NCBI GenBank assembly: GCA_947177485.1
Contig: CAMWUR010000006.1
Location: forward strand, 1-54,329
Reading direction: 5' to 3'
Source of the DNA: an uncultured Helicobacter sp.
GTDB taxonomy: Bacteria > Campylobacterota > Campylobacteria > Campylobacterales > Helicobacteraceae
DNA length: 54,329 nt
Below are positions 1 through 54,329 of the stretch, one piece after another (positions within the stretch are counted from its first letter, which is position 1; each line of letters opens with the position of its first letter). Made by a program: the position numbers and the translations under genes. The notes under the pieces are model-generated. The model did not search any database, was not told where the DNA came from, and was given only the letters and a program-made list of their open reading frames with translations.

Positions 1-250
1 ACAATCCAATCATGAGTGCGACTCAAGTCGCACCTCCAAATAGGAATGTCATTGCAAGCGTGTGCCCGAAGCAATCCATGACGTTGGGCAATTATAGAAT
101 CATTGATTGCTTCGCGTAAGCTCGCAATGATGAATCTTTGTCATGTTGAGCATTAGCGAAACATCTCGTTATTGCGAGAGGCGTTAGCCTCATGGCAATC
201 TACGATTCTTGTTTATCCAACGTCGTGGATGGCTTTGCTCGCCACAATGA
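1..250. repeat. Mosaic of dispersed intergenic repeats
   Basis: There is no convincing gene here; pheA ends at 262. The stretch is built from short units that recur at 14359-14550 and 15711-15928. A palindromic unit at about 13-39 reads AGTGCGACT-x-AGTCGCACCTCC. A second unit reads ATTGCTTCGCG.AAGCTCGCAATGA (about 107-131). A third, about 139-171, reads GTCATGTTGAG...GAAACATCTC. The units behave like REP/BIME-type mosaics. Whether they end transcription of the pheA operon is unknown. Confidence 0.75.
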
Positions 251-261
251 TTAAAATCCCA

Positions 262-1332
262 TCACCCTCGCGCATAGCTTCCAAGCCATTTGATGCTGTG
301 TTTGGTTGCGAGGAGCTGTTGCAACTGCGGGTCGTGAATGTGCCCGTCAAGGTCGATAAAAAACTGGAATGCAAAGCTTGTGTTGGAATCTTGTTTGGGA
401 CGTGATTCGATTTTGCTCATATTCACCCCCGCTTCTTTAATCACATTGAGCAAGCCCGCGAGCGTTCCGGGCTTATCGCTATCCACCAAATCCACGCATA
501 GCGAGGTTTTGTCATTCCCGCTTGGCTCGTTGGCAAAATCGCCAAGAATCACAAAACGTGTTTGGTTGTTACTGAAGTCTTCAATCGACTCGAACAGCAC
601 AGGCAGCGCATAGAGCTTTGCCGCAACGCGCGAACAAATCGCTGCTGCGTCTTTCTCGTTTGCAGCAAGCTGTGCTGCGCGCGCTGTGCTTTCGACAGCC
701 ACACGTTCGACTTCTTCGAGGTTGTGTTGGTTGAGAAACTCATAGCATTGTCCAAATGCGATGTCTTTGGAATAGATTCGCCGAATCTGGTCGGGGCTTT
801 CGCACAGGCTCGCGAGGCTATGGTGAATGGGCATGACAATCTCGCCAATAATCTTGAGGCTTGTTTGCGCGAGATTATCGAGCGTCTCGCCCACAGCGCC
901 GTTTTTGTTGTTCTCAATCGGGACGATTCCATATTGCGCTCGCCCATGTTCAAGCGCACGAAAAACCGAGCTAATCGTCTTCATCGACATATAGCTACAA
1001 ATCCTACCAAAACGGCTCTCTGCTGCTTGGTGTGTGTAGCTGCCAAGTGGTCCGAGATAGGCAACGCGCTCGGGCAGCTCGAGGTTGCGGCTGGCGGCAA
1101 AAATTTCCATATAAATCGCATCGATTGCCTCGCGGCTTAGGGCATTTTCGCCTTCACTTTTGGTATACAGCCGTGCGAGAATCTCACGTTCGCGCTCGGG
1201 GCGATAGATTCGCGTTTGGCTTTGTCGTTTGAGCTCGCCAATGCGCTTGACAATCTGCATACGCTGTGCAAGCAGCTCCAATATCGAATCATCGATTGTA
1301 TCAATCTCTTTGCGAAGCTGTATAATGTCCAT
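262..1332 (-). CDS. pheA: Bifunctional chorismate mutase/prephenate dehydratase
   Basis: This cytosolic enzyme of phenylalanine synthesis converts chorismate to prephenate and then to phenylpyruvate. The 356 residues show an AroQ chorismate mutase domain (about 1-85, starting MDIIQLRKEIDTIDD), a prephenate dehydratase domain (about 90-270, with YLGPLGSYTHQAA and the TRF motif in NQTRFVILG) and a C-terminal ACT domain containing the ESRP phenylalanine-binding motif. The length is normal for the P-protein family. The start codon overlaps the pssA stop by one base (TAATG), so translation is probably coupled. It is the last gene of a long minus-strand run and is followed by repeats. Confidence 0.95.
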   Translation of the reverse strand: MDIIQLRKEIDTIDDSILELLAQRMQIVKRIGELKRQSQTRIYRPEREREILARLYTKSEGENALSREAIDAIYMEIFAASRNLELPERVAYLGPLGSYTHQAAESRFGRICSYMSMKTISSVFRALEHGRAQYGIVPIENNKNGAVGETLDNLAQTSLKIIGEIVMPIHHSLASLCESPDQIRRIYSKDIAFGQCYEFLNQHNLEEVERVAVESTARAAQLAANEKDAAAICSRVAAKLYALPVLFESIEDFSNNQTRFVILGDFANEPSGNDKTSLCVDLVDSDKPGTLAGLLNVIKEAGVNMSKIESRPKQDSNTSFAFQFFIDLDGHIHDPQLQQLLATKHSIKWLGSYARG

Positions 1333-2057
1333 TAGCCGTTCCTTTTGCTATGCCAAATATGTTTGAGAATGAGATAGAATGCACGTAACACGCCAAATAA
1401 GATATAGCCTGTGATGAGAATCGCGATTCCAAGTGATGTGTAGAGATAGAGTAGCACAAGCACAATGATAATAAACACAATGAGCGTGCGCAGGCTAATG
1501 CCTTTGTCTGCCCAATGTTTGAAGCTCGGATAGCGGATATTGCTGACCATGAGCACCGACACGCACAACGCCATGACCAAAAGCGCAATATCAAACCATT
1601 GTGGCAAATCATAATGCACATCAATGAGAATCCACGAGGCGACAAACACAGCAGCAGATGGAATCGGCAAGCCGATAAACACGTTTGGGTCGCTGCTATT
1701 TGCAGCGACGTTGAAGCGCGCAAGGCGCATAGCGCCCATCACGACAAACAGCCCCGAGACAACGATTCCAAACTTGCTAAAATGAATGCCCAGATACATA
1801 AACAATAGCGCGGCGGGCGCGACACCAAACGCGATGACATCAGCAAGCGAATCGAACTCAACACCAAATTTACTCGTTGTGCCCGTGAGACGCGCAACGC
1901 GACCGTCGAGCCCGTCAAAAATGAGCGCGCAAAAAATCAACCAGCATGCGTTTTCAAACCGCCCCGATGCCGCATGCGCAATGCTCAAAAACCCGAGAAA
2001 GGCGCTTAGGGCTGTGAAAAAATTGGGCAGAATATAGAGAGGATTAATCTGCATCAT
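1332..2057 (-). CDS. pssA: CDP-diacylglycerol--serine O-phosphatidyltransferase
   Basis: An inner-membrane enzyme making phosphatidylserine, the precursor of phosphatidylethanolamine. The CDP-alcohol phosphotransferase signature DGxxARxxxxxxxxGxxxDxxxD is complete (DGRVAR...G.EFDSLAD, about residues 50-72). Several hydrophobic segments follow to the C-terminus, and the 241-aa length is usual. It lies 14 bp after ftsH and overlaps pheA by one base. H. pylori also keeps pssA near ftsH. A serine rather than glycerol acceptor is inferred from family resemblance and this conserved neighbourhood. Confidence 0.93.
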   Translation of the reverse strand: MMQINPLYILPNFFTALSAFLGFLSIAHAASGRFENACWLIFCALIFDGLDGRVARLTGTTSKFGVEFDSLADVIAFGVAPAALLFMYLGIHFSKFGIVVSGLFVVMGAMRLARFNVAANSSDPNVFIGLPIPSAAVFVASWILIDVHYDLPQWFDIALLVMALCVSVLMVSNIRYPSFKHWADKGISLRTLIVFIIIVLVLLYLYTSLGIAILITGYILFGVLRAFYLILKHIWHSKRNG

Positions 2058-2071
2058 GCTCTTGTTATAAT

Positions 2072-4021
2072 CTACCCTGCTTTTGTCTGCTCATCATCAG
2101 CTGCAACAAGACGGCTTGGGATTCCCTGTTCTTTTTCGTATTCAGCAATAATCTCGCGCACGCGCTCGCCGTCAATGGTTTCTTTGTCATACAAATCTTT
2201 GACCATAATCTCAATCGCGCCCTTGTAGTCTTGCAACGTAGCGCGCACAGCGTCGAATCGCTCACGCAAAAAGCCTTTGACATAATCATCGACTTCTTGT
2301 GCCGTCTTGTCGCTAAACTCGCGTGCGCTGCTTAATCCGCCGTTTAGGAAAGTGTTGCGCGGTTTTTCGAGCACCATAAGCCCGACAATGTCCGTCATGC
2401 CATAATAGCTAATCATCGCCTTGATAATGTCTGTTGCGCGCTCCAAGTCGTTGCTAGCACCCGTTGAAATCTCGCCGATAAAGACATCTTCGGCTGCACG
2501 CCCGCCGAGCAAAACGTCGACTTCGGCAATCAATTCATGTTTTTGCATAAGATATTTGTTTTCTTCGGGTGTATTCAACGTATAGCCCAGCGCGGCGAGC
2601 CCACGTGGGATAATCGAAACCTTGCTGACTTTTTTCGCCCCTTTGGTAATCTCGGCAAGCAGCGCATGCCCGCTTTCATGGTAGGCAACAATGCGCTTTT
2701 CTTTGGGCGAAATTCGACGTGATTTTTTCTCGAGTCCCGCGATTCCGCGCTCGACTGCCTCGAGGAAATCACTCTGTTCAACCTCTTTTTTGTTTGCGCG
2801 CCCTGCGAGCAGGGCAGCTTCGTTGATGATATTTGCCAAATCCGCTCCCGCAAGCCCTGCTGTGAGGCGCGCAATCTCTTCAAGCTCAACATCGCGCGCG
2901 AGCTTGATGCTCTGAATATGCACCTTGAGTACCTCAACGCGCCCATTGAAATCGGGTTTATCCACCAAAACCTGCCTATCAAATCGCCCGGGGCGCAAAA
3001 GTGCGGGGTCGAGCACCTCGGGGCGGTTGGTTGCTGCAAGCACGATGACAGGAGAAGAATCCGAGCTAAAGCCGTCCATTTCGGCAAGCAACTGATTAAG
3101 CGTTTGTTCGCGCTCATCATTGCCGCTAATCATGCCGCCTGCTGCGCGGCTCTTGCCGATTGCATCAATCTCATCGATAAAGATAATTGCGGGTGCTTCC
3201 TTTTTTGCTGTCTCGAACAAATCGCGCACGCGGCTTGCGCCCACGCCCACGAACATTTCGATGAAACTGCTGCCGCTGACTGAAAAAAACGGCACATCAG
3301 CCTCGCCAGCGACTGCCTTTGCAAGGAGCGTTTTGCCCGTCCCCGGAGGACCAACGAGCAACACGCCTTTGGGAATCTTCGCACCAAGCTTGAGGTAACG
3401 TTCGGGATATTTGAGAAAATCGACAATCTCAACGACTTCTTCTTTTGCCTCTTTATTCCCTGCCATATCATTGAATTTGACTTTTGGCTTTTCGGAATTG
3501 ACAAGCTTGCGCGCGCTGCCCATGCCAAGGATTCCGCCGCCCATGTTTTTCTGCATACGATTTGCAAGAAACATCCAAATTGCGAAGAAAATAAATACGG
3601 GCAGCACCCAACTAAAAATCAAATCCGAGAACCAATTGCTTTCGTTGTAGCCGCTGTATTCGATGTTGCTTTTGTCTAAAAGCGGAATCAAGGTGTCATC
3701 GGGGATAATACGTTTGGTCACATAGACCATTTTGTTGCCACCGCTTTCAGAAATCGCTTTGATTGTTGTTTGCCCAATCGCGACATAGCTCACATTTTTG
3801 TTTTCAATCCGTTTTTTGAGGTCGTAATAATTAATGCTTTGCGTGATGGTGTTGCCTCCACCAAGCTTTGTGCTAAGGCTGTCGCTATCGGCAAAACCAA
3901 AGCCTTTGAAGAGCACTATCAACACAATGCTGACAATCGCAAACAATAAAAGCGGATTCTGCCCAAAAAAACGGGGGTTTTTATCGGGTTTGTTGGAATC
4001 ATTTTTGGGAGTATTGTTCAT
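2072..4021 (-). CDS. ftsH: ATP-dependent zinc metalloprotease FtsH
   Basis: A membrane-anchored AAA+ protease for quality control of membrane and regulatory proteins. The 649 residues contain a first transmembrane helix at about 24-43, a periplasmic domain, a second helix at about 133-152, the AAA module with Walker A GPPGTGKT (224-231) and Walker [12 protein letters not shown], then the zinc-protease motif HESGH. The length is typical of the family. It lies between prmA (21 bp upstream) and pssA (14 bp downstream), part of the order cheY-prmA-ftsH-pssA known from H. pylori. Nothing is missing or unusual. Confidence 0.97.
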
Positions 4022-4042
4022 TCAAAACCTTGTTCGTTTGGG

Positions 4043-4897
4043 CTAGTCCTTGCATAGGAGCAAGGCGACCCATTCATTTTGTATTCTTTCATCTTGCAAA
4101 GAAAAGCCGACAAACCGCGCAAGTACATTTTCTTTTGCATTTTGCAAAATGCCCGAAAGCAGCAGTAGCGAACCCTTTTGGCTATGCGCGCAAAACTGCT
4201 CATAGAGCGCAATCACAATGACGGCAAGCAAGTTTGCCATCATCAACGCATAGCAACCCTCTGCTTGCTCCATCGAGCCACACCAAAGACTTTCAAGACT
4301 TGCGGTGTTGTTGATAAAATTTTTTTGTGTTTCAGAAACGGCAAGGGAATCGGTATCGCAAGCAAAAACTCGTGCCCCCTTTTTTGCAGCAGCAATACCC
4401 AAAACACCACTGCCACAGCCCACATCAAGCACACGTTGATGCTGCACATCTAAACCACTCAATATCTCAAGACACATTGCCGTACTCTCATGATGTCCCG
4501 AGCCAAAGGCGAGCGCAGGGTCGATGACAATATCAATCAATGTTCCTTCATTGCAAGCTGTATGGGGCGCATGCCATGAAGGGCGCACAGCAAAATCCCC
4601 GCAAACAACGGGCATAACGGATTGTTTGTAGGATTCTATCCAATCGCGATTGGGTTTTTGAGTGAAGCTATGCGTATATGAGATGTCCTCATTTAGGCGT
4701 TCACGTAAGATTGCGGCAAACGAATCGAGCTGCAACAATAACGCATGTGGCGGCTCTTCGCGATAGATGACAAAGGCGCTTTTGCCGTCTATCTCGCGCT
4801 CTTCAATCGCTTCTTGCGTGGTCTGCAACAAGAAATCAGCAAAGAGCTCTGCATAGCTGCTGGGGACAACCCATAGCTCATAATAAAACTCTTTCAT
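4043..4897 (-). CDS. prmA: Ribosomal protein L11 methyltransferase
   Basis: A SAM-dependent enzyme that methylates ribosomal protein L11. The class I methyltransferase core has the PrmA hallmark AFGSGHHEST followed by motif I VLDVGCGSGVLGIAAAKKGA and the acidic ACDTD of motif II. At 284 aa it is of normal length for epsilon-type PrmA, with an N-terminal L11-recognition region (about 1-110). It sits 14 bp after cheY and 21 bp before ftsH, so it is almost certainly cotranscribed with both. Confidence 0.93.
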   Translation of the reverse strand: MKEFYYELWVVPSSYAELFADFLLQTTQEAIEEREIDGKSAFVIYREEPPHALLLQLDSFAAILRERLNEDISYTHSFTQKPNRDWIESYKQSVMPVVCGDFAVRPSWHAPHTACNEGTLIDIVIDPALAFGSGHHESTAMCLEILSGLDVQHQRVLDVGCGSGVLGIAAAKKGARVFACDTDSLAVSETQKNFINNTASLESLWCGSMEQAEGCYALMMANLLAVIVIALYEQFCAHSQKGSLLLLSGILQNAKENVLARFVGFSLQDERIQNEWVALLLCKD

Positions 4898-4911
4898 GTC
4901 CCAAAACCCGT

Positions 4912-5289
4912 CTAGCCCTCGTTCGTTCCTAAAACAGCTTCGAGTTTTTCCTTGAGAACTTGTGGGGTAAAAGGCTTGACAATGTAGTTGTTCACGCCTG
5001 CCTTGAGCGCTGTAATTACCTCTGCCTTGCCTCCTTCTGTCGTTACCATAATGATAGGAATATCGGTAAAACGCGAATCGGCACGCACTTTTTTCACGAG
5101 GTCGAGCCCATTCATTTCGGGCATATTCCAGTCCGTAATCAGCACCTTCACATCGCCATTAGCGTCCATTTTCTCCCAGCCCTCAACGCCATTTTCGCCT
5201 TCAAGAACATCGTCATAGCCTAGCCGTGCTAAGGTATTCTTGATAATTCGTCTCATCGTTGAGCTATCATCAACTACAAGCAGTTTCAC
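4912..5289 (-). CDS. cheY: Chemotaxis response regulator CheY
   Basis: A single-domain receiver protein that, when phosphorylated by CheA, binds the flagellar switch. The acidic pocket D7-D8, phospho-acceptor D53, T83 and K105 are all present, and there is no output domain (125 aa). Translation starts at a GTG (5287-5289) behind AAGGAG; no upstream in-frame ATG fits. A 64-bp gap separates it from hisA, the longest gap in this gene run. It may therefore carry its own promoter, for example an AT-rich box reading TGATAAAAT on the minus strand near 5344. Confidence 0.95.
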   Translation of the reverse strand: MKLLVVDDSSTMRRIIKNTLARLGYDDVLEGENGVEGWEKMDANGDVKVLITDWNMPEMNGLDLVKKVRADSRFTDIPIIMVTTEGGKAEVITALKAGVNNYIVKPFTPQVLKEKLEAVLGTNEG

Positions 5290-5353
5290 GGGACTCCTTT
5301 TTAAAAATTCAGCATCGAAATCAAAAGATTGATAGGCAGCATTTTATCAGAAG

Positions 5354-6067
5354 TTAGTTTAATTTTTGCAAAACACGTTCCAAATTCACGCGCCCTTCAT
5401 AAAAAGCCTTGCCCACAATCACGCCGCCAAGTTTGGATTGTTTGAGTGTTTCAATCTCTTCTTCGCTTGAAAGCCCTCCGCTCGCGAGCACAGCATGCCC
5501 GCTTGCCGCAGCAATCTCCTCACTAAAAGCAAGATTGATTCCACCAAGTGTGCCGTCTTGCCCAATATCTGTACAAATGATTGCCGCAAGCGCAATGCCT
5601 TTGAAAAGTTCGGCGAGCTCCACAGCCTGCATCTTGCCCTGCTCAACCCAGCCGCTCACGCTCACAAAGCCTTCTTTTGCGTCAATGCCCACGACAATCG
5701 GGTATTTCTCTGCCATACTTATCGTAAAAAGCGGGTCGCGCATTGCCACAGAGCCAAGAATCACGCGGTTGATTCCAAGCTCGAGATAACGTTTAATCCC
5801 GTCTTCATTGCGGATTCCGCCGCCAAGCTCAATTTGAAGGTTTGTTTGCTTGCGAATCTGTGTAATCACATCGAGATTCACGGGCTTGCCCGCAATCGCG
5901 CCGTCCAAATCAATCAAATGCAGCCAACGTGCGCCCATTTCTTCAAATCGCCGCGCAACAGCAACGGGGTTGGTATCATAAATCTTTGCGCTGTCCATGA
6001 CGCCCCGCGTGAGGCGTACAACCTCGCCATTTTTCAAATCAATCGCGGGAATAATTTCAAAAGACAT
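5354..6067 (-). CDS. hisA: ProFAR isomerase HisA
   Basis: This (beta/alpha)8-barrel enzyme isomerises phosphoribosylformimino-5-aminoimidazole carboxamide ribotide in histidine synthesis. The N-terminus [17 protein letters not shown] carries the catalytic Asp and phosphate-binding residues. The second catalytic Asp lies in [12 protein letters not shown]. The phosphate-binding loops GGGIR and ASGGLSS are intact. At 237 aa it is normal in length. hisH lies 9 bp upstream. HisF, the usual partner of HisH, is not in the window. Confidence 0.95.
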
Positions 6068-6076
6068 GGAATCTCC

Positions 6077-6691
6077 TTAATTTTTAATAAAATTCTCTAA
6101 AATTTTGAGCCCGATATTGTGGCTCTTCTCGGGGTGCGGTTGCAAGCCATAGATTCGATTCTGCGCAATTGCGCTTACAAATGTTTGTCCATAATCCGTT
6201 TGCGCTAGAATCACAGCGCTATCACGTGGCTTGACACAATAGCTATGCACGAAATACAAAAACTCGCTTTGCGCAAGGTCGACATTCAGCGCGCAATCGC
6301 GTACAAAATGCAGCTGATTCCAGCCCATGTGCGGAATCTTTGGCGCATTGCACAGCGGCACAACCTCGCCGCTGACAATGCCAAGCCCAACGTGCTCGCC
6401 AAACTCATAGCTCACATCAAATAAAAGCTGCATGCCAAGGCAGATTCCAAACAATGCGTTCTTGCTTTCTCGCGTGCTCTGCGCATAGTCGCGCAATGCG
6501 GGCTCAAACCCTTTTGCACGCAATGCTTGCATTGCCGCGCCAAATGCGCCCACGCCGGGGACGATGACTCGTGTAAAATCAAACAAACGTGCGGGAGAAT
6601 CGACCAAGATTCCCTCCGCACCCACAGCCAAAAGTGCATTTTTGACACTCGCAATATTGCCAGCCCCATAATCCACAATCGCAACACGCAT
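6077..6691 (-). CDS. hisH: Imidazole glycerol phosphate synthase subunit HisH
   Basis: The glutamine amidotransferase subunit that supplies ammonia to HisF in histidine synthesis. A class I triad is visible: nucleophile C84 in GICLGMQ, and H186 and E188 in PHPEKS. Oxyanion-strand residues lie in VPGVGAFG. The length of 204 aa is usual. Its start overlaps the stop of the preceding membrane-protein gene by one base, and hisA follows after 9 bp. Confidence 0.95.
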   Translation of the reverse strand: MRVAIVDYGAGNIASVKNALLAVGAEGILVDSPARLFDFTRVIVPGVGAFGAAMQALRAKGFEPALRDYAQSTRESKNALFGICLGMQLLFDVSYEFGEHVGLGIVSGEVVPLCNAPKIPHMGWNQLHFVRDCALNVDLAQSEFLYFVHSYCVKPRDSAVILAQTDYGQTFVSAIAQNRIYGLQPHPEKSHNIGLKILENFIKN

Positions 6692-7602
6692 CAGTCTGCC
6701 TTTTCTTTAATGCTATATACAAAATAGATATAGATAGCGAGCCCAACAAGCAACAATGCGACACCACCAATGAGATAAATTGCATACACAATTTTATCAG
6801 GCTCTGTAATCGTAAATTTAAATACGAGCATCAGCGCCTCAATTGCAAGTGCAATAATAATTGAACCCAAAAAACGAATCATTGTTTGATGTGCCATTTT
6901 GTGGTCGCTACTCACGCCACGTCCCAAAACTTCTTGCCCAAAAAGCGTTTTGACAAGGTCAAAAATTGCTAATGAAAGCGTAAGTAAAATGGTTGCTTCA
7001 AAAATCTCTTTGATGTCGAGTGTATTAAAATGCTGGATTCCATGTAAAATACTCAACACACCACGTACAAGCAGCAAAAATGCCACAGCGAGTAGTAGAA
7101 CAGAAAGTACACCATACATTATCTTGCTAAAATGCTCAAAACCAACCGAGAGAGTTGTTGACTGCGCAAGTCGAATCGCTTGGGGCAACTCAAAATCAAG
7201 ACATGCAACATATTGTAATTCATGTGCTTCATTATAAATCGGATAGGCTGCCGTAACGACAAGATTGCCATCATTTCGTGTGGGGTAGGGGTCTGTTAAA
7301 ATACATTTGCGCTCCTCGATTGCACGATAAAAATAGGCGCGGTGGTTAAAATTCTTGCCACGTGCACTTGGATTTTGGACATGCCCTGTGATTGTCTCAA
7401 TCACTTGTGTGCCATGCGAATCTAAAATATATGCCGCATCAACACTCCCAATTTCTTTAAATATTTTTTGCAAGCCCTCATGGACTTTGCTCAATTCAAT
7501 CACGGGTAAATGGTTTTTGATATTGCGCACAAACAAATAGCAAGCATACGCTCGCACTTCATAACGCAAATCTTTAAAAGTTTCAATCTCTTTTGAAAGC
7601 AT
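6691..7602 (-). CDS. Membrane protein with PDC/Cache-like sensor domain
   Basis: The first 150 or so residues look like a PDC/Cache extracellular sensor domain, with phrases such as YILDSHGTQVIE, RAYFYRAIEE, DPYPTRNDGNLVVTAAYPI and ACLDFELP typical of that fold. About four transmembrane segments follow (near 158-185, 200-222, 240-262 and 270-297). There is no clear N-terminal membrane anchor, so the domain's location is uncertain. No kinase, cyclase or chemotaxis output domain is present. It is packed between the exonuclease gene (adjacent) and hisH (1-bp overlap). The function is unknown; ligand sensing is inferred from the fold alone. Confidence 0.7.
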   Translation of the reverse strand: MLSKEIETFKDLRYEVRAYACYLFVRNIKNHLPVIELSKVHEGLQKIFKEIGSVDAAYILDSHGTQVIETITGHVQNPSARGKNFNHRAYFYRAIEERKCILTDPYPTRNDGNLVVTAAYPIYNEAHELQYVACLDFELPQAIRLAQSTTLSVGFEHFSKIMYGVLSVLLLAVAFLLLVRGVLSILHGIQHFNTLDIKEIFEATILLTLSLAIFDLVKTLFGQEVLGRGVSSDHKMAHQTMIRFLGSIIIALAIEALMLVFKFTITEPDKIVYAIYLIGGVALLLVGLAIYIYFVYSIKEKAD

Positions 7603-8391
7603 TTATTCACTCCTTGCTAATTCTGCTTGGATTGCCTCCACAAATGCTGCTGTGTATGGCTTTTGCTCGGGAATCTTTTCTTGCAGATTCTGCAAACATG
7701 CGCGATAATGCGCAAGCCCAAACTGCCCACAAAGCAATTGCCATTTCAAAAACAACCAATAGGTATTGAGCACATCAGATTCACAATAAGTGTCAATTTC
7801 GCTCATTTTGCCCTCTGCATAGAGGCGATAGACCTCATCGCCATGCACATCAAACTTGCCGGGCAGCTGGCATGCAAATGCGATGTTATGCAGCTTCAGC
7901 CCACGTGTTGCTGCGCCAAAATGTCCCAAAGAATCGAACAAATCGAGATGGAATCGCTCGCTATAACGTTGGCGATAGTTCTCCCATTTGTCCTTGCCTG
8001 CTGCGGGATTCTGCGTCTCAAAATATGCCTCTGCTTGCAGGTTGTAGCGCATTGCGCGCAAAAGCAACATGGGCATATCAAATCCTCTACCATTAAAGCT
8101 CACCAAACGTGGCTGTTTTTGCAAATAGGCGAGGAATGCTCCGATAATCTCGCACTCACTCTTGCCCGCCTCAAAGCAGCCTAAACGCAACATCATTCCA
8201 TTAGGTTGTGCAATCAGCGCTGCAATAGTAATCACTTTATGGAAACAATGGGGCAAAAATGCGCTGCCATTTTGCTCTTTTGCCTCTGCAAACGCTTGTT
8301 CGCATACGTTCAAAAAATCGCCCTGATAGCCATAAACACGACTCAAAAGCTCGACATCTGGAATGGTCTCGCAATCAAACACACAAATCAT
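7603..8391 (-). CDS. 3'-5' exonuclease of the PolB-like DEDDy type
   Basis: The protein resembles the predicted 3'-5' exonucleases related to the proofreading domain of DNA polymerase B. Motif I is FDCET (D6, E8), motif II lies in SFNGRGFDMPML, and motif III is the Y-x3-D of YCESDV. Together these give the DEDDy metal-binding set. The length is 262 aa with no other domain, so it is a stand-alone nuclease probably acting in DNA repair. Substrate and partners cannot be told from sequence. Its ATG overlaps the dapE stop in ATGA. Confidence 0.8.
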   Translation of the reverse strand: MICVFDCETIPDVELLSRVYGYQGDFLNVCEQAFAEAKEQNGSAFLPHCFHKVITIAALIAQPNGMMLRLGCFEAGKSECEIIGAFLAYLQKQPRLVSFNGRGFDMPMLLLRAMRYNLQAEAYFETQNPAAGKDKWENYRQRYSERFHLDLFDSLGHFGAATRGLKLHNIAFACQLPGKFDVHGDEVYRLYAEGKMSEIDTYCESDVLNTYWLFLKWQLLCGQFGLAHYRACLQNLQEKIPEQKPYTAAFVEAIQAELARSE

Positions 8392-9506
8392 TGCGCACTC
8401 CCAAACGCGCGAATCACTTGTGCAAAAATCGCGACAAGCTCCTCGATTTCGCGCACATGCACACGTTCATCAACAGCATGGATTCTATCATTGCACACGC
8501 CGCATTCCACGACATCAACACCAAAAGCAGCAAAATATTTTGCATCGCTCGTGCCGCCACCTGTCGAAAGAGTTGGCGTGCAACCTCTTTGTTGCAGCAC
8601 ATCGCGCATAATCTGAATCACTCTTGAATCGGGTTTGGTCAGAAAAGCAAACGAGCTTGCCTTCAGCTCGAGCTCATGCGGCACATCAGCCAGCACGTCT
8701 TCTAAATAGCTGCGCAACGATTCTTTAGTCGTTTTTGTCGAATTGCGCACATTGAACATGATTTTGAGCTCGCTTGGCGTGATATTCACGGCTTCGAGCC
8801 CGCCGCGAATGTCGGTGATGACAATGCGCGAAGGCTCGAAATGCGAATCGCCGCTATCGAGTTCCACGCCCGCAATTTTGGGCAACAGCGGGGCGATTTT
8901 ATCCACCGGGTTGTCGCATTTGGACGGATACGCCACATGCCCTTGAACGCCCTTGATACGTAAGATTCCATTAATCGAGCCGCGCCGCCCGATTTTGATG
9001 GTGTCGCCCACCCATTCCTCGGCTGTGGGCTCGGCGACAATCGCATAATTGGGCAGCATATTGCGCGCTTTGAGATGTTTGAGCATTTCTTGTGTGCCAT
9101 AAATCGCATCGCCCTCTTCATCGCTCGTGAGCAGTAACGAGATTCGCCCTTTGAAATGACAAAAATTATTCTCATTTCTAAGTGCCGCGACAAAAGCAGC
9201 AATCCCGCCTTTCATATCTTGTGTGCCGCGCCCATAAATAAAATCGCCGCTTTGCACGCCCGAAAAGGGCGCAACACTCCAGCCGCTGCCCGCGCTCACA
9301 ACATCGATATGCCCAGCAAAACAAAGATGGATTGAATCAGACGCGCCAAAATCGCGATAGCCAAAGAGATTGTGCACGCCATTTTTTTCGAGCGTTTCAA
9401 ATGTAAAATCGGGCAACAGCGCCTTGATGTCAGCAAAAATGCCTGATTCGTTTGGTGTGATACTCTCTTTGCGCACAAGCATTTGTAAGATTTCTATGGC
9501 ATTCAT
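8388..9506 (-). CDS. dapE: Succinyl-diaminopimelate desuccinylase
   Basis: A zinc M20-family hydrolase that removes succinate from N-succinyl-LL-diaminopimelate in lysine and peptidoglycan synthesis. Zinc ligands and catalytic residues are visible: H66 and D68 in AGHIDVV, bridging D97 in YGRGTQDMKGG, and general base E130-E131 in TSDEEGD. TGGGTSDAKYF near the C-terminus is characteristic of DapE. The length of 372 aa is usual. The stop of cmoA is directly adjacent, and the next gene overlaps by 4 bp. Confidence 0.95.
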   Translation of the reverse strand: MNAIEILQMLVRKESITPNESGIFADIKALLPDFTFETLEKNGVHNLFGYRDFGASDSIHLCFAGHIDVVSAGSGWSVAPFSGVQSGDFIYGRGTQDMKGGIAAFVAALRNENNFCHFKGRISLLLTSDEEGDAIYGTQEMLKHLKARNMLPNYAIVAEPTAEEWVGDTIKIGRRGSINGILRIKGVQGHVAYPSKCDNPVDKIAPLLPKIAGVELDSGDSHFEPSRIVITDIRGGLEAVNITPSELKIMFNVRNSTKTTKESLRSYLEDVLADVPHELELKASSFAFLTKPDSRVIQIMRDVLQQRGCTPTLSTGGGTSDAKYFAAFGVDVVECGVCNDRIHAVDERVHVREIEELVAIFAQVIRAFGSAQ

Positions 9507-10229
9507 TTATTCCTCCTTTAGTGCAACGATTGTCTGAAAATTGACCCATGCAAATAGAATCTGCATTGTCCGAAAGCCTGCATTTTCTAAAAGCGCAAGA
9601 TTCTGTTCATGTGTGTTGGGGACAAGCACATTTTCGAGCGCCTCACGTTTTTTTGCAATCTCGCCTAGTGAATAGCCCTGCGCTTGTTTATAGTGATGAT
9701 ACTGCTCGATAAAAGCTTCATTTAAAAGGATATTTGTCATGTAGATTTTTTCACTAAAAATGAGGATTCCATTTGGATTTAAGAAATCATAAATTTTTTT
9801 GAGCAGCTCAAGGCGATATTGCGGCGCGATGAATTGCAATGTATAGTTACACACAAAACAATCCGCCTGTCCGAAGGCATAGTCGAGCATGTCGGCACAT
9901 ACAAACTCGACATCGACACCCAGCGCGTCTGCCTTGAGCCGAGCAAGTTTGAGCATATCGGGCGAATTGTCAATCCCAACAAGCCGAATCTCGCGCCCTT
10001 GCGCACGAGCTTTGAGCGCAATTTGCAGCAAAAGATTGCCTGTCGAGCTGCCCAAATCGACAAGCGAAGCGCCACTTGGCAAAAGCCGCAACACAAAATC
10101 GCTCACAAGCGACAACAAAGACGCATAGAACGGAATGCTGCGTTCAAGCATATCATCAAAAACAGCCGCAACTTGCGCATCAAAGCAGAAATGCTTGATG
10201 GTATGCGTCTTGAAAAGCTCATCTTTCAC
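9507..10229 (-). CDS. cmoA: Carboxy-S-adenosyl-L-methionine synthase CmoA
   Basis: CmoA makes carboxy-SAM from SAM and prephenate for wobble-uridine (cmo5U34) tRNA modification. Family-typical stretches are the N-terminal FCFDAQVAAVFDDML, the SAM loop DLGSSTGN, IDNSPDM, and NYTLQFIAP. The 240 aa compare with about 247 for the family. The start overlaps the ribF stop by 4 bp. The partner CmoB is not in this window, so the assignment rests on the CmoA signature alone. Confidence 0.88.
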   Translation of the reverse strand: MKDELFKTHTIKHFCFDAQVAAVFDDMLERSIPFYASLLSLVSDFVLRLLPSGASLVDLGSSTGNLLLQIALKARAQGREIRLVGIDNSPDMLKLARLKADALGVDVEFVCADMLDYAFGQADCFVCNYTLQFIAPQYRLELLKKIYDFLNPNGILIFSEKIYMTNILLNEAFIEQYHHYKQAQGYSLGEIAKKREALENVLVPNTHEQNLALLENAGFRTMQILFAWVNFQTIVALKEE

Positions 10230-11137
10230 GCATTCTCCTTATAGGACGGCAGAGTGGTTGTTTGGTGTAACAAGCGCGCGTTTTGTACATCGAGCTCGAT
10301 TTGCGCGCACAATTCTAGCAAATCGGCAAAGGCACGATTGGCGCGCAAACGATGCAAAAAATACACAGACATTTTGCTAGGAATCTGCGATTCAATCAGA
10401 TAGACACTCGCATTTTTGATAAAATCGGGCATTTCTCTTTCAGGAGCAAGCACATGCGTTTCGAATGCAAATTGATGGTCTGTGCTCAAGCGATTGCCCA
10501 AAAAACTAATGGAACGATATAATAAACCACCAAGCCGCGTATATGTGAGATAAACGCCACTCTTTGGCTGCACAAAATCAAGCGCACAGACATTGAGTGT
10601 CGGGATTAATGTTTTTTTGCCAATCCCCTGTCCGCGCACAATCTCGCCCTCTATGGCATAACTTCGCCCCAGAAACGCGTTTGCCTTTTCAATCTCCCCA
10701 TTTTGTAGCAATGCACGAATCGTGTCGGTATGAATCGGGTAACCATGGTAGGAGACTTCGGGAATCACCACCACTTCACCGGCAAAGAGACAGGCAATGT
10801 CGCTTGCGCTACATTCACGATTTTTGCCAAAATAGAAATCTTCTCCAACAACCACGCGCGAAAGACGTGGAAATTTGCGCCCAAGAAGTGCAAAGAAATC
10901 AGCGCCACTTAGGTTACGAATCGATTCCCATTGCACTTCAAAAAGAGGGAAAGGAATCATCTCTTGTTTCATCGAATCAGAGCTTAGAATCTGCTTAGGA
11001 ATTTTGACTACCAAAACAGCGCCGCCTGCGCCAAGAGCGGCGAAAAGCTCGCGGTGTGCGCGATGTAATCCATCAAATTTGCCAATCGCAATCGAGACGA
11101 CATTGTCATCGTGAGAGATAGAGAAAAGATTCTGCAT
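10226..11137 (-). CDS. ribF: Bifunctional riboflavin kinase/FAD synthetase
   Basis: Converts riboflavin to FMN and FAD. The N-terminal nucleotidyltransferase domain shows AIGKFDGLHRAHRELF (the HxGH-like site) and VVGEDFYFGKNRE. The C-terminal riboflavin kinase part starts near GEIVRGQGIGKKTLIPTLN (family consensus G.G..GR..G.PTAN). The start chosen is the ATG at 11135-11137 because AAGGAGG lies 4-5 bp before it. A longer open frame upstream runs through tlyA in another phase and is not used. The resulting 303 aa is normal. It overlaps the tlyA end by 32 bp. Confidence 0.9.
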   Translation of the reverse strand: MQNLFSISHDDNVVSIAIGKFDGLHRAHRELFAALGAGGAVLVVKIPKQILSSDSMKQEMIPFPLFEVQWESIRNLSGADFFALLGRKFPRLSRVVVGEDFYFGKNRECSASDIACLFAGEVVVIPEVSYHGYPIHTDTIRALLQNGEIEKANAFLGRSYAIEGEIVRGQGIGKKTLIPTLNVCALDFVQPKSGVYLTYTRLGGLLYRSISFLGNRLSTDHQFAFETHVLAPEREMPDFIKNASVYLIESQIPSKMSVYFLHRLRANRAFADLLELCAQIELDVQNARLLHQTTTLPSYKENA

Positions 11138-11804
11138 TCCCCTCCTTTCCAGCAAACAAACATGCCTCGACACTGCGCAACACAAATCCAAGCGCTTGAC
11201 ATTGCACACAAACAGCATGCAACGCCTGCTCAATGCATGCATTGTCCAGCACGACACCCTTTTTGCTCCGTTTTGCTGCTTTGCCAACCTCGAATTGGGG
11301 TTTAAACAACACAATCGCTTCGCCCGCACACAGCCGCGCGATTGAGGGCAAGATATGCGCGAGCGACACAAACGAGACATCGCATGTGATGAGCGGAAAT
11401 GGGGCAGATTGAAAATTGCGAATGTCTGTTTGCTCGAACACGTGCACGCGCGAATCGGCACGGATTTTATGATGTAGCTGCGCGCTGCCAACATCGACAC
11501 ACACGACTTGCTGCGCACCTTTTTGCAATAAAACTTGGGCAAACCCTCCCGTGCTGCTGCCGATGTCGAGCACTTGCGTTGGAACGATGTCGGGGTGGTT
11601 GTCAAGAAAACCAAGCAGCTTGTATGCACCGCGCCCCACAAAATCATCAATAGATTCAAGCACAACATGCGAATCTTCGCTCACAATCTGCGAGGCTTTG
11701 TGCGCAATGCGCCCATCGACACGTACGCTGCCGCGCGCAATCCAGCCTTGTGCCTTCTCGCGGCTCGTATTATATCGTGACGCAATCACCCTATCTAGCC
11801 GCAC
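11106..11804 (-). CDS. tlyA: TlyA-type rRNA 2'-O-methyltransferase (hemolysin A family)
   Basis: A SAM-dependent methyltransferase of the TlyA family, which methylates ribosomal RNA at cytidine 2'-O positions and affects capreomycin sensitivity. An N-terminal S4 RNA-binding domain (about 1-60, MRLDRVIASRYNTSREKAQ) precedes the FtsJ-like core with VLDIGSSTGGF and GRGAYKLLGFLD. At 232 aa it is typical of the short TlyA forms. It begins 9 bp after the lipoprotein-like gene and overlaps ribF. Confidence 0.92.
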   Translation of the reverse strand: MRLDRVIASRYNTSREKAQGWIARGSVRVDGRIAHKASQIVSEDSHVVLESIDDFVGRGAYKLLGFLDNHPDIVPTQVLDIGSSTGGFAQVLLQKGAQQVVCVDVGSAQLHHKIRADSRVHVFEQTDIRNFQSAPFPLITCDVSFVSLAHILPSIARLCAGEAIVLFKPQFEVGKAAKRSKKGVVLDNACIEQALHAVCVQCQALGFVLRSVEACLFAGKEGNAESFLYLSR

Positions 11805-11813
11805 ATACCACTC

Positions 11814-12362
11814 CTAGAATCTCTTCAAAGCTTCTTCTGCTTTGCTAGGAGCAAAGCGCAATGTAACGGGCTCAAGCCCCTCACGCAAAACTTCAAGTTG
11901 CATTATCGGAGTATAGGGACGCTCAAAAAAAACGAGAAAATATTCACCCCATGGTGAGATATGGGGGATATTGTGGGCAATCAGCTCATCGCGAGTGAGA
12001 CGTATGATGTCTCGTGGCGGCATGCCATCGAGCCATAATGTGTAGATGGGGTTTAAAAGCCCACGTTTGTCAGGGTCGCTCGAATCTTGCGAGATAAAAA
12101 TATCAATCAAAAACACAGTGGCATCGTTTGGCGGGAATTTCTCGGGCGACACAAGATTGAGATTTGTTGCCAAAACGACAGCCTCGGTGTGCAACTGATT
12201 GAGAATCTCGACCTTGCGCGTTGCGCTCATATAGGTTTCTGTGCGCTCATCATTGCGCAATGCTTCCTGATAGAGCTGACAACCGACAAAAGATGTCGCA
12301 AACAATGCCGCGATGATTGCTACGTTCAAAAAAATGCGCCATTTGTGCCAAATCCGCATCAT
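11814..12362 (-). CDS. Putative lipoprotein or membrane-anchored protein, unknown function
   Basis: 182 aa with a basic N-terminus, a hydrophobic segment (about 10-27) and a possible lipobox ending in FVGC (Cys 28). The protein would then be a lipoprotein; a signal anchor is the alternative. The remainder is soluble and mixed alpha/beta-looking, with no motif I recognise. Its ATG overlaps the ugd stop (ATGA), and tlyA follows after 9 bp, so it is cotranscribed with both. No function is assigned. Confidence 0.65.
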   Translation of the reverse strand: MMRIWHKWRIFLNVAIIAALFATSFVGCQLYQEALRNDERTETYMSATRKVEILNQLHTEAVVLATNLNLVSPEKFPPNDATVFLIDIFISQDSSDPDKRGLLNPIYTLWLDGMPPRDIIRLTRDELIAHNIPHISPWGEYFLVFFERPYTPIMQLEVLREGLEPVTLRFAPSKAEEALKRF

Positions 12363-13702
12363 GGATTCTGCTCCACGAGATTCTCTCGCACGCCAATTTG
12401 ATAATACGAAATGCCAAAACGTTTGAGTTTTTGGGCGCTGTATTGATTGCGTCCATCAAAAATCACGGGGTCATGGAGTCGTTCCTTAATCTCGAAAAAA
12501 TCGGGGCTGCGAAACTCCTGCCATTCTGTGAGCAAGACGAGCGCTGAAGCGCCATTGAGCGCATCATATTTATTGTCTTTGTAGTCAATCGCGCAATCTT
12601 TGAGATAGAATGTGCGTGCCTGCTCCATTGCTTTGGGGTCATACGCTGCTACGCGTGCGCCCGCATCAAGCAGTGCACGAATGACTTCAATCGAGGTCGC
12701 CTCGCGCATATCGTCTGTGCCCGGCTTAAAGCTAAGACCCCAGATTCCGAACAAGAGCCCAGAGAGATTCCCAAAATGCGCTTTGATTTTGTCAAAAATC
12801 ACACGTTTTTGAGCATTGTTTGTCTCACGCGTTGCGCTGATGAGCCGCGAGGCAACACCGTAATCGGTGGCGATTTTTTCGAGTGCTTTGACATCTTTGG
12901 GAAAACAGCTTCCGCCATAGCCGCAACCGGGGTAGATGAAGCTATACCCAATCCGATTGTCGCTACCAATCCCAATGCGCACCTCGTTTACGTCCGCGCC
13001 CACAGCCTCGCAGATGTTCGCAATCTCGTTAATAAAGCTAATCTTGAGCGCTAACATCGCGTTTGCGGCGTATTTTGTCATCTCGGCGCTTGGCACACTC
13101 ATTTCAATCAATCGGTCATGGTTACGGATAAACGGCGCATAGACTTCACGCATGAGCGCAAACGAATCTTCACTATTCGCGCCTACAACGATTCTATCGG
13201 GGCGCATGAAATCGTTAATCGCCGCGCCCTCTTTGAGAAACTCGGGGTTGCTCACAACTTCAAAAGCGAGATTCTTGCCACGTTTGCGTAGTTCTTCGCT
13301 GATAGTCGCGCGCACACGTTCCGCCGTGCCGATAGGCACAGTCGATTTGTTCACAACAACAAGTGGAGATTCCATTTGCTGCCCAATCTCGCGCGCCACA
13401 GCCAGCACAGCGCCCAAATCAGCACCGCCATCTTCGCCCATTGGCGTTCCCACAGCGATAAACAAAACTTCGCAACGGCGCAACCCCTCGCACAATGCGG
13501 TTGCAAAAAAGATTTGCTCGCGCTTTTGGTTGCGCACAATCATCTCTTTGAGCCCGGGCTCATAGATTGGAATCTCGGCTCTTTGCAACGCGGCAATTTT
13601 GCGCGCATCGTTGTCGATGCACACAACCCGATTGCCCACTTCGGCAAAACACGCGCCGCTCACAAGCCCCACATAGCCACTACCCACAATTGTAATATTC
13701 AT
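12359..13702 (-). CDS. ugd: UDP-glucose/GDP-mannose 6-dehydrogenase family
   Basis: An NAD-dependent dehydrogenase oxidising a nucleotide sugar to the uronic acid, most likely UDP-glucose to UDP-glucuronate for surface polysaccharide. The Rossmann loop GSGYVGLVSGACFAEVG is at 7-23 and the catalytic cysteine is C266 in CGYGGSCFPKDVKAL. The substrate-binding FINE segment is also present. The length of 447 aa is typical. It is the first gene of the long minus-strand run, with a -10 box about 22 bp before the ATG. The exact sugar substrate is inferred. Confidence 0.9.
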   Translation of the reverse strand: MNITIVGSGYVGLVSGACFAEVGNRVVCIDNDARKIAALQRAEIPIYEPGLKEMIVRNQKREQIFFATALCEGLRRCEVLFIAVGTPMGEDGGADLGAVLAVAREIGQQMESPLVVVNKSTVPIGTAERVRATISEELRKRGKNLAFEVVSNPEFLKEGAAINDFMRPDRIVVGANSEDSFALMREVYAPFIRNHDRLIEMSVPSAEMTKYAANAMLALKISFINEIANICEAVGADVNEVRIGIGSDNRIGYSFIYPGCGYGGSCFPKDVKALEKIATDYGVASRLISATRETNNAQKRVIFDKIKAHFGNLSGLLFGIWGLSFKPGTDDMREATSIEVIRALLDAGARVAAYDPKAMEQARTFYLKDCAIDYKDNKYDALNGASALVLLTEWQEFRSPDFFEIKERLHDPVIFDGRNQYSAQKLKRFGISYYQIGVRENLVEQNP

Positions 13703-13723
13703 ATGCTATCCATTTTTGGTACT

Positions 13724-13729
13724 ATTATA
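13724..13729 (-). promoter_or_regulatory. Candidate -10 box upstream of ugd
   Basis: On the minus strand the sequence reads TATAAT inside an AT-rich stretch, about 22 bp before the ugd ATG at 13702. It would start the long housekeeping transcript running towards pheA. No conserved -35 box is apparent, as is usual for Helicobacter promoters. Confidence 0.5.
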
Positions 13730-13891
13730 ACATAAATTATATACATTCATTAGAAACGTAAGAGGCTTAGATTGTCATTGTGAGTGTTTGGGTCAACACT
13801 TTGGAAAAGATTTATTTTGATGAAATTTGAAGTTTATAGAATTTGCGGCTTTGGCTTTGCAAAGCAAGATTCTGTATTATTCCATAGCAAA

Positions 13892-14206
13892 CTAGTAACG
13901 TTGGTATTGTTGCTGTGGTTGTTGATAGTTTTGATAGTATTGCTGGGGCTGCTGGGGCAAAATTTCTGAACATTTCGCGGTGGGTTCACTAAAGATAGTA
14001 TAATGAAATCTCGTGCAGCTAAATTCTCGATTACCACAACGTGCAATCCAATAATCAGGAAGATTTCTTGCTAGTTGCGTTTCTCCTTCGGGGAAAATGA
14101 TATATTCTTTTCGACAACCAATCTCCGCAGCCGTTATCTTACGTTGATATTCACAAGCGCAAAAGAACAATACAAGCACAGAGAGGCATAAAATGCGTGT
14201 TGTCAT
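13892..14206 (-). CDS. Small lipoprotein with Gln/Tyr-rich tail
   Basis: 104 aa with a signal peptide (MTTRILCLSVLVLFF) and a lipobox-like FCAC ending at Cys 18, so export and lipidation are likely. The mature part holds several cysteines (EIGCRKE, ARCGNREFSC, TAKCSE) that could form disulfides. It ends in a low-complexity Q/P/Y tail of about 20 residues. It stands alone between ugd and a repeat mosaic. No family is recognised. Confidence 0.6.
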   Translation of the reverse strand: MTTRILCLSVLVLFFCACEYQRKITAAEIGCRKEYIIFPEGETQLARNLPDYWIARCGNREFSCTRFHYTIFSEPTAKCSEILPQQPQQYYQNYQQPQQQYQRY

Positions 14207-14358
14207 TGGGGTGCTCCTTTATAGGTATCCTCAATATAGATGATACACATAAAAACATAAAAAATTGCTGAAATTATTGTGATTTTTTAGCCACACCATT
14301 GTTTTCGTTGGTGTTGGGTTGCATTGCAAGTTTCCAATAAAGAATCCTCGCAATGATG

Positions 14359-14550
14359 TCAAAATGGAGGTGCGGTTTTAAGCGCATATATTGATGAGTG
14401 CGACTAAAGTCGCACCTCCAAAACATGTAGAATCGCAAAAGATTCCAATCGTCATTGCGAGCGAGTCTAACAAGTGTGGCAATCGACTGTGTTGGGTTAC
14501 AAACACGGTGGATTGCTTCGCGCAAGCTCGCAATGACGAGTAGCAAGTTC
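14359..14550. repeat. Mosaic of dispersed intergenic repeats
   Basis: This fills the gap between the lipoprotein and EF-hand genes. It contains GGAGGTGCGGTTTTAAGCGCA followed by the palindromic GAGTGCGACTAAAGTCGCACCTCC. It also contains GTCATTGCGAGCGAGTCTAA and ATTGCTTCGCGCAAGCTCGCAATGACGA. The same units, in a similar order, occur at 1-250. A 96-codon open frame across it is only repeat sequence read through. Confidence 0.8.
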
Positions 14551-14566
14551 ACTGAAGATTCCAAAC

Positions 14567-15675
14567 CTAAATCTTCACCTCAAACAGCTGCACATCATTG
14601 CCCGCAATCTTTGTGGCAATCTCTTCAACAACAGGGGCGAGCTGTTCGAGGTCGATTGCAGAATCATTGGGTTGATTCTTCATTGGTTGCAAATCTTGAT
14701 TTGCAAAAGCAGAATCTGGATTCACCACGTTGGATAGGGTTGGTTGATTCTCTAATGCAATGTCTTTTACATTGCCATTTTCTTGCAATCGTTCTTTCAA
14801 TTTCTCTGCCATCTCGGCAAATTGCTCATCAAGTTTTTCTTGCATTTCTTTGAGCTTTTTAAGCTTTTCTTTCCATTCTTTGTTGGTCATAGGTTGATTG
14901 AAAGCTGTATGCTTTGCAATAGGTTCAGAAATAGTGTATAACGTGTTTTTCTCGGCTTTGTCAAAAACATCATCAAGTTCTTTGATGAGTTCCGTCATTC
15001 CGCCTTCATAGAGTTCGCCGATTCGCTGAATATGTCCATCGAAATTTTTATCGAGTTTGATAGTCGAGTTGAGCATTCCTTCAATCGTTCTATCATCATA
15101 TCCTGTTTCATGGTCAATTGTCGCATAATCGCCAATCGTTTGATATGTCTCTATCGAGCTGTCTCGAGCGATATTATGCCGCAGACTATAAATGCCATTC
15201 ACCAAAAATGTCTTTGTCTCACGCAATTCTTCATCATCAACGCGTCCGCTTCCGTCTTTGTCCGCCCCAGCGAGATTCTGTTGGTAGGCAATATCACCAA
15301 CCAGCCACTGACAAACGCTTCTGCCTTGCCGTTTAGTCGTATTGCACCATCACTACGTGCATAGAAATCATGCGAGTCAAACTGACTCTTGAGTCTCTCG
15401 AGATTCTCTTTTGAGAGATTGAGTGTAACACGTTCATTTGTCTTTGGGTCATTGAACATCACCGCCACAGAATCTTGAGCTTTCTCGACTTTGTCACTCA
15501 CACGCACATTGTTTGCGCGCATAAGGGCGGCAATGTTGGTGAGCCCATTTGCCTTGTCTTGCCTTTCTTCTTCGGCGAGTGCCTCATTGCTGCGGTTTGC
15601 AAGCCGAGTTTGCATGGCAGAAAAGACATTGGCATCAAGAAAGCGATAGTTGCTAAAACTTCCAATCATTGCCAT
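14567..15675 (-). pseudogene. EF-hand domain protein, frameshifted
   Basis: Two overlapping frames make one gene. The N-terminal part starts at the ATG 15673-15675 behind AAGGAG (MAMIGSFSNYRFLDAN) and runs out of frame to a stop at 15199. From about 15349 the alternative frame continues as LVGDIAYQQNLAGADKDGSG and stays open to 14567. It includes a canonical 12-residue EF-hand loop, DKDGSGRVDDEE (15227-15262). The joint lies between about 15349 and 15300 and needs a -1 shift. The C-terminal half is charged and coiled-coil-like (KLKKLKEMQEKLDEQF). An upstream in-frame ATG at 15735 lies in repeat DNA and is rejected. It may be a pseudogene, a phase-variable gene or a sequencing error. Confidence 0.7.
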
Positions 15676-15710
15676 TTTAACTCCTTGTTTTAATGAATAT
15701 TTATCATTGT

Positions 15711-15928
15711 ATTGGAGGTGCGGTTTTAGCCGCACACATTAGATTTTATTTGTGCGATTGAAATCGCACCTCCATTTGTCATGTTGAGGCGATAGCCGAA
15801 ACATCTCATGATTTTTGCAAATTGAGATTCTTCACTCGCTTGCGCGAGTTCAGAATGACAATATTTGGGATTCTTTGCTTGTTGATTGCCGCGCCTGCTT
15901 CGTAGGCTCGCAATGACATTTGGAAACT
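15711..15928. repeat. Mosaic of dispersed intergenic repeats
   Basis: There is no gene between the EF-hand gene and the membrane-protein gene at 15992. Units seen are the palindromic GGAGGTGCGGTTTTAGCCGCAC and GTGCGATTGAAATCGCACCTCC, then TGTCATGTTGAGGCGATAGC with GAAACATCTC, and GAGATTCTTCACTCGCTTGC leading into TTCAGAATGAC. A GTAGGCTCGCAATGACA unit closes the mosaic. The third and fourth are, in reverse complement, the units found in frame inside hsdR and hsdS. Confidence 0.8.
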
Positions 15929-15991
15929 TTTGCCTATTGTGAAAATGTCTCATATTATATCGTACAATCCCAAAAAAACTTTAGCGAAATT

Positions 15992-16537
15992 TCAATCCCT
16001 CGTTTTGCTCTCTATCAACAAACACACAAGCAATGCGCCAAGCGCGAGGAAGCTGCCAAACAGAAACGAGAAAACACCAAAAACATTGTGCCGCAAGAGT
16101 GCAAAGAAGATGATGATGAGCACAACATACGCCGCCAAGCGAAAGGGTGCGACAAAAAGCCCCGCGCCGCTGCGAAGGCTGCGTGCAAAAAAGGCGAGAC
16201 GTCTCACCTTTTGTGTTTTGTCTGCGCTTTCTGCCGAAGCCGCATGCCCTGCCTGTTCCGATTCTTCGCCTGATTGCGTATGCGATTCGAGCGTCTCGGC
16301 GAACTCCACGTCATGTCGGGCTGTCGTTTCGTGTGCCAAAGCCACAGCAGCATCGGATTGCAACGCATTTTGGACATTCGCAAATGCGCGCTGCCAGCTT
16401 GCGAGAATCACAAGCGCGCTTCCGACAAACCCGCCCAAAACGCTCCACACAGAGCCGCCCACAGCCCATGCACCAAACAAGCCACAAAGCAGAGTAAACA
16501 GCGGCAAAGCAGCGAGCCTAATCCTCATCTTCGTCAT
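15992..16537 (-). CDS. Integral membrane protein next to the AtpZ-like gene
   Basis: About 181 aa with two hydrophobic segments near the N-terminus, a charged Glu/Ala-rich middle, and two more near the C-terminus (AAYVVLIIIFFALL and FGSFLALGALLVCLLIESK). It follows the AtpZ-like gene and starts inside its last codons; several ATGs (16528, 16537, 16540, 16543) are possible and none has a clear ribosome site. C. jejuni and other Campylobacterota also have two small membrane proteins after hemL. By position it could assist ATP synthase assembly, but this is inference. Confidence 0.6.
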   Translation of the reverse strand: MTKMRIRLAALPLFTLLCGLFGAWAVGGSVWSVLGGFVGSALVILASWQRAFANVQNALQSDAAVALAHETTARHDVEFAETLESHTQSGEESEQAGHAASAESADKTQKVRRLAFFARSLRSGAGLFVAPFRLAAYVVLIIIFFALLRHNVFGVFSFLFGSFLALGALLVCLLIESKTRD

Positions 16538-16808
16538 CATCATTCGGCTTTTGGTGGCGATATTTTGGGTCATTTGCGAGCTCGGCAAGCTCTTTTTGTT
16601 GGTGTTTATAGGCTTTATAGACATTCAAAATCGCCGCAGCAACACCAAAAAACACGCCCACCCACAACAGCCATGATACCCCAAACAGCCAGCGCAAGCC
16701 ATAACCAAGCCCAACGCCGATGAGCACGGCAATAACCATTGAGATTCCGAGCGTGAGGTCGCTAAAGCCCACGATAATATCGCGGTATTTGGGCTTAGAT
16801 TCGTCCAT
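16518..16808 (-). CDS. AtpZ/AtpI-family membrane protein
   Basis: A 96-aa protein with two transmembrane helices (about 15-37 and 42-64) in the arrangement of AtpZ/AtpI accessory subunits of F0F1 ATP synthase, then a charged tail ending in an Asp/Glu cluster. The start [10 protein letters not shown] at 16806-16808 is preferred over upstream ATGs because GGAG lies 8-9 bp before it. It overlaps the hemL end by 14 bp. The family role, ion or assembly support for ATP synthase, is taken from the AtpZ/AtpI family and not shown here. Confidence 0.75.
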
Positions 16809-18090
16809 TGGCAATCTCCTTGAAGACATCAGAGGCAATGCTGATGGTCATTTCGATGTGTTCGTTGTTCATGGGTACAGAAATGAAGCCTGTCTCAAAT
16901 TGCGAGCATGCGAGGTAGATTCCACGTTCCAAGCAGCCACGAAAGAATCGCGCAAACATTTTTGTGTCGGATTTTTGTGCGTCATCAAAGTTGTTGACCG
17001 GTGCAGTGTTGAAAAAGAATCCAAACATGCTCCCGCGCACGGTGGTTTGCAGTGGGATTCGTTGTGAATCTGCTGCTTGTCGGAATCCGTCCATGAGTTG
17101 GTTTGCGAGCGTTTCGAGGCGCTCGTAGAGTGTGCTATCATGCGCAATTTTGCTAAGTGCCGCGATTCCTGCTGCCATTGCAAGCGGGTTGCCGCTAAGT
17201 GTGCCTGCCTGATACACCGCGCCTTCGGGGCTAAGGAGGTGCATGATTTCGTCTTTGCCCCCAAACGCTCCCACAGGAAGCCCACCGCCGATGACTTTGC
17301 CAAATGTCAAAAGGTCGGCTTGGACTTTATGAAATGCAAACGAGCCGCTACGTGAAGCGCGGAATCCGCTCATGACTTCATCAAAAATCAGCACAGAGCC
17401 GTGCTCATCGCATAGTGCGCGCAATTCTTGCAAAAACTCGGTCTTTGCAGGCACAAGCCCCATATTGCCTGCAATCGGCTCGATGATGACGCATGCAATC
17501 GGTGCTTTAGCGAAGCAATCGCGCACGCTTTCTATGTCGTTGTAGCGCGCAAGCAGAGTGTGACGTGTAATCGAATCGGGGATTCCGGGCGAGCTTGGCG
17601 CGCCAAAAGTTGCGAGCCCGCTGCCTGCTTGGACAAGCAAACAATCGCTGTGCCCGTGGTAGCAGCCCTCAAATTTGATAATCGCATCGCGCTTTGTGTG
17701 GGCGCGCGCGAGGCGAATGGCGCTCATCGTGGCTTCTGTGCCGCTATTGACAAAGCGCAATTTATCGACACCTTCGACAGCAGCGATGATGAGCTTGGCG
17801 AGGTAGGTTTCGAGCGTTGTGGGTGCGCCATAGCTTGTGCCCTTTTTGAGCGTGTCGATGAGCGCGGATTCGATGTCGGCATCGCAATGCCCAAAAAGCA
17901 GCGGTCCCCAGCTTTGGACAAAGTCGATGTAGCGGTTGTTGTCCTCGTCATAGAGATAGATTCCCTTCGCGCTGTGGATAAACGGCGGCGTGCCACCGAC
18001 AGCCTTGAACGCGCGCACGGGCGAATCGACACCACCGACAATCACCTGTTTTGCCTCGTTAAAATCATTGATACTGCATGTGAATTGCAT
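16795..18090 (-). CDS. hemL: Glutamate-1-semialdehyde 2,1-aminomutase
   Basis: A PLP enzyme forming 5-aminolevulinate for haem by the C5 pathway. The first half has [15 protein letters not shown] and [16 protein letters not shown]. The PLP lysine is in [17 protein letters not shown], and FDEVMSGFR binds the cofactor ring. The 431-aa length is normal. It lies 13 bp after purH and is followed by the AtpZ-like gene with a short overlap, so these genes form one transcription unit. Confidence 0.96.
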
Positions 18091-18103
18091 AGGATTCCTT
18101 ATA

Positions 18104-19627
18104 TTAATGGTAGAAATGTCGTGTTCCTGTGAAATAGAGGGCGATTTGATGTTCGTTTGCGGCGTCTATCACCTCTTTGTCGCGAATCGAGCCGCCGGGC
18201 TGAATCACGGCTGTGATTCCCGCGCTCGCGGCGCTATCGATGCTGTCGCGAAACGGAAAGAAGGCTTCAGATGCACAAACTGCGCCATGCATGTCGATTT
18301 TGAGTTCATCTGCTTTGCGCAATGCGGCAAGTGCAGCATCGACACGGCTTGTCATGCCCATTCCAATCGCCACCATCGCCTTGTCTTTGACATAGACGAT
18401 ACAATTTGATTTTGTGAGCGCCGCGATTTTGTAGGCAATCGCGAGGTCATCGAGCTCACGTTCGCTCGCTGCGCGTTTGCTCTTGCATTGCATATTTGTG
18501 ATTTCAGCTTCGCTCACATAGTCGGCTTGTTGGAGTAGAAAGCCGCCCTCAATGTGCTTGAAGTTGATTGTGTCATGTGGAATATGCAAAAAGTCAGAAT
18601 TTGTCGCAAAGAGTTTGACACGTTTTTTTGCCGCGAAGATGTCTTGCGCCTCTTGCGTGATTTGCCCAGCGATGATGACTTCGAGATAGTGTTCGTTTAT
18701 GAGTTTGGCGAGCGATTCATCGAGGATTCCATTGATTGCCGCAACGCCGCCATAGGCAGAGATGGGGTCGCACGCAAGCGCGGCTTTGTACGATTCTGCC
18801 AATGTGTCGCGCAATGCGAATCCGCAGGGGTTGCCATGTTTGACAATCGCCACAGCAGGACGTGCGCCAAAGTTTGTAGCGATTTTTAGCGCTTGGTTGA
18901 GGTCGGCATAGTTGTTGAAGCTCGGCGTGCCTTTGAGTGTGGCGATGTTGTGCCAAAACGTGCCTGATTCATAGAGTGCGCCGCGTTGGTGTGGGTTTTC
19001 GCCATAGCTTGTCGCGCAGACCTTGTGCGCGGTGATGAAATGTGTTGCGCCAAAGTTGTTGTCGATTCGCATGTTCATGTAGTTTGCAATCATTGCGTCA
19101 TAGGCGGCGGTATGTTCGAAAGCTTTTTGCATAAGCCCGCGCCGAAAGTCGAGCGTGTTGCCACCGTTCTTGAGCGCGTCAAGCGCTGTCGCGTAATCGT
19201 TTGGGCTTGTCAGCACAATCACATCGGCAAAGTTCTTTGCCGCTGCACGAATGAGTGCTGGTCCCCCGATGTCGATATTTTCGATGATGGTGTCCCAATC
19301 ATTCGTGTTTTGCACAGTTGCAGCAAAAGGATAGAGATTGACACAGACAAGGTCGATAGGTTCGATTCCATGTTCTTGCGCGACATCTGTATCGCGCTCA
19401 CGGCGAAAGAGAATCCCGCCGTGGATTTTGGGGTGCAATGTCTTGACGCGTCCGCCGAAAAGCTCGGCGCTGTTTGTGTACTCGCCAACATCTGTCGCAT
19501 GGATTTGCGCTTCGCGCAGTGCAGCGAGTGTCCCACCTGTCGAGAGAATCTCGAACCCAAACGCGCAGAGCTCCTTTGCAAACGCAACGATTCCACTCTT
19601 GTCGCTCACGCTAAGGAGGGCTTTCAT
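18104..19627 (-). CDS. purH: Bifunctional AICAR transformylase/IMP cyclohydrolase
   Basis: Catalyses the last two steps of IMP synthesis. The N-terminal MGS-like cyclohydrolase domain has [18 protein letters not shown] and STGGT, with [16 protein letters not shown]. The C-terminal transformylase domain carries [12 protein letters not shown] and ends [17 protein letters not shown]...FTGTRHF. The ATG at 19625-19627 ([12 protein letters not shown]) is preferred, giving 507 aa; a start 11 codons earlier lacks family support. hemL follows after 13 bp. Confidence 0.96.
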
Positions 19628-19699
19628 TGTATCGTATCCTTTTTTATTTGCATGATACAAGGAGTTGGCTAATCGTTTTGTGTCTGCTTGGTTTGGTTT

Positions 19700-20023
19700 C
19701 TAATTTTCGTGCTTTTTGTTGCGAATCTGCACTTGTTCGAGGATTTTTTCAAGATGATTTTGCGCACCATTCACGGCATACAGCGGAGCGGGGTCTTTCG
19801 TGCCCTTCTGCTCGCGCTCAAAGGCGATTTGCTCGAGATAGTTCGGCGTGTCTTTGAGTCGTTCGCTGATTTGGTCAAGCGATTTGTTCTCGAGGTTGGC
19901 AAGCAATTGCGCAAACCACGCGCCCTCCGCGCCCTCTGTGTCGTTCTCTAACTGTTCTTTGGGCTTTGTTGTTTCTTTTACTGTGGTTTGTTGCGGTGTC
20001 GAGAAGCTAGAATCGATTTTCAT
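19700..20023 (-). CDS. Hypothetical protein, 107 aa
   Basis: Unknown soluble protein. The start MKIDSSFSTPQQ (ATG 20021-20023) has AAAGGAA 6-7 bp upstream and a TATGAT box further up; a longer frame starting at 20215 would cross the hsdR promoter and is rejected. The N-terminal 40 residues are polar and probably disordered. The rest looks helical (AWFAQLLANLENKSLDQISE, then YLEQIAFEREQKG). It lies upstream of purH on the same strand and is divergent from hsdR. No function is proposed. Confidence 0.6.
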   Translation of the reverse strand: MKIDSSFSTPQQTTVKETTKPKEQLENDTEGAEGAWFAQLLANLENKSLDQISERLKDTPNYLEQIAFEREQKGTKDPAPLYAVNGAQNHLEKILEQVQIRNKKHEN

Positions 20024-20047
20024 TGTTTTTCCTTTGTATTTGAAATC

Positions 20048-20053
20048 ATCATA
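20048..20053 (-). promoter_or_regulatory. Candidate -10 box for the 107-aa hypothetical gene
   Basis: Reads TATGAT on the minus strand, about 25 bp before the ATG at 20023, and is back to back with the hsdR -10 box. Confidence 0.35.
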
Positions 20054-20082
20054 CCACAAGCAAAAATTGTGCCCTATTGTGC

Positions 20083-20088
20083 TATAAT
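20083..20088 (+). promoter_or_regulatory. Candidate -10 box for hsdR
   Basis: A perfect TATAAT inside GCTATAATGG. Transcription would begin near 20095, which places an upstream TTG (20077) before the transcript and supports translation from 20119. Confidence 0.5.
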
Positions 20089-20118
20089 GGCAAATCGTTT
20101 GCGGTGAGGGTGGCGGCT

Positions 20119-23007
20119 TTGAAACCAGAACAAAAAGCGAGACTAGAGATTGACAAATTGCTTTGCGAAGCAGGGTTTTTGGTGTTGGACTATCGAGATT
20201 CCAAGCCCGATACAAAAGTCCATTATGCTGTACGTGAGTTTGTGCTCAAAAATGGCACGAGGGCAGATTATCTTGTGTTTGTGGCAGGCAGAGCATGCGC
20301 GGTAATAGAAGCAAAAAAGCCAAATGCTTTAAGTGGCGCGGAGAATCAATCGCTAAATTATGCGCAAAATCTCGCAAAAGAGCTAGGTGAGATTACTTTC
20401 CTCTACCAAAGCAATGCAAACGAGCTATTTTTTACGAATCTCAAAGAGCCAAAGCCAAAATCGCGCAAGATTTTTGCGTTCCATTCACCAAAAGAATTGC
20501 AGGCAAAACTTGATGATGAAAGCTCGTTACGTGCTCGAATCTCGCAGCTCCCCTTGCTTGAAAGTGCGCGATTGCGCGACTGCCAAAAAGACGCAATCGT
20601 TGGCTTAGAAAAATCGTTGCAAAACAACAAGCAACGTGCGCTAGTTTATATGGCAACAGGCGCGGGCAAAACTTTCACGGCATGTAATATCGCCTATCGC
20701 CTAATTGCACACGCAAAGGCAAAACGTATTCTATTTCTTGTCGATAGAAACAATCTCGGCAAGCAGACTAAAAAAGAATTTGATAATTTTGCAATCCCTA
20801 AAGACAAGAGACATTTTAGCGAGATTTATAATGTGGTGCATTTGGAAACAAATGTGATTCCAGAAGAATCTAAAGTCGTGATAACGACAATCCAGAGGCT
20901 TTATTCAATGCTATGCGGAGAATCGGAGTTTGATTCTGCTAATGAAGAACATTCAAGCTTTGAAAGCCACGATGTCCAAACAAAAGACGTTGCGTATAAT
21001 CCCCAAATGGGCATTGATACGTTTGATTTTATCATCATCGATGAATGCCACCGCAGCATTTATGGACAATGGCGGCAAGTGCTTGAATATTTTGACGCGT
21101 TTCTGATTGGGCTTAGTGCGACACCCTCGAAGCACACATTAGGTTTTTTCGCCCAAAATGTCGTGGCGCAATATGACTTAGAAAAATCCATTCTCGATAA
21201 AGTCAATGTGGGCTATGAAATCTTTAGAATCAAAACTCAAATCAGCGAAAAGGGCAGCGTCATTGAAGCAAGTGCAGAATTTCAAGTGCCATTCCGCGAT
21301 AAAGAGACGCGAAAAATTGGCTATGAAACCCTAGAAGAAGATTTAGAATATTCCAAATCAGACCTAGACCGTTCTGTGCTCGCCCCCAGCCAGATTCGCA
21401 CGATTTTGCAGACCTATAAAGATAAAGTATTCACAGAGCTTTTCCCCGAGCGCAAGCCAAGCTATATCCCCAAAACCTTGATTTTTGCCAAAGACGATAA
21501 CCACGCTGAAGAAATCGTGCGCCTTGCGCGAGAAGTGTTTAATGCAGATAATGAGTTTGCGCAAAAAATCACCTATAATATCGGCAATCAGAATCCGCAC
21601 GAGCTCATCAATCGTTTTAGAAACTCCAAGCAATTTAGAATCGCCGTAACCGTGGATATGATAGCCACAGGCACAGACATTAAGCCGCTCGAGGTTTTAA
21701 TTTTTATGCGCGACATTAAATCGGCGAGCTATTATGCGCAAATGGTTGGACGCGGGGTGCGCAGCATTCATCGTGAGGATTTACGCGCGGTTACGCCAAA
21801 TGCAGATTCCAAAACGCATTTTTATGTGATAGACGCAGTCGGCGTGAGCGAGAGTCAAAAGCTCGATTCGCGTCCGTTAGAACGCAAAAAGTCTTTGAGC
21901 TTCAAAGAGATTTTAAAACATGTGCGTGAGAGTGTGGAAAAAGGCGATTATGAAAAAGATATATTATTAAGCTTTGCCTCGAGGCTAAGTCGCCTAGAGC
22001 TGAAATTAAGCGATGAGGATAATACGAGTTTAAAAGATTTAAGCGGCAAGAGCCTCTGTGCGCTTGCGGGTGAGATTTTGGAGTTTGCCGATTCGGAATG
22101 TTTGGAACACTCACTTTGCCAAGCTGAAACTTTACCTTGTCAAACCGAGATTCCCAGCTGCCAAGCTGAAAGCCCCTTGAGCGATTCTAAATCTCCCATT
22201 TATGATTCTGCGTCTCCCATTTGCGATTCTGTGCCTCCTTCTTATCATTCTGAACCCAATCTCCCTTGTCATTCCGAGTCTCCCATTTGTCATTCTGAGC
22301 CTTTAGGCGAAGAATCTCAAAACAAAGAATCCCCGAGCAACTCACTAAAGATTTTCACAGACAAAAACTTTTGCAACCTGCTTTTGACAATGGCGAAAAA
22401 GAGCAGAATCTATATCGATGAAACCTCGCAAGATTGCGTGCTGCACACGGGGTTTGACACGCAGAATGCGCAGAATCTCATCAGCAGATTCCTTGATTTT
22501 ATCTTGAGAAACAAGGACGAAATCGAGGCGCTAAGCATCATCTATGCGCGGGATTACAAGAATCGCCACTTGACATATAGGGTGATTAGTGAGCTCGCAA
22601 CCAAGCTAAAGCGCGATTCCATGGATATTCCAAGCCTCTGGAACGCGTTTGCTTTGCGCGATAAAGACAGGGTGAGCAGGAATCCGAGCAAGAACCTCAC
22701 GAATCTCATCAGCCTCGTGCGCTATGCGCTGCATCATGACGACAGGCTGCAAGATTTTGCGATTATTTCCATTTCGCGCTATAATCTATGGATAGGACGT
22801 TGTGTGCAAAAAGGCATGCGCTTCAGCCCCGAGCAGGAGGAGTTTTTGGAGCTCATCAGGGATTACATCATCGCAAATGGAATCGCCGAAATTGCCGATA
22901 TTCAAGAGATTTGCGCCGATGTTGGCGGGCTGTATCGCGCAAGGGCATTGTTCAAAGAATCGCTCGAAACGTTGATTGATGAGCTCGGAATGGCGTTGGT
23001 GGGGTAA
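20119..23007 (+). CDS. hsdR: Type I restriction enzyme R subunit
   Basis: The motor/nuclease subunit of a type I restriction system. The start chosen is the TTG at 20119, giving MKPEQKARLEIDKLLCEAGF, which matches the usual N-terminus of this family, with GAGGG 8-9 bp upstream. The nuclease domain (about 45-70) has ADYLVFV...AVIEAKK, the D/ExK core. Helicase motifs are ATGAGKTF (about 178-186), DECHRS (about 306-311) and QMVGRGVRS. The C-terminal domain follows. Between them, about residues 662-740, lies a Cys/Ser/Pro/Glu-rich linker made of dispersed repeats (22105-22335). Without it the protein has normal length. The frame is intact. Confidence 0.95.
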   Translation: MKPEQKARLEIDKLLCEAGFLVLDYRDSKPDTKVHYAVREFVLKNGTRADYLVFVAGRACAVIEAKKPNALSGAENQSLNYAQNLAKELGEITFLYQSNANELFFTNLKEPKPKSRKIFAFHSPKELQAKLDDESSLRARISQLPLLESARLRDCQKDAIVGLEKSLQNNKQRALVYMATGAGKTFTACNIAYRLIAHAKAKRILFLVDRNNLGKQTKKEFDNFAIPKDKRHFSEIYNVVHLETNVIPEESKVVITTIQRLYSMLCGESEFDSANEEHSSFESHDVQTKDVAYNPQMGIDTFDFIIIDECHRSIYGQWRQVLEYFDAFLIGLSATPSKHTLGFFAQNVVAQYDLEKSILDKVNVGYEIFRIKTQISEKGSVIEASAEFQVPFRDKETRKIGYETLEEDLEYSKSDLDRSVLAPSQIRTILQTYKDKVFTELFPERKPSYIPKTLIFAKDDNHAEEIVRLAREVFNADNEFAQKITYNIGNQNPHELINRFRNSKQFRIAVTVDMIATGTDIKPLEVLIFMRDIKSASYYAQMVGRGVRSIHREDLRAVTPNADSKTHFYVIDAVGVSESQKLDSRPLERKKSLSFKEILKHVRESVEKGDYEKDILLSFASRLSRLELKLSDEDNTSLKDLSGKSLCALAGEILEFADSECLEHSLCQAETLPCQTEIPSCQAESPLSDSKSPIYDSASPICDSVPPSYHSEPNLPCHSESPICHSEPLGEESQNKESPSNSLKIFTDKNFCNLLLTMAKKSRIYIDETSQDCVLHTGFDTQNAQNLISRFLDFILRNKDEIEALSIIYARDYKNRHLTYRVISELATKLKRDSMDIPSLWNAFALRDKDRVSRNPSKNLTNLISLVRYALHHDDRLQDFAIISISRYNLWIGRCVQKGMRFSPEQEEFLELIRDYIIANGIAEIADIQEICADVGGLYRARALFKESLETLIDELGMALVG
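22105..22335 (+). repeat. In-frame dispersed repeats within hsdR
   Basis: The coding sequence repeats short units such as CATTCTGAG.CT, TGCCAAGCTGAAA and GATTCTG.GTCTCCCATTT. They encode CQAE, CHSE, YDS and CDS tandem motifs and end CHSEPLGEESQ. The core GTCATTCTGA...GAAGAATCTC equals the intergenic unit at 15819-15862 (reverse strand) and those in hsdS. It forms a linker between helicase and C-terminal domains without breaking the frame. Confidence 0.8.
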
Positions 23008-23035
23008 GAAAATCAAAACACAAAGGAGACAGCAA

Positions 23036-23515
23036 ATGAAAGCATTAGACGTGGCAAGATATTTGATTGCTTTAAATGATAAGGAATGTGCAGATGAGAA
23101 GTCCGATATTTCTAAGTTAAAGTTGCAAAAGTTGCTGTATTATACGCAAGGATATTATTCAGCTTTATATGATAAACCTTTGTTTGAAGAGGAGATTCAA
23201 GCGTGGCAACATGGACCTGTTGTAAAAGAAGTGTATCAGGAATTTCGTTCAATAGATAATAATTTTATTCCTACTGAAGAGAATAAAATGAGCGAGGCAG
23301 AAATTGCCAAACTTGATAAAGATAAAAGGGAGTTAATCGAAGATGTATTTTATCTTATGGGGCAATATTCTGCATGGAAACTTCGAGATAAGACACATGA
23401 AGAATCTCCATGGAAAGATAATTATAAAGAGGGAGAAAAAGATATAGTAATTCCAAAAAATGAAATCAAAAAATATTTTAAACAATATGTAGAAAACGAC
23501 GATGAAGATGATTAA
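23036..23515 (+). CDS. Panacea (SocA/DUF4065)-type antitoxin-like protein
   Basis: 159 aa starting at the ATG 23036-23038 behind AAGGAGA; a longer frame overlapping hsdR is rejected. The sequence has the DUF4065/Panacea pattern: ALDVARYLI near the start, SKLKLQKLLYYTQGYYSALY, then PLFEEEIQAWQHGPVVKEVY. Panacea proteins are known as adaptable antitoxin domains paired with varied toxins. The next gene overlaps the end by 14 bp, as expected of a toxin-antitoxin pair. The C-terminus is acidic (ENDDEDD). It lies between hsdR and hsdS and is much more AT-rich than hsdR. Confidence 0.85.
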   Translation: MKALDVARYLIALNDKECADEKSDISKLKLQKLLYYTQGYYSALYDKPLFEEEIQAWQHGPVVKEVYQEFRSIDNNFIPTEENKMSEAEIAKLDKDKRELIEDVFYLMGQYSAWKLRDKTHEESPWKDNYKEGEKDIVIPKNEIKKYFKQYVENDDEDD

Positions 23516-23960
23516 AGATGCAAATGTTGCAAAGCACAGAGAATACGCAAACAAAAACCTTAACATAACACACAGTGGATTATGTTTGATTTCACTTGAA
23601 AAAGTGATAGAATGCAAGGAATATGGTTTGTGTGTTTCTAAAGAACATGCACGTTATAATGAACAAAATGCCAAAAAATACAATACTCAATTAATGAAAT
23701 TGTTTTGTTATCTTACTCAAAGGTCTTGGAATGAAATTGATAGCATAAGGAGAGATCGAGAATATGGACACGAACGTTTGCCAATTAAATGTGTCCATAT
23801 TAACCATGTTAAAGAGCATTTTAAAAAACTAGGTAAAGATAATTGCGATATTTTTCGTTTTGGAGCTCAAAATTTCCGTGCTTGTGGATATAGAGAGAAG
23901 AATATTTTTTATTTGATTTGTATAGATTATGATTTTTCTCTCTATAATCATGGAAATTAA
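23502..23960 (+). CDS. Putative toxin partner of the Panacea protein
   Basis: 152 aa, not recognised with confidence. It overlaps the antitoxin-like gene by 14 bp, which argues for translational coupling. It is basic and His/Cys-rich, with no membrane segment. The C-terminal third (GAQNFRACGYREKNIFYLIC then IDYDFSLYNHG) resembles the last strands of RelE-like or other compact RNA-acting folds, but this is only an impression. Context makes it the likely toxin; it could also be an accessory protein of the hsd locus. Only 3 bp separate it from hsdS. Confidence 0.55.
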   Translation: MKMIKDANVAKHREYANKNLNITHSGLCLISLEKVIECKEYGLCVSKEHARYNEQNAKKYNTQLMKLFCYLTQRSWNEIDSIRRDREYGHERLPIKCVHINHVKEHFKKLGKDNCDIFRFGAQNFRACGYREKNIFYLICIDYDFSLYNHGN

Positions 23961-23963
23961 AAT

Positions 23964-25211
23964 ATGATGCCAAATAATTCATTTCAGAATTTCCCGCAAG
24001 GTTGGGAAACGAAAACTTTGGGCGAAGTGTGCGAAATCACTATGGGGCAATCTCCCAAAGGTGAACAAGTTTTTTCACACAATAAGGTTTCAGATTGTCA
24101 TTCTGACCTTGAGTGTAACGAAAGGGAAGAATCTCAAAAAGATTCCACATTAAAAGATATTTCGGCTACGCCTCAATATGACAAAATGACATCAAGTTGT
24201 CATTCTGAGGGCGACAAGCCCGAAGAATCTCATATTGCGGATTCCCATAGAGATATTTCGCATTTTTCAAATGCTCAATATGACAAAGAAAACAATCTCC
24301 CGCAAGGTTGGGAAACGAAAACTTTAGGGGAAGTGTGCGAAATCACTATGGGGCAATCTCCCAAAGGCGAACAAGTTTTTTCACACAATAAGGTTTCAGA
24401 TTGTCATTCTGACCTTGAGTGTAACGAAAGGGAAGAATCTCAAAAAGATTCCACATTAAAAGATATTTCGGCTACGCCTCAATATGACAAAATGACATCA
24501 AGTTGTCATTCTGAGGGCGACAAGCCCGAAGAATCTCATATTGCGGATTCCAATAGAGATATTTCGCATTTTTCAAATACTCAATATGACAAAGAAAACA
24601 ATCTCCCGCAAGGTTGGGAAGTTAAAACTTTAGGAGAGATATTTTTAATTGAGAGAGGCGGTTCTCCAAGACCTATAAAAGAATACCTAACTACCGATTC
24701 AGATGGCATTAATTGGATAAAAATAGGCGATACGAAAAACATTACAAAATATATTACTGAAACAGCACAAAAAATCAAACCAGAGGGCAAAAAACATTCG
24801 CGATTTGTAGAGATTGGAGATTTGATATTATCCAATTCAATGAGTTTTGGAAAGCCATATATCATGAAAACGACAGGTTGTATTCATGACGGGTGGGTTG
24901 TTTTTAAACAAAGCAAAAAAGTTATTGATGAGGAATTTTGCTATTATGTTTTAAGTTCTAGTGAAATCTACGCACAATTTGATAAACTTGCAACAGGCTC
25001 AACAGTCAAAAATCTTAATATTGAACGCATTAAGCAAATCCAAATCCCCCTCCCACCCCTCGAAACACAAAAACAAATCGTAGAGATTCTCGATTCCAAA
25101 TTTGCTGCCCTAGAGAATCTCGAGAGAGAAACCAATGCGAGTTTGGAAAAGCTCCAAAGGCTCAAATCCTTACTCCTCAACCTTGCCTTTAAGGGCGAGC
25201 TGATATGTTAA
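23964..25211 (+). CDS. hsdS: Type I restriction enzyme S subunit with tandem internal repeats
   Basis: The DNA-recognition subunit, 415 aa. The normal part is residues about 215-415: one target-recognition domain beginning LPQGWEVKTLGEIF, then LPPLETQKQIVEILDSKFAALE and a C-terminal coiled coil. Ahead of it are two near-identical 102-aa units, each starting PQGWETKTLGEVCEITMGQSPKGEQV, the beginning of a different recognition domain, cut short by in-frame dispersed repeats (CHSDLECNEREESQ, LKDISATPQYDK, CHSEGDKPEESH). There is thus one complete recognition domain instead of two. Half-size S proteins can work as dimers in other type I systems, so activity is possible. Its stop lies in a 19-bp inverted repeat. 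Confidence 0.88.
   Translation: MMPNNSFQNFPQGWETKTLGEVCEITMGQSPKGEQVFSHNKVSDCHSDLECNEREESQKDSTLKDISATPQYDKMTSSCHSEGDKPEESHIADSHRDISHFSNAQYDKENNLPQGWETKTLGEVCEITMGQSPKGEQVFSHNKVSDCHSDLECNEREESQKDSTLKDISATPQYDKMTSSCHSEGDKPEESHIADSNRDISHFSNTQYDKENNLPQGWEVKTLGEIFLIERGGSPRPIKEYLTTDSDGINWIKIGDTKNITKYITETAQKIKPEGKKHSRFVEIGDLILSNSMSFGKPYIMKTTGCIHDGWVVFKQSKKVIDEEFCYYVLSSSEIYAQFDKLATGSTVKNLNIERIKQIQIPLPPLETQKQIVEILDSKFAALENLERETNASLEKLQRLKSLLLNLAFKGELIC
23993..24604 (+). repeat. Two tandem 306-bp repeats inside hsdS
   Basis: The motif CCCGCAAGGTTGGGAA occurs at 23993, 24299 and 24605, exactly 306 bp apart. The first two units are almost identical (differences such as TTGGGC/TTAGGG and CATAGA/AATAGA). 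The third begins the real recognition domain and diverges after about 15 bp. The period is a multiple of three, so copy number can change without a frameshift. Confidence 0.95.
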
Positions 25212-25241
25212 AAAAGTTTCATTTTTTTAACATATCAGCTC
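25197..25241. repeat. 19-bp perfect inverted repeat at the hsdS/fic junction
   Basis: GAGCTGATATGTTAAAAAA (25197-25215) is mirrored exactly at 25223-25241, with a 7-bp loop. The left arm holds the last codons and stop of hsdS. ATGTTAAAAAA occurs again at 25245. It could be a terminator-like or translation-blocking hairpin, or a scar of recombination. Confidence 0.85.
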
Positions 25242-25283
25242 AATATGTTAAAAAAATCCAAATTTGATAACACAAGGAAGGGC

Positions 25284-26354
25284 ATGCAAGAGTTTATCCC
25301 CGAAGAATTACCACTGAAAATAGACTTAAATAATATTATTATTGGTAAACTTATAAAAGCTTCAAGGGAACTAAGCAAGCTAAATGGAATTGCAAAGATT
25401 ATTCCTAATCAAGCCATTCTCATTAATGCACTTGTTTTGCAAGAAGCAAAGGATTCGAGCGAAATAGAAAACATTATTACAACACATGATGAACTTTTTA
25501 TAGCTCAAGTAGATGAACATAAAATAACTCAAGCTGCTAAAGAGGTGCAAAGCTATCAAAGTGCCTTAATGAAAGGCTTTAATTTAATTCAGCAAGATAA
25601 AGTTTTTAAAAATTCACATATTTTAGAAATTCAAAAAAGACTTGAACGCAATAATGCAGGTTTTAGGAGACAAAGTGGCACAACACTTCAAAACCAAAAG
25701 GGTGAAATAAAATATATTCCACCACAGCATTATGATGATATTGTACGTTTAATGAGTAATTTGGAACGATATATCAACGATGATTCTTTGCATGATATAG
25801 ACCCACTTATTAAAATAGCGATGATTCATTATCAATTTGAAAGTATTCACCCTTTTTATGATGGCAATGGAAGAAGCGGAAGGATTGTTAATATCTTATA
25901 CCTTGTCTATAAAGAGTTATTAGATTTGCCTATTTTGTATTTAAGTGGCTATATAGTTAAAAATAAAGCCCTTTATTATGAACTCTTGCAAAAAGTACGT
26001 GATAAGAATGCGTGGGAAGAGTGGATTTTATATATATTAGAAGGTGTCTCACAAACTGCTTCTAGCACAATTAAAATTATAAATGAGATTAAAAATTTAA
26101 TGGCAAATACTAAAAATATTTTGCAAACAAAAGAACCAAAAATTTATAGTAAAGATTTTGTAGAATCTCTCTTTATTCACCCTTATACTAAAATAGATTA
26201 TATTGTGGAACGTTTGAAAATATCAAGGCAAACTGCCTCTAAATATTTAAAGATTTGCCAAGAATTAAGAATTTTAAAATGCGTTAATATTGGAAGAAAT
26301 AAGTATTATGTAAATATTAAATTGTTTGAATTGTTTAAAAAAGGAATAAGCTAG
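25284..26354 (+). CDS. Fic-family protein (probable AMP transferase)
   Basis: A Fic domain protein with the complete active-site motif HPFYDGNGRSGR, expected to transfer AMP or another nucleotide to a target protein. SSEIEN in the N-terminal region matches the inhibitory-helix pattern [S/T]xxxE[G/N], placing the autoinhibitory segment in the same chain. The last 70 residues form a winged-helix-like domain (YIVERLKISRQTASKYLKIC). The ATG at 25284 is preferred because AGGAAGGG precedes it; an in-frame ATG at 25245 lacks a ribosome site and lies beside the hairpin. Genes unrelated to restriction, including Fic types, are known between hsdS and hsdM in Campylobacter relatives. Confidence 0.85.
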   Translation: MQEFIPEELPLKIDLNNIIIGKLIKASRELSKLNGIAKIIPNQAILINALVLQEAKDSSEIENIITTHDELFIAQVDEHKITQAAKEVQSYQSALMKGFNLIQQDKVFKNSHILEIQKRLERNNAGFRRQSGTTLQNQKGEIKYIPPQHYDDIVRLMSNLERYINDDSLHDIDPLIKIAMIHYQFESIHPFYDGNGRSGRIVNILYLVYKELLDLPILYLSGYIVKNKALYYELLQKVRDKNAWEEWILYILEGVSQTASSTIKIINEIKNLMANTKNILQTKEPKIYSKDFVESLFIHPYTKIDYIVERLKISRQTASKYLKICQELRILKCVNIGRNKYYVNIKLFELFKKGIS

Positions 26355-26401
26355 AGTTTTTGTGTTTTTAAGGCTAAGATTAAATTATAAAAAGGATAAC
26401 G

Positions 26402-27829
26402 ATGAGTGAAAAAGCGATTGTCGCAAAAGTGTGGAATTTCGCAACGATTTTGCGCGATAGTGGCGTGAGCTATACGGATTATGTTGCTCAAATTAGCTAT
26501 TTGCTATTTCTGAAAATGGAAAACGAGAGAGAAAATATCGGCGAACATAGCAAAATCCCTGAAAATTGCAAATGGGAACGGCTCATGCGAATGGACGGAT
26601 TGGAGCTAGAAAGTGCATACAATAGCGCGCTTGCACAGCTTGCAGAATCTGATGGCGTGATAGGGCTCATCTATAAAGGTGCACAAAATAAAATCAAAGA
26701 ACCTGCGAATCTCAAGAAACTTTTTGTCTTAATCAATAGTGAAACATGGCTAGGCTTGAAAGTCGATGTCAAGGGCGCGATTTATGAGGGCTTGCTTGCC
26801 AAAAACGCCACAGAGACAAAGGCGGGAGCGGGACAATATTTCACGCCTCGCGTGCTCATTCGTTGCATTGTTGAACTTATGAATCCTCATTATAATATGG
26901 AGATTTGCGACCCAGCATGTGGCACGGGCGGATTTTTGCTACGTGCGTATGAGGTGATGAAAAAGCAAACAAACGACAAAGAAGAATTACGAAAACTACG
27001 AAATGAGAGACTCTATGGCAAAGAAATCACGCCTTTGGTGGCGTCTATGTGCGCGATGAATCTTTATTTGCATGGAATCGGGGGTGATGAGGGCATTATA
27101 GAGGTTGGAGATTCTCTAAATGAGCGCGGGAATAGACGCTTTGATATGGTGCTCACAAATCCCCCATTTGGCAAAAAGTCTGCGACAAAGATTCTAGCAG
27201 AGAATGGCAAAGTCAAGACGCAAAAAGAGGAATATAATCGTGAGGACTTTTTCGCAACGACCTCTAATAAACAGCTGAATTTTTTACAACACATTATGAA
27301 TATTCTTAAAAATGGTGGCAAGGCAGCGGTTGTGTTGCCCGATAATGTGCTTTTTGAGGCAGGCGCGGGCGAAAAGGTGCGCAAGAGACTTTTGGAGGAT
27401 TTTAATCTACATACGATATTACGCCTGCCCACAGGAATCTTTTATGCGCAAGGCGTCAAAGCGAATGTGCTATTTTTTGACAAAGTCGCTTCAGAAAAAG
27501 ATGCAACCTCGAAAGTATGGGTGTATGATATGCGCACGAATATGAATCTAAGTCTTATAAGCAATCCCTTGAGCGAGGAACATTTGAAAGATTTTGAGAA
27601 TTGCTATAAAGTAGGCGCGATAGAATTGCGGGAAGAAAGCGAGAGATTCCGTGCTTTTAGCATTGCAGAAATTCAAAAGAAAGATAAAACAAATTTGGAT
27701 ATATTTTGGCTCAAAGATGAGAGTTTGGAAGATGTAGAAAATTTGCCAAGTCCGGAGGTTTTAGCAAGAGAGATTTGCTCTCATTTGGAATCTGCATTAA
27801 GAGAAATGCGGCGATTAGGGGTAGATTAA
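26402..27829 (+). CDS. hsdM: Type I restriction enzyme M subunit
   Basis: The N6-adenine methyltransferase subunit. It has the N-terminal HsdM helical domain (VWNFATILRDSGVSYTDYV), the SAM-binding motif DPACGTGGFLLRAYE (about 169-183) and the catalytic NPPFGKK (about 253-259). GAGQYFTPRVLI is the classic stretch before motif I. At 475 aa it is normal. A ribosome site, AAAGGATAACG, precedes the ATG. The order hsdR - antitoxin - toxin - hsdS - fic - hsdM, all on one strand, suggests one operon with cargo genes inserted. Confidence 0.95.
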   Translation: MSEKAIVAKVWNFATILRDSGVSYTDYVAQISYLLFLKMENERENIGEHSKIPENCKWERLMRMDGLELESAYNSALAQLAESDGVIGLIYKGAQNKIKEPANLKKLFVLINSETWLGLKVDVKGAIYEGLLAKNATETKAGAGQYFTPRVLIRCIVELMNPHYNMEICDPACGTGGFLLRAYEVMKKQTNDKEELRKLRNERLYGKEITPLVASMCAMNLYLHGIGGDEGIIEVGDSLNERGNRRFDMVLTNPPFGKKSATKILAENGKVKTQKEEYNREDFFATTSNKQLNFLQHIMNILKNGGKAAVVLPDNVLFEAGAGEKVRKRLLEDFNLHTILRLPTGIFYAQGVKANVLFFDKVASEKDATSKVWVYDMRTNMNLSLISNPLSEEHLKDFENCYKVGAIELREESERFRAFSIAEIQKKDKTNLDIFWLKDESLEDVENLPSPEVLAREICSHLESALREMRRLGVD

Positions 27830-27852
27830 TTTTGTTTTAAGATTTTATAGAC

Positions 27853-27858
27853 TATAAT
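27853..27858 (+). promoter_or_regulatory. Candidate -10 box for guaA
   Basis: TATAAT in ACTATAATGC, about 28 bp before the guaA ATG at 27886. The AGGA before the start lies in ACAGGAAAATTAGA. Confidence 0.5.
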
Positions 27859-27885
27859 GCCGCAAAAATTCACAGGAAAATTAGA

Positions 27886-30800
27886 ATGCATGTGCAGATT
27901 TTAGTGCTCGATTTTGGCTCTCAATACACGCAGCTCATCGCGCGGAGATTGCGTGAATATGGAGTTTATACCGAGATTGTGCCCTATTTTGAAAAACTAG
28001 ATTCGATTAAAAGCAAAAATCCCAAAGGCATTATTCTAAGCGGAGGACCTGCAAGCGTATATGAAAAAGATGCTTATAAGCCCGATAGCGCGATTTTCTC
28101 GCTCGGGATTCCAATCTTAGGAATCTGCTATGGTATGCAGCTTATCGCCCAACATTTTGGCGGACGCGTCATCAAGGCAGACGCGCAAGAGTTTGGCAAG
28201 GCGGTGCTAGAGATTGTGGAATCTTATGCGGATAAAGATTCTCAAACTTCATCTTGTCTCACATTTCAAGATGTTTCTCAAGACAAAAACACACAAGTGC
28301 CGATGAGCCTTTCTTTTACGCTTTTTAGCCACAGCAAGTTTCCTCAAATGCTAGGCGCAATGCTTGATTTATGGGAAGATTCTGTGCGAGCAAGCCACAC
28401 TTTTTTAACTAAGCAAGACATTGCAGAGATTAAGCCAGAAGTCAAAGCAGCACTCAAAAGCTCTCAAAATATCATCACTGCGACAGATAAAAAGGATTTT
28501 TTGGGCTTTATTGGTGTGGAAAATAATAAGATTGAAATGCTTTTTGTCGCTTCAAGTGCCTTTAGAAAAGGTGTGGGCAAGGCATTGTTAAAGGAGGCGT
28601 TGGAGCGATATTTGAAAGATTATCCTGACATTTTGGTGGATTGTAATGAGCAAAATACGCAAGGCTTGGCATTTTATCAGCACTTAGGCTTTGAAATAAT
28701 GAGCAAAAGCGCGCAAGATTCTGCAGGAAGAGACTTTCCTATCGTGCATTTAAAAATAGACAAAGAAAGGTTTGAAAATGCCTTAAAACCTTTGCATTAC
28801 ACAATTTCTCCTGCAAGAAAAGAAGATTTGGAAGAGATTTTAGCCTTGCAAAAAATTGCCTTTGTTGATGAAGCAAGGCAAATCGGCATAATGGATATTC
28901 CGGCTCTAAAGCAGGATTTAAAGAGTATCCAAGAAGAGTTTGAAATGCACACTTTTTTGAAATGCACATTTAAAGGCAAGATTATTGGTTCTGTGCGTGG
29001 ATACACAAAGCAGGACACAACTTATCTTGGCAAACTCTTTGTGGATTCTTCCTATCGGCAAAGAGGCATTGGAAGTGCGCTTGTTCAAGCCCTTTGTGCC
29101 ACACTTCCCGCAAAGCGATATGAGATTTTTACAAGCGAAAAAAGCCTTGAAAATATCGCACTCTATGAGAAGCTAGGATTTGTGGAGTATAAAAGAGAGA
29201 AGCTAAAGGGATTTCCCATTCAAGCGGTGTTTTTGCAAAAACAACAACCCATTTGCGAGAGTGAGCGTATCTTTTTGCGCCCTTATACACAGGCGGATTT
29301 TGTGCAATTACACAGAATCTTAAGTGATAAAGAGACAATGTATGCGTGGGGGCACGGCTTTAGTAAAAAGGAAAGTCAAGAATGGCTGGATAAACAATTG
29401 GTGCATTATCAACAATATGGCTTTGGAATCTGGGCAATTGTGGAGAAGCAAAGCGGCAAGATTATCGGCAATGCGGGGCTAAATTATGCAGAGATAAACC
29501 TAAAGGGCAAAACTCAAGAAGTTGTAGAAATCGGCTATCTTTTACACCGCGATTTTTGGAACAAAAGCTATGGAAGCGAAGCGGCTAGAATGTGTGTAAA
29601 ATATGGCTTTGAAACTTTAGGATTAGAGGAGGTATATTGCCTCATCAAAGAGGATAATTTGAGCTCTCTTAAAGTCGCAAAAAAGCTTAGTATGCAAAAA
29701 GTGGGGGAATATCTTAAGCCTTATAAGGGTAAAAAAATAAACCATTTGGTTTTTAAGCTTGACAAAAAAGTATGGCAAGAATTAGAAAATAGCGCCACGC
29801 AAGGTTTTAAATCTTGCTCACTCTTTAAAGGTGTGAAGCAAGCTTCTATCGTATGGATGAGCCACGCAGACAAGGTGGAATCTATCCCAAGCGGTTTTGT
29901 GGAGCTCGCGCGTAGCGGGAACACGCATTATTGCGCGATTGCGGATTCTAAGCGCAAAATTTATGCTTTGCAGTTTCACCCTGAAGTCGTGCATAGTGAG
30001 TGTGGGGGGCAGATGTTGCAAAACTTTGCAGTAGGGATTTGTGGCGCGGATACAAGCTGGAATATGCGGAATTTCGCGCAAAATGAGATTGAAAAATTGC
30101 GCCATATCATTTATGGAAGCGAAAATGTGGATTTGCAAAATTCTGCTTTTATTACATTAAAAGTTGCTATTAAAGAAAAAGGAAAGAAGCAAACGATAGA
30201 AAACCTCCTACAAATTTGGGAAGATTCTGTGCGATCCACGCAGCAAGTGAGCGAAGCTTTTATCACCCACAGACGTAAAGAGATAGAAAAAGATTATATT
30301 GCAAAGGCAGAGGAAATATTGATTGCTAAAAAAGCAGGGGAATGGCTAGGCTTTATCGCGGTGAAAAGCAATGAAATTACTCTACTTTTTGTCGCGCCTC
30401 AATATTTTAGCAAAGGGATTGGCAAGGCACTGCTTAAAGAAGCAATAAATTGGCATTTGTATAAATTTGACAGCATTATCCTTAATAGTCGTAAGCAAGC
30501 TTTGGGATTTTATCAATCTTTGGGATTTAAAAAGGCAGGCGAACCCTTTTGTGTTGGAAGTTATCAGAAAATTATGCTAACGCCTATGGAGGTAGCGAGG
30601 GAGCAATTACAGCGCACTTTGGAATCTCCAAAGGATTCTTTGTCTTTTATCACTCTTGTAGAATCTTTTAAACAAGTTGGGAAAGCACAAGCAATTCAAC
30701 ATCTTGCCTCTATTTGGGAGCAGGGCGCAAGAGCTACCCACAAAGATTTAAGCGAAGATGAGATTGCGGGTATGAGAGAGGAAATACGTGAAGCTGTTTT

Positions 30801-31725
30801 AAAATCTAACAATCTACTTATAGCTCAAAAAAATGAAGAATGGCTAGGTTTTATTGAGATAGAAAAAAATGAAATTACAATGCTCTTTGTAGCTCCAAAT
30901 GCCTTTAAAAAAGGTGTGGGTAAAGCACTGCTAAAAGAGGCATTGAGGCGATATTTATATACATTTGAAGTTATAAAAGTCGCAAGCCTTGAGTGGGCTT
31001 TGAGTTTCTATCAGCATTTAGGATTTACAAAAACAGGAGAAAAACCTATCCCTGCAGGGAGTGGTGGTAAATTTTCACCAAAACTTATCCCCCTAAGCAT
31101 TGCACGTGAGAGTTTGCAAAAGTCTTTGGGGCTTGAGGCACAAGGAAAATGTAAGAGGGTGCGTTGCGCTTGGGCTACCGATAAGGACGAATCGGCACGT
31201 AAATTATATGAAAATTATCACGATACAGAATGGGGCAAACCACTACACGAGGATAAAAAACTTTTTGAATTTTTGATTTTGGAGGGCTTTCAAGCGGGGC
31301 TTTCTTGGATTACGATTCTTAAAAAGCGAGAGAGTTTTCGGGTGGCGTTTGATGAATTTGATTACCATAAAATCGCCGCTTATGATGAAAGCAAAATAGA
31401 ATCTTTAATGCACAATGAGGGGATTATTAGGAATCGTGCCAAAATAGAAGCTGCGATTATCAATGCTAAGGCGTTTATGGCAGTGCAAAAGGAGTTTGGA
31501 AGCTTTGATAGTTATATTTGGGGCTTTGTGGGAGGTAAGCCGATTATCAATGCCTTTGAGAGTATCGCAGATTTGCCCGCTTCTACACCGCTTTCGGATA
31601 CAATCGCTAAAGATTTGAAAAAGCGTGGGTTTAAGTTTGTCGGCACTACAACTATGTATGCGTTTATGCAGGCTATTGGAATGGTGAATGACCACCTCAC
31701 CTCGTGCTTTAAGAGGCATAAATAA
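27886..31725 (+). CDS. guaA: GMP synthase amidotransferase domain fused with five GNAT domains and Tag glycosylase
   Basis: One uninterrupted 1279-aa frame. Residues 1-113 are the first part of the GuaA glutaminase, with nucleophile C81 in GICYGMQL. Residues about 145-292, 300-452 and 455-632 are three GNAT acetyltransferase domains (for example [15 protein letters not shown] and [15 protein letters not shown]). At about 646 GuaA resumes exactly ([20 protein letters not shown]) and supplies H698 and E700, so the catalytic triad is complete, ending near SENV (748). Two more GNAT domains (about 755-900 and 918-1075) follow. Residues 1090-1279 form a complete 3-methyladenine DNA glycosylase I, with zinc ligands C1094, H1112, H1270 and C1274 and catalytic E1133. 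The ATP-pyrophosphatase half is a separate gene at 33835. Confidence 0.92.
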
Positions 31726-31746
31726 TAAAAAGTATAAGGAACATAT

Positions 31747-32925
31747 ATGAGATATGAGGTATTAGATTTATTTTCTGGTGCTGGGGGATTTAGTTTAGGC
31801 TTTGCTATGGCTGGATATAAGATAATAGGCGCGCTGGATATTGATAAATGGGCTTTAGACACCTTTGCCTTTAATCACAAAAAAAGCAAAATATTGCTAG
31901 GCGATATAAGCAATTTCTCAAATGAATTTTTATCTGATTATTTCTGTAGCAAACCAGATATTATCATAGGTGGTCCACCTTGTCAGGGATATTCAATTTG
32001 CAATAAAAATGCAGGGGATCCTAAAGATCCCAGAAATTCTTTATTTAGAGAATTTCTACGATTTGCAGTTATTTTTGAACCTAGAATCTTAATAATGGAA
32101 AATGTTGCAAATATTATAAACGCAAAAACCAAGAGTGGTGATAATGTTGTGAATATTATAAAAAATGAATTTAAAAAACTTGGATATTTCACTTATCAAA
32201 CAATTCTACATGCTGGAAATTTTGGTATCCCACAAAAGAGACAAAGATTTTTTTTAATTGCTTCAAAAAATACGTTGCTAAATCCTTTTCCCGCTTTTAC
32301 TCACTATTTTGAAAAAGATAATCTATTGGACACAGGTTTAAAAAAATGCCCTACTTTGTGGGAAGCAATTTCTGATTTGCCAAGCATAGAAGCAAATGAG
32401 GGAAAAGAACAAATGCAATACACGTTAGAGCCTAGCAACGAATATCAAAAATTTTGTAGATATAAAAGTGATATGGTTTTTAATCATTTAGCTATGAAAC
32501 ACAGTAAAAGAGTTGTGGAAAGATTTAAAGCAATGCAATGGGGACAATCAATATCTGATGTGCAAGATGAGAGCTTAAAACAACGAAAAAGAAATGGTAA
32601 TGGCGAAATTTCAAACTCTTGCTATGACCAAAATAATAGACGTATGTATCCCGATGATTTATGCAATACAATCACAGCATCTTTTTATGGTAATTTTGTG
32701 CATCCTTATAAAAATAGGAATTTTACTGCTAGAGAAGGGGCTAGAATACAATCTTTTCCAGATTATTATGTATTTAAAGGCAAGCCCACAACTGCAAGTA
32801 AAAAGTTGCTAGAGAGAGAGGGAAGAAAAGATGAGATGTATTTGTGCCAATATAGTCAAATAGGTAATGCTGTGCCACCATTATTAGCTTATTCTATTGC
32901 TAAAAACCTCAAGTGTCAGGAGTAA
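31747..32925 (+). CDS. C5-cytosine DNA methyltransferase
   Basis: A 392-aa Dcm/HhaI-type enzyme with all main motifs in order: LFSGAGGFSLGF (I), GGPPCQGYS with the catalytic Cys (IV, about 76-84), MENV (VI), QKRQRFFLI (VIII) and QIGNAVPPLLAYSIA (X). The target-recognition region lies at about 230-330. It starts 21 bp after the tag part of the guaA fusion and ends 3 bp before a probable endonuclease gene, so the two form a type II system. It is strongly AT-rich compared with guaA, as expected of transferred DNA. The recognition sequence cannot be told from sequence. Confidence 0.93.
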   Translation: MRYEVLDLFSGAGGFSLGFAMAGYKIIGALDIDKWALDTFAFNHKKSKILLGDISNFSNEFLSDYFCSKPDIIIGGPPCQGYSICNKNAGDPKDPRNSLFREFLRFAVIFEPRILIMENVANIINAKTKSGDNVVNIIKNEFKKLGYFTYQTILHAGNFGIPQKRQRFFLIASKNTLLNPFPAFTHYFEKDNLLDTGLKKCPTLWEAISDLPSIEANEGKEQMQYTLEPSNEYQKFCRYKSDMVFNHLAMKHSKRVVERFKAMQWGQSISDVQDESLKQRKRNGNGEISNSCYDQNNRRMYPDDLCNTITASFYGNFVHPYKNRNFTAREGARIQSFPDYYVFKGKPTTASKKLLEREGRKDEMYLCQYSQIGNAVPPLLAYSIAKNLKCQE

Positions 32926-32928
32926 TTT

Positions 32929-33798
32929 ATGTTTGTTCATGGTGATAATTTAAAGCAAAAAGAAAATAGTAAAAATAAATATGGTGATAAATTATCAAAA
33001 GAATTTTTACTACAAATACGACAAAGATATGATAAATGGAAAAATGCGAATTTGAATTTATTTGGTCCTACTAGGCAAATAAGCAACCAAGATGCAGATA
33101 TTATATCACATAGAGTAAAAGCATTTAATGAGTATAAAGATTTTTTAGACCAACAACATTTTGCAGAGCATTTTGACTCTCGCTCTAATCTTCATTCTTC
33201 AGTACTTGAAGAATTTTTATTTTATCTTTTTAAAGATCTAGTAAATGATTTTTCGCAAAATGCACTTATTGGTAAATCACACGCTTTTAAGGATATATTT
33301 TTTAAAAGTGATAGCTATATGGATATGATAAATCAACCAAAGATTCAAGTAGAACTTAAAGACCATGATTTTGTAATAGGTGCAAAGATAGAAGCAAATT
33401 TCAAGGCAAAAGGTGCAACTAATAATAACACTTTATTTTTTGATATACCAGCTATTGCCATTGAATGTAAAACCTACTTAGATAAAACTATGCTTGAGGG
33501 TTCATCAACAGCTGCAGAACAATTAAAAATAAGAAATCCAAATGCATTGTATTTTATAGTTTGTGAGAGACTAAAACTAACAGAAGCTATAAATTTAAAA
33601 AAATATAAATTAGACCAAATCTATATTCTGAGAAAACAAAAGAATACCGATAGAGAATTTAGATACATGGATAATTATGTGAGCAATCCTATTTATGAAG
33701 ATGTTGTTTGGCATTTATTTCATTGTGTAAGAGAGTATTTAAATACAGATTGGCAGGGCAAAATAAGCGATGGCTTGAAAAGGGGTTATTTAATATGA
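32929..33798 (+). CDS. Probable type II restriction endonuclease (Bpu10I-like?)
   Basis: 289 aa, placed directly after the cytosine methyltransferase. A PD-(D/E)xK-like core is visible at about 172-190 (LFFDIPAIAIECKTYLDK), followed by helices (STAAEQLKIRNPNALYFIV). The overall pattern suggests the Bpu10I family, but I cannot confirm this without a search. The N-terminal part (DKWKNANLNLFGPTRQIS) looks like DNA-binding helices. Function as cognate endonuclease is inferred mainly from position. guaA resumes 37 bp downstream. Confidence 0.7.
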   Translation: MFVHGDNLKQKENSKNKYGDKLSKEFLLQIRQRYDKWKNANLNLFGPTRQISNQDADIISHRVKAFNEYKDFLDQQHFAEHFDSRSNLHSSVLEEFLFYLFKDLVNDFSQNALIGKSHAFKDIFFKSDSYMDMINQPKIQVELKDHDFVIGAKIEANFKAKGATNNNTLFFDIPAIAIECKTYLDKTMLEGSSTAAEQLKIRNPNALYFIVCERLKLTEAINLKKYKLDQIYILRKQKNTDREFRYMDNYVSNPIYEDVVWHLFHCVREYLNTDWQGKISDGLKRGYLI

Positions 33799-33834
33799 GG
33801 AACATCAACAAACAGCTTAATAATAAGGAATAGC

Positions 33835-34764
33835 ATGAAAACAAAAAATCAAACATCAACAAATAAAGTTTTATGTGCGGTAAGTGGTGGGGTGGATTCT
33901 AGCGTTGTCGCGGCGTTGCTCCACCGTGCAATAGGGGACGACCTTATTCCTGTGTTTGTGGATACCGGGCTTTTACGCAAGGGCGAGAGAGAGGCGGTGG
34001 AGAAGATGTTTAGAGAAAACCTCAAAGTGCCACTAATCACTGCAGACGCTAGTGCGTTGTTTTTAAGTCGCCTTAAAGGCGTGGTAGAGCCAGAGAAAAA
34101 GCGTAAAATCATCGGCGAGACTTTTATCGAAGTCTTTGAAAAAGAGGCAAAAAAGCACAATACCAAAGGCGAGATAAAATTCCTCGCGCAAGGCACACTC
34201 TATCCTGATGTGATTGAATCTGTAAGCGTCAAGGGACCTTCTAAAACGATTAAAAGTCATCATAATGTCGGGGGCTTGCCAGAGTGGATGAAATTTGAGC
34301 TCATTGAGCCTTTGCGGGAGCTTTTTAAAGACGAGGTAAGAGCGTTAGGGCGAGAGCTTGGAATGCCCGAATCTATGCTAATGCGCCACCCATTCCCAGG
34401 ACCCGGGCTTGCCATACGCATTATGGGCGAGGTGAATAAGGCGGATTTGGACTTATTGCGTGAGGCAGATTCTATTTTTATAGAGGAACTCCACAAACAA
34501 GGTTATTATGACAAAGTGTGGCAGGCGTTTTGTGTGCTTTTAAATGTGCGGAGCGTAGGTGTAATGGGCGATAATCGCACTTATGATAATACGATTTGTG
34601 TGCGTGCGGTAGAAGCAATTGATGGAATGACAGCGACTTTTGCGCATTTGCCCCACGATTTTTTGGAATCTGTAAGTAATCGCATTATCAACGAAGTAGA
34701 GGGGATTAACCGCGTGGTGTATGACATCACAAGCAAACCCCCGGGCACAATTGAGTGGGAGTAG
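33835..34764 (+). CDS. guaA: GMP synthase ATP-pyrophosphatase and dimerisation domains (detached C-terminal half)
   Basis: 309 aa matching the C-terminal half of GuaA. The ATP-pyrophosphatase P-loop SGGVDSS is at residues 17-23. Other signatures are [53 protein letters not shown] and the C-terminus KPPGTIEWE. The upstream 11 residues ([11 protein letters not shown]) are not GuaA-like and replace the link to the glutaminase. The ATG has AAGGA 7-8 bp upstream. With the product of the 27886 gene it could form a two-subunit GMP synthase like that of archaea; ammonia transfer would then depend on non-covalent contact. The nucleotide composition is closer to core genes than to its neighbours. Confidence 0.93.
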
Positions 34765-34801
34765 AAATAGGCTTGCGTTTAATTCTAGCGAAAGGAATAG
34801 C

Positions 34802-35209
34802 ATGTTTTATAAGGATTTAGGATATGAATACATACAGCAAGGTTTAGACAAGAATGCAATGGGAGCAAAAATTACCTATTCTTTTTATGACGTACCAATA
34901 TGGCATATAGATATTATAGAAGATAATTATTTTACAACAATGCTTAATAAGCAAATAGATAATGAAACTTATGCGTTGAGTTTTGACTATTCTAGTGAAA
35001 TATTACTACAAATATTACAATCTCTGCCGACAACACAGCAACAACAAATTTTAAGCGACATAGAAGAGGCAAAAAGAGGCACTAGAAAGGTAGAGTTTGA
35101 AAATCCTATTATCATAAAGAGTATTCAAGCACAAGTTGGCACAATATATCAAAATGCTAATGAAATCTATGCACCTTTTATAGTGAAAAATATTGATATG
35201 TCTAACTGA
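34802..35209 (+). CDS. Hypothetical protein, 135 aa
   Basis: Unknown soluble protein, starting at the ATG 34802 behind AAAGGAATAGC, the same initiation context as guaA's C-terminal gene. It is acidic with short aromatic-rich strands (ITYSFYDVPIWHIDIIEDNY) and a helical middle (SLPTTQQQQILSDIEEAK). No motif is recognised. It lies between guaA and an adenine methyltransferase gene (25 bp downstream) and may belong to the imported restriction block. Confidence 0.6.
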   Translation: MFYKDLGYEYIQQGLDKNAMGAKITYSFYDVPIWHIDIIEDNYFTTMLNKQIDNETYALSFDYSSEILLQILQSLPTTQQQQILSDIEEAKRGTRKVEFENPIIIKSIQAQVGTIYQNANEIYAPFIVKNIDMSN

Positions 35210-35234
35210 TGATTGAGTAGGGCAGATAGAATAA

Positions 35235-36341
35235 ATGACGATACAAGCACATTTAGATAGAATCCAAACGATTAATCAAGGGAGTTTTTACACGCCTGAT
35301 TCTATTGTGCGCCTTGTGTATCAAATGCTTTTAGATGCTAAAATGGATATAAAAGATTATGTTTTGCTTGATAGCTCTTGTGGTTATGGCAGCTTTTTAA
35401 ATTTAGAGGGTTTTAAGCAAAATATCGGTGCAGATGTTGATAGTGTTGCCCTATCAAAAGCAAAAGCATATTTTAAAGATTCTTATACGAAGCCCTTATT
35501 TATCCATACTAACGCACTCGCTGATGTCCAAAGAGACAAATTTAGTCTTACAGAATCTGATAAGCTCATTATTATTGGAAATCCGCCCTATAACGATAAA
35601 ACCTCTATCGTGCAAAATCGCCTTAAAAGCACAGATTCTAACCCTGTGGATTCTCATCTTAAAGCACGAGATATAGGCATTAGTTTTTTGCGCTCATTTG
35701 ATATATTAAAAGCTGATTATATCTGTGTGCTTCATCCGCTTTCTTATTTGATTAAGGAATCAAACTTTAAATCCTTAAAAAACTTTATCAAGCATTATCG
35801 TTTATTAGATTCTACAATTATTAGCTCACAAATTTTTTGTCCTAAATCTTTGGGATTTTTTCCTATTGTCATTGCCTTGTATGAAAAAGATAATCAAGGA
35901 ATGGATTATGATTTTATTTGTAATTTTTCTTTTAAAACTCGTGATGGCAAATCTTTTAAACTCAATGATTTTGATTTTATCGCAAGATATATTGATAAAT
36001 ACCCTAACAAAAAGCGGGTATGTGAATCTCAAAAAGTGGCGATGTTTTATACTCTGCGCGATATTAATGCTCTGAAGCGTTCAAAAACCTTTATAACAAA
36101 AGAAAATACGAATACCATTTATATTACACAAGATAAATATAGCCTTTACTGCTATGTTGATGTGTTTAAGCAAATCATCAAACATATTTCTTATTATCTA
36201 GGAAATTGTGATATTTTGATAGATTTTAAGAAGTTTCAAGCCTTAGAATCTGCATTTATAAAAGCAAGTGAAAGCAAGATTTTAAGCGAGGATATAATGC
36301 AGTATTTCAAAGATTTATTAGGGGAGCATTATGAGAATTGA
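35235..36341 (+). CDS. N6-adenine DNA methyltransferase (type II)
   Basis: 368 aa. SAM-binding motif I is LDSSCGYGSFL after QGSFYTPDSIVRLVY, and the catalytic motif is NPPYNDKTS (about 116-124), the gamma-type order with motif I first. The C-terminal part should recognise DNA. The end overlaps the next gene by 11 bp, and that gene is the expected endonuclease. AT-rich codon use marks it as part of the transferred block. The recognition site is unknown. Confidence 0.87.
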   Translation: MTIQAHLDRIQTINQGSFYTPDSIVRLVYQMLLDAKMDIKDYVLLDSSCGYGSFLNLEGFKQNIGADVDSVALSKAKAYFKDSYTKPLFIHTNALADVQRDKFSLTESDKLIIIGNPPYNDKTSIVQNRLKSTDSNPVDSHLKARDIGISFLRSFDILKADYICVLHPLSYLIKESNFKSLKNFIKHYRLLDSTIISSQIFCPKSLGFFPIVIALYEKDNQGMDYDFICNFSFKTRDGKSFKLNDFDFIARYIDKYPNKKRVCESQKVAMFYTLRDINALKRSKTFITKENTNTIYITQDKYSLYCYVDVFKQIIKHISYYLGNCDILIDFKKFQALESAFIKASESKILSEDIMQYFKDLLGEHYEN

Positions 36342-37098
36342 GAGTTTGGAAAATAGTAAAATTCGTGTAGAGATTCCGCCTACAACACAAAGTGGTAAGA
36401 TTAGAGTAAAGACAAGAAATAGTTTTTATGAATATGGAATCCCAACGGCAACAAGGCAGATTCCATTCTCGCAAAAGCATTATATTGAATGGCAAATCGG
36501 CTATGATGTGGATAAGAGCGATAAAGAAAAACTTGCTTTAAGCACCTTGCAAGAGACGCATTTTGTAGGAGCAAATGAGAAAAATAAGGCACTTTATGAG
36601 TTAAGTGAATATTTATATTATTTTGTGCAGTGGGGAATTATCAACAAGGCAGAAATTGAAAATCTTTGCACATTTTTACAAAATCTTAAAAATGAGGATT
36701 TCATAGATAGTAGAGAGGATTTGCAGATTTTTAGAAGCCACCCAAAGCAAAAGCAAATTTTAGACATAGAATTTTATGTAAGCGAAGTGAAATATCCGCT
36801 TTTAGTTCATAAATTTGGTAATTTTGATGTGTTGGTTGAAATCATAATCAAAGAAAAGCAAAGAGCCATAGGAGTGCAACCTATGCTTTATGTGTGCTTT
36901 CCTATCACAGAATTATTGCCTAAAGAAAATATGCCGCTGCTTTTAGGCAGAGTATCAGAATCTAAAGAATGTGCTTATCTTTTGTTGGATTCTAAAGACA
37001 AAGATTTTTTACTAGAAATTTTTAAGATTTTTGGAATCTTAAGCAAGAATCATCGTTATGATGTGTTAAAAATTTTAAAGGTTATTAAAAATGGATAG
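36331..37098 (+). CDS. Probable restriction endonuclease paired with the adenine methyltransferase
   Basis: 255 aa beginning behind AGGGGAGCATT. The N-terminal region (SGKIRVKTRNSFYEYGIPTA) is basic and strand-rich. I see no clear PD-(D/E)xK core, which would fit a non-metal nuclease such as the R.PabI type known from Helicobacter, but this is a guess. Its role is inferred from the overlap with the methyltransferase gene and from three analogous pairs nearby. A diverged guaA 3' end follows at 37109. Confidence 0.5.
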   Translation: MRIESLENSKIRVEIPPTTQSGKIRVKTRNSFYEYGIPTATRQIPFSQKHYIEWQIGYDVDKSDKEKLALSTLQETHFVGANEKNKALYELSEYLYYFVQWGIINKAEIENLCTFLQNLKNEDFIDSREDLQIFRSHPKQKQILDIEFYVSEVKYPLLVHKFGNFDVLVEIIIKEKQRAIGVQPMLYVCFPITELLPKENMPLLLGRVSESKECAYLLLDSKDKDFLLEIFKIFGILSKNHRYDVLKILKVIKNG

Positions 37099-37108
37099 AA
37101 ATAAAATA

Positions 37109-37174
37109 GAGGGTATAAATTGCATGGTGTATAACATCACAAGCAAACCTCCGAGTAAATTAAAGTGAGAGTAG
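37109..37174 (+). pseudogene. Diverged copy of the guaA 3' end
   Basis: This 66-bp stretch aligns without gaps to the last 66 bp of guaA (34699-34764), including the stop region. About 51 of 66 bases match by eye, with a 16-bp exact core (ACATCACAAGCAAACC shared apart from later changes). Read in frame it gives EGINCMVYNITSKPPSKLK, against the real [19 protein letters not shown]. It has no upstream guaA sequence. It is best explained as the far end of an insertion at the guaA 3' end. Confidence 0.85.
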
Positions 37175-37176
37175 CA

Positions 37177-38787
37177 ATGACACAAGCTCTAACAAATAAT
37201 AAAGATTCCATACAAAAGAAATCTTTACTCACGCCCAAACAAGCGAGTATTTGGGCTAGTGAATATTTAGGGAAAAAAGTAACAAGCAATAATATTATCT
37301 ATCTGTTAAATTATGGGAAAATTGCAAATCATAGTGAAAATCTAAAAGAAAATTTGATTGATAAAAATGAGCTTAAGGTATATTATGATGATACAATCAA
37401 ATCACAAAAATGCTTGGAATCTCCTCTCTCTTTTGCGCAATACAAAGAAGCAGAGACGACTAAACATATCCATAGAATCCACCCCTATAAGGGCAAGTTT
37501 ATCCCTCAACTTGTGGAATATTTTTTAGATTCGCATATAGATTCTATCAAACGAGAAACTTATTTTAAACCCAATGATATTGTGCTAGATATTTTTGCAG
37601 GGAGTGGCACGACTTTATGCGTAGCAAATGAGCTAGGAATGAATGCAGTTGGGATTGATATTTCAATCTTTAATACTTTGCTTTGTAATGCTAAAGTTGC
37701 CAAATATGATTTAGAAGCCCTAGAAGTTGAACTTCTAAGACTTACAAACTGCCTAGAAAAACAGACAAAGAAACTACAAATTAGCTCTTTTGAATCTGCT
37801 TTAAATGACGCCTTGAGTGCATTTAATCAAGCTTATTTTCCCAATAAAACCTTTAAACGTCAAGTTGCCTTAAAACAGATTAATGAAAAAACTTATGGAG
37901 AGGCAAAAGCGCAGGAGTTTTTAAAAATTTATAATGACTTAGTGAAGCTTTATCATATTAACCTTAACACAAAGATGCAAGGAAGTTTTTTTGAAAAATG
38001 GTATATGGATTCTATAAGGGAGGAGATTATTTTACTTAAAAATGAAATTGCAAAAGCTCCCAAAGTTTTACAGGATATTTTACGCATTATTCTAAGTCGC
38101 ACAGCAAGAAGCACTCGCGCCACGACACATTCGGATTTAGCTACACTTTTAGAACCTATCACAGCGACTTATTATTGCAAAAAACACGGCAGAATTTGTA
38201 AGCCACTTTTTAGCATTGCAAAATGGTGGAAAGCTTATGCTAAAGATACTTTGAAGCGATTGAAAGAATTTGAATCTCTGCGAAGTGAAACGAAGCAACT
38301 TTGCTTGAATGCAGATTCTACAAATGTGGATATTATCGCTGCAGTGCAACAACAAGATAAAGCTTTTGCGCAACTTATCAAATCTCAAAAAATTGCTGGA
38401 ATCTTTAGCTCCCCGCCTTATGTGGGCTTAATTGATTACCACGAACAACACGCTTATGCCTATGATATTTTTGATTTGCTTCGCAAGGATAATTTAGAGA
38501 TTGGCAAGTTAAGCGAGGGGCAAAGCAAAAGCGCGCAAGAAACATATACTCAAGGCATAGCACAAGCTTTGAAAAACGCTAAAAGATTTTTAAAAGAGGA
38601 TTATAATATTTTTTTGGTTGCCAATGATAAATTTAATCTCTACCCAAAAATTGCAGAATTGGCGGGAATGCAAATTGTCAAAAAATACGATAGACCTGTG
38701 CTTAATCGTAGTGAAAAAGATAAAAATAGGTATAATGAGAGTATATTTCATTTGAGGGGGAGAGTGTGCAATGTTAAGCAAAATTGA
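37177..38787 (+). CDS. DNA methyltransferase, SPPY type
   Basis: 536 aa from the ATG at 37177 (a GTG at 37165 lies in the guaA-like remnant). Motif I is DIFAGSGTTLCVANELG (about 139-155) and the catalytic motif is FSSPPYVGLIDY (about 409-420). These are far apart, with a long helical recognition region between them. SSPPY suggests N4-cytosine or N6-adenine modification. The end overlaps the following endonuclease gene by 17 bp, forming a type II pair. IHRIHPYKGKFIPQLVEYFL before motif I is typical of this class. Confidence 0.85.
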   Translation: MTQALTNNKDSIQKKSLLTPKQASIWASEYLGKKVTSNNIIYLLNYGKIANHSENLKENLIDKNELKVYYDDTIKSQKCLESPLSFAQYKEAETTKHIHRIHPYKGKFIPQLVEYFLDSHIDSIKRETYFKPNDIVLDIFAGSGTTLCVANELGMNAVGIDISIFNTLLCNAKVAKYDLEALEVELLRLTNCLEKQTKKLQISSFESALNDALSAFNQAYFPNKTFKRQVALKQINEKTYGEAKAQEFLKIYNDLVKLYHINLNTKMQGSFFEKWYMDSIREEIILLKNEIAKAPKVLQDILRIILSRTARSTRATTHSDLATLLEPITATYYCKKHGRICKPLFSIAKWWKAYAKDTLKRLKEFESLRSETKQLCLNADSTNVDIIAAVQQQDKAFAQLIKSQKIAGIFSSPPYVGLIDYHEQHAYAYDIFDLLRKDNLEIGKLSEGQSKSAQETYTQGIAQALKNAKRFLKEDYNIFLVANDKFNLYPKIAELAGMQIVKKYDRPVLNRSEKDKNRYNESIFHLRGRVCNVKQN

Positions 38788-39520
38788 AATAAAAACCTTG
38801 CAAGAAATAGAATCCAAATACTATATGCAGCCTATGATTGCAAAAATCAATGCAGATATTTCTACTAAAACATTGAGTTTTCAAGAAATTTTTAATCATC
38901 TCTATGGCTATCTTGTAGATTGCAAAGACGAAGTAGACAATCTCATTCAAAAAAGAATCCAAAAAGGTGAGATTAAAGATGCTTCACAAGCAAGAAAAAG
39001 TATTGCTGGAAGTGCGTTTTCAAATCTTATCATTTGGGTGTTTCTTAAAAATAAAGAGCAAGGTAGGGTAAAGCAAAATATTTTCATTACTTCTAAAATT
39101 TCTTCTATCCCACAATGGCAAGATTTATTTTATATCAAAGTAGGAGAAGAGACACAAAAACCCGATGTGGATCTAGTGATTTATAGTTTGAATTCTAATG
39201 CAAAATTGCATAAATGTTTGATATTATCACTTAAGACTTCTTTACGGGAGAGAGCTGGACAAACTTATAAATGGAAGCTTTTAATGGAAATTGCTAACAC
39301 AGAAACTAGCATTAAAGAAAAGTATGATATTTCTTACAATCCTCCCATTTTGCCGCTTGTGTGTTTTGCTACCGTGAATTTTTATAATGAAATTAATAAC
39401 CCCCAACATAGAGGAATGTTTAAATTTTTTGATTGTGCATTTATTGGTAAAAATATACAAACAGGTGATTTTATCAAGCCCTTAAGTTGCCTCATTGATT
39501 ATATAAGCGAGAAACTCTAA
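38771..39520 (+). CDS. Probable type II restriction endonuclease (BsaWI-like?)
   Basis: 249 aa. A nuclease core appears as KPDVDLVIYS...LILSLKTSLRERAGQTYKWKL, that is an acidic residue followed by SxKTS and a basic helix, the pattern seen in BsaWI-type enzymes. It overlaps the methyltransferase genes on both sides (17 bp and TAATG 1 bp), so it is translated with them. Family placement is by eye only; role as cognate nuclease of the preceding methyltransferase is inferred from order. Confidence 0.7.
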   Translation: MLSKIEIKTLQEIESKYYMQPMIAKINADISTKTLSFQEIFNHLYGYLVDCKDEVDNLIQKRIQKGEIKDASQARKSIAGSAFSNLIIWVFLKNKEQGRVKQNIFITSKISSIPQWQDLFYIKVGEETQKPDVDLVIYSLNSNAKLHKCLILSLKTSLRERAGQTYKWKLLMEIANTETSIKEKYDISYNPPILPLVCFATVNFYNEINNPQHRGMFKFFDCAFIGKNIQTGDFIKPLSCLIDYISEKL

Positions 39521-40812
39521 TGACGCTTTTAGAAAAACCTTATCCCAATGTAGAATTGGTGTCAAAACACGCTATTAAAGATTCTAAAAAGCAAGGGTAT
39601 TTAGCAGCTCATAATTCCAAATACGACTTTTTGGGACAGTCTTATGCGTCAATGTATCCTAATTTGCATAAATATCCCGCAACAATGCTTCCTCAAATTG
39701 GGTTTGAATTGCTTAAGGAATTTAAAGCCAAGAAAAGTAATCTTTTAGACCCATTTTGCGGGAGTGGAAGTAGCTTTATAAGCGGTTTAGAATATGGGAT
39801 TAGGCATTTTGCAGGTTTTGACTTAAATCCTTTAGCGATGATGATTTCAAAGGCAAGAATGACTTATATAGAATCTTCTTACCTTATAAAAGAAAAAGAG
39901 AAACTCTTACATCGCATAGAATCTAAAAATGAATCGCCTTTGGATTCTAATCCTTTAGAAAATATTACAAATCTTGATTTTTGGATAGAGAAAAATGCAC
40001 AACTAGATTTAAAATTGATTTTTTCTTGTCTTAAAAATTTAGAGAACAAAAATGTGCAAAATCTCTTTATGCTTGGTTTTAGTGAGACTTTGCGAGAGTG
40101 TAGCTATACTCGCAACAATGAATTTAAACTCTTTAGAATGAAAGATTATGAACATTATAAACCCAATGTGTATGCTATTTTTGCTAAAAATATAGAATCT
40201 CTTGTAAAAGATTATTTGCAATTTTATCAACCTAAACTCCAAGGAATTAGCCTCAATCTTAGTAATACAAATTTTCAAAATTCAAAGCAAAAATTTGATA
40301 CTTTGCTGACAAGCCCACCTTATGGCGATTCTAAAACTACGGTTGCGTATGGACAATTTAGCACTTTTATCAATGAGTGGCTAGGTTTTAAAGACGCTAG
40401 GAAATTAGATTCTAAACTTATAGGTGGAATAAAGGCTCAAAAGCCTTATAATAGAGGCTTGATAAAAGATTATATTTTAGAAATTTCTACAATAGACAAA
40501 AAAAGAGCCTTAGAAATCTCAAGTTTTTATTTTGATTTAGAATCTAGTATTAAAACTCTCATAGATTCTATAAATATTGGCGGCAAAATATTTTTTATCG
40601 TAGGTAATCGTAGAGTAAAAAATATAGAGCTCCCTACTGATAAGTTTATCGCTGAAGTGTTTTGCAATAATGGTTTTACACATTTACAAACCATTAAGCG
40701 CAAAATTTCTAACAAATCAATGCCACTTAAAAATTCCCCAACAAATAAAGCGGGGATTCTTTCACGCACGATGAATGAGGAATATATTGTAATATGCGAG
40801 AAGAGGAGTTAA
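39520..40812 (+). CDS. DNA methyltransferase, TSPPY type (probably N4-cytosine)
   Basis: 430 aa. Motif I is LLDPFCGSGSSFISGLEYG (about 75-93), followed by GFDLNPLAMMISKAR. The catalytic motif LLTSPPYGDSKTTVAYGQFS lies at about 260-280. The TSPPY form is most common in N4-cytosine methyltransferases. The ATG overlaps the stop of the preceding endonuclease by one base. The next gene starts 4 bp after its end, giving a compact pair. Confidence 0.87.
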   Translation: MTLLEKPYPNVELVSKHAIKDSKKQGYLAAHNSKYDFLGQSYASMYPNLHKYPATMLPQIGFELLKEFKAKKSNLLDPFCGSGSSFISGLEYGIRHFAGFDLNPLAMMISKARMTYIESSYLIKEKEKLLHRIESKNESPLDSNPLENITNLDFWIEKNAQLDLKLIFSCLKNLENKNVQNLFMLGFSETLRECSYTRNNEFKLFRMKDYEHYKPNVYAIFAKNIESLVKDYLQFYQPKLQGISLNLSNTNFQNSKQKFDTLLTSPPYGDSKTTVAYGQFSTFINEWLGFKDARKLDSKLIGGIKAQKPYNRGLIKDYILEISTIDKKRALEISSFYFDLESSIKTLIDSINIGGKIFFIVGNRRVKNIELPTDKFIAEVFCNNGFTHLQTIKRKISNKSMPLKNSPTNKAGILSRTMNEEYIVICEKRS

Positions 40813-40816
40813 AATA

Positions 40817-41584
40817 ATGCAAACTCTTAAAAACAATATCAAAAATCGCCTTATTTTAAGTTTGCGTAATAAGTTTGAAAACTACAAGCCCGAAACTTCT
40901 TCTATGCCCTTTCATACAAGACTTTTAGGCAAAGATAGAATGGCACTTTATAGCTTTATCCAAAGCCTCAATACTAATTTTGGCACAAGTATCTTTGAGC
41001 CTGTGGCGGAGGAATTAGCTAAGGCATATTTTGATAAGATTGAGCGGCAAATAGCAGTTACAAATACAATTACCAAAGAAGCACAAAGAGTGATACAAGA
41101 TATTATGGATTCTTTAGAAAGTGGTAATTCTAAACCCAACAAAAACGAGGAAATCGCTAGAATCTTAGCGGTTTCACAAAGTGGAGAAACAAGCATTATC
41201 AAACCTACAAAGGTGGATTTGTTTTTGCAAAAGGGTAATAATGTATATTTGATTGATATTAAAACTGCTAAACCAAACAAGGGTGGATTTAAAGAGTTTA
41301 AACGTACACTTTTAACGTGGATAGCATGTTTTGCTTATAGTAATCCAAATTTTAATATTCAGTCACTTATCGCCATTCCCTATAATCCCTATGAACTAAA
41401 ACCTTATGAACGATGGACGATGGCAGGAATGCTAGATTTACAAGCAGAACTCAAAGTTGCCCATGAATTTTGGGATTTTCTAGGTGGAACAGGAAGCTAT
41501 GAGCTCATTTTGTCTGCTTTTGAAGAGGTTGGGTGTGAAATGAGAGGAGAAATTGATGAGTATTTTAAGAAATTTCAAAAATAA
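40817..41584 (+). CDS. Type II restriction endonuclease, TdeIII-like
   Basis: 255 aa with a clear PD-(D/E)xK-type core, KVDLFLQ...VYLIDIKTAKPNKGGF (about 133-155), in which the acidic residue and DIK supply metal binding. The phrase DIKTAKPNKG and the following helix resemble the TdeIII family. It is immediately downstream of the TSPPY methyltransferase. It ends the restriction block; the next gene lies on the opposite strand. Confidence 0.78.
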   Translation: MQTLKNNIKNRLILSLRNKFENYKPETSSMPFHTRLLGKDRMALYSFIQSLNTNFGTSIFEPVAEELAKAYFDKIERQIAVTNTITKEAQRVIQDIMDSLESGNSKPNKNEEIARILAVSQSGETSIIKPTKVDLFLQKGNNVYLIDIKTAKPNKGGFKEFKRTLLTWIACFAYSNPNFNIQSLIAIPYNPYELKPYERWTMAGMLDLQAELKVAHEFWDFLGGTGSYELILSAFEEVGCEMRGEIDEYFKKFQK

Positions 41585-41635
41585 TATGGCATCTCTCTTC
41601 AATTTTCTTTACTGATATTGCACAAATATTCAAAA

Positions 41636-42418
41636 TTATACAAGCTTTCCCCGATAAAGATTTGCAAATTCTTTTGCAATGCGGGCATTGCGGCTACCTT
41701 TTTGTGTCGCATAATTGAGTGCTTTTTGTTGCCATTGGGAGTCTTGGTCAGAAATCATATCAAGCTCATGGGCAATCAATTCAAGATATTCTGCATTTCC
41801 TAAGGTATAGAATCCTATCGCAATACCAAATCTATCACTCAATGAAATAATTTCATCGCATATATCATTTTGATGTAGAATCTGCGAAGTATCTTGCACA
41901 TATTCTTCCAGTAATAAATGGCGCAAATTCGACGTAGCATAGAAAGTAACATTGTCGGCAGCTTTTTCAAACCCTCCATCAAGAATTCGTTTCAATGGCT
42001 TATAGCTTTCATCATCACGATTAAACGATAAATCATCACAAAAGAGAACAAATTTATAGGGCAAATCTCGAATAAAATCAAGGATAAAGGGTAGAATGGA
42101 TAAATCTTGCTTATCGATTTCAATGACACGCAAATTTGTTTCTGTATCATGCAAAAAAGAGCTTAGAATCGCGCGCATACTCGAGGTTTTACCACAGCCA
42201 CGTGCACCCCAAAAAAGAGCATGGGAATAGGGGCGTTCACAAAGTAAATTTTGTGTATTTGCCTTTAAGAGCGCGATGGGTTCATCAATACCAACAAACG
42301 ATTCTAAAGACGTTCTGTCAAGCGCCGTAATAGGACGTAAATAACCTCCAAATTGCCCAACTTCGCCACGATAGATGCACGCTTTTGTTGTGCGAAAGTC
42401 AATCTCAAAAGTTTTCAT
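41636..42418 (-). CDS. DUF815-family AAA ATPase
   Basis: 260 aa. The Walker A motif is WGARGCGKTSS, followed by VIEIDKQDL and the Walker B-like FVLFCDDLSF. ATSNLRHLL is a sensor-1-like segment and SLSDRFGIAIGFY resembles the DUF815 arginine-finger region. The N-terminus (YLRPITALDRTSLESFVGID) also fits DUF815. The biological role of the family is not established. It starts behind AGGAG with a 14-bp perfect inverted repeat just upstream. Confidence 0.85.
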   Translation of the reverse strand: MKTFEIDFRTTKACIYRGEVGQFGGYLRPITALDRTSLESFVGIDEPIALLKANTQNLLCERPYSHALFWGARGCGKTSSMRAILSSFLHDTETNLRVIEIDKQDLSILPFILDFIRDLPYKFVLFCDDLSFNRDDESYKPLKRILDGGFEKAADNVTFYATSNLRHLLLEEYVQDTSQILHQNDICDEIISLSDRFGIAIGFYTLGNAEYLELIAHELDMISDQDSQWQQKALNYATQKGSRNARIAKEFANLYRGKLV

Positions 42419-42433
42419 TTTTAAACTCCTATT

Positions 42434-42467
42434 ATTAGTTATATTTTCTTAGTAAAATATAACTAAT
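42434..42467. promoter_or_regulatory. 14-bp perfect inverted repeat before the DUF815 gene
   Basis: ATTAGTTATATTTT (42434-42447) and its exact reverse complement (42454-42467) enclose a 6-bp loop, between the SLAC1-type gene and the DUF815 start. It could be an operator overlapping the DUF815 promoter or a hairpin at the end of the upstream transcript. There is no following T-run. Confidence 0.7.
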
Positions 42468-42485
42468 GTTTCATGATTCAAGATT

Positions 42486-43667
42486 CTATGCAAGATTTTG
42501 TAGCTCACCCCGAAAAATCCCAAACAATGTGCGTACAATGAGCCATACAAAGACAAGGGTTACTGATAGTAAAAGGGTCAATGAAAGAATTGAAAAGATG
42601 GTAGCAAGCATGTGTGCGGAAGAAGAAATCGGCAAATTAGTGTTTGAAAGCTCTAAAATTCCTGTGTTAATTTTTATACTCGCAATACACATTGCTGCTA
42701 ATGGAAAGCTGATTGCCCACCATGAGATTCGAAATGGACAACATTTTCTAATCTGAACAATTTGAGGGGATAATGCTAACAATAAAAACAAACCAACTAA
42801 AAAGAGAATATAAGGTATAGAATTGATTGCAAAAATACCAGAATCAACGCTCATCATGGATGCCTGCATAGAAATGAATACTGCATGCGTACTCACGCCA
42901 GCACCAAAGGGCGCGAGCAAAACAACCAAAGTGGGCATGAGTTTATCGGGGAGTTTGGCAAAAAAGACAATACGCGCAAAGATAAGCGTGCAAAGCACGA
43001 TTGTAAAAGAAAAGCCCACAGCCATGCAAAAGATTGTGATGAAAAATCCTAAGTCTGGCATTGTTTGAATTTGTGGAAAAAGGGGTAATGCAAGAGGTAA
43101 ATCGAGCAAACCCACAACAGGAATAATCCACGCTGGCGTAATATGCGCAAGCTCAAATTTATGGCAAATCCAAAATTGGACAATATGCACACTAAAAATA
43201 GACATTAATACAGCACCAAAAATCCACACAGCAAAGCTGATTGTTTCAGGGATTCCAACCCGCTGGAGTACAAAGGGTAAGAGGAGTAGAGAAATACAGA
43301 TTGTAGCAAAGAAAGGACGCGTTACTGGCGAAAGAAATTCTTGTTGGCAGCTATCAAAACTTGTTATGGTTTTGAGGCTATACGTTATGCCCAATGCCAC
43401 AAAAGCCGCAATGGCAAAAGCAGCAAAAATGAGCGACAGCATATCAGCAAAAGGTGCAAAAGAGGATGGGACAATGCAGGTTGCATTCTGTTGCGGCTCT
43501 GTGGCACAAACCAAGCTTAGTTGCGCCATTGCATGCCATGCCGCACACATTGCACTTAGTCCCATACACGCGCCAAAAAAACTCACGGGCAGATAGCCCA
43601 AAATGCCCTTTCTATCGCGAGATTCTTGCTTCTCTATATTTCCTTGAATGGCTTGTTCTCGTGGCAT
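42486..43667 (-). CDS. SLAC1/TehA-family anion channel or dicarboxylate transporter
   Basis: 393 aa with about ten transmembrane helices. The N-terminal LPVSFFGACMGLSAMCAAWH and FFATICISLLLLPF are the conserved start of the TDT family (TehA, plant SLAC1). These are channels or exporters for small anions, some linked to tellurite resistance. Substrate cannot be told. A TATAAT box lies about 55 bp upstream of the start, after the MFS gene on the same strand. Confidence 0.82.
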   Translation of the reverse strand: MPREQAIQGNIEKQESRDRKGILGYLPVSFFGACMGLSAMCAAWHAMAQLSLVCATEPQQNATCIVPSSFAPFADMLSLIFAAFAIAAFVALGITYSLKTITSFDSCQQEFLSPVTRPFFATICISLLLLPFVLQRVGIPETISFAVWIFGAVLMSIFSVHIVQFWICHKFELAHITPAWIIPVVGLLDLPLALPLFPQIQTMPDLGFFITIFCMAVGFSFTIVLCTLIFARIVFFAKLPDKLMPTLVVLLAPFGAGVSTHAVFISMQASMMSVDSGIFAINSIPYILFLVGLFLLLALSPQIVQIRKCCPFRISWWAISFPLAAMCIASIKINTGILELSNTNLPISSSAHMLATIFSILSLTLLLSVTLVFVWLIVRTLFGIFRGELQNLA

Positions 43668-43722
43668 TAGGATTCCTTTGATTCCTAAGTTTAGATACTA
43701 TGTGTCGTTTCTCTCAACAACT

Positions 43723-43728
43723 ATTATA
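43723..43728 (-). promoter_or_regulatory. Candidate -10 box for the SLAC1/TehA-type gene
   Basis: Reads TATAAT on the minus strand within GCATTATAATAGTTG. The leader to the ATG at 43667 would be about 50 bases. Confidence 0.45.
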
Positions 43729-43768
43729 ATGCAAATCGTTAAATATAGTATAAATATTAGATAAATAT

Positions 43769-45232
43769 TTACCTTGTTTGTTGTCTCAATAGCACCCAAA
43801 CAGCAAAGCTTAAGAGAAGACTTAGGATTCCTAAGATTCCAATGACAATGAAAAATGCTTGAAGATACAGATGTAAAGCCTCACTTTGTAACTTAAGATT
43901 TTCAATCAAACCTAGATTTCCACTTGCAATGATAGAGGCATAAGAATGCAGAGAATTACTGCTGTTTGTGGCGATGAATGCTTGCATAAGAGCGCCATAG
44001 AGTGCAACACCCAAAGCTTCAGAACCTAACCGAAATGAGTTGAGTACACCTGCTGCAAATCCGGATTTTTCTATATCAACGCTACTTAATGCGAGTCTAT
44101 CGATTGCCCCCGCATGCAATCCCATGCCACAACCGATGATAAACAATACTAATAGAATCAAGGGAACTTGCATTGCGCCACTTAAAAAATATAAAACTAC
44201 CAAGAGCAAGAACAATCCCAAGCTCATCATCAAAGACACCATAAGTGCAAAAAGTTTAGGGCTCATTTCTTTGCTTAAAAACCTTGCTGCTAGGATTGGA
44301 CAAAAGAGCATGGGTGCAGTGAGCGCAAGCATAAAAACTCCAACAAATGAAGCAGATAAGTTAAATACGGCAGAGAGAAAAATCGGGAAATATGTGAGCA
44401 AAACCACAAAACTGAAACCAGCAATCACTGTAACAAGTGTAAGTCCAACAAAAGTTGGATTATTCAAAACCGCAATATCCAAAAATGGCGTTTTATTATG
44501 ATAATAACATTTCTTTTGATGCCATACGAAAATAATACCTATCGCAATGCAAAGAACAAAAAGTACAAGTACATAAGCCTGATGACAATCATTAAGATTC
44601 ATAATAGAAAACATCAAGCCCAACATGAACGCAAGAAACAAGATTGCACCCATTATGTCAAAATCAAAAATTTGTTGATTCTGCTTTTCTTTGGGTAATA
44701 AAAATATGAGCACAAAAACAATAATAAGGATTAGGAAATGGAAGATAAAAATTGCTTGATAAGCAAAAATGTCAATCAAAAAACCACTCATTGTGGGTCC
44801 GAGCGTGATTCCAAGCCCAGCCGTTGTGCCAAAAGCCGCAAATACTTTAGCATGGTCTTTCGCGCTAAAAGTATGGATTAAAAGCGTGCTACCGCACGCA
44901 AAAACGCTTGCCCCACCAATACCCGCACACACGCGAGCAATATCGAGCCATAAAAGCGTGGGTGCAAAAGCAGAAAATAGCGAGGCGACAAGATAGAGTG
45001 CCACGCCTGTAAGCAAACAATGTTTTGCGCCCCATTTATCGTTGATTGCGCCCCAAATCAATGTAAAGCACGCAAAAAAGAGGTTGAAACCATTCACGAC
45101 CCATTGCAACAGCACGGAATCGCTCCCAAGTTTTTGGGCGATATAGGGTAGGGCAATGGCTGTGCCAGAAATCGAACTTGGCACAACAAAAACAGCAAGC
45201 AAGATACTGCAAAGAACGAGAGTTTGAGACAT
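43769..45232 (-). CDS. MFS drug exporter, 14-helix DHA2 type
   Basis: 487 aa with roughly 14 transmembrane helices. The loop 2-3 signature is present (WGAINDKWGAKHCLLTG), and helix 5 has the antiporter-type GLGITLGPTMSGFL (motif C). This places it with proton-driven multidrug exporters. It is divergent from an Rrf2-type regulator across a region with palindromes, so induction through that regulator is likely. The substrate is unknown. Confidence 0.88.
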   Translation of the reverse strand: MSQTLVLCSILLAVFVVPSSISGTAIALPYIAQKLGSDSVLLQWVVNGFNLFFACFTLIWGAINDKWGAKHCLLTGVALYLVASLFSAFAPTLLWLDIARVCAGIGGASVFACGSTLLIHTFSAKDHAKVFAAFGTTAGLGITLGPTMSGFLIDIFAYQAIFIFHFLILIIVFVLIFLLPKEKQNQQIFDFDIMGAILFLAFMLGLMFSIMNLNDCHQAYVLVLFVLCIAIGIIFVWHQKKCYYHNKTPFLDIAVLNNPTFVGLTLVTVIAGFSFVVLLTYFPIFLSAVFNLSASFVGVFMLALTAPMLFCPILAARFLSKEMSPKLFALMVSLMMSLGLFLLLVVLYFLSGAMQVPLILLVLFIIGCGMGLHAGAIDRLALSSVDIEKSGFAAGVLNSFRLGSEALGVALYGALMQAFIATNSSNSLHSYASIIASGNLGLIENLKLQSEALHLYLQAFFIVIGILGILSLLLSFAVWVLLRQQTR

Positions 45233-45259
45233 TGTAACTCCTTTGATTCTATGGTGTCT

Positions 45260-45291
45260 TTGTTATAATGTAATAAATTATATTATAACAA
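45260..45291. promoter_or_regulatory. 32-bp near-perfect palindrome between the MFS and Rrf2 genes
   Basis: TTGTTATAATGTAATA followed by AATTATATTATAACAA; the arms differ at one position plus the centre. It overlaps TATAAT-like -10 sequences in both directions, as expected for an Rrf2 operator controlling the divergent pair. Confidence 0.75.
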
Positions 45292-45316
45292 AAATATGGC
45301 GCAGTGTAACAGATTT

Positions 45317-45340
45317 TTGTTATCATGTCAAGTGTAACAA
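45317..45340. promoter_or_regulatory. Second imperfect operator-like palindrome
   Basis: TTGTTA...TAACAA over 24 bp, sharing the outer half-sites of the palindrome at 45260. It lies 38 bp before the Rrf2 ATG. An additional TGTAACA half-site is at 45305. Confidence 0.5.
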
Positions 45341-45377
45341 CGGAGCGATTATTATAAATAATACATAAAGGATTAGT

Positions 45378-45854
45378 ATGCAAATCCCCTCACGTTTCAG
45401 CATTGCAGTCCATATTTGCCTATGTTTAGAATTTTTTGATGCAGATTCAGAAACAAATCGCAGTTGCGACAAAGCGCATTGCAAAAAAATGACAAGCGAG
45501 GTTTTGGCAGATTCTGTAGGCGTGAATAGTGTTATTATCCGCAATATCCTTGCCCAGCTTAAAATGGCAAACCTTGTAAGTGTATCACGTGGAAGTGGCG
45601 GGAGCAAACTCGCGAAGAATCCGCAAAGTATCAGTTTGCTTGATATTTTCAATGCTGTCGATTCGATGGGTGAAAATGGGCTTTTTCGATTCCATACAAA
45701 CCCTAGCGAACTTTGCCCCTTGGGCAAAAATATCCATTTTCTTTTAGATACACATTTCGAGCAAGCTCAAAAAGCATTGGAAAGCTATCTTAAAAATATT
45801 AAGCTGGTTGATTTGCTCAAAGTTTTGCAAAGTTCGGACGCAATGTCCTCTTAA
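45378..45854 (+). CDS. Rrf2-family transcriptional regulator
   Basis: 158 aa with the Rrf2 winged helix (MQIPSRFSIAVHICLCLEF, SEVLADSVGVNSVIIRNILAQL, VSVSRGSGGSKLAKNP). Cysteines are present at several places (CDKAHCKK, ELCPLG) but not in the three-Cys array of iron-sulfur members such as IscR, so metal sensing is doubtful. A redox or ligand-sensing YwnA-like form is more likely. It is divergent from the MFS exporter, with two palindromes between, and probably represses it and itself. AAAGGATTAGT precedes the ATG. Confidence 0.88.
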   Translation: MQIPSRFSIAVHICLCLEFFDADSETNRSCDKAHCKKMTSEVLADSVGVNSVIIRNILAQLKMANLVSVSRGSGGSKLAKNPQSISLLDIFNAVDSMGENGLFRFHTNPSELCPLGKNIHFLLDTHFEQAQKALESYLKNIKLVDLLKVLQSSDAMSS

Positions 45855-46282
45855 GATTCGCGCACAGGAATGCGGAGAATTGTTTTGAGTTTTTGCGGGG
45901 CAGTTTGTTGCGATTATTCAAATAAATCTCAATTACATGCCCATTCAAAGAATTCTTGAATGATAAAATTCTGCTTGGGTAATTATTGCCCGCCATTGAA
46001 AGTGGTCTTTAGTATTTAAATTTCCATTGTTCTACCACAGCGATTCCAAAGAGGTATGACATATTCAAAATAGCCTTGAATGTTTTTGCCCTTGTTCATT
46101 GTGATTGTATATGAAAAAGTATATAAAATTTTAAAGATTCTTGATATGTGTGCGACCACTATCATTTGGATTGCCTTTTCCTTATGCGGCAATAAACGAT
46201 GTCTTGGGCACAAAAGCGCGCACCAGAGTTTGTTTTGGGGCATATAAATTCTTAAAAGCTTTTTAAAATCAAATTTTTGCAT
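45852..46282 (-). pseudogene. Decayed GyrI-like domain protein
   Basis: From the ATG at 46280-46282 (behind AAGGAAATAGCT) the frame begins MQKFDFKK. GyrI-like pieces then alternate between frames: LYAPKQT and GKGNPND in one, YTFSYTITMNK and GYFEYVIP in another, FQWRAIITQAEF next, and APQKLKTILRIPVRES at the very end (stop near 45852). Intact members are about 200 aa; here about 430 bp remain with frameshifts, stops and a missing middle. It follows the GNAT gene with 20 bp between. GyrI-like proteins bind small molecules or act as accessory regulators. Confidence 0.8.
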
Positions 46283-46302
46283 AGCTATTTCCTTTTTCTT
46301 TT

Positions 46303-46839
46303 TTATAAAACACACTCAAGCTGACAATCATAAGGTTCTATTTGAATGTGTTTCTGATGATAGAAGGCTGCCTCTACGCAGCCCATTTTGCGATAAAACT
46401 CTTGCGTTTCAAAAGCAGAATGCGCTGATATATAAAGTTTCTTTGCGCCATTTTGTTTTGCCCACTCTTTTGCAAAAGCAAAAAGCGCGCTGCCAATACC
46501 ACAACGGCGCATGTCTTGTGAGACATAAAGCTCTGTCATATCCAAATAGGTTTGCGCATCACCAAAGAGATTTGCGGCAACGGCAACAAAACCCTTGAGC
46601 TGCTTGCCGCTAAAAGCAGCATAAACAAGTCCCTTTGTTGCAATAATGTATCTAAGATGAACAATCAAATCTTGATAATCCTGCTCCGTCCAGTCATCAA
46701 TAAATGGGTCATCTTTAAGAATCCACTGGTTGTTTTCTTTTCTCCAACATTTGTTAACGTTTTGCGTGCGAATAAAGCCTTGAAAGAGTTTGTTGTGGAT
46801 TTCATGGGCGCAAAGATGATTGTATCGAATGGCTATCAT
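46303..46839 (-). CDS. GNAT-family N-acetyltransferase
   Basis: 178 aa. The acetyl-CoA-binding motif A is ELYVSQDMRRCGIGSALFAFA (split here for length: R-R-C-G-I-G-S-A), followed by ISAHSAFETQEFYRKMGC typical of the last strand and helix. A preceding strand reads FVAVAANLFG. The substrate is unknown. It is followed by the decayed GyrI-like gene on the same strand. No strong ribosome site is seen before the ATG. Confidence 0.85.
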   Translation of the reverse strand: MIAIRYNHLCAHEIHNKLFQGFIRTQNVNKCWRKENNQWILKDDPFIDDWTEQDYQDLIVHLRYIIATKGLVYAAFSGKQLKGFVAVAANLFGDAQTYLDMTELYVSQDMRRCGIGSALFAFAKEWAKQNGAKKLYISAHSAFETQEFYRKMGCVEAAFYHQKHIQIEPYDCQLECVL

Positions 46840-46908
46840 GTCTTATTTAAAAATTTCCATCAGATTCCTAACAAATAATCCAGTGGCTGCAAGTTTCATT
46901 GTATATCT

Positions 46909-47283
46909 CTATTTATGTTTTGTTTTCTCTTTTGCTTTTTTGGGTTTAGGGATTGGCAAGGTCGGAGCAAGGACAAGGACGACTTCACGCAAAGTTTGTG
47001 GCGAATCTACATCAAGAATATAGGATTCTTTTGCGCCAGAATAAGGGAATCCCTTGGGAGCAGATTCTAAGATAGGCTTTAGAATCTTGTGCTGCTTTAC
47101 ATAGAGAATCTCATCGCAAAGCAGAAAAATCGGCTTGGGTATGGGCACAGGGTCGGACGAATCGAGCACATAGATGCAATATTCACCAAACATTTTCTTA
47201 GCACTGAAACGATACAGCTCGCCCTCCAACGCGTTATGGAGTGTCTCGAGTATGAAATCCTTGACGCTTTCACTCGTCGCCAT
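46909..47283 (-). CDS. TfoX/Sxy N-terminal domain protein
   Basis: 124 aa. The FSAKKMFGEYCIYV segment and later YVKQHKI and PYSGAKESYILD match the TfoX N-terminal domain, known from competence regulators but also found alone in many small proteins. The C-terminus is a Pro/Lys-rich tail (IPKPKKAKEKTKHK). GGAGACAGGGAA precedes the ATG. The competence role is not implied by this stand-alone form. Confidence 0.8.
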   Translation of the reverse strand: MATSESVKDFILETLHNALEGELYRFSAKKMFGEYCIYVLDSSDPVPIPKPIFLLCDEILYVKQHKILKPILESAPKGFPYSGAKESYILDVDSPQTLREVVLVLAPTLPIPKPKKAKEKTKHK

Positions 47284-47361
47284 TTCCCTGTCTCCATTAT
47301 TGGAATGCGATATGATAGCACAAAAAACGCATTAAAAAATAAATTTTTGCGCCGCTCTGTG

Positions 47362-47454
47362 TCATTTCGTTGTTCTTAAATGATTCTTAATCAGCTTTAT
47401 TGCCCAATCATAATGGTTTGAAGTCGCGCTCACGCAATAGCTTTTATGTGGCAT
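47362..47454 (-). other. 30-codon fragment, possible gene remnant
   Basis: In the 208-bp gap between the TfoX-like and AAC(6')-like genes, a short minus-strand frame encodes a plausible protein end (SATSNHYDWAIKLIKNHLRT). It has no upstream continuation because a stop lies about ten codons before. It looks like the tail of a lost gene. I see nothing else in the gap. Confidence 0.25.
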
Positions 47455-47491
47455 ACCAAGTAGATGAGTTATTTGAAGATTTTAACAGAAA

Positions 47492-47926
47492 CTATAACAT
47501 TTTCTTAAAACAAATAATTCTATTGGATTCTGTAAAATTCATAGCCTTATGAAAGCAAAAACTATCTATGTTATCTATTTCGCAATCACTTGCAAATTCT
47601 TTGCAGCCTTTCTCTTTTGCCCATGTTTCACATGCTGCCAATAGCTTTTTGGCATAACCCCGATTGCGAAATTCTTCTTTGACAAAAATTCCCTCCAAAT
47701 ATCCAACGGGAGTTGTTTCTGTGCCCTCTACATAATCATATCGCAATGAACATTGCGCAAAGCCAACGGGCGTATTGTTTTCAAACTTCAAAAAGAATTG
47801 AATGTTTTCCTTTACTGTCATTTCAGAAAATTCATGGAATAATATATGAACTGTAGAATGACTCCACATCAATGCTGCCAAATTTGCTAGTATTGTTAAA
47901 TCACTTTTTTCTGCCTTTCGTACCAT
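47492..47926 (-). CDS. AAC(6')-like aminoglycoside acetyltransferase
   Basis: 144 aa GNAT protein. Beyond the acetyl-CoA motif (FRNRGYAKKLL) it has features characteristic of the AAC(6')-I group of Acinetobacter/Enterobacteria: RYDYVEGTETTPVGYLEGIF, EFASDCEIDN, FHKAMNFTESNRIICFKK. These enzymes acetylate the 6'-amine of aminoglycosides such as kanamycin or tobramycin. Whether this one gives resistance cannot be decided from sequence. A start behind AAGGGATAAATAACT is used. It lies alone between gaps. Confidence 0.78.
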   Translation of the reverse strand: MVRKAEKSDLTILANLAALMWSHSTVHILFHEFSEMTVKENIQFFLKFENNTPVGFAQCSLRYDYVEGTETTPVGYLEGIFVKEEFRNRGYAKKLLAACETWAKEKGCKEFASDCEIDNIDSFCFHKAMNFTESNRIICFKKML

Positions 47927-48200
47927 AGTTATTTATCCCTTCATTCAAATTATATCTTTAGTCATGTGTATTTATAACATTAAACAGATTCTGCGATACA
48001 AAGAGATGTTTAGAATTTGCTTGACTTTGGCGCAATAAATCGGTTTTGGTGTTGGGGTGGGGCATGGTAGTCTTTTGCAATATGTTCAATCAACACACAA
48101 ATCTTTGTATTAAACTTTCAAAATATAGTCCTATTAGATGCTGCCCAAACTATAAGCTTTTGCCTCAATGTTTTACTTCGCTGCTACAAATTTCGTAGCA

Positions 48201-48614
48201 TCAATGTTCATTAGTAAAGCAAGGAAACAAATTAGGGTAGACTTTACGATAAATCCAATTTTCTAGCAAGTCTTTTCTCTTTGAAATAACTGGAATTTTT
48301 AATGCCTCAATTTCACTACTTGTGTTGTTAGTAATTTTGATTGCAACAACAGGCTTCCCTATGTCAACAGCAAATCGAATCTCATCAATAGCCATTCCAT
48401 TGTTATTTGCTGGTCTATTAGAACACACAACAATACTGGCATATTTGATTCGGTTTTGGATTTGTGGGTCAAGATTATATCGCCCATCAATTTTTAATGG
48501 GCAATCTGATGAAACAGAATAATCTATCACTTCAAATCTGGTTCTATCTAACAATGCACTTATTTCTTGGTAATCATCATTCTTCCACCTATGTGGTATG
48601 AATACTTTAATCAT
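48201..48614 (-). CDS. TIR-like (DUF1863/ThsB-type) protein
   Basis: 137 aa. It opens MIKVFIPHRW, and QIQNRIKYASIVVCSNRPAN then IDEIRFAVDIGKPVVAIKI are the TIR-like/DUF1863 pattern used by ThsB of Thoeris systems. E78 is the candidate catalytic acid of the NAD-cleaving site. ThsB proteins make a cyclic ADP-ribose-type signal when a phage is sensed. The gene lies 32 bp after a caspase-like gene, with an AAGGAGGAAAC ribosome site. A 6-bp hairpin (TGCTAC...GTAGCA) directly follows the stop. Confidence 0.82.
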   Translation of the reverse strand: MIKVFIPHRWKNDDYQEISALLDRTRFEVIDYSVSSDCPLKIDGRYNLDPQIQNRIKYASIVVCSNRPANNNGMAIDEIRFAVDIGKPVVAIKITNNTSSEIEALKIPVISKRKDLLENWIYRKVYPNLFPCFTNEH

Positions 48615-48646
48615 GTTTCCTCCTTAAATTGATTGCGGATAACACT

Positions 48647-49615
48647 TCAAATTGTATTCTTTTTTACAAGATTCCAATAATGTTGTCCGCAAGCTGTTAA
48701 TTTGCAAGTTTTAGAACGGATTGCTGCATAATACATATGTTCTTCACCAATTGGTATTACTAAATTTAACCTTGCATATTTCTGCAAAATTGCAAATATA
48801 GCTTCATGTTCTTCATTTTTATCTTTAATTTTTACCTCATGTTTATCAGGTTCATAGCTTGGATCAAGCTTATATTCATCTTGAGGTGTAGGAAAAAAGA
48901 CTATTATTTTTCTTAAATCTGTTATCGAAATAGGGGGTGTATTTTTCCTTAAAGAAATAAAACTGTTTACGTTTGCTTTAAATACAGGTCTTTGTTCCCA
49001 AGCTCCAAGAGATTTATCAATATAGGCGTAAATACTTCCCGGAGAAACCTCTCCCAATAAATTCATTGCGCCACCATATAAAGCCTCAACCAATAGTGAT
49101 GTATAAACACCATGTCCATCTTTTTCTGTCGCATATTGATCTTTTTCACAAGCAGCAAGTATGGTTGTTCCATCATGTAGCAATGAATAATTAGACATTT
49201 CAATTTTATTACCCATATTGCCACAAAAACAACTATCGAGAATAATAATTTTATTTTGTGCTTTTGATTGAGATGCAAATAACATAATATCATTAAGTGA
49301 TAAACCTTCATCAGCTCGTTTGACCTCACTTGTACACAAGTATCCGCCAGTTGGATCAATAGAACCATGTCCTGAATAATAAAAAAGAGCAATTTCCGAT
49401 TCGCTTTTAAATAATTCCTCAATAGCATCTTTTAATTCAGTTTTGCTTATATACGATTCTTCGCTTATTGAACACATTAATTTTACGTTAAAATTTAATG
49501 TGTCATCTCCATTGCGCTCCAGAACTTCTTTAACTGCTTTAGCATCATTAACACAACCATGTAACCCTTTTATGTTTTTATAGCTATCTATCCCTACACA
49601 TAATGCTTTTCTCAT
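48647..49615 (-). CDS. Caspase-like (peptidase C14) protease
   Basis: 322 aa from the ATG at 49613-49615 (MRKALCVGIDSYKNIKGL) behind AGGAGACAGCAA; an earlier ATG at 49666 would overlap the endonuclease gene and lacks such a site. The catalytic dyad is visible: H83 in YYSGHGS and C129 in LDSCFCG. The p20-like fold extends to about residue 230. The remaining 90 residues are a separate domain of unknown type. Coupled with the TIR-like gene, this matches type IV Thoeris, in which the TIR signal activates a caspase-like protease to kill the infected cell. Confidence 0.88.
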   Translation of the reverse strand: MRKALCVGIDSYKNIKGLHGCVNDAKAVKEVLERNGDDTLNFNVKLMCSISEESYISKTELKDAIEELFKSESEIALFYYSGHGSIDPTGGYLCTSEVKRADEGLSLNDIMLFASQSKAQNKIIILDSCFCGNMGNKIEMSNYSLLHDGTTILAACEKDQYATEKDGHGVYTSLLVEALYGGAMNLLGEVSPGSIYAYIDKSLGAWEQRPVFKANVNSFISLRKNTPPISITDLRKIIVFFPTPQDEYKLDPSYEPDKHEVKIKDKNEEHEAIFAILQKYARLNLVIPIGEEHMYYAAIRSKTCKLTACGQHYWNLVKKNTI

Positions 49616-49658
49616 TTGCTGTCTCCTTATCTTGGCTTGTGCTTCAACATAGCAATTC

Positions 49659-50534
49659 CTAACCAATCTGCTTGCATGGAATCTTTAATTTTTCCAATAT
49701 CACCCTAAAATCCCTTAAACAATCTGGATTGCTTTTAAGCTCTAAATATTCAATCCCTAAAAACTTCAGTTGATTTCTATTTTGAATACTTAATGTATCT
49801 GCTATGAAAATGTTAGTATCTCTTGCAATCACGGCATCAGCAGATTCTGGATTGCCTTTGCCCATTAGTTTTACCTCAACTCTATATTCTTTGCTCTTGC
49901 TAGAATTATAAAGTTTAAAATCCACTTCTCTATCAAAATCAAGTTCCCCATTTTTCTTAAAAACTTCACTATTGATAAATGCTTTTTCTACTCCGCATTT
50001 TTGACATAATGCTAACATTAAAGGCTTTTCAACTCTTTTGCCTATACTACTCCAAGCCCCACCTCTTAAAGCAATTTTCTTTGTTGCCAAAGCATTAATA
50101 ACCAATAAGCTCTCATTTAAATTTAGCTCTACCGAGATTTCCTTATAGGAAATCTTTAAATTAATTCCGATATTTTCACTGTTATCTCCTAAAGAATTTA
50201 GTAAAGATTCTAAATAATCAATATTGGTATTTGCCACATTTAATATGATTTCTTTTGTTGCGCTCCCATAAATATTTGCAATAGTCTTTTTATTCATACC
50301 TGCAAAAATTGCTGCTTCACTCGGCTCAATATTTACATTATTAATGAAATGTTGCTTATACCATTCCAAATTAATGCTTCTATCGTTTAATTTTGCTTCT
50401 AAAATTTGTTTGAAAAAGTCTAAGGCAAAATCTAAGAACTCTAAATTAATTGCATTGATAACTTCCTCTCTGTAATCCTCTCCTTTTAAAAGTTTTTCTA
50501 TGGTTTTATTGATGACAATATTATCAAATCTCAT
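49659..50534 (-). CDS. Type II restriction endonuclease, CfrBI-like
   Basis: 291 aa starting at ATG 50532-50534, inside the end of the methyltransferase gene, behind AAGGGG. The C-terminal part has the nuclease core EVDFKLYNSSK...YRVEVKLMGKGNPESADA (about 204-236), where the D and ExK residues bind metal, in the style of CfrBI. The N-terminal half is helical. The 43 bp before the caspase gene allow a common transcript. Confidence 0.8.
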   Translation of the reverse strand: MRFDNIVINKTIEKLLKGEDYREEVINAINLEFLDFALDFFKQILEAKLNDRSINLEWYKQHFINNVNIEPSEAAIFAGMNKKTIANIYGSATKEIILNVANTNIDYLESLLNSLGDNSENIGINLKISYKEISVELNLNESLLVINALATKKIALRGGAWSSIGKRVEKPLMLALCQKCGVEKAFINSEVFKKNGELDFDREVDFKLYNSSKSKEYRVEVKLMGKGNPESADAVIARDTNIFIADTLSIQNRNQLKFLGIEYLELKSNPDCLRDFRVILEKLKIPCKQIG

Positions 50535-51681
50535 CAAATCCCCTTTGTTTTAATTTTTCTGCATAATCTAAATTTTGCTCGCATAAAAGCGGAATCCTGC
50601 CCATTGTGTTTGCAACTTTTCCAAATGTTCCACTACCTGCAAAAGGGTCGCATACGACATCACCCTTAAAAGAATAATATTTTAGCACTTTTTGACAAAG
50701 CTCTTCTGGAAAAACTGCTGGGTGATTTTTATCAAACTTTGGTGCAATATACCAACAATTTGTCGAATCTATTTCGTCATCATTTTTCAAATTTTTATCA
50801 TAATCTCTAATGTTTTTATCTAGCAAAAAAGGTGTATTTTTGCGGTATACCATAATACTCTCCGTAATGCAATTTGGCTTATAGCTTAGAGGTTTTTTTG
50901 TTTGTAAATATCCTGCTATTCGATTGGGTACAGAGTATTCGGGTTTTATCCAAATAATTTCATCTATAAAATAAAATCCACTGTCGCATAAAATCTTATG
51001 AAAATCGAAATGTATAGGATAACGAATAGATTCAAATTCTCTTCCCGCCCTTTTAGTAATTACGGGTGAAACATTAATGAGGATAAATCTACCATTTTCC
51101 AATATTCTATAACATTGTTTTAAGGTATCTTTCATAGAATCCAAATAATCATGATAACTTTTATAATCACTATAAAGCCTTGCATTATAATATGGCGGTG
51201 AGGTAAAAATGAGTTGGATTTGTTGTTCTTGTATTTTATTAAGAGTAATACGATTGTCTCCCACAAGCAAAGAGGGTTTTAGAATCTTTCTTTGAGGTTT
51301 TAGGGACATCTTTTTTTGTTGCCTAAATATAGAATATTCGAGCATTTTTTGCATGACTTCATTATTATAATGCCTCAAGATTCTATCTCTTAAATCTGCA
51401 AATCTCGCGTCTTCTTTAGACTTATAAAGACATGTGCGAAACATTTGGTAAATAACTTCCATGTAGTGATTGCTGAATGCTTCCCGATTTAAAAATTCAT
51501 AGATTTTATCGTTATTTTTTTGCCGACCGATAGATGAAACAATCTCCCTTCTAATGTCGACACCTAATTCCTCTTGCGTAAACATATCCAAAAGAATGGC
51601 AATGTTAGAATCCGATTTTTCAAGCCCCAATCTTTTAATAGATTCTATGGTAGGAATATTGACAAAAAGTGTTTCAGTCAT
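50524..51681 (-). CDS. DNA methyltransferase, TSPPY type, CfrBI-like
   Basis: 385 aa. The catalytic motif is IFTSPPYYNARLYSDYKSY (about 158-176) and motif I is CDPFAGSGTFGKVA near the C-terminus (about 346-359). This is the beta-class order with motif IV first, usual for N4-cytosine and some adenine enzymes. The first 130 residues are an extra helical region. It overlaps the CfrBI-like endonuclease gene by 11 bp. Four genes (methyltransferase, endonuclease, caspase, TIR) run in one direction, suggesting an operon. Confidence 0.88.
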   Translation of the reverse strand: MTETLFVNIPTIESIKRLGLEKSDSNIAILLDMFTQEELGVDIRREIVSSIGRQKNNDKIYEFLNREAFSNHYMEVIYQMFRTCLYKSKEDARFADLRDRILRHYNNEVMQKMLEYSIFRQQKKMSLKPQRKILKPSLLVGDNRITLNKIQEQQIQLIFTSPPYYNARLYSDYKSYHDYLDSMKDTLKQCYRILENGRFILINVSPVITKRAGREFESIRYPIHFDFHKILCDSGFYFIDEIIWIKPEYSVPNRIAGYLQTKKPLSYKPNCITESIMVYRKNTPFLLDKNIRDYDKNLKNDDEIDSTNCWYIAPKFDKNHPAVFPEELCQKVLKYYSFKGDVVCDPFAGSGTFGKVANTMGRIPLLCEQNLDYAEKLKQRGFDEI

Positions 51682-51763
51682 TTTTCATTCTTGCTTAATC
51701 GTGTCCAGTGGTTTATTTGTAATGCCATTACCGCTCCCAACATCCACACACATGATTATATTA

Positions 51764-51799
51764 TTGCCCCCCACCCAAACCGAGCGAGGGGTGGGGCAA
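51764..51799. terminator. GC-rich hairpin after icd
   Basis: TTGCCCCCCACCC pairs with GGGGTGGGGCAA (one bulged C), with an 11-bp loop, 16 bp beyond the icd stop on the minus strand. The following bases are AT-rich but not a pure T-run. It probably ends icd transcription. Confidence 0.6.
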
Positions 51800-51814
51800 G
51801 CAGCCTAACCGCTT

Positions 51815-54019
51815 CTACCCAGCAATCCTAGCCAGAATCGCGTTGAAGGTTGCGCTTGGGCGCATGATTTTTTCGGTTTTGGGGTCGTCAAATTTATAAT
51901 ATCCGCCCAAATCAACCTTGACGCCTTGCGCATCTAAAAACTCCTTGTGAATCTTGCCTTCATTGTCGCCGAGCTCTTTGGCAATCGGTGCGAAGAATCC
52001 AGCAATCGCGCTATCATCGCTTTGTGCGGCGAGTGCTTGCGTGAAATACAATGCGAGATAGAAATGGCTTGTGCGGTTGTCGTCCTCACCAACCTTGCGC
52101 GAAGGCGCTTTGTTCGCCTCGAGCCATTTGCCAATCGCGATGTCGAGCGCATTTGCAAGCACTTTTGCCTTGCTGTTGCTTTTCTTTTGCGCATAAAACT
52201 CGAGGCTCGCCTGCAACGCGAGGAACTCACCCAAGCTGTCCCAGCGCAAATGGTTCTCATTCACGAGCTGCTCGACTTGTTTGGGCGCGCTTCCGCCAGC
52301 GCCTGTCTCGAACATCGCGCCGCCGTTGAGCATTGGCACGACAGATAGCATCTTCGCGCTTGTGCCGAGCTCGAGAATTGGGAAGAGGTCGGTGAGATAA
52401 TCGCGCAACACATTCCCGGTGATAGAAATCACATCTTTGCCCTCGCGAATGAGCTTGAGCGAGAGTTGGCAAGCCTCTTTGGGGGCGAGAATCTCCATGT
52501 CTTTGCCCTTTTCTTTGAGCCGTGCACGTACGAGGTCAATCATAATCTTGTTGCTCGCGCGTTTAGAATCGAGCCAAAAAATCGCCTTGCTACCTGTGAG
52601 CTCGGCACGTTCGATTCCCAAATCAATCCAATTCTGCACCGCGTCAAATTTTGCCTGATTCGCGCGATAAATATCATTTTTATGTACCTTATGTGAAAGC
52701 AAAACTTTACCGCCCTCATCGACAATGCGAAACTCGCCATCGCTTGGCGCGAAGAATGTCTTGTCGTGCGAGCCGTATTCTTGCGCCTTGCGCGCCATAA
52801 GCCCGACATTCGCCACGCTACCGAGTGTCGCGGGGTTCAGCGCGCCGTTTTGTTTCATGTCGTCCAACACGGCTTCGTAGATTGTTGCATACGTTTTGTC
52901 GGGAATCACGGCGTTGGTGTCGCATTCCTTGCCGTCTTTGTCCCACAACCGCGCGCCGTTTTTGAGCATCGCAGGCATAGACGCGTCGACAATCACGTCG
53001 CTGGGTACATGCAAGTTGGTGATTCCTTTGTCGGAATTGACCATCGAAATCTTGGCGCTTTTGTTTAGAATCTCTTGATATTTCGCAAGAATCTCGGATT
53101 TTTTGGGGCTTTGTTCAATCTTGCTCAAAAGCTCTGAAACGCCGTTGTTGGGATTCACGCCGAGTTTTTGCAGCTCGTCTGCGAAAGTATCGAAGAGTTC
53201 TTTGAAATAGGTTTTGACAGCATAGCCGAAAATCACGGGGTCGCTGACTTTCATCATCGTTGCCTTGAGGTGGAGCGAAAGCAGGATATTCTCTTTTTTG
53301 CAAAGCGCGATTTGCTCGTCATAGAATCGGCAGAGCGCGGCGACATCAAGGAAGGTTGCGTCAAGAATCTCGTTTTTCTCGAGCTTGAGCCCGTCTTTGC
53401 AGACACTCACAGCGCCGCTTGAATCGACAAATTCAATCCGCGCTGTGGTGGGCGATTCGAGCAACACTGCCTTTTCGTTCTCGAAAAAATCGCCCGCGCT
53501 CATATACGAAACGCATGATTTAGACGCCTTGTCAAAAGCCGCAACGCGGTAGGGGTTTTTCTTCGCATATTCTTTGACAGCCTTGGTGCAGCGGCGGTCG
53601 GAATTGCCCTCGCGAAGCACGGGATTCACGGCAGAGCCGAGCACTTTTTGGTATTTTGCCTTAATCGCCTTTTGCTCGTCATTTTGGGGCTCGTCAGGAA
53701 ACTCGGGCAGCGCATAGCCTTTTGCCTGCAATTCTTTAATTGTGGCTTTGAGTTGTGGAATCGAAGCAGAGATGTTGGGCGTCTTGATGAGATTTGCCTC
53801 GGGGCGCTTGACAAGCTCGCCAAGCTCGGCGAGAGCATCGGGGACACGTTGTTCGGGCTTGAGAAGCTCGGGAAATTGCGCAATCACGCGGGCAGAAAGC
53901 GAAATATCAGATGTGGCGACTTCGACATTTGCATGCTTCAAAAAGGCTTGAACAATCGGCAAAAACGAATAAGTCGCAAGCGCTGGGGATTCATCGGTCA
54001 GGGTATAGGTGATTTTCAT
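51815..54019 (-). CDS. icd: Monomeric NADP-dependent isocitrate dehydrogenase
   Basis: A 734-aa monomeric IDH of the TCA cycle, oxidising isocitrate to 2-oxoglutarate. Typical stretches are [38 protein letters not shown] (substrate arginines), [13 protein letters not shown], and [10 protein letters not shown]...[17 protein letters not shown] in the second half. The start at 54017-54019 has AAAGGAAC upstream and matches the family N-terminus. An open frame extending 103 codons further upstream crosses the promoter and G-tract and is rejected. This form, not the homodimeric H. pylori type, resembles Campylobacter icd. Confidence 0.96.
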
Positions 54020-54050
54020 AAACGTTCCTTTGGGTTGGTATGTGTTGCAT

Positions 54051-54056
54051 ATTATA
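54051..54056 (-). promoter_or_regulatory. Candidate -10 box for icd
   Basis: Reads TATAAT on the minus strand in TTGCTATAATATGC, about 32 bp before the icd start; the leader would be about 25 bases. Confidence 0.55.
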
Positions 54057-54106
54057 GCAAAATTCCTTTGCCCTTCATTTTTATGTGAACTTGTGAAAAA
54101 ATCTTG

Positions 54107-54112
54107 TATAAT
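54107..54112 (+). promoter_or_regulatory. Candidate rightward -10 box
   Basis: TATAAT in CTTGTATAATACACC on the plus strand, divergent from icd. A transcript from about 54119 would run over the 10-G tract at 54218-54227 and out of the window. No open frame of useful length starts here, so it would have a long leader or be non-coding. Confidence 0.4.
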
Positions 54113-54217
54113 ACACCCGCTGTAATAGAAAGTGAATCTTGCCAGTCGTTGGGTTTGGCATTCTTTTCTTTCGTTCCTCTGCGCCGCTTTGGGGCTTCCC
54201 TTTCCCTTAGAGTGTGC

Positions 54218-54227
54218 GGGGGGGGGG
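54218..54227 (+). repeat. Homopolymeric tract of ten G
   Basis: GTGC followed by ten G and CGG. The surrounding 310 bp (54020-54329) hold no gene that I can support. G-tracts of this length are the usual switch of phase-variable genes in Helicobacter and Campylobacter, either in coding sequence or in leaders. Confidence 0.85.
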
Positions 54228-54329
54228 CGGAATTGCAGTAGAGTGGATGCCAAAAAATCTATCGTCTCCGTTTGGTTTGTAGTTTTTGGCCGCTGCTGTT
54301 TCCCACGTTTTGTTTCGTTTAGTAACAAA

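Follow-up and report, generated by a model that had tools for sequence, protein, structure and literature searches.

Probable loss of a recognition domain and duplication of its stump in a type I hsdS gene of an uncultured Helicobacter

The DNA analyzed here as a whole, referred to as the window, is a stretch of 54,329 nucleotides from an uncultured Helicobacter sp. (GenBank assembly GCA_947177485.1, contig CAMWUR010000006.1). It carries a type I restriction-modification operon in the order hsdR, SocA/Panacea protein gene, small ORF, hsdS, Fic protein gene and hsdM, and the hsdS gene is thus co-encoded with hsdM and hsdR, as expected of a gene for an HsdS subunit. The Rfam search gave no structured-RNA match in positions 19000-30000. 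The genes of the operon are located as follows:

20077..23007, + strand: hsdR, EcoEI-like, 976 aa, with element-derived sequence at 22266-22322
23036..23515, + strand: SocA/Panacea-domain gene
23964..25211, + strand: hsdS, 415 aa, with one complete recognition domain (TRD) and two stump units (ORF; Pfam Methylase_S, E 1.7e-31)
25245..26354, + strand: gene for a Fic protein, SoFic-like
26402..27829, + strand: hsdM (N6_Mtase, E 1e-74; HsdM_N)

At positions 27886-31725 a 1279-aa ORF was found that, as read by eye, combines a GuaA-glutaminase-like start with several acetyltransferase-like and DNA-glycosylase-like stretches. The C-terminal part of GuaA is encoded separately at 33835-34764, with a cytosine methyltransferase-like gene between the two, and in a congener (G003, compared below) the same parts form one continuous 1397-aa ORF.

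The hsdS product was assigned to the Methylase_S family (PF01420) with 110 bits against a curated cut-off of 22, the best stretch covering residues 215-395, and Foldseek and phmmer matched it to the solved S subunits 1yf2, 5ybb, 3okg and 2y7c, whose fold its complete TRD is predicted to share. Tandem Repeats Finder reported a tandem array at 23988-24634 with a period of 306, 2.1 copies, 97% matches and 0 indels, which rules out an origin by chance or low complexity. The two complete units differ at 6 of 306 positions (98% identity, without indels) and have 183 bp as their longest identical run. Both are in frame 0 of the ORF, which stays free of stops, and each of the remaining five frames of the array contains between 5 and 17. 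The presence of two in-frame, near-identical 306-bp units, as proposed by a sequence-only reading of the locus, is thereby confirmed. Its starts at 23993, 24299 and 24605 describe the same array shifted by five bases, but the third of them opens only a 38-bp partial copy, which is the beginning of the next TRD.

Each unit opens with 107 bp of codons for about 35 initial TRD residues (NFPQGWETKTLGEVCEITMGQSPKGEQVFSHNKVS), and its remainder consists of two copies of a 90-bp element; the unit is therefore a truncated TRD start joined to repeat-derived sequence, just as the earlier reading had it. A unit amounts to 102 codons, so that its gain or loss by recombination would keep the frame, which bears out the further statement that 102 residues can be added or removed without a frameshift. 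A TRD-start repeat of about 38 bp occurs in three copies with a spacing of 306 and 306 bp. The parts of hsdS are:

23988..24293, + strand: unit 1, 306 bp, TRD1 start plus two 90-bp elements
24095..24184, + strand: element A of unit 1, 90 bp, corresponding to the element inside TRD1 of the congener (ends TTGTCATTCTGAC / CTCAATATGACAA, inverted match 10/13)
24172..24184, repeated at 24478-24490 in unit 2, + strand: CTCAATATGACAA, shared sequence holding the putative deletion junction, identical to the TRD1 and linker elements of the congener
24197..24286, + strand: element B of unit 1, 90 bp, corresponding to the linker element of the congener (inverted ends 11/13)
24294..24599, + strand: unit 2, 306 bp, 98% identity to unit 1
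24401..24490, + strand: element A of unit 2
24503..24592, + strand: element B of unit 2
24600..24637, + strand: third copy of the TRD-start repeat, opening the surviving TRD (family D3, 84% to the reference copy)
24606..25148, + strand: the sole complete TRD, together with the start of the conserved helix (Pfam; invariant residues kept)
25059..25190, + strand: long C-terminal conserved helix, residues 366-409 (AlphaFold2, pLDDT mostly above 90)

The genome is a 97-contig draft and both copies have the 183-bp stretch in common, and a short-read assembly might in principle have created the tandem copy or collapsed further ones. Such an artefact is considered highly improbable: assemblers tend to collapse copies and not to invent diverged ones, the differences polarized by the congener fall on both copies, and the unit ends match real internal homology. 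The draft state and the length of the identical run nevertheless leave room for a collapsed extra copy.

The 90-bp element starts with TTGTCATTCTGA and ends with CTCAATATGACAA, has imperfect terminal inverted repeats (10/13 and 11/13) and translates in its open frame to CHSE...EES...RDIS...QYDK. It is dispersed in the genome of the window, where a relaxed search cut-off yielded 64 DNA matches; like the other counts for this element, this one rests on searches. A strict DNA pattern matched in 5 places only, because the hairpin loop and the flanks vary. Being short (about 60-105 bp), non-coding, multi-copy and bounded by terminal inverted repeats (10-11/13), it was classified as MITE-like; literature searches by peptide or DNA string returned no relevant paper with an earlier description. 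On another contig of the same genome (C71 of G000, L138:1563-2408), a tandem array of 318 bp x 2.7 with 98% matches carries the CHSE...QYDK element outside long genes, so that an array alone does not imply a coding role. Contig C13 contains genes for an RVT_1 reverse transcriptase and a Y1_Tnp (IS200-like) transposase (L134:8699-10330 and 10849-11376), which are flanked by hsdS and hsdR in a second type I operon, and this transposase might be a candidate mobilizer of the element.

The same operon, at about 90% DNA identity, is present in G003 and contains there a full two-TRD hsdS encoding 645 aa with two Methylase_S stretches. Over hsdR, the end of hsdS, the Fic gene and hsdM, the DNA of the window is 86-97% identical to that of this one comparator, which comes from a 61%-complete genome; guaA lies beyond. 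In the congener, one element is located inside TRD1 after GEQVF and several are located in the linker before TRD2; the positions of these elements explain the makeup of the 306-bp unit. The closest TRD1 relatives have no element at the GEQVF position, where their alignments are weak (31-34% identity). The window's hsdS tracks local bases 10-209 of the G003 gene, then the linker elements (about 1110-1229) and then the TRD2 start, and is missing about 0.9 kb that comprise the TRD1 body and the central conserved region. Two stretches, of 58 bp (93% identity) and 50 bp (88% identity), link the TRD1 element of G003 to its linker elements, and the two TRD starts of this gene are alike over 41 bp at 73%. 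Compared with this second allele, the window's gene shows TRD1 lost, the second TRD replaced and the stump duplicated.

Relocation of TRD1 was rejected, as a search with the congener's TRD1 minus its element gave, at E 1e-20, no match to the lost body in the rest of the assembly to which the window belongs. Among other genomes of the genus inspected for orthologous alleles, G001 contains no more than a broken hsdM, close to the start of a contig, and G002 and G004 contain only distant hsdM relatives. The hsdR gene of G003 (L135:13761-15896) encodes 711 aa versus 976 aa in the window, apparently without part of the helicase region.

Given the alignment to the congener, the element pairs and the absence of a TRD1 body elsewhere, an in-frame deletion through element-element recombination is the economical reading of this difference, an event that we infer. 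The reverse direction is disfavoured because a truncated stump would have to predate the canonical two-TRD gene. The ancestor would have been a two-TRD gene like the congener's allele. In a first step, the MITE-like element in TRD1 would have recombined with the related linker elements, removing about 0.9 kb in frame and fusing the TRD1 start, at the shared CTCAATATGACAA, to element sequence 306 bp upstream of TRD2. After this deletion the TRD-start repeats of about 38 bp would flank a stretch of 306 bp, so that in a second step an unequal exchange between them would duplicate exactly this stretch in frame. The proposed order and mechanism of both steps are deduced from sequence comparison, and for the second step the unit boundaries suggest them. 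At one site in its start, unit 2 has a C, as does the third copy, and the first copy has a T; this is expected of a junction, yet it is weak evidence because the congener also has a C.

The sequence-only reading had further suggested that target specificity or subunit assembly might vary among cells, and this is unsupported by the present data. The loss of TRD1, which is earlier and had been missed, is the real specificity change. For a phase-variable array, in which the number of units would shift often by slippage or recombination and alter specificity or subunit assembly, one may cite the 98% identical in-frame copies with a partial third copy, as well as the homology supplied by the element and the TRD-start repeats. 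The units, however, contain neither a complete TRD nor a conserved helix, and their element parts were predicted with a pLDDT below 50, so that copy number should not itself alter the target. When the six inter-copy differences were polarized by the congener, copy 1 accounted for three derived changes and copy 2 for two, the remaining one being ambiguous; such independent substitutions in both copies argue against homogenization by frequent gain and loss. Elsewhere in this genome, moreover, a comparable array of 318 bp x 2.7 is present outside long genes. Frequent variation of this kind is accordingly judged improbable, and rapid copy-number switching is not supported, one genome per species having been examined. 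Copy number can still change via the same repeats, but probably only rarely and without itself altering specificity.

In a canonical HsdS chain, a complete TRD and a conserved helix are each present twice. The window's product has one TRD and one long helix instead, which corresponds to the anatomy of a half-S subunit. The surviving TRD retains every residue that is invariant among 40 aligned homologues; its type occupies the first position in most homologues and the second in some. In an AlphaFold2 model computed from this 40-sequence alignment, the surviving TRD and helix 366-409 mostly reached a pLDDT above 85, the TRD-start stumps about 60-72, and the element-derived residues 43-103 and 142-205 values below 50, suggesting that the 102-aa units make up an N-terminal extension that is for the most part disordered. 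In the congener, helices D1 and D2 agree at 27 of 53 positions, which makes self-pairing plausible. The likeliest product is a single-TRD half-S, perhaps active as a homodimer by analogy with EcoDXXI delta N, which would probably associate with two HsdM subunits and read an interrupted palindrome.

The main rival to such a product is decay. The hsdS gene could be inactive, namely a deletion remnant in a silent system, with the array as a neutral by-product of element recombination. The loss of TRD1 and of the central conserved region, the similar array outside long genes and the restriction of known half-S homodimers to type IC would fit decay, against which speak a frame that stays open through deletion and duplication, the retention of all invariant residues in the surviving TRD and the intact appearance of hsdR and hsdM. 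Decay is therefore regarded as a serious possibility, albeit one on the less probable side. On balance it appears likely that a type I hsdS lost its first recognition domain, had its stump duplicated and works, if at all, by means of the one TRD and helix left intact, probably as a half-S.

The closest known process comes from H. pylori, in whose group 2 and 3 hsdS genes repeats mediate the movement, loss and duplication of TRDs, which is termed DOMO (Furuta et al. 2011, PMC3077401). The H. pylori genes contain repeats at TRD starts and ends, and among their alleles are one-TRD forms and one with a TRD duplicated via unequal exchange (PMC3077401). The start repeat measures 37 bp in H. pylori group 2 (PMC3077401) and about 38 bp in the window, where its three copies 306 bp apart are direct repeats usable for exchange, and where the loss of a TRD and the duplication of its stump are seen between two alleles only. 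In contrast to DOMO, the homology for the loss would have been provided by dispersed MITE-like elements in TRD1 and linker, and a truncated stump and not a TRD was duplicated. Half-S homodimers are represented by EcoR124I delta50, EcoDXXI delta C and delta N and the natural NgoAV; they are reported only for type IC, and EcoDXXI delta N, with the C-TRD only, is an active homodimer (reviewed in PMC3874165). The window's HsdS resembles them in that each chain has a single TRD and a single conserved helix, and EcoDXXI delta N in the retention of the C-terminal TRD alone. It differs in that the known examples are type IC and were shown to be active, whereas here HsdR is EcoEI-like, the activity of HsdS is a prediction and its chain is extended N-terminally by 200 residues. 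In EcoR124I/II hsdS, short repeats between the two TRDs set the spacer length (PMC3077401). These too are in-frame repeats of changeable copy number inside hsdS, but the units of the window precede its only TRD and no spacer role is expected of them.

Searches with the element peptides alone identified, in related genomes, 26 hosts whose open frames reach about 250 aa or exceed it; their classes were assigned by Pfam or through clear identity to a protein already classified. In our tally, 21 are restriction-modification genes. Genes of this kind that carry the element encode HsdR, HsdM, HsdS, type IIG, type ISP and N6/N4 methyltransferases, and the preference was noted from loci that include window 22266-22322, L134, L137, L169, L171, L142, L143, L155, L157, L225 and L212. 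The other five, by which an exclusive association was rejected, comprise two saccharopine dehydrogenase orthologues, a RadA-like protein, LuxE and a GIY-YIG/nucleotidyltransferase ORF, the last lying inside an hsd operon. The length of the element is divisible by three in 36 of 40 copies within long ORFs; outside these, lengths are mixed (17 of 24 divisible by three, including repeated and short-frame copies). Rickettsia palindromic elements are small dispersed MITE-like inserts with inverted ends that lie in frame inside proteins. The window's element resembles them in size, dispersal, inverted ends and maintenance in frame within proteins, and differs in that its long-ORF hosts are mostly restriction-modification genes. 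Intragenic small mobile sequences have been reviewed (PMC2229807).

The host bias is a lead and not proof, because some of the hosts are orthologues of one another and a background rate of 2-5% was assumed, not measured. It is tentatively proposed, with considerable doubt, that this element family accumulates preferentially and in frame in the linkers of restriction-modification genes and provides portable homology by which recognition domains may be deleted, swapped or inverted, the window's hsdS being one product. Two further loci were noted. At L164:3856-6005 (G046), two opposed hsdS-like ORFs share a TRD sequence that begins at the element and is identical from TKKVNCHSEGKARRISTNEES through to the end, and they resemble an invertible hsdS pair. 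At L166:5649-7181 (G018), adjacent half-size HsdS ORFs of 270 and 225 aa have an element-like stretch before the second, and no hsdM or hsdR was seen within the 11 kb examined.

Reshuffling of TRDs in hsdS is known already; the putative element-supplied homology and the duplication of a stump set the present case apart. The proposed two-step route describes at base resolution how small dispersed repeats may remodel a type I recognition subunit, and its single-TRD product offers a test of half-S homodimers outside type IC. If the host bias of the element holds with proper controls, such elements would give this bacterial family a general way of altering the specificity of its DNA methylation.

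Follow-up and report, generated by a model that had tools for sequence, protein, structure and literature searches.

A type IV Thoeris-like caspase-TIR pair with inverted gene order behind a CfrBI-like restriction-modification system in an uncultured Helicobacter

In an uncultured Helicobacter sp., a gene for a caspase-like protease lies at the downstream end of a restriction-modification (R-M) operon and is followed directly by a gene for a small TIR-like protein. Do these two genes work together in defense, and if they do, to which known system do they belong? The window (the whole stretch of DNA analyzed, 54,329 nucleotides of contig CAMWUR010000006.1) had been interpreted before from its letters and open reading frames, and this sequence-only reading took the caspase and TIR genes for the two components of type IV Thoeris. 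In that system, reported by Rousset et al. (2025, Science 387:510) as described in PMC12847820, the TIR protein produces N7-cADPR, and this signal activates a caspase-like protease encoded in the same operon. In the window, the genes follow each other on the minus strand in the order DNA methyltransferase, CfrBI-like restriction endonuclease, caspase-like protease, and TIR-like protein, with these features:

51681-50524, minus strand: cognate N6/N4 DNA methyltransferase (PF01555, 2.4e-36; PADLOC MTase_II, 5.8e-165)
50537-49659, minus strand: CfrBI-like type II restriction endonuclease (PF09516, 2.8e-30; PADLOC REase_II, 6.4e-121)
49615-48647, minus strand: caspase-like protease (type IV ThsA-like effector), 322 aa from ATG
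49367..49369, minus strand: His83 codon of the caspase catalytic dyad (YYSGHG)
49229..49231, minus strand: Cys129 codon of the caspase catalytic dyad (LDSCFCG)
48650..48940, minus strand: caspase C-terminal domain, residues 226-322, proposed signal sensor
48614-48201, minus strand: TIR-like protein (ThsB-like, "HRW" subfamily), 137 aa
48381..48383, minus strand: Glu78 codon, predicted TIR catalytic glutamate
47971..51792, no strand: inserted defense block (R-M, caspase, and TIR), from the DNA comparison with relative G002
47926-47492: GNAT gene, one flank of the block

The caspase and TIR-like genes are both intact and stand side by side, 32 nt apart, and the family matches listed above confirm the CfrBI-like R-M pair that had been read upstream of them. 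The methyltransferase and endonuclease genes overlap by 14 nt, the gap between endonuclease and caspase is 43 nt, and strong ribosome-binding sites (AAGGAGA, AAGGAGG) are present on both the caspase and the TIR gene. Scans of the locus for sigma-70 promoters and terminators gave sites no more numerous than in shuffled sequences, so we assign operon status from spacing and ribosome-binding sites. A 339-aa alternative frame of the caspase, with a TTG start, is also present beside the 322-aa ATG frame.

The block seems to have arrived as a unit. On the flank opposite the GNAT gene is a gene ending at 51815 that we take to be isocitrate-dehydrogenase-like, a name given by reading rather than by a family search. 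The closest relative, G002 (a genome only 61% complete, with ~92% DNA identity in this dehydrogenase-like gene), shares 91.9% DNA identity with the window up to 51793 and 87.7% from 47970, with nothing in common between. At the same site, this relative carries two ThsB_TIR genes around a small unassigned gene (L089, 2388-3780), an arrangement that matches the PADLOC candidate PDC-M50. Since both flanks match and a different TIR cassette lies between them, it appears that the 3.8-kb R-M-caspase-TIR block entered a defense hotspot in one piece, by insertion or replacement. No diagnostic repeats were found at the insertion ends, and no near-identical copy of the block was found in plasmids. The window genome is the only one with the caspase among five sampled in its genus; in 397 sampled genomes of the phylum, the only full-length caspase relative in its own family is that of G000, and elsewhere in the taxonomic order full-length relatives occur in G051, G306, and G047, together with a broken one in G184. 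TIR-caspase immunity is hereby extended into a host family in which no other sampled genome has it.

Other parts of the window also carry restriction genes. A type I restriction HsdR-like protein of 976 aa (20077-23007, plus strand) is accompanied by a Fic protein (25245-26354), and a dense row of R-M genes (35235-41584, plus strand) codes for an N6 methyltransferase, an R.Pab1-like protein, an N6/N4 methyltransferase, a BsaWI-like protein, a methyltransferase, and a TdeIII-like protein. An unusual fusion of 1,279 aa (27886-31725, plus strand) joins a glutamine amidotransferase, four to five GNAT domains, and a C-terminal methyladenine glycosylase.

The assignment of the first gene of the pair as a caspase-like protease with an H83/C129 dyad was confirmed by family, residues, and fold. 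It matches Peptidase_C14 (PF00656) at 2.1e-18, far over the cutoff, and the PADLOC caspase model at 3.8e-19; H83, C129, and D127 do not vary among 17 aligned relatives. The AlphaFold2 model (pLDDT 86, pTM 0.83) matches MALT1, caspases, and metacaspases in Foldseek. Against NF047832 (caspase_w_EACC1), the protein scored 4.1e-26 and 91.8 bits, under the curated cutoff of 140, and NCBIfam named neither this protein nor its TIR-like neighbor above cutoff. The window caspase belongs to a widespread family of ~320 aa, made of the catalytic domain and a C-terminal domain of ~97 aa, and no chain of this family was found among solved structures.

The C-terminal domain (residues 226-322), which the sequence-only reading could not name, proved to be real, as it is conserved in all members of the family, whichever TIR subtype accompanies them. 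Its AlphaFold2 pLDDT is mostly >90, except for a linker at about residues 250-269, and the last ~55 residues are predicted to form a winged-helix-like alpha-beta-alpha-beta-alpha arrangement with invariant LQ, HM, AA, and LT positions. Searches with the domain in Pfam and the PDB returned no match, and among 398 Pseudomonadota and 398 Bacillota genomes the domain was seen in this caspase family only (in 7 and 8 genomes, respectively). Presence in every member, lack of a Pfam or PDB relative, and restriction to these caspases fit a role as family-specific signal sensor, and we propose the domain as a concrete candidate for the part of bacterial caspases that senses the nucleotide signal.

The TIR-like protein is more divergent. 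On its own it scores 19.8 bits against PF08937 (ThsB_TIR), weakly and under the cutoff of 21.2, and 1.2e-4 against the PADLOC ThsB model; single-sequence searches of the PDB, plasmids, and IMG/VR gave nothing useful, and profiles were needed for this reason. By hhalign, the clade of the window TIR matches the caspase-paired ThsB-like TIRs with 97.6% probability (E value, 3.7e-12), and a profile of 15 caspase-paired TIRs, window TIR included, matches the solved structures 8fz9 (TIR, 7e-9), 8wcf (EcThsB, 3.5e-7), and 1eiw (MTH538, 3e-4). Across 15 TIRs, mostly ~20% identical, only four columns are invariant (F5, S33, E78, and A82), and E78 is also invariant within the HRW TIR set. The identity proposed from the sequence, a TIR-like protein with E78, is thus strongly supported by the family, the single sequence being weak. 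Structure prediction agrees with it: the AlphaFold2 model is an alternating alpha/beta protein with a mean pLDDT of 81, consistent with a TIR or nucleoside-hydrolase-type fold.

Foldseek matches of this model were weak and mixed, including DNPH1, CMP N-glycosidases, nucleoside deoxyribosyltransferases, EcThsB, and ThsB. Because DNPH1 and the deoxyribosyltransferases are among them, an NAD cyclase activity cannot be proven from the fold, and one could read the small protein as a nucleotide N-glycosidase (DNPH1 or deoxyribosyltransferase-like), or as inactive, with the caspase triggered in some other way. These fold matches, among the best to solved structures, and a Pfam score slightly below the cutoff speak for such a reading; we nevertheless regard it as very unlikely, as the profiles match both caspase-paired ThsB-like TIRs and solved TIR/ThsB structures, and the protein holds the position that annotated TIRs occupy beside the caspase in homologous operons.

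How constant is this partnership? Searches were made with the caspase alone or its C-terminal domain alone, and recovered relatives in Treponema, Clostridia, Campylobacterales, and Marinobacter, in 79 plasmid records, two phage-collection records, and IMG/VR, and in whole-genome samples of three phyla. Removal of near-copies left 49 distinct intact loci; L006, L007, L048, and L101 were left out as degraded or truncated, and L003 was retained despite a caspase frameshift near the end. A TIR gene adjoins the caspase (within ~150 bases) at all 49, versus 0 of 30 other caspase-like genes from the same searches (Fisher p 2e-22). Pairs occur in Campylobacterota, Spirochaetota, Bacillota, Pseudomonadota, and Actinomycetota. 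The pairing is obligate across phyla, not incidental, and together with the published gene pair it sustains the assignment to type IV Thoeris made from the sequence. The locus is a hotspot for defense genes, where unrelated neighbors could gather by chance; these adjacency figures, obtained in five phyla, lead us to reject a chance neighborhood of caspase and TIR as exceedingly improbable.

Some loci contain additional genes. At four TIR-first plasmid loci (L008, L016, L017, and L022), the caspase is followed by a further TIR gene, the second or third of the locus, which suggests several sensors feeding one protease. At L011 to L014, on plasmids of Rhizobium, Rhodococcus, Pseudomonas, and Citrobacter, an open reading frame of ~90 aa found 3' of the caspase is a possible third component. 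On an Agrobacterium plasmid, the TIR-caspase pair has another, divergent caspase family gene as its neighbor (L018, 1-826).

Where the window departs from most relatives is in the order of the genes, TIR first at 42 of the 49 loci and caspase first at seven: the window, L026 (IMG/VR), L003 (a Clostridia MAG), L002 (a Treponema MAG), L105 (from the Bacillota sample), L109, and L110. On the caspase tree, these form two separate clades, {window, L026, L003, L002, L105} with support of 100/100 and {L109, L110} with 100/99, the latter adjoining TIR-first L047, a locus from the same taxonomic order as the window; the caspase-first order therefore arose at least twice. Six of the seven carry an HRW TIR, the five others being 39 to 71% identical to that of the window, so HRW TIRs occur with two caspase clades. 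The exception is L002, in which a close caspase stands beside another TIR subtype, implying TIR exchange within the caspase clade. All four strong HRW hits in 398 Bacillota genomes are at caspase loci, and the HRW clade is set off from the other ThsB-like partners by 2.59 changes per site, a very long branch. A distant HRW TIR relative was seen on the Helicobacter pylori plasmid pVN1291 (L123, 3001-3390; 28% identity to the TIR of L105); with no caspase beside it, it was set aside as distant.

With these elements, we consider it probable that the window pair is a type IV Thoeris-like abortive-infection module. On infection, the TIR protein would become active and, with E78 as its catalytic residue, would convert NAD+ into a signal of the cyclic ADP-ribose kind, N7-cADPR being the most likely one. 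This signal would then be bound by the caspase, for which the family-specific C-terminal domain is the probable site, and would switch on the H83/C129 protease; the active caspase would degrade cell proteins and thereby stop phage replication. Signal chemistry, protease activation, and cell killing are here taken by analogy from the published type IV system. Since the pair sits at the downstream end of the R-M operon, restriction could act as a first line and suicide as a second, a two-layer logic that we infer from the layout. Caspase-TIR pairs are spread over plasmids, phage-collection records, and distant phyla.

The signal itself could differ from the published one. The HRW TIR might make another NAD-derived messenger (a cADPR isomer or an ADPR adduct) to which the C-terminal domain is tuned, as could be expected from a clade on such a long branch and found only with caspases, and given that Thoeris types are known to use different signals (PMC12847820). 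We find this unlikely, as the caspases keep the C-terminal domain whichever TIR subtype they are paired with, and the non-HRW TIR of L002, together with the association of HRW TIRs with two caspase clades, is most easily explained by one signal throughout. Because L002 joins a close caspase to a TIR of another subtype, the identity of the signal in the type IV-like module depends on the assumption of a single sensor specificity.

The other peculiarity of the caspase-first loci is what precedes them. Restriction genes are found directly upstream and in the same direction at six of the seven, as follows:

Window: methyltransferase and CfrBI-like endonuclease upstream of the caspase
L026: D12 methyltransferase and type II endonuclease upstream of the caspase
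L003: methyltransferase, Bpu10I-like endonuclease, and a small unassigned gene upstream of the caspase
L002: McrBC component upstream of the caspase
L118 (= L109): type I HsdR with a YgjP-like metallopeptidase upstream of the caspase
L120 (= L105): Mrr-like gene that overlaps the caspase start
L119 (= L110): 563-aa TIR protein upstream instead of a restriction gene

The architecture restriction system, caspase, and TIR thus recurs with one type I, three type II, and two modification-dependent or Mrr-type systems. Of the TIR-first loci, 32 have some 700 or more bases of upstream sequence; among these, counted by hand and with part of the neighbors scanned against Pfam, two have restriction genes there (L039, type I HsdR; L122, HaeIII-like R-M). 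The difference between 6/7 and 2/32 gives a Fisher p of 6e-5, a value from small numbers with shared ancestry and unequal flanks, for genes of a class that clusters generally; because the loci counted are those in which the association first came to notice, the p-value is descriptive and no independent test. The placement of R-M systems upstream of regulated immune operons, type IV Thoeris among them, is a theme of the literature (PMC13373217). Of 377 genomes of the phylum, 22 have a CfrBI-like R-M system, and most of these belong to the window's host family; the endonuclease relatives in the phylum are 44 to 90% identical, and none of 19 other loci examined has a caspase-TIR pair beside the R-M genes.

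These neighbors could mean that the pair serves the R-M system as its suicide switch and is not an independent phage sensor: a backup or addiction device in which the TIR or the caspase responds to DNA breaks or to failure of R-M. The restriction genes preceding caspase-first loci are unrelated to each other and far rarer before TIR-first ones, and the Mrr-like gene of L120 even overlaps the caspase start, as such a device would have it; against this, most family members have no neighboring restriction gene, L119 has a TIR gene in its place, defense genes cluster anyway, and CfrBI-like relatives in the host family do without the caspase-TIR pair. We judge this alternative quite unlikely. A functional coupling, in which a caspase-HRW-TIR suicide module forms a distinct Thoeris subtype that has docked repeatedly behind unrelated restriction enzymes and the outcome of restriction (DNA ends or failure) feeds the trigger or timing of the caspase response, is doubtful as well, and we put it forward tentatively. 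If restriction and suicide were indeed coupled, these loci would represent a compact, modular form of layered immunity that could be tested by swapping parts.

The caspase-TIR kind of system has been known since 2025, and it is the inverted order, the HRW TIR, and the recurrent restriction linkage that define the variant. None of these features was noted at the first reading: the reversed order, the divergence of the HRW TIR, and a linkage that recurs with restriction systems of unrelated types are new here; we found no description of such a variant in the open literature within reach, which did not include the primary type IV Thoeris paper.

Compared with known systems, the window is closest to type IV Thoeris, with which it shares two genes in one operon, a TIR enzyme and a caspase-like protease, with the catalytic residues present. 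It differs in having the caspase first, an HRW TIR, and a position joined 3' of an R-M pair, the likeness being drawn from the published description. The TIR-first pairs annotated in RefSeq as "TIR domain-containing protein" and "caspase family protein", for example on plasmids of Pseudomonas, Klebsiella, and Rhizobium, have the same caspase family over its full length (37 to 53% identity) and the same C-terminal domain, whereas their TIR is upstream and ~20% identical to that of the window. The caspase-first sister loci (L003, L026, L002, L105, and L109/L110) share the gene order, the HRW TIR except in L002, and the restriction genes except in L110, and differ in the restriction system, which is Bpu10I-type, another type II, McrBC, Mrr-like, or type I Hsd, respectively. 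Type I Thoeris (a ThsB TIR with a SIR2-SLOG ThsA) has a ThsB-like TIR in common with the window, in which the effector is a caspase instead and no SIR2 or SLOG gene lies within the inserted block, so that the locus falls outside type I. Last, the endonuclease and methyltransferase families are those of the CfrBI R-M system, and the CfrBI-like copies of the host family come without a caspase-TIR pair.
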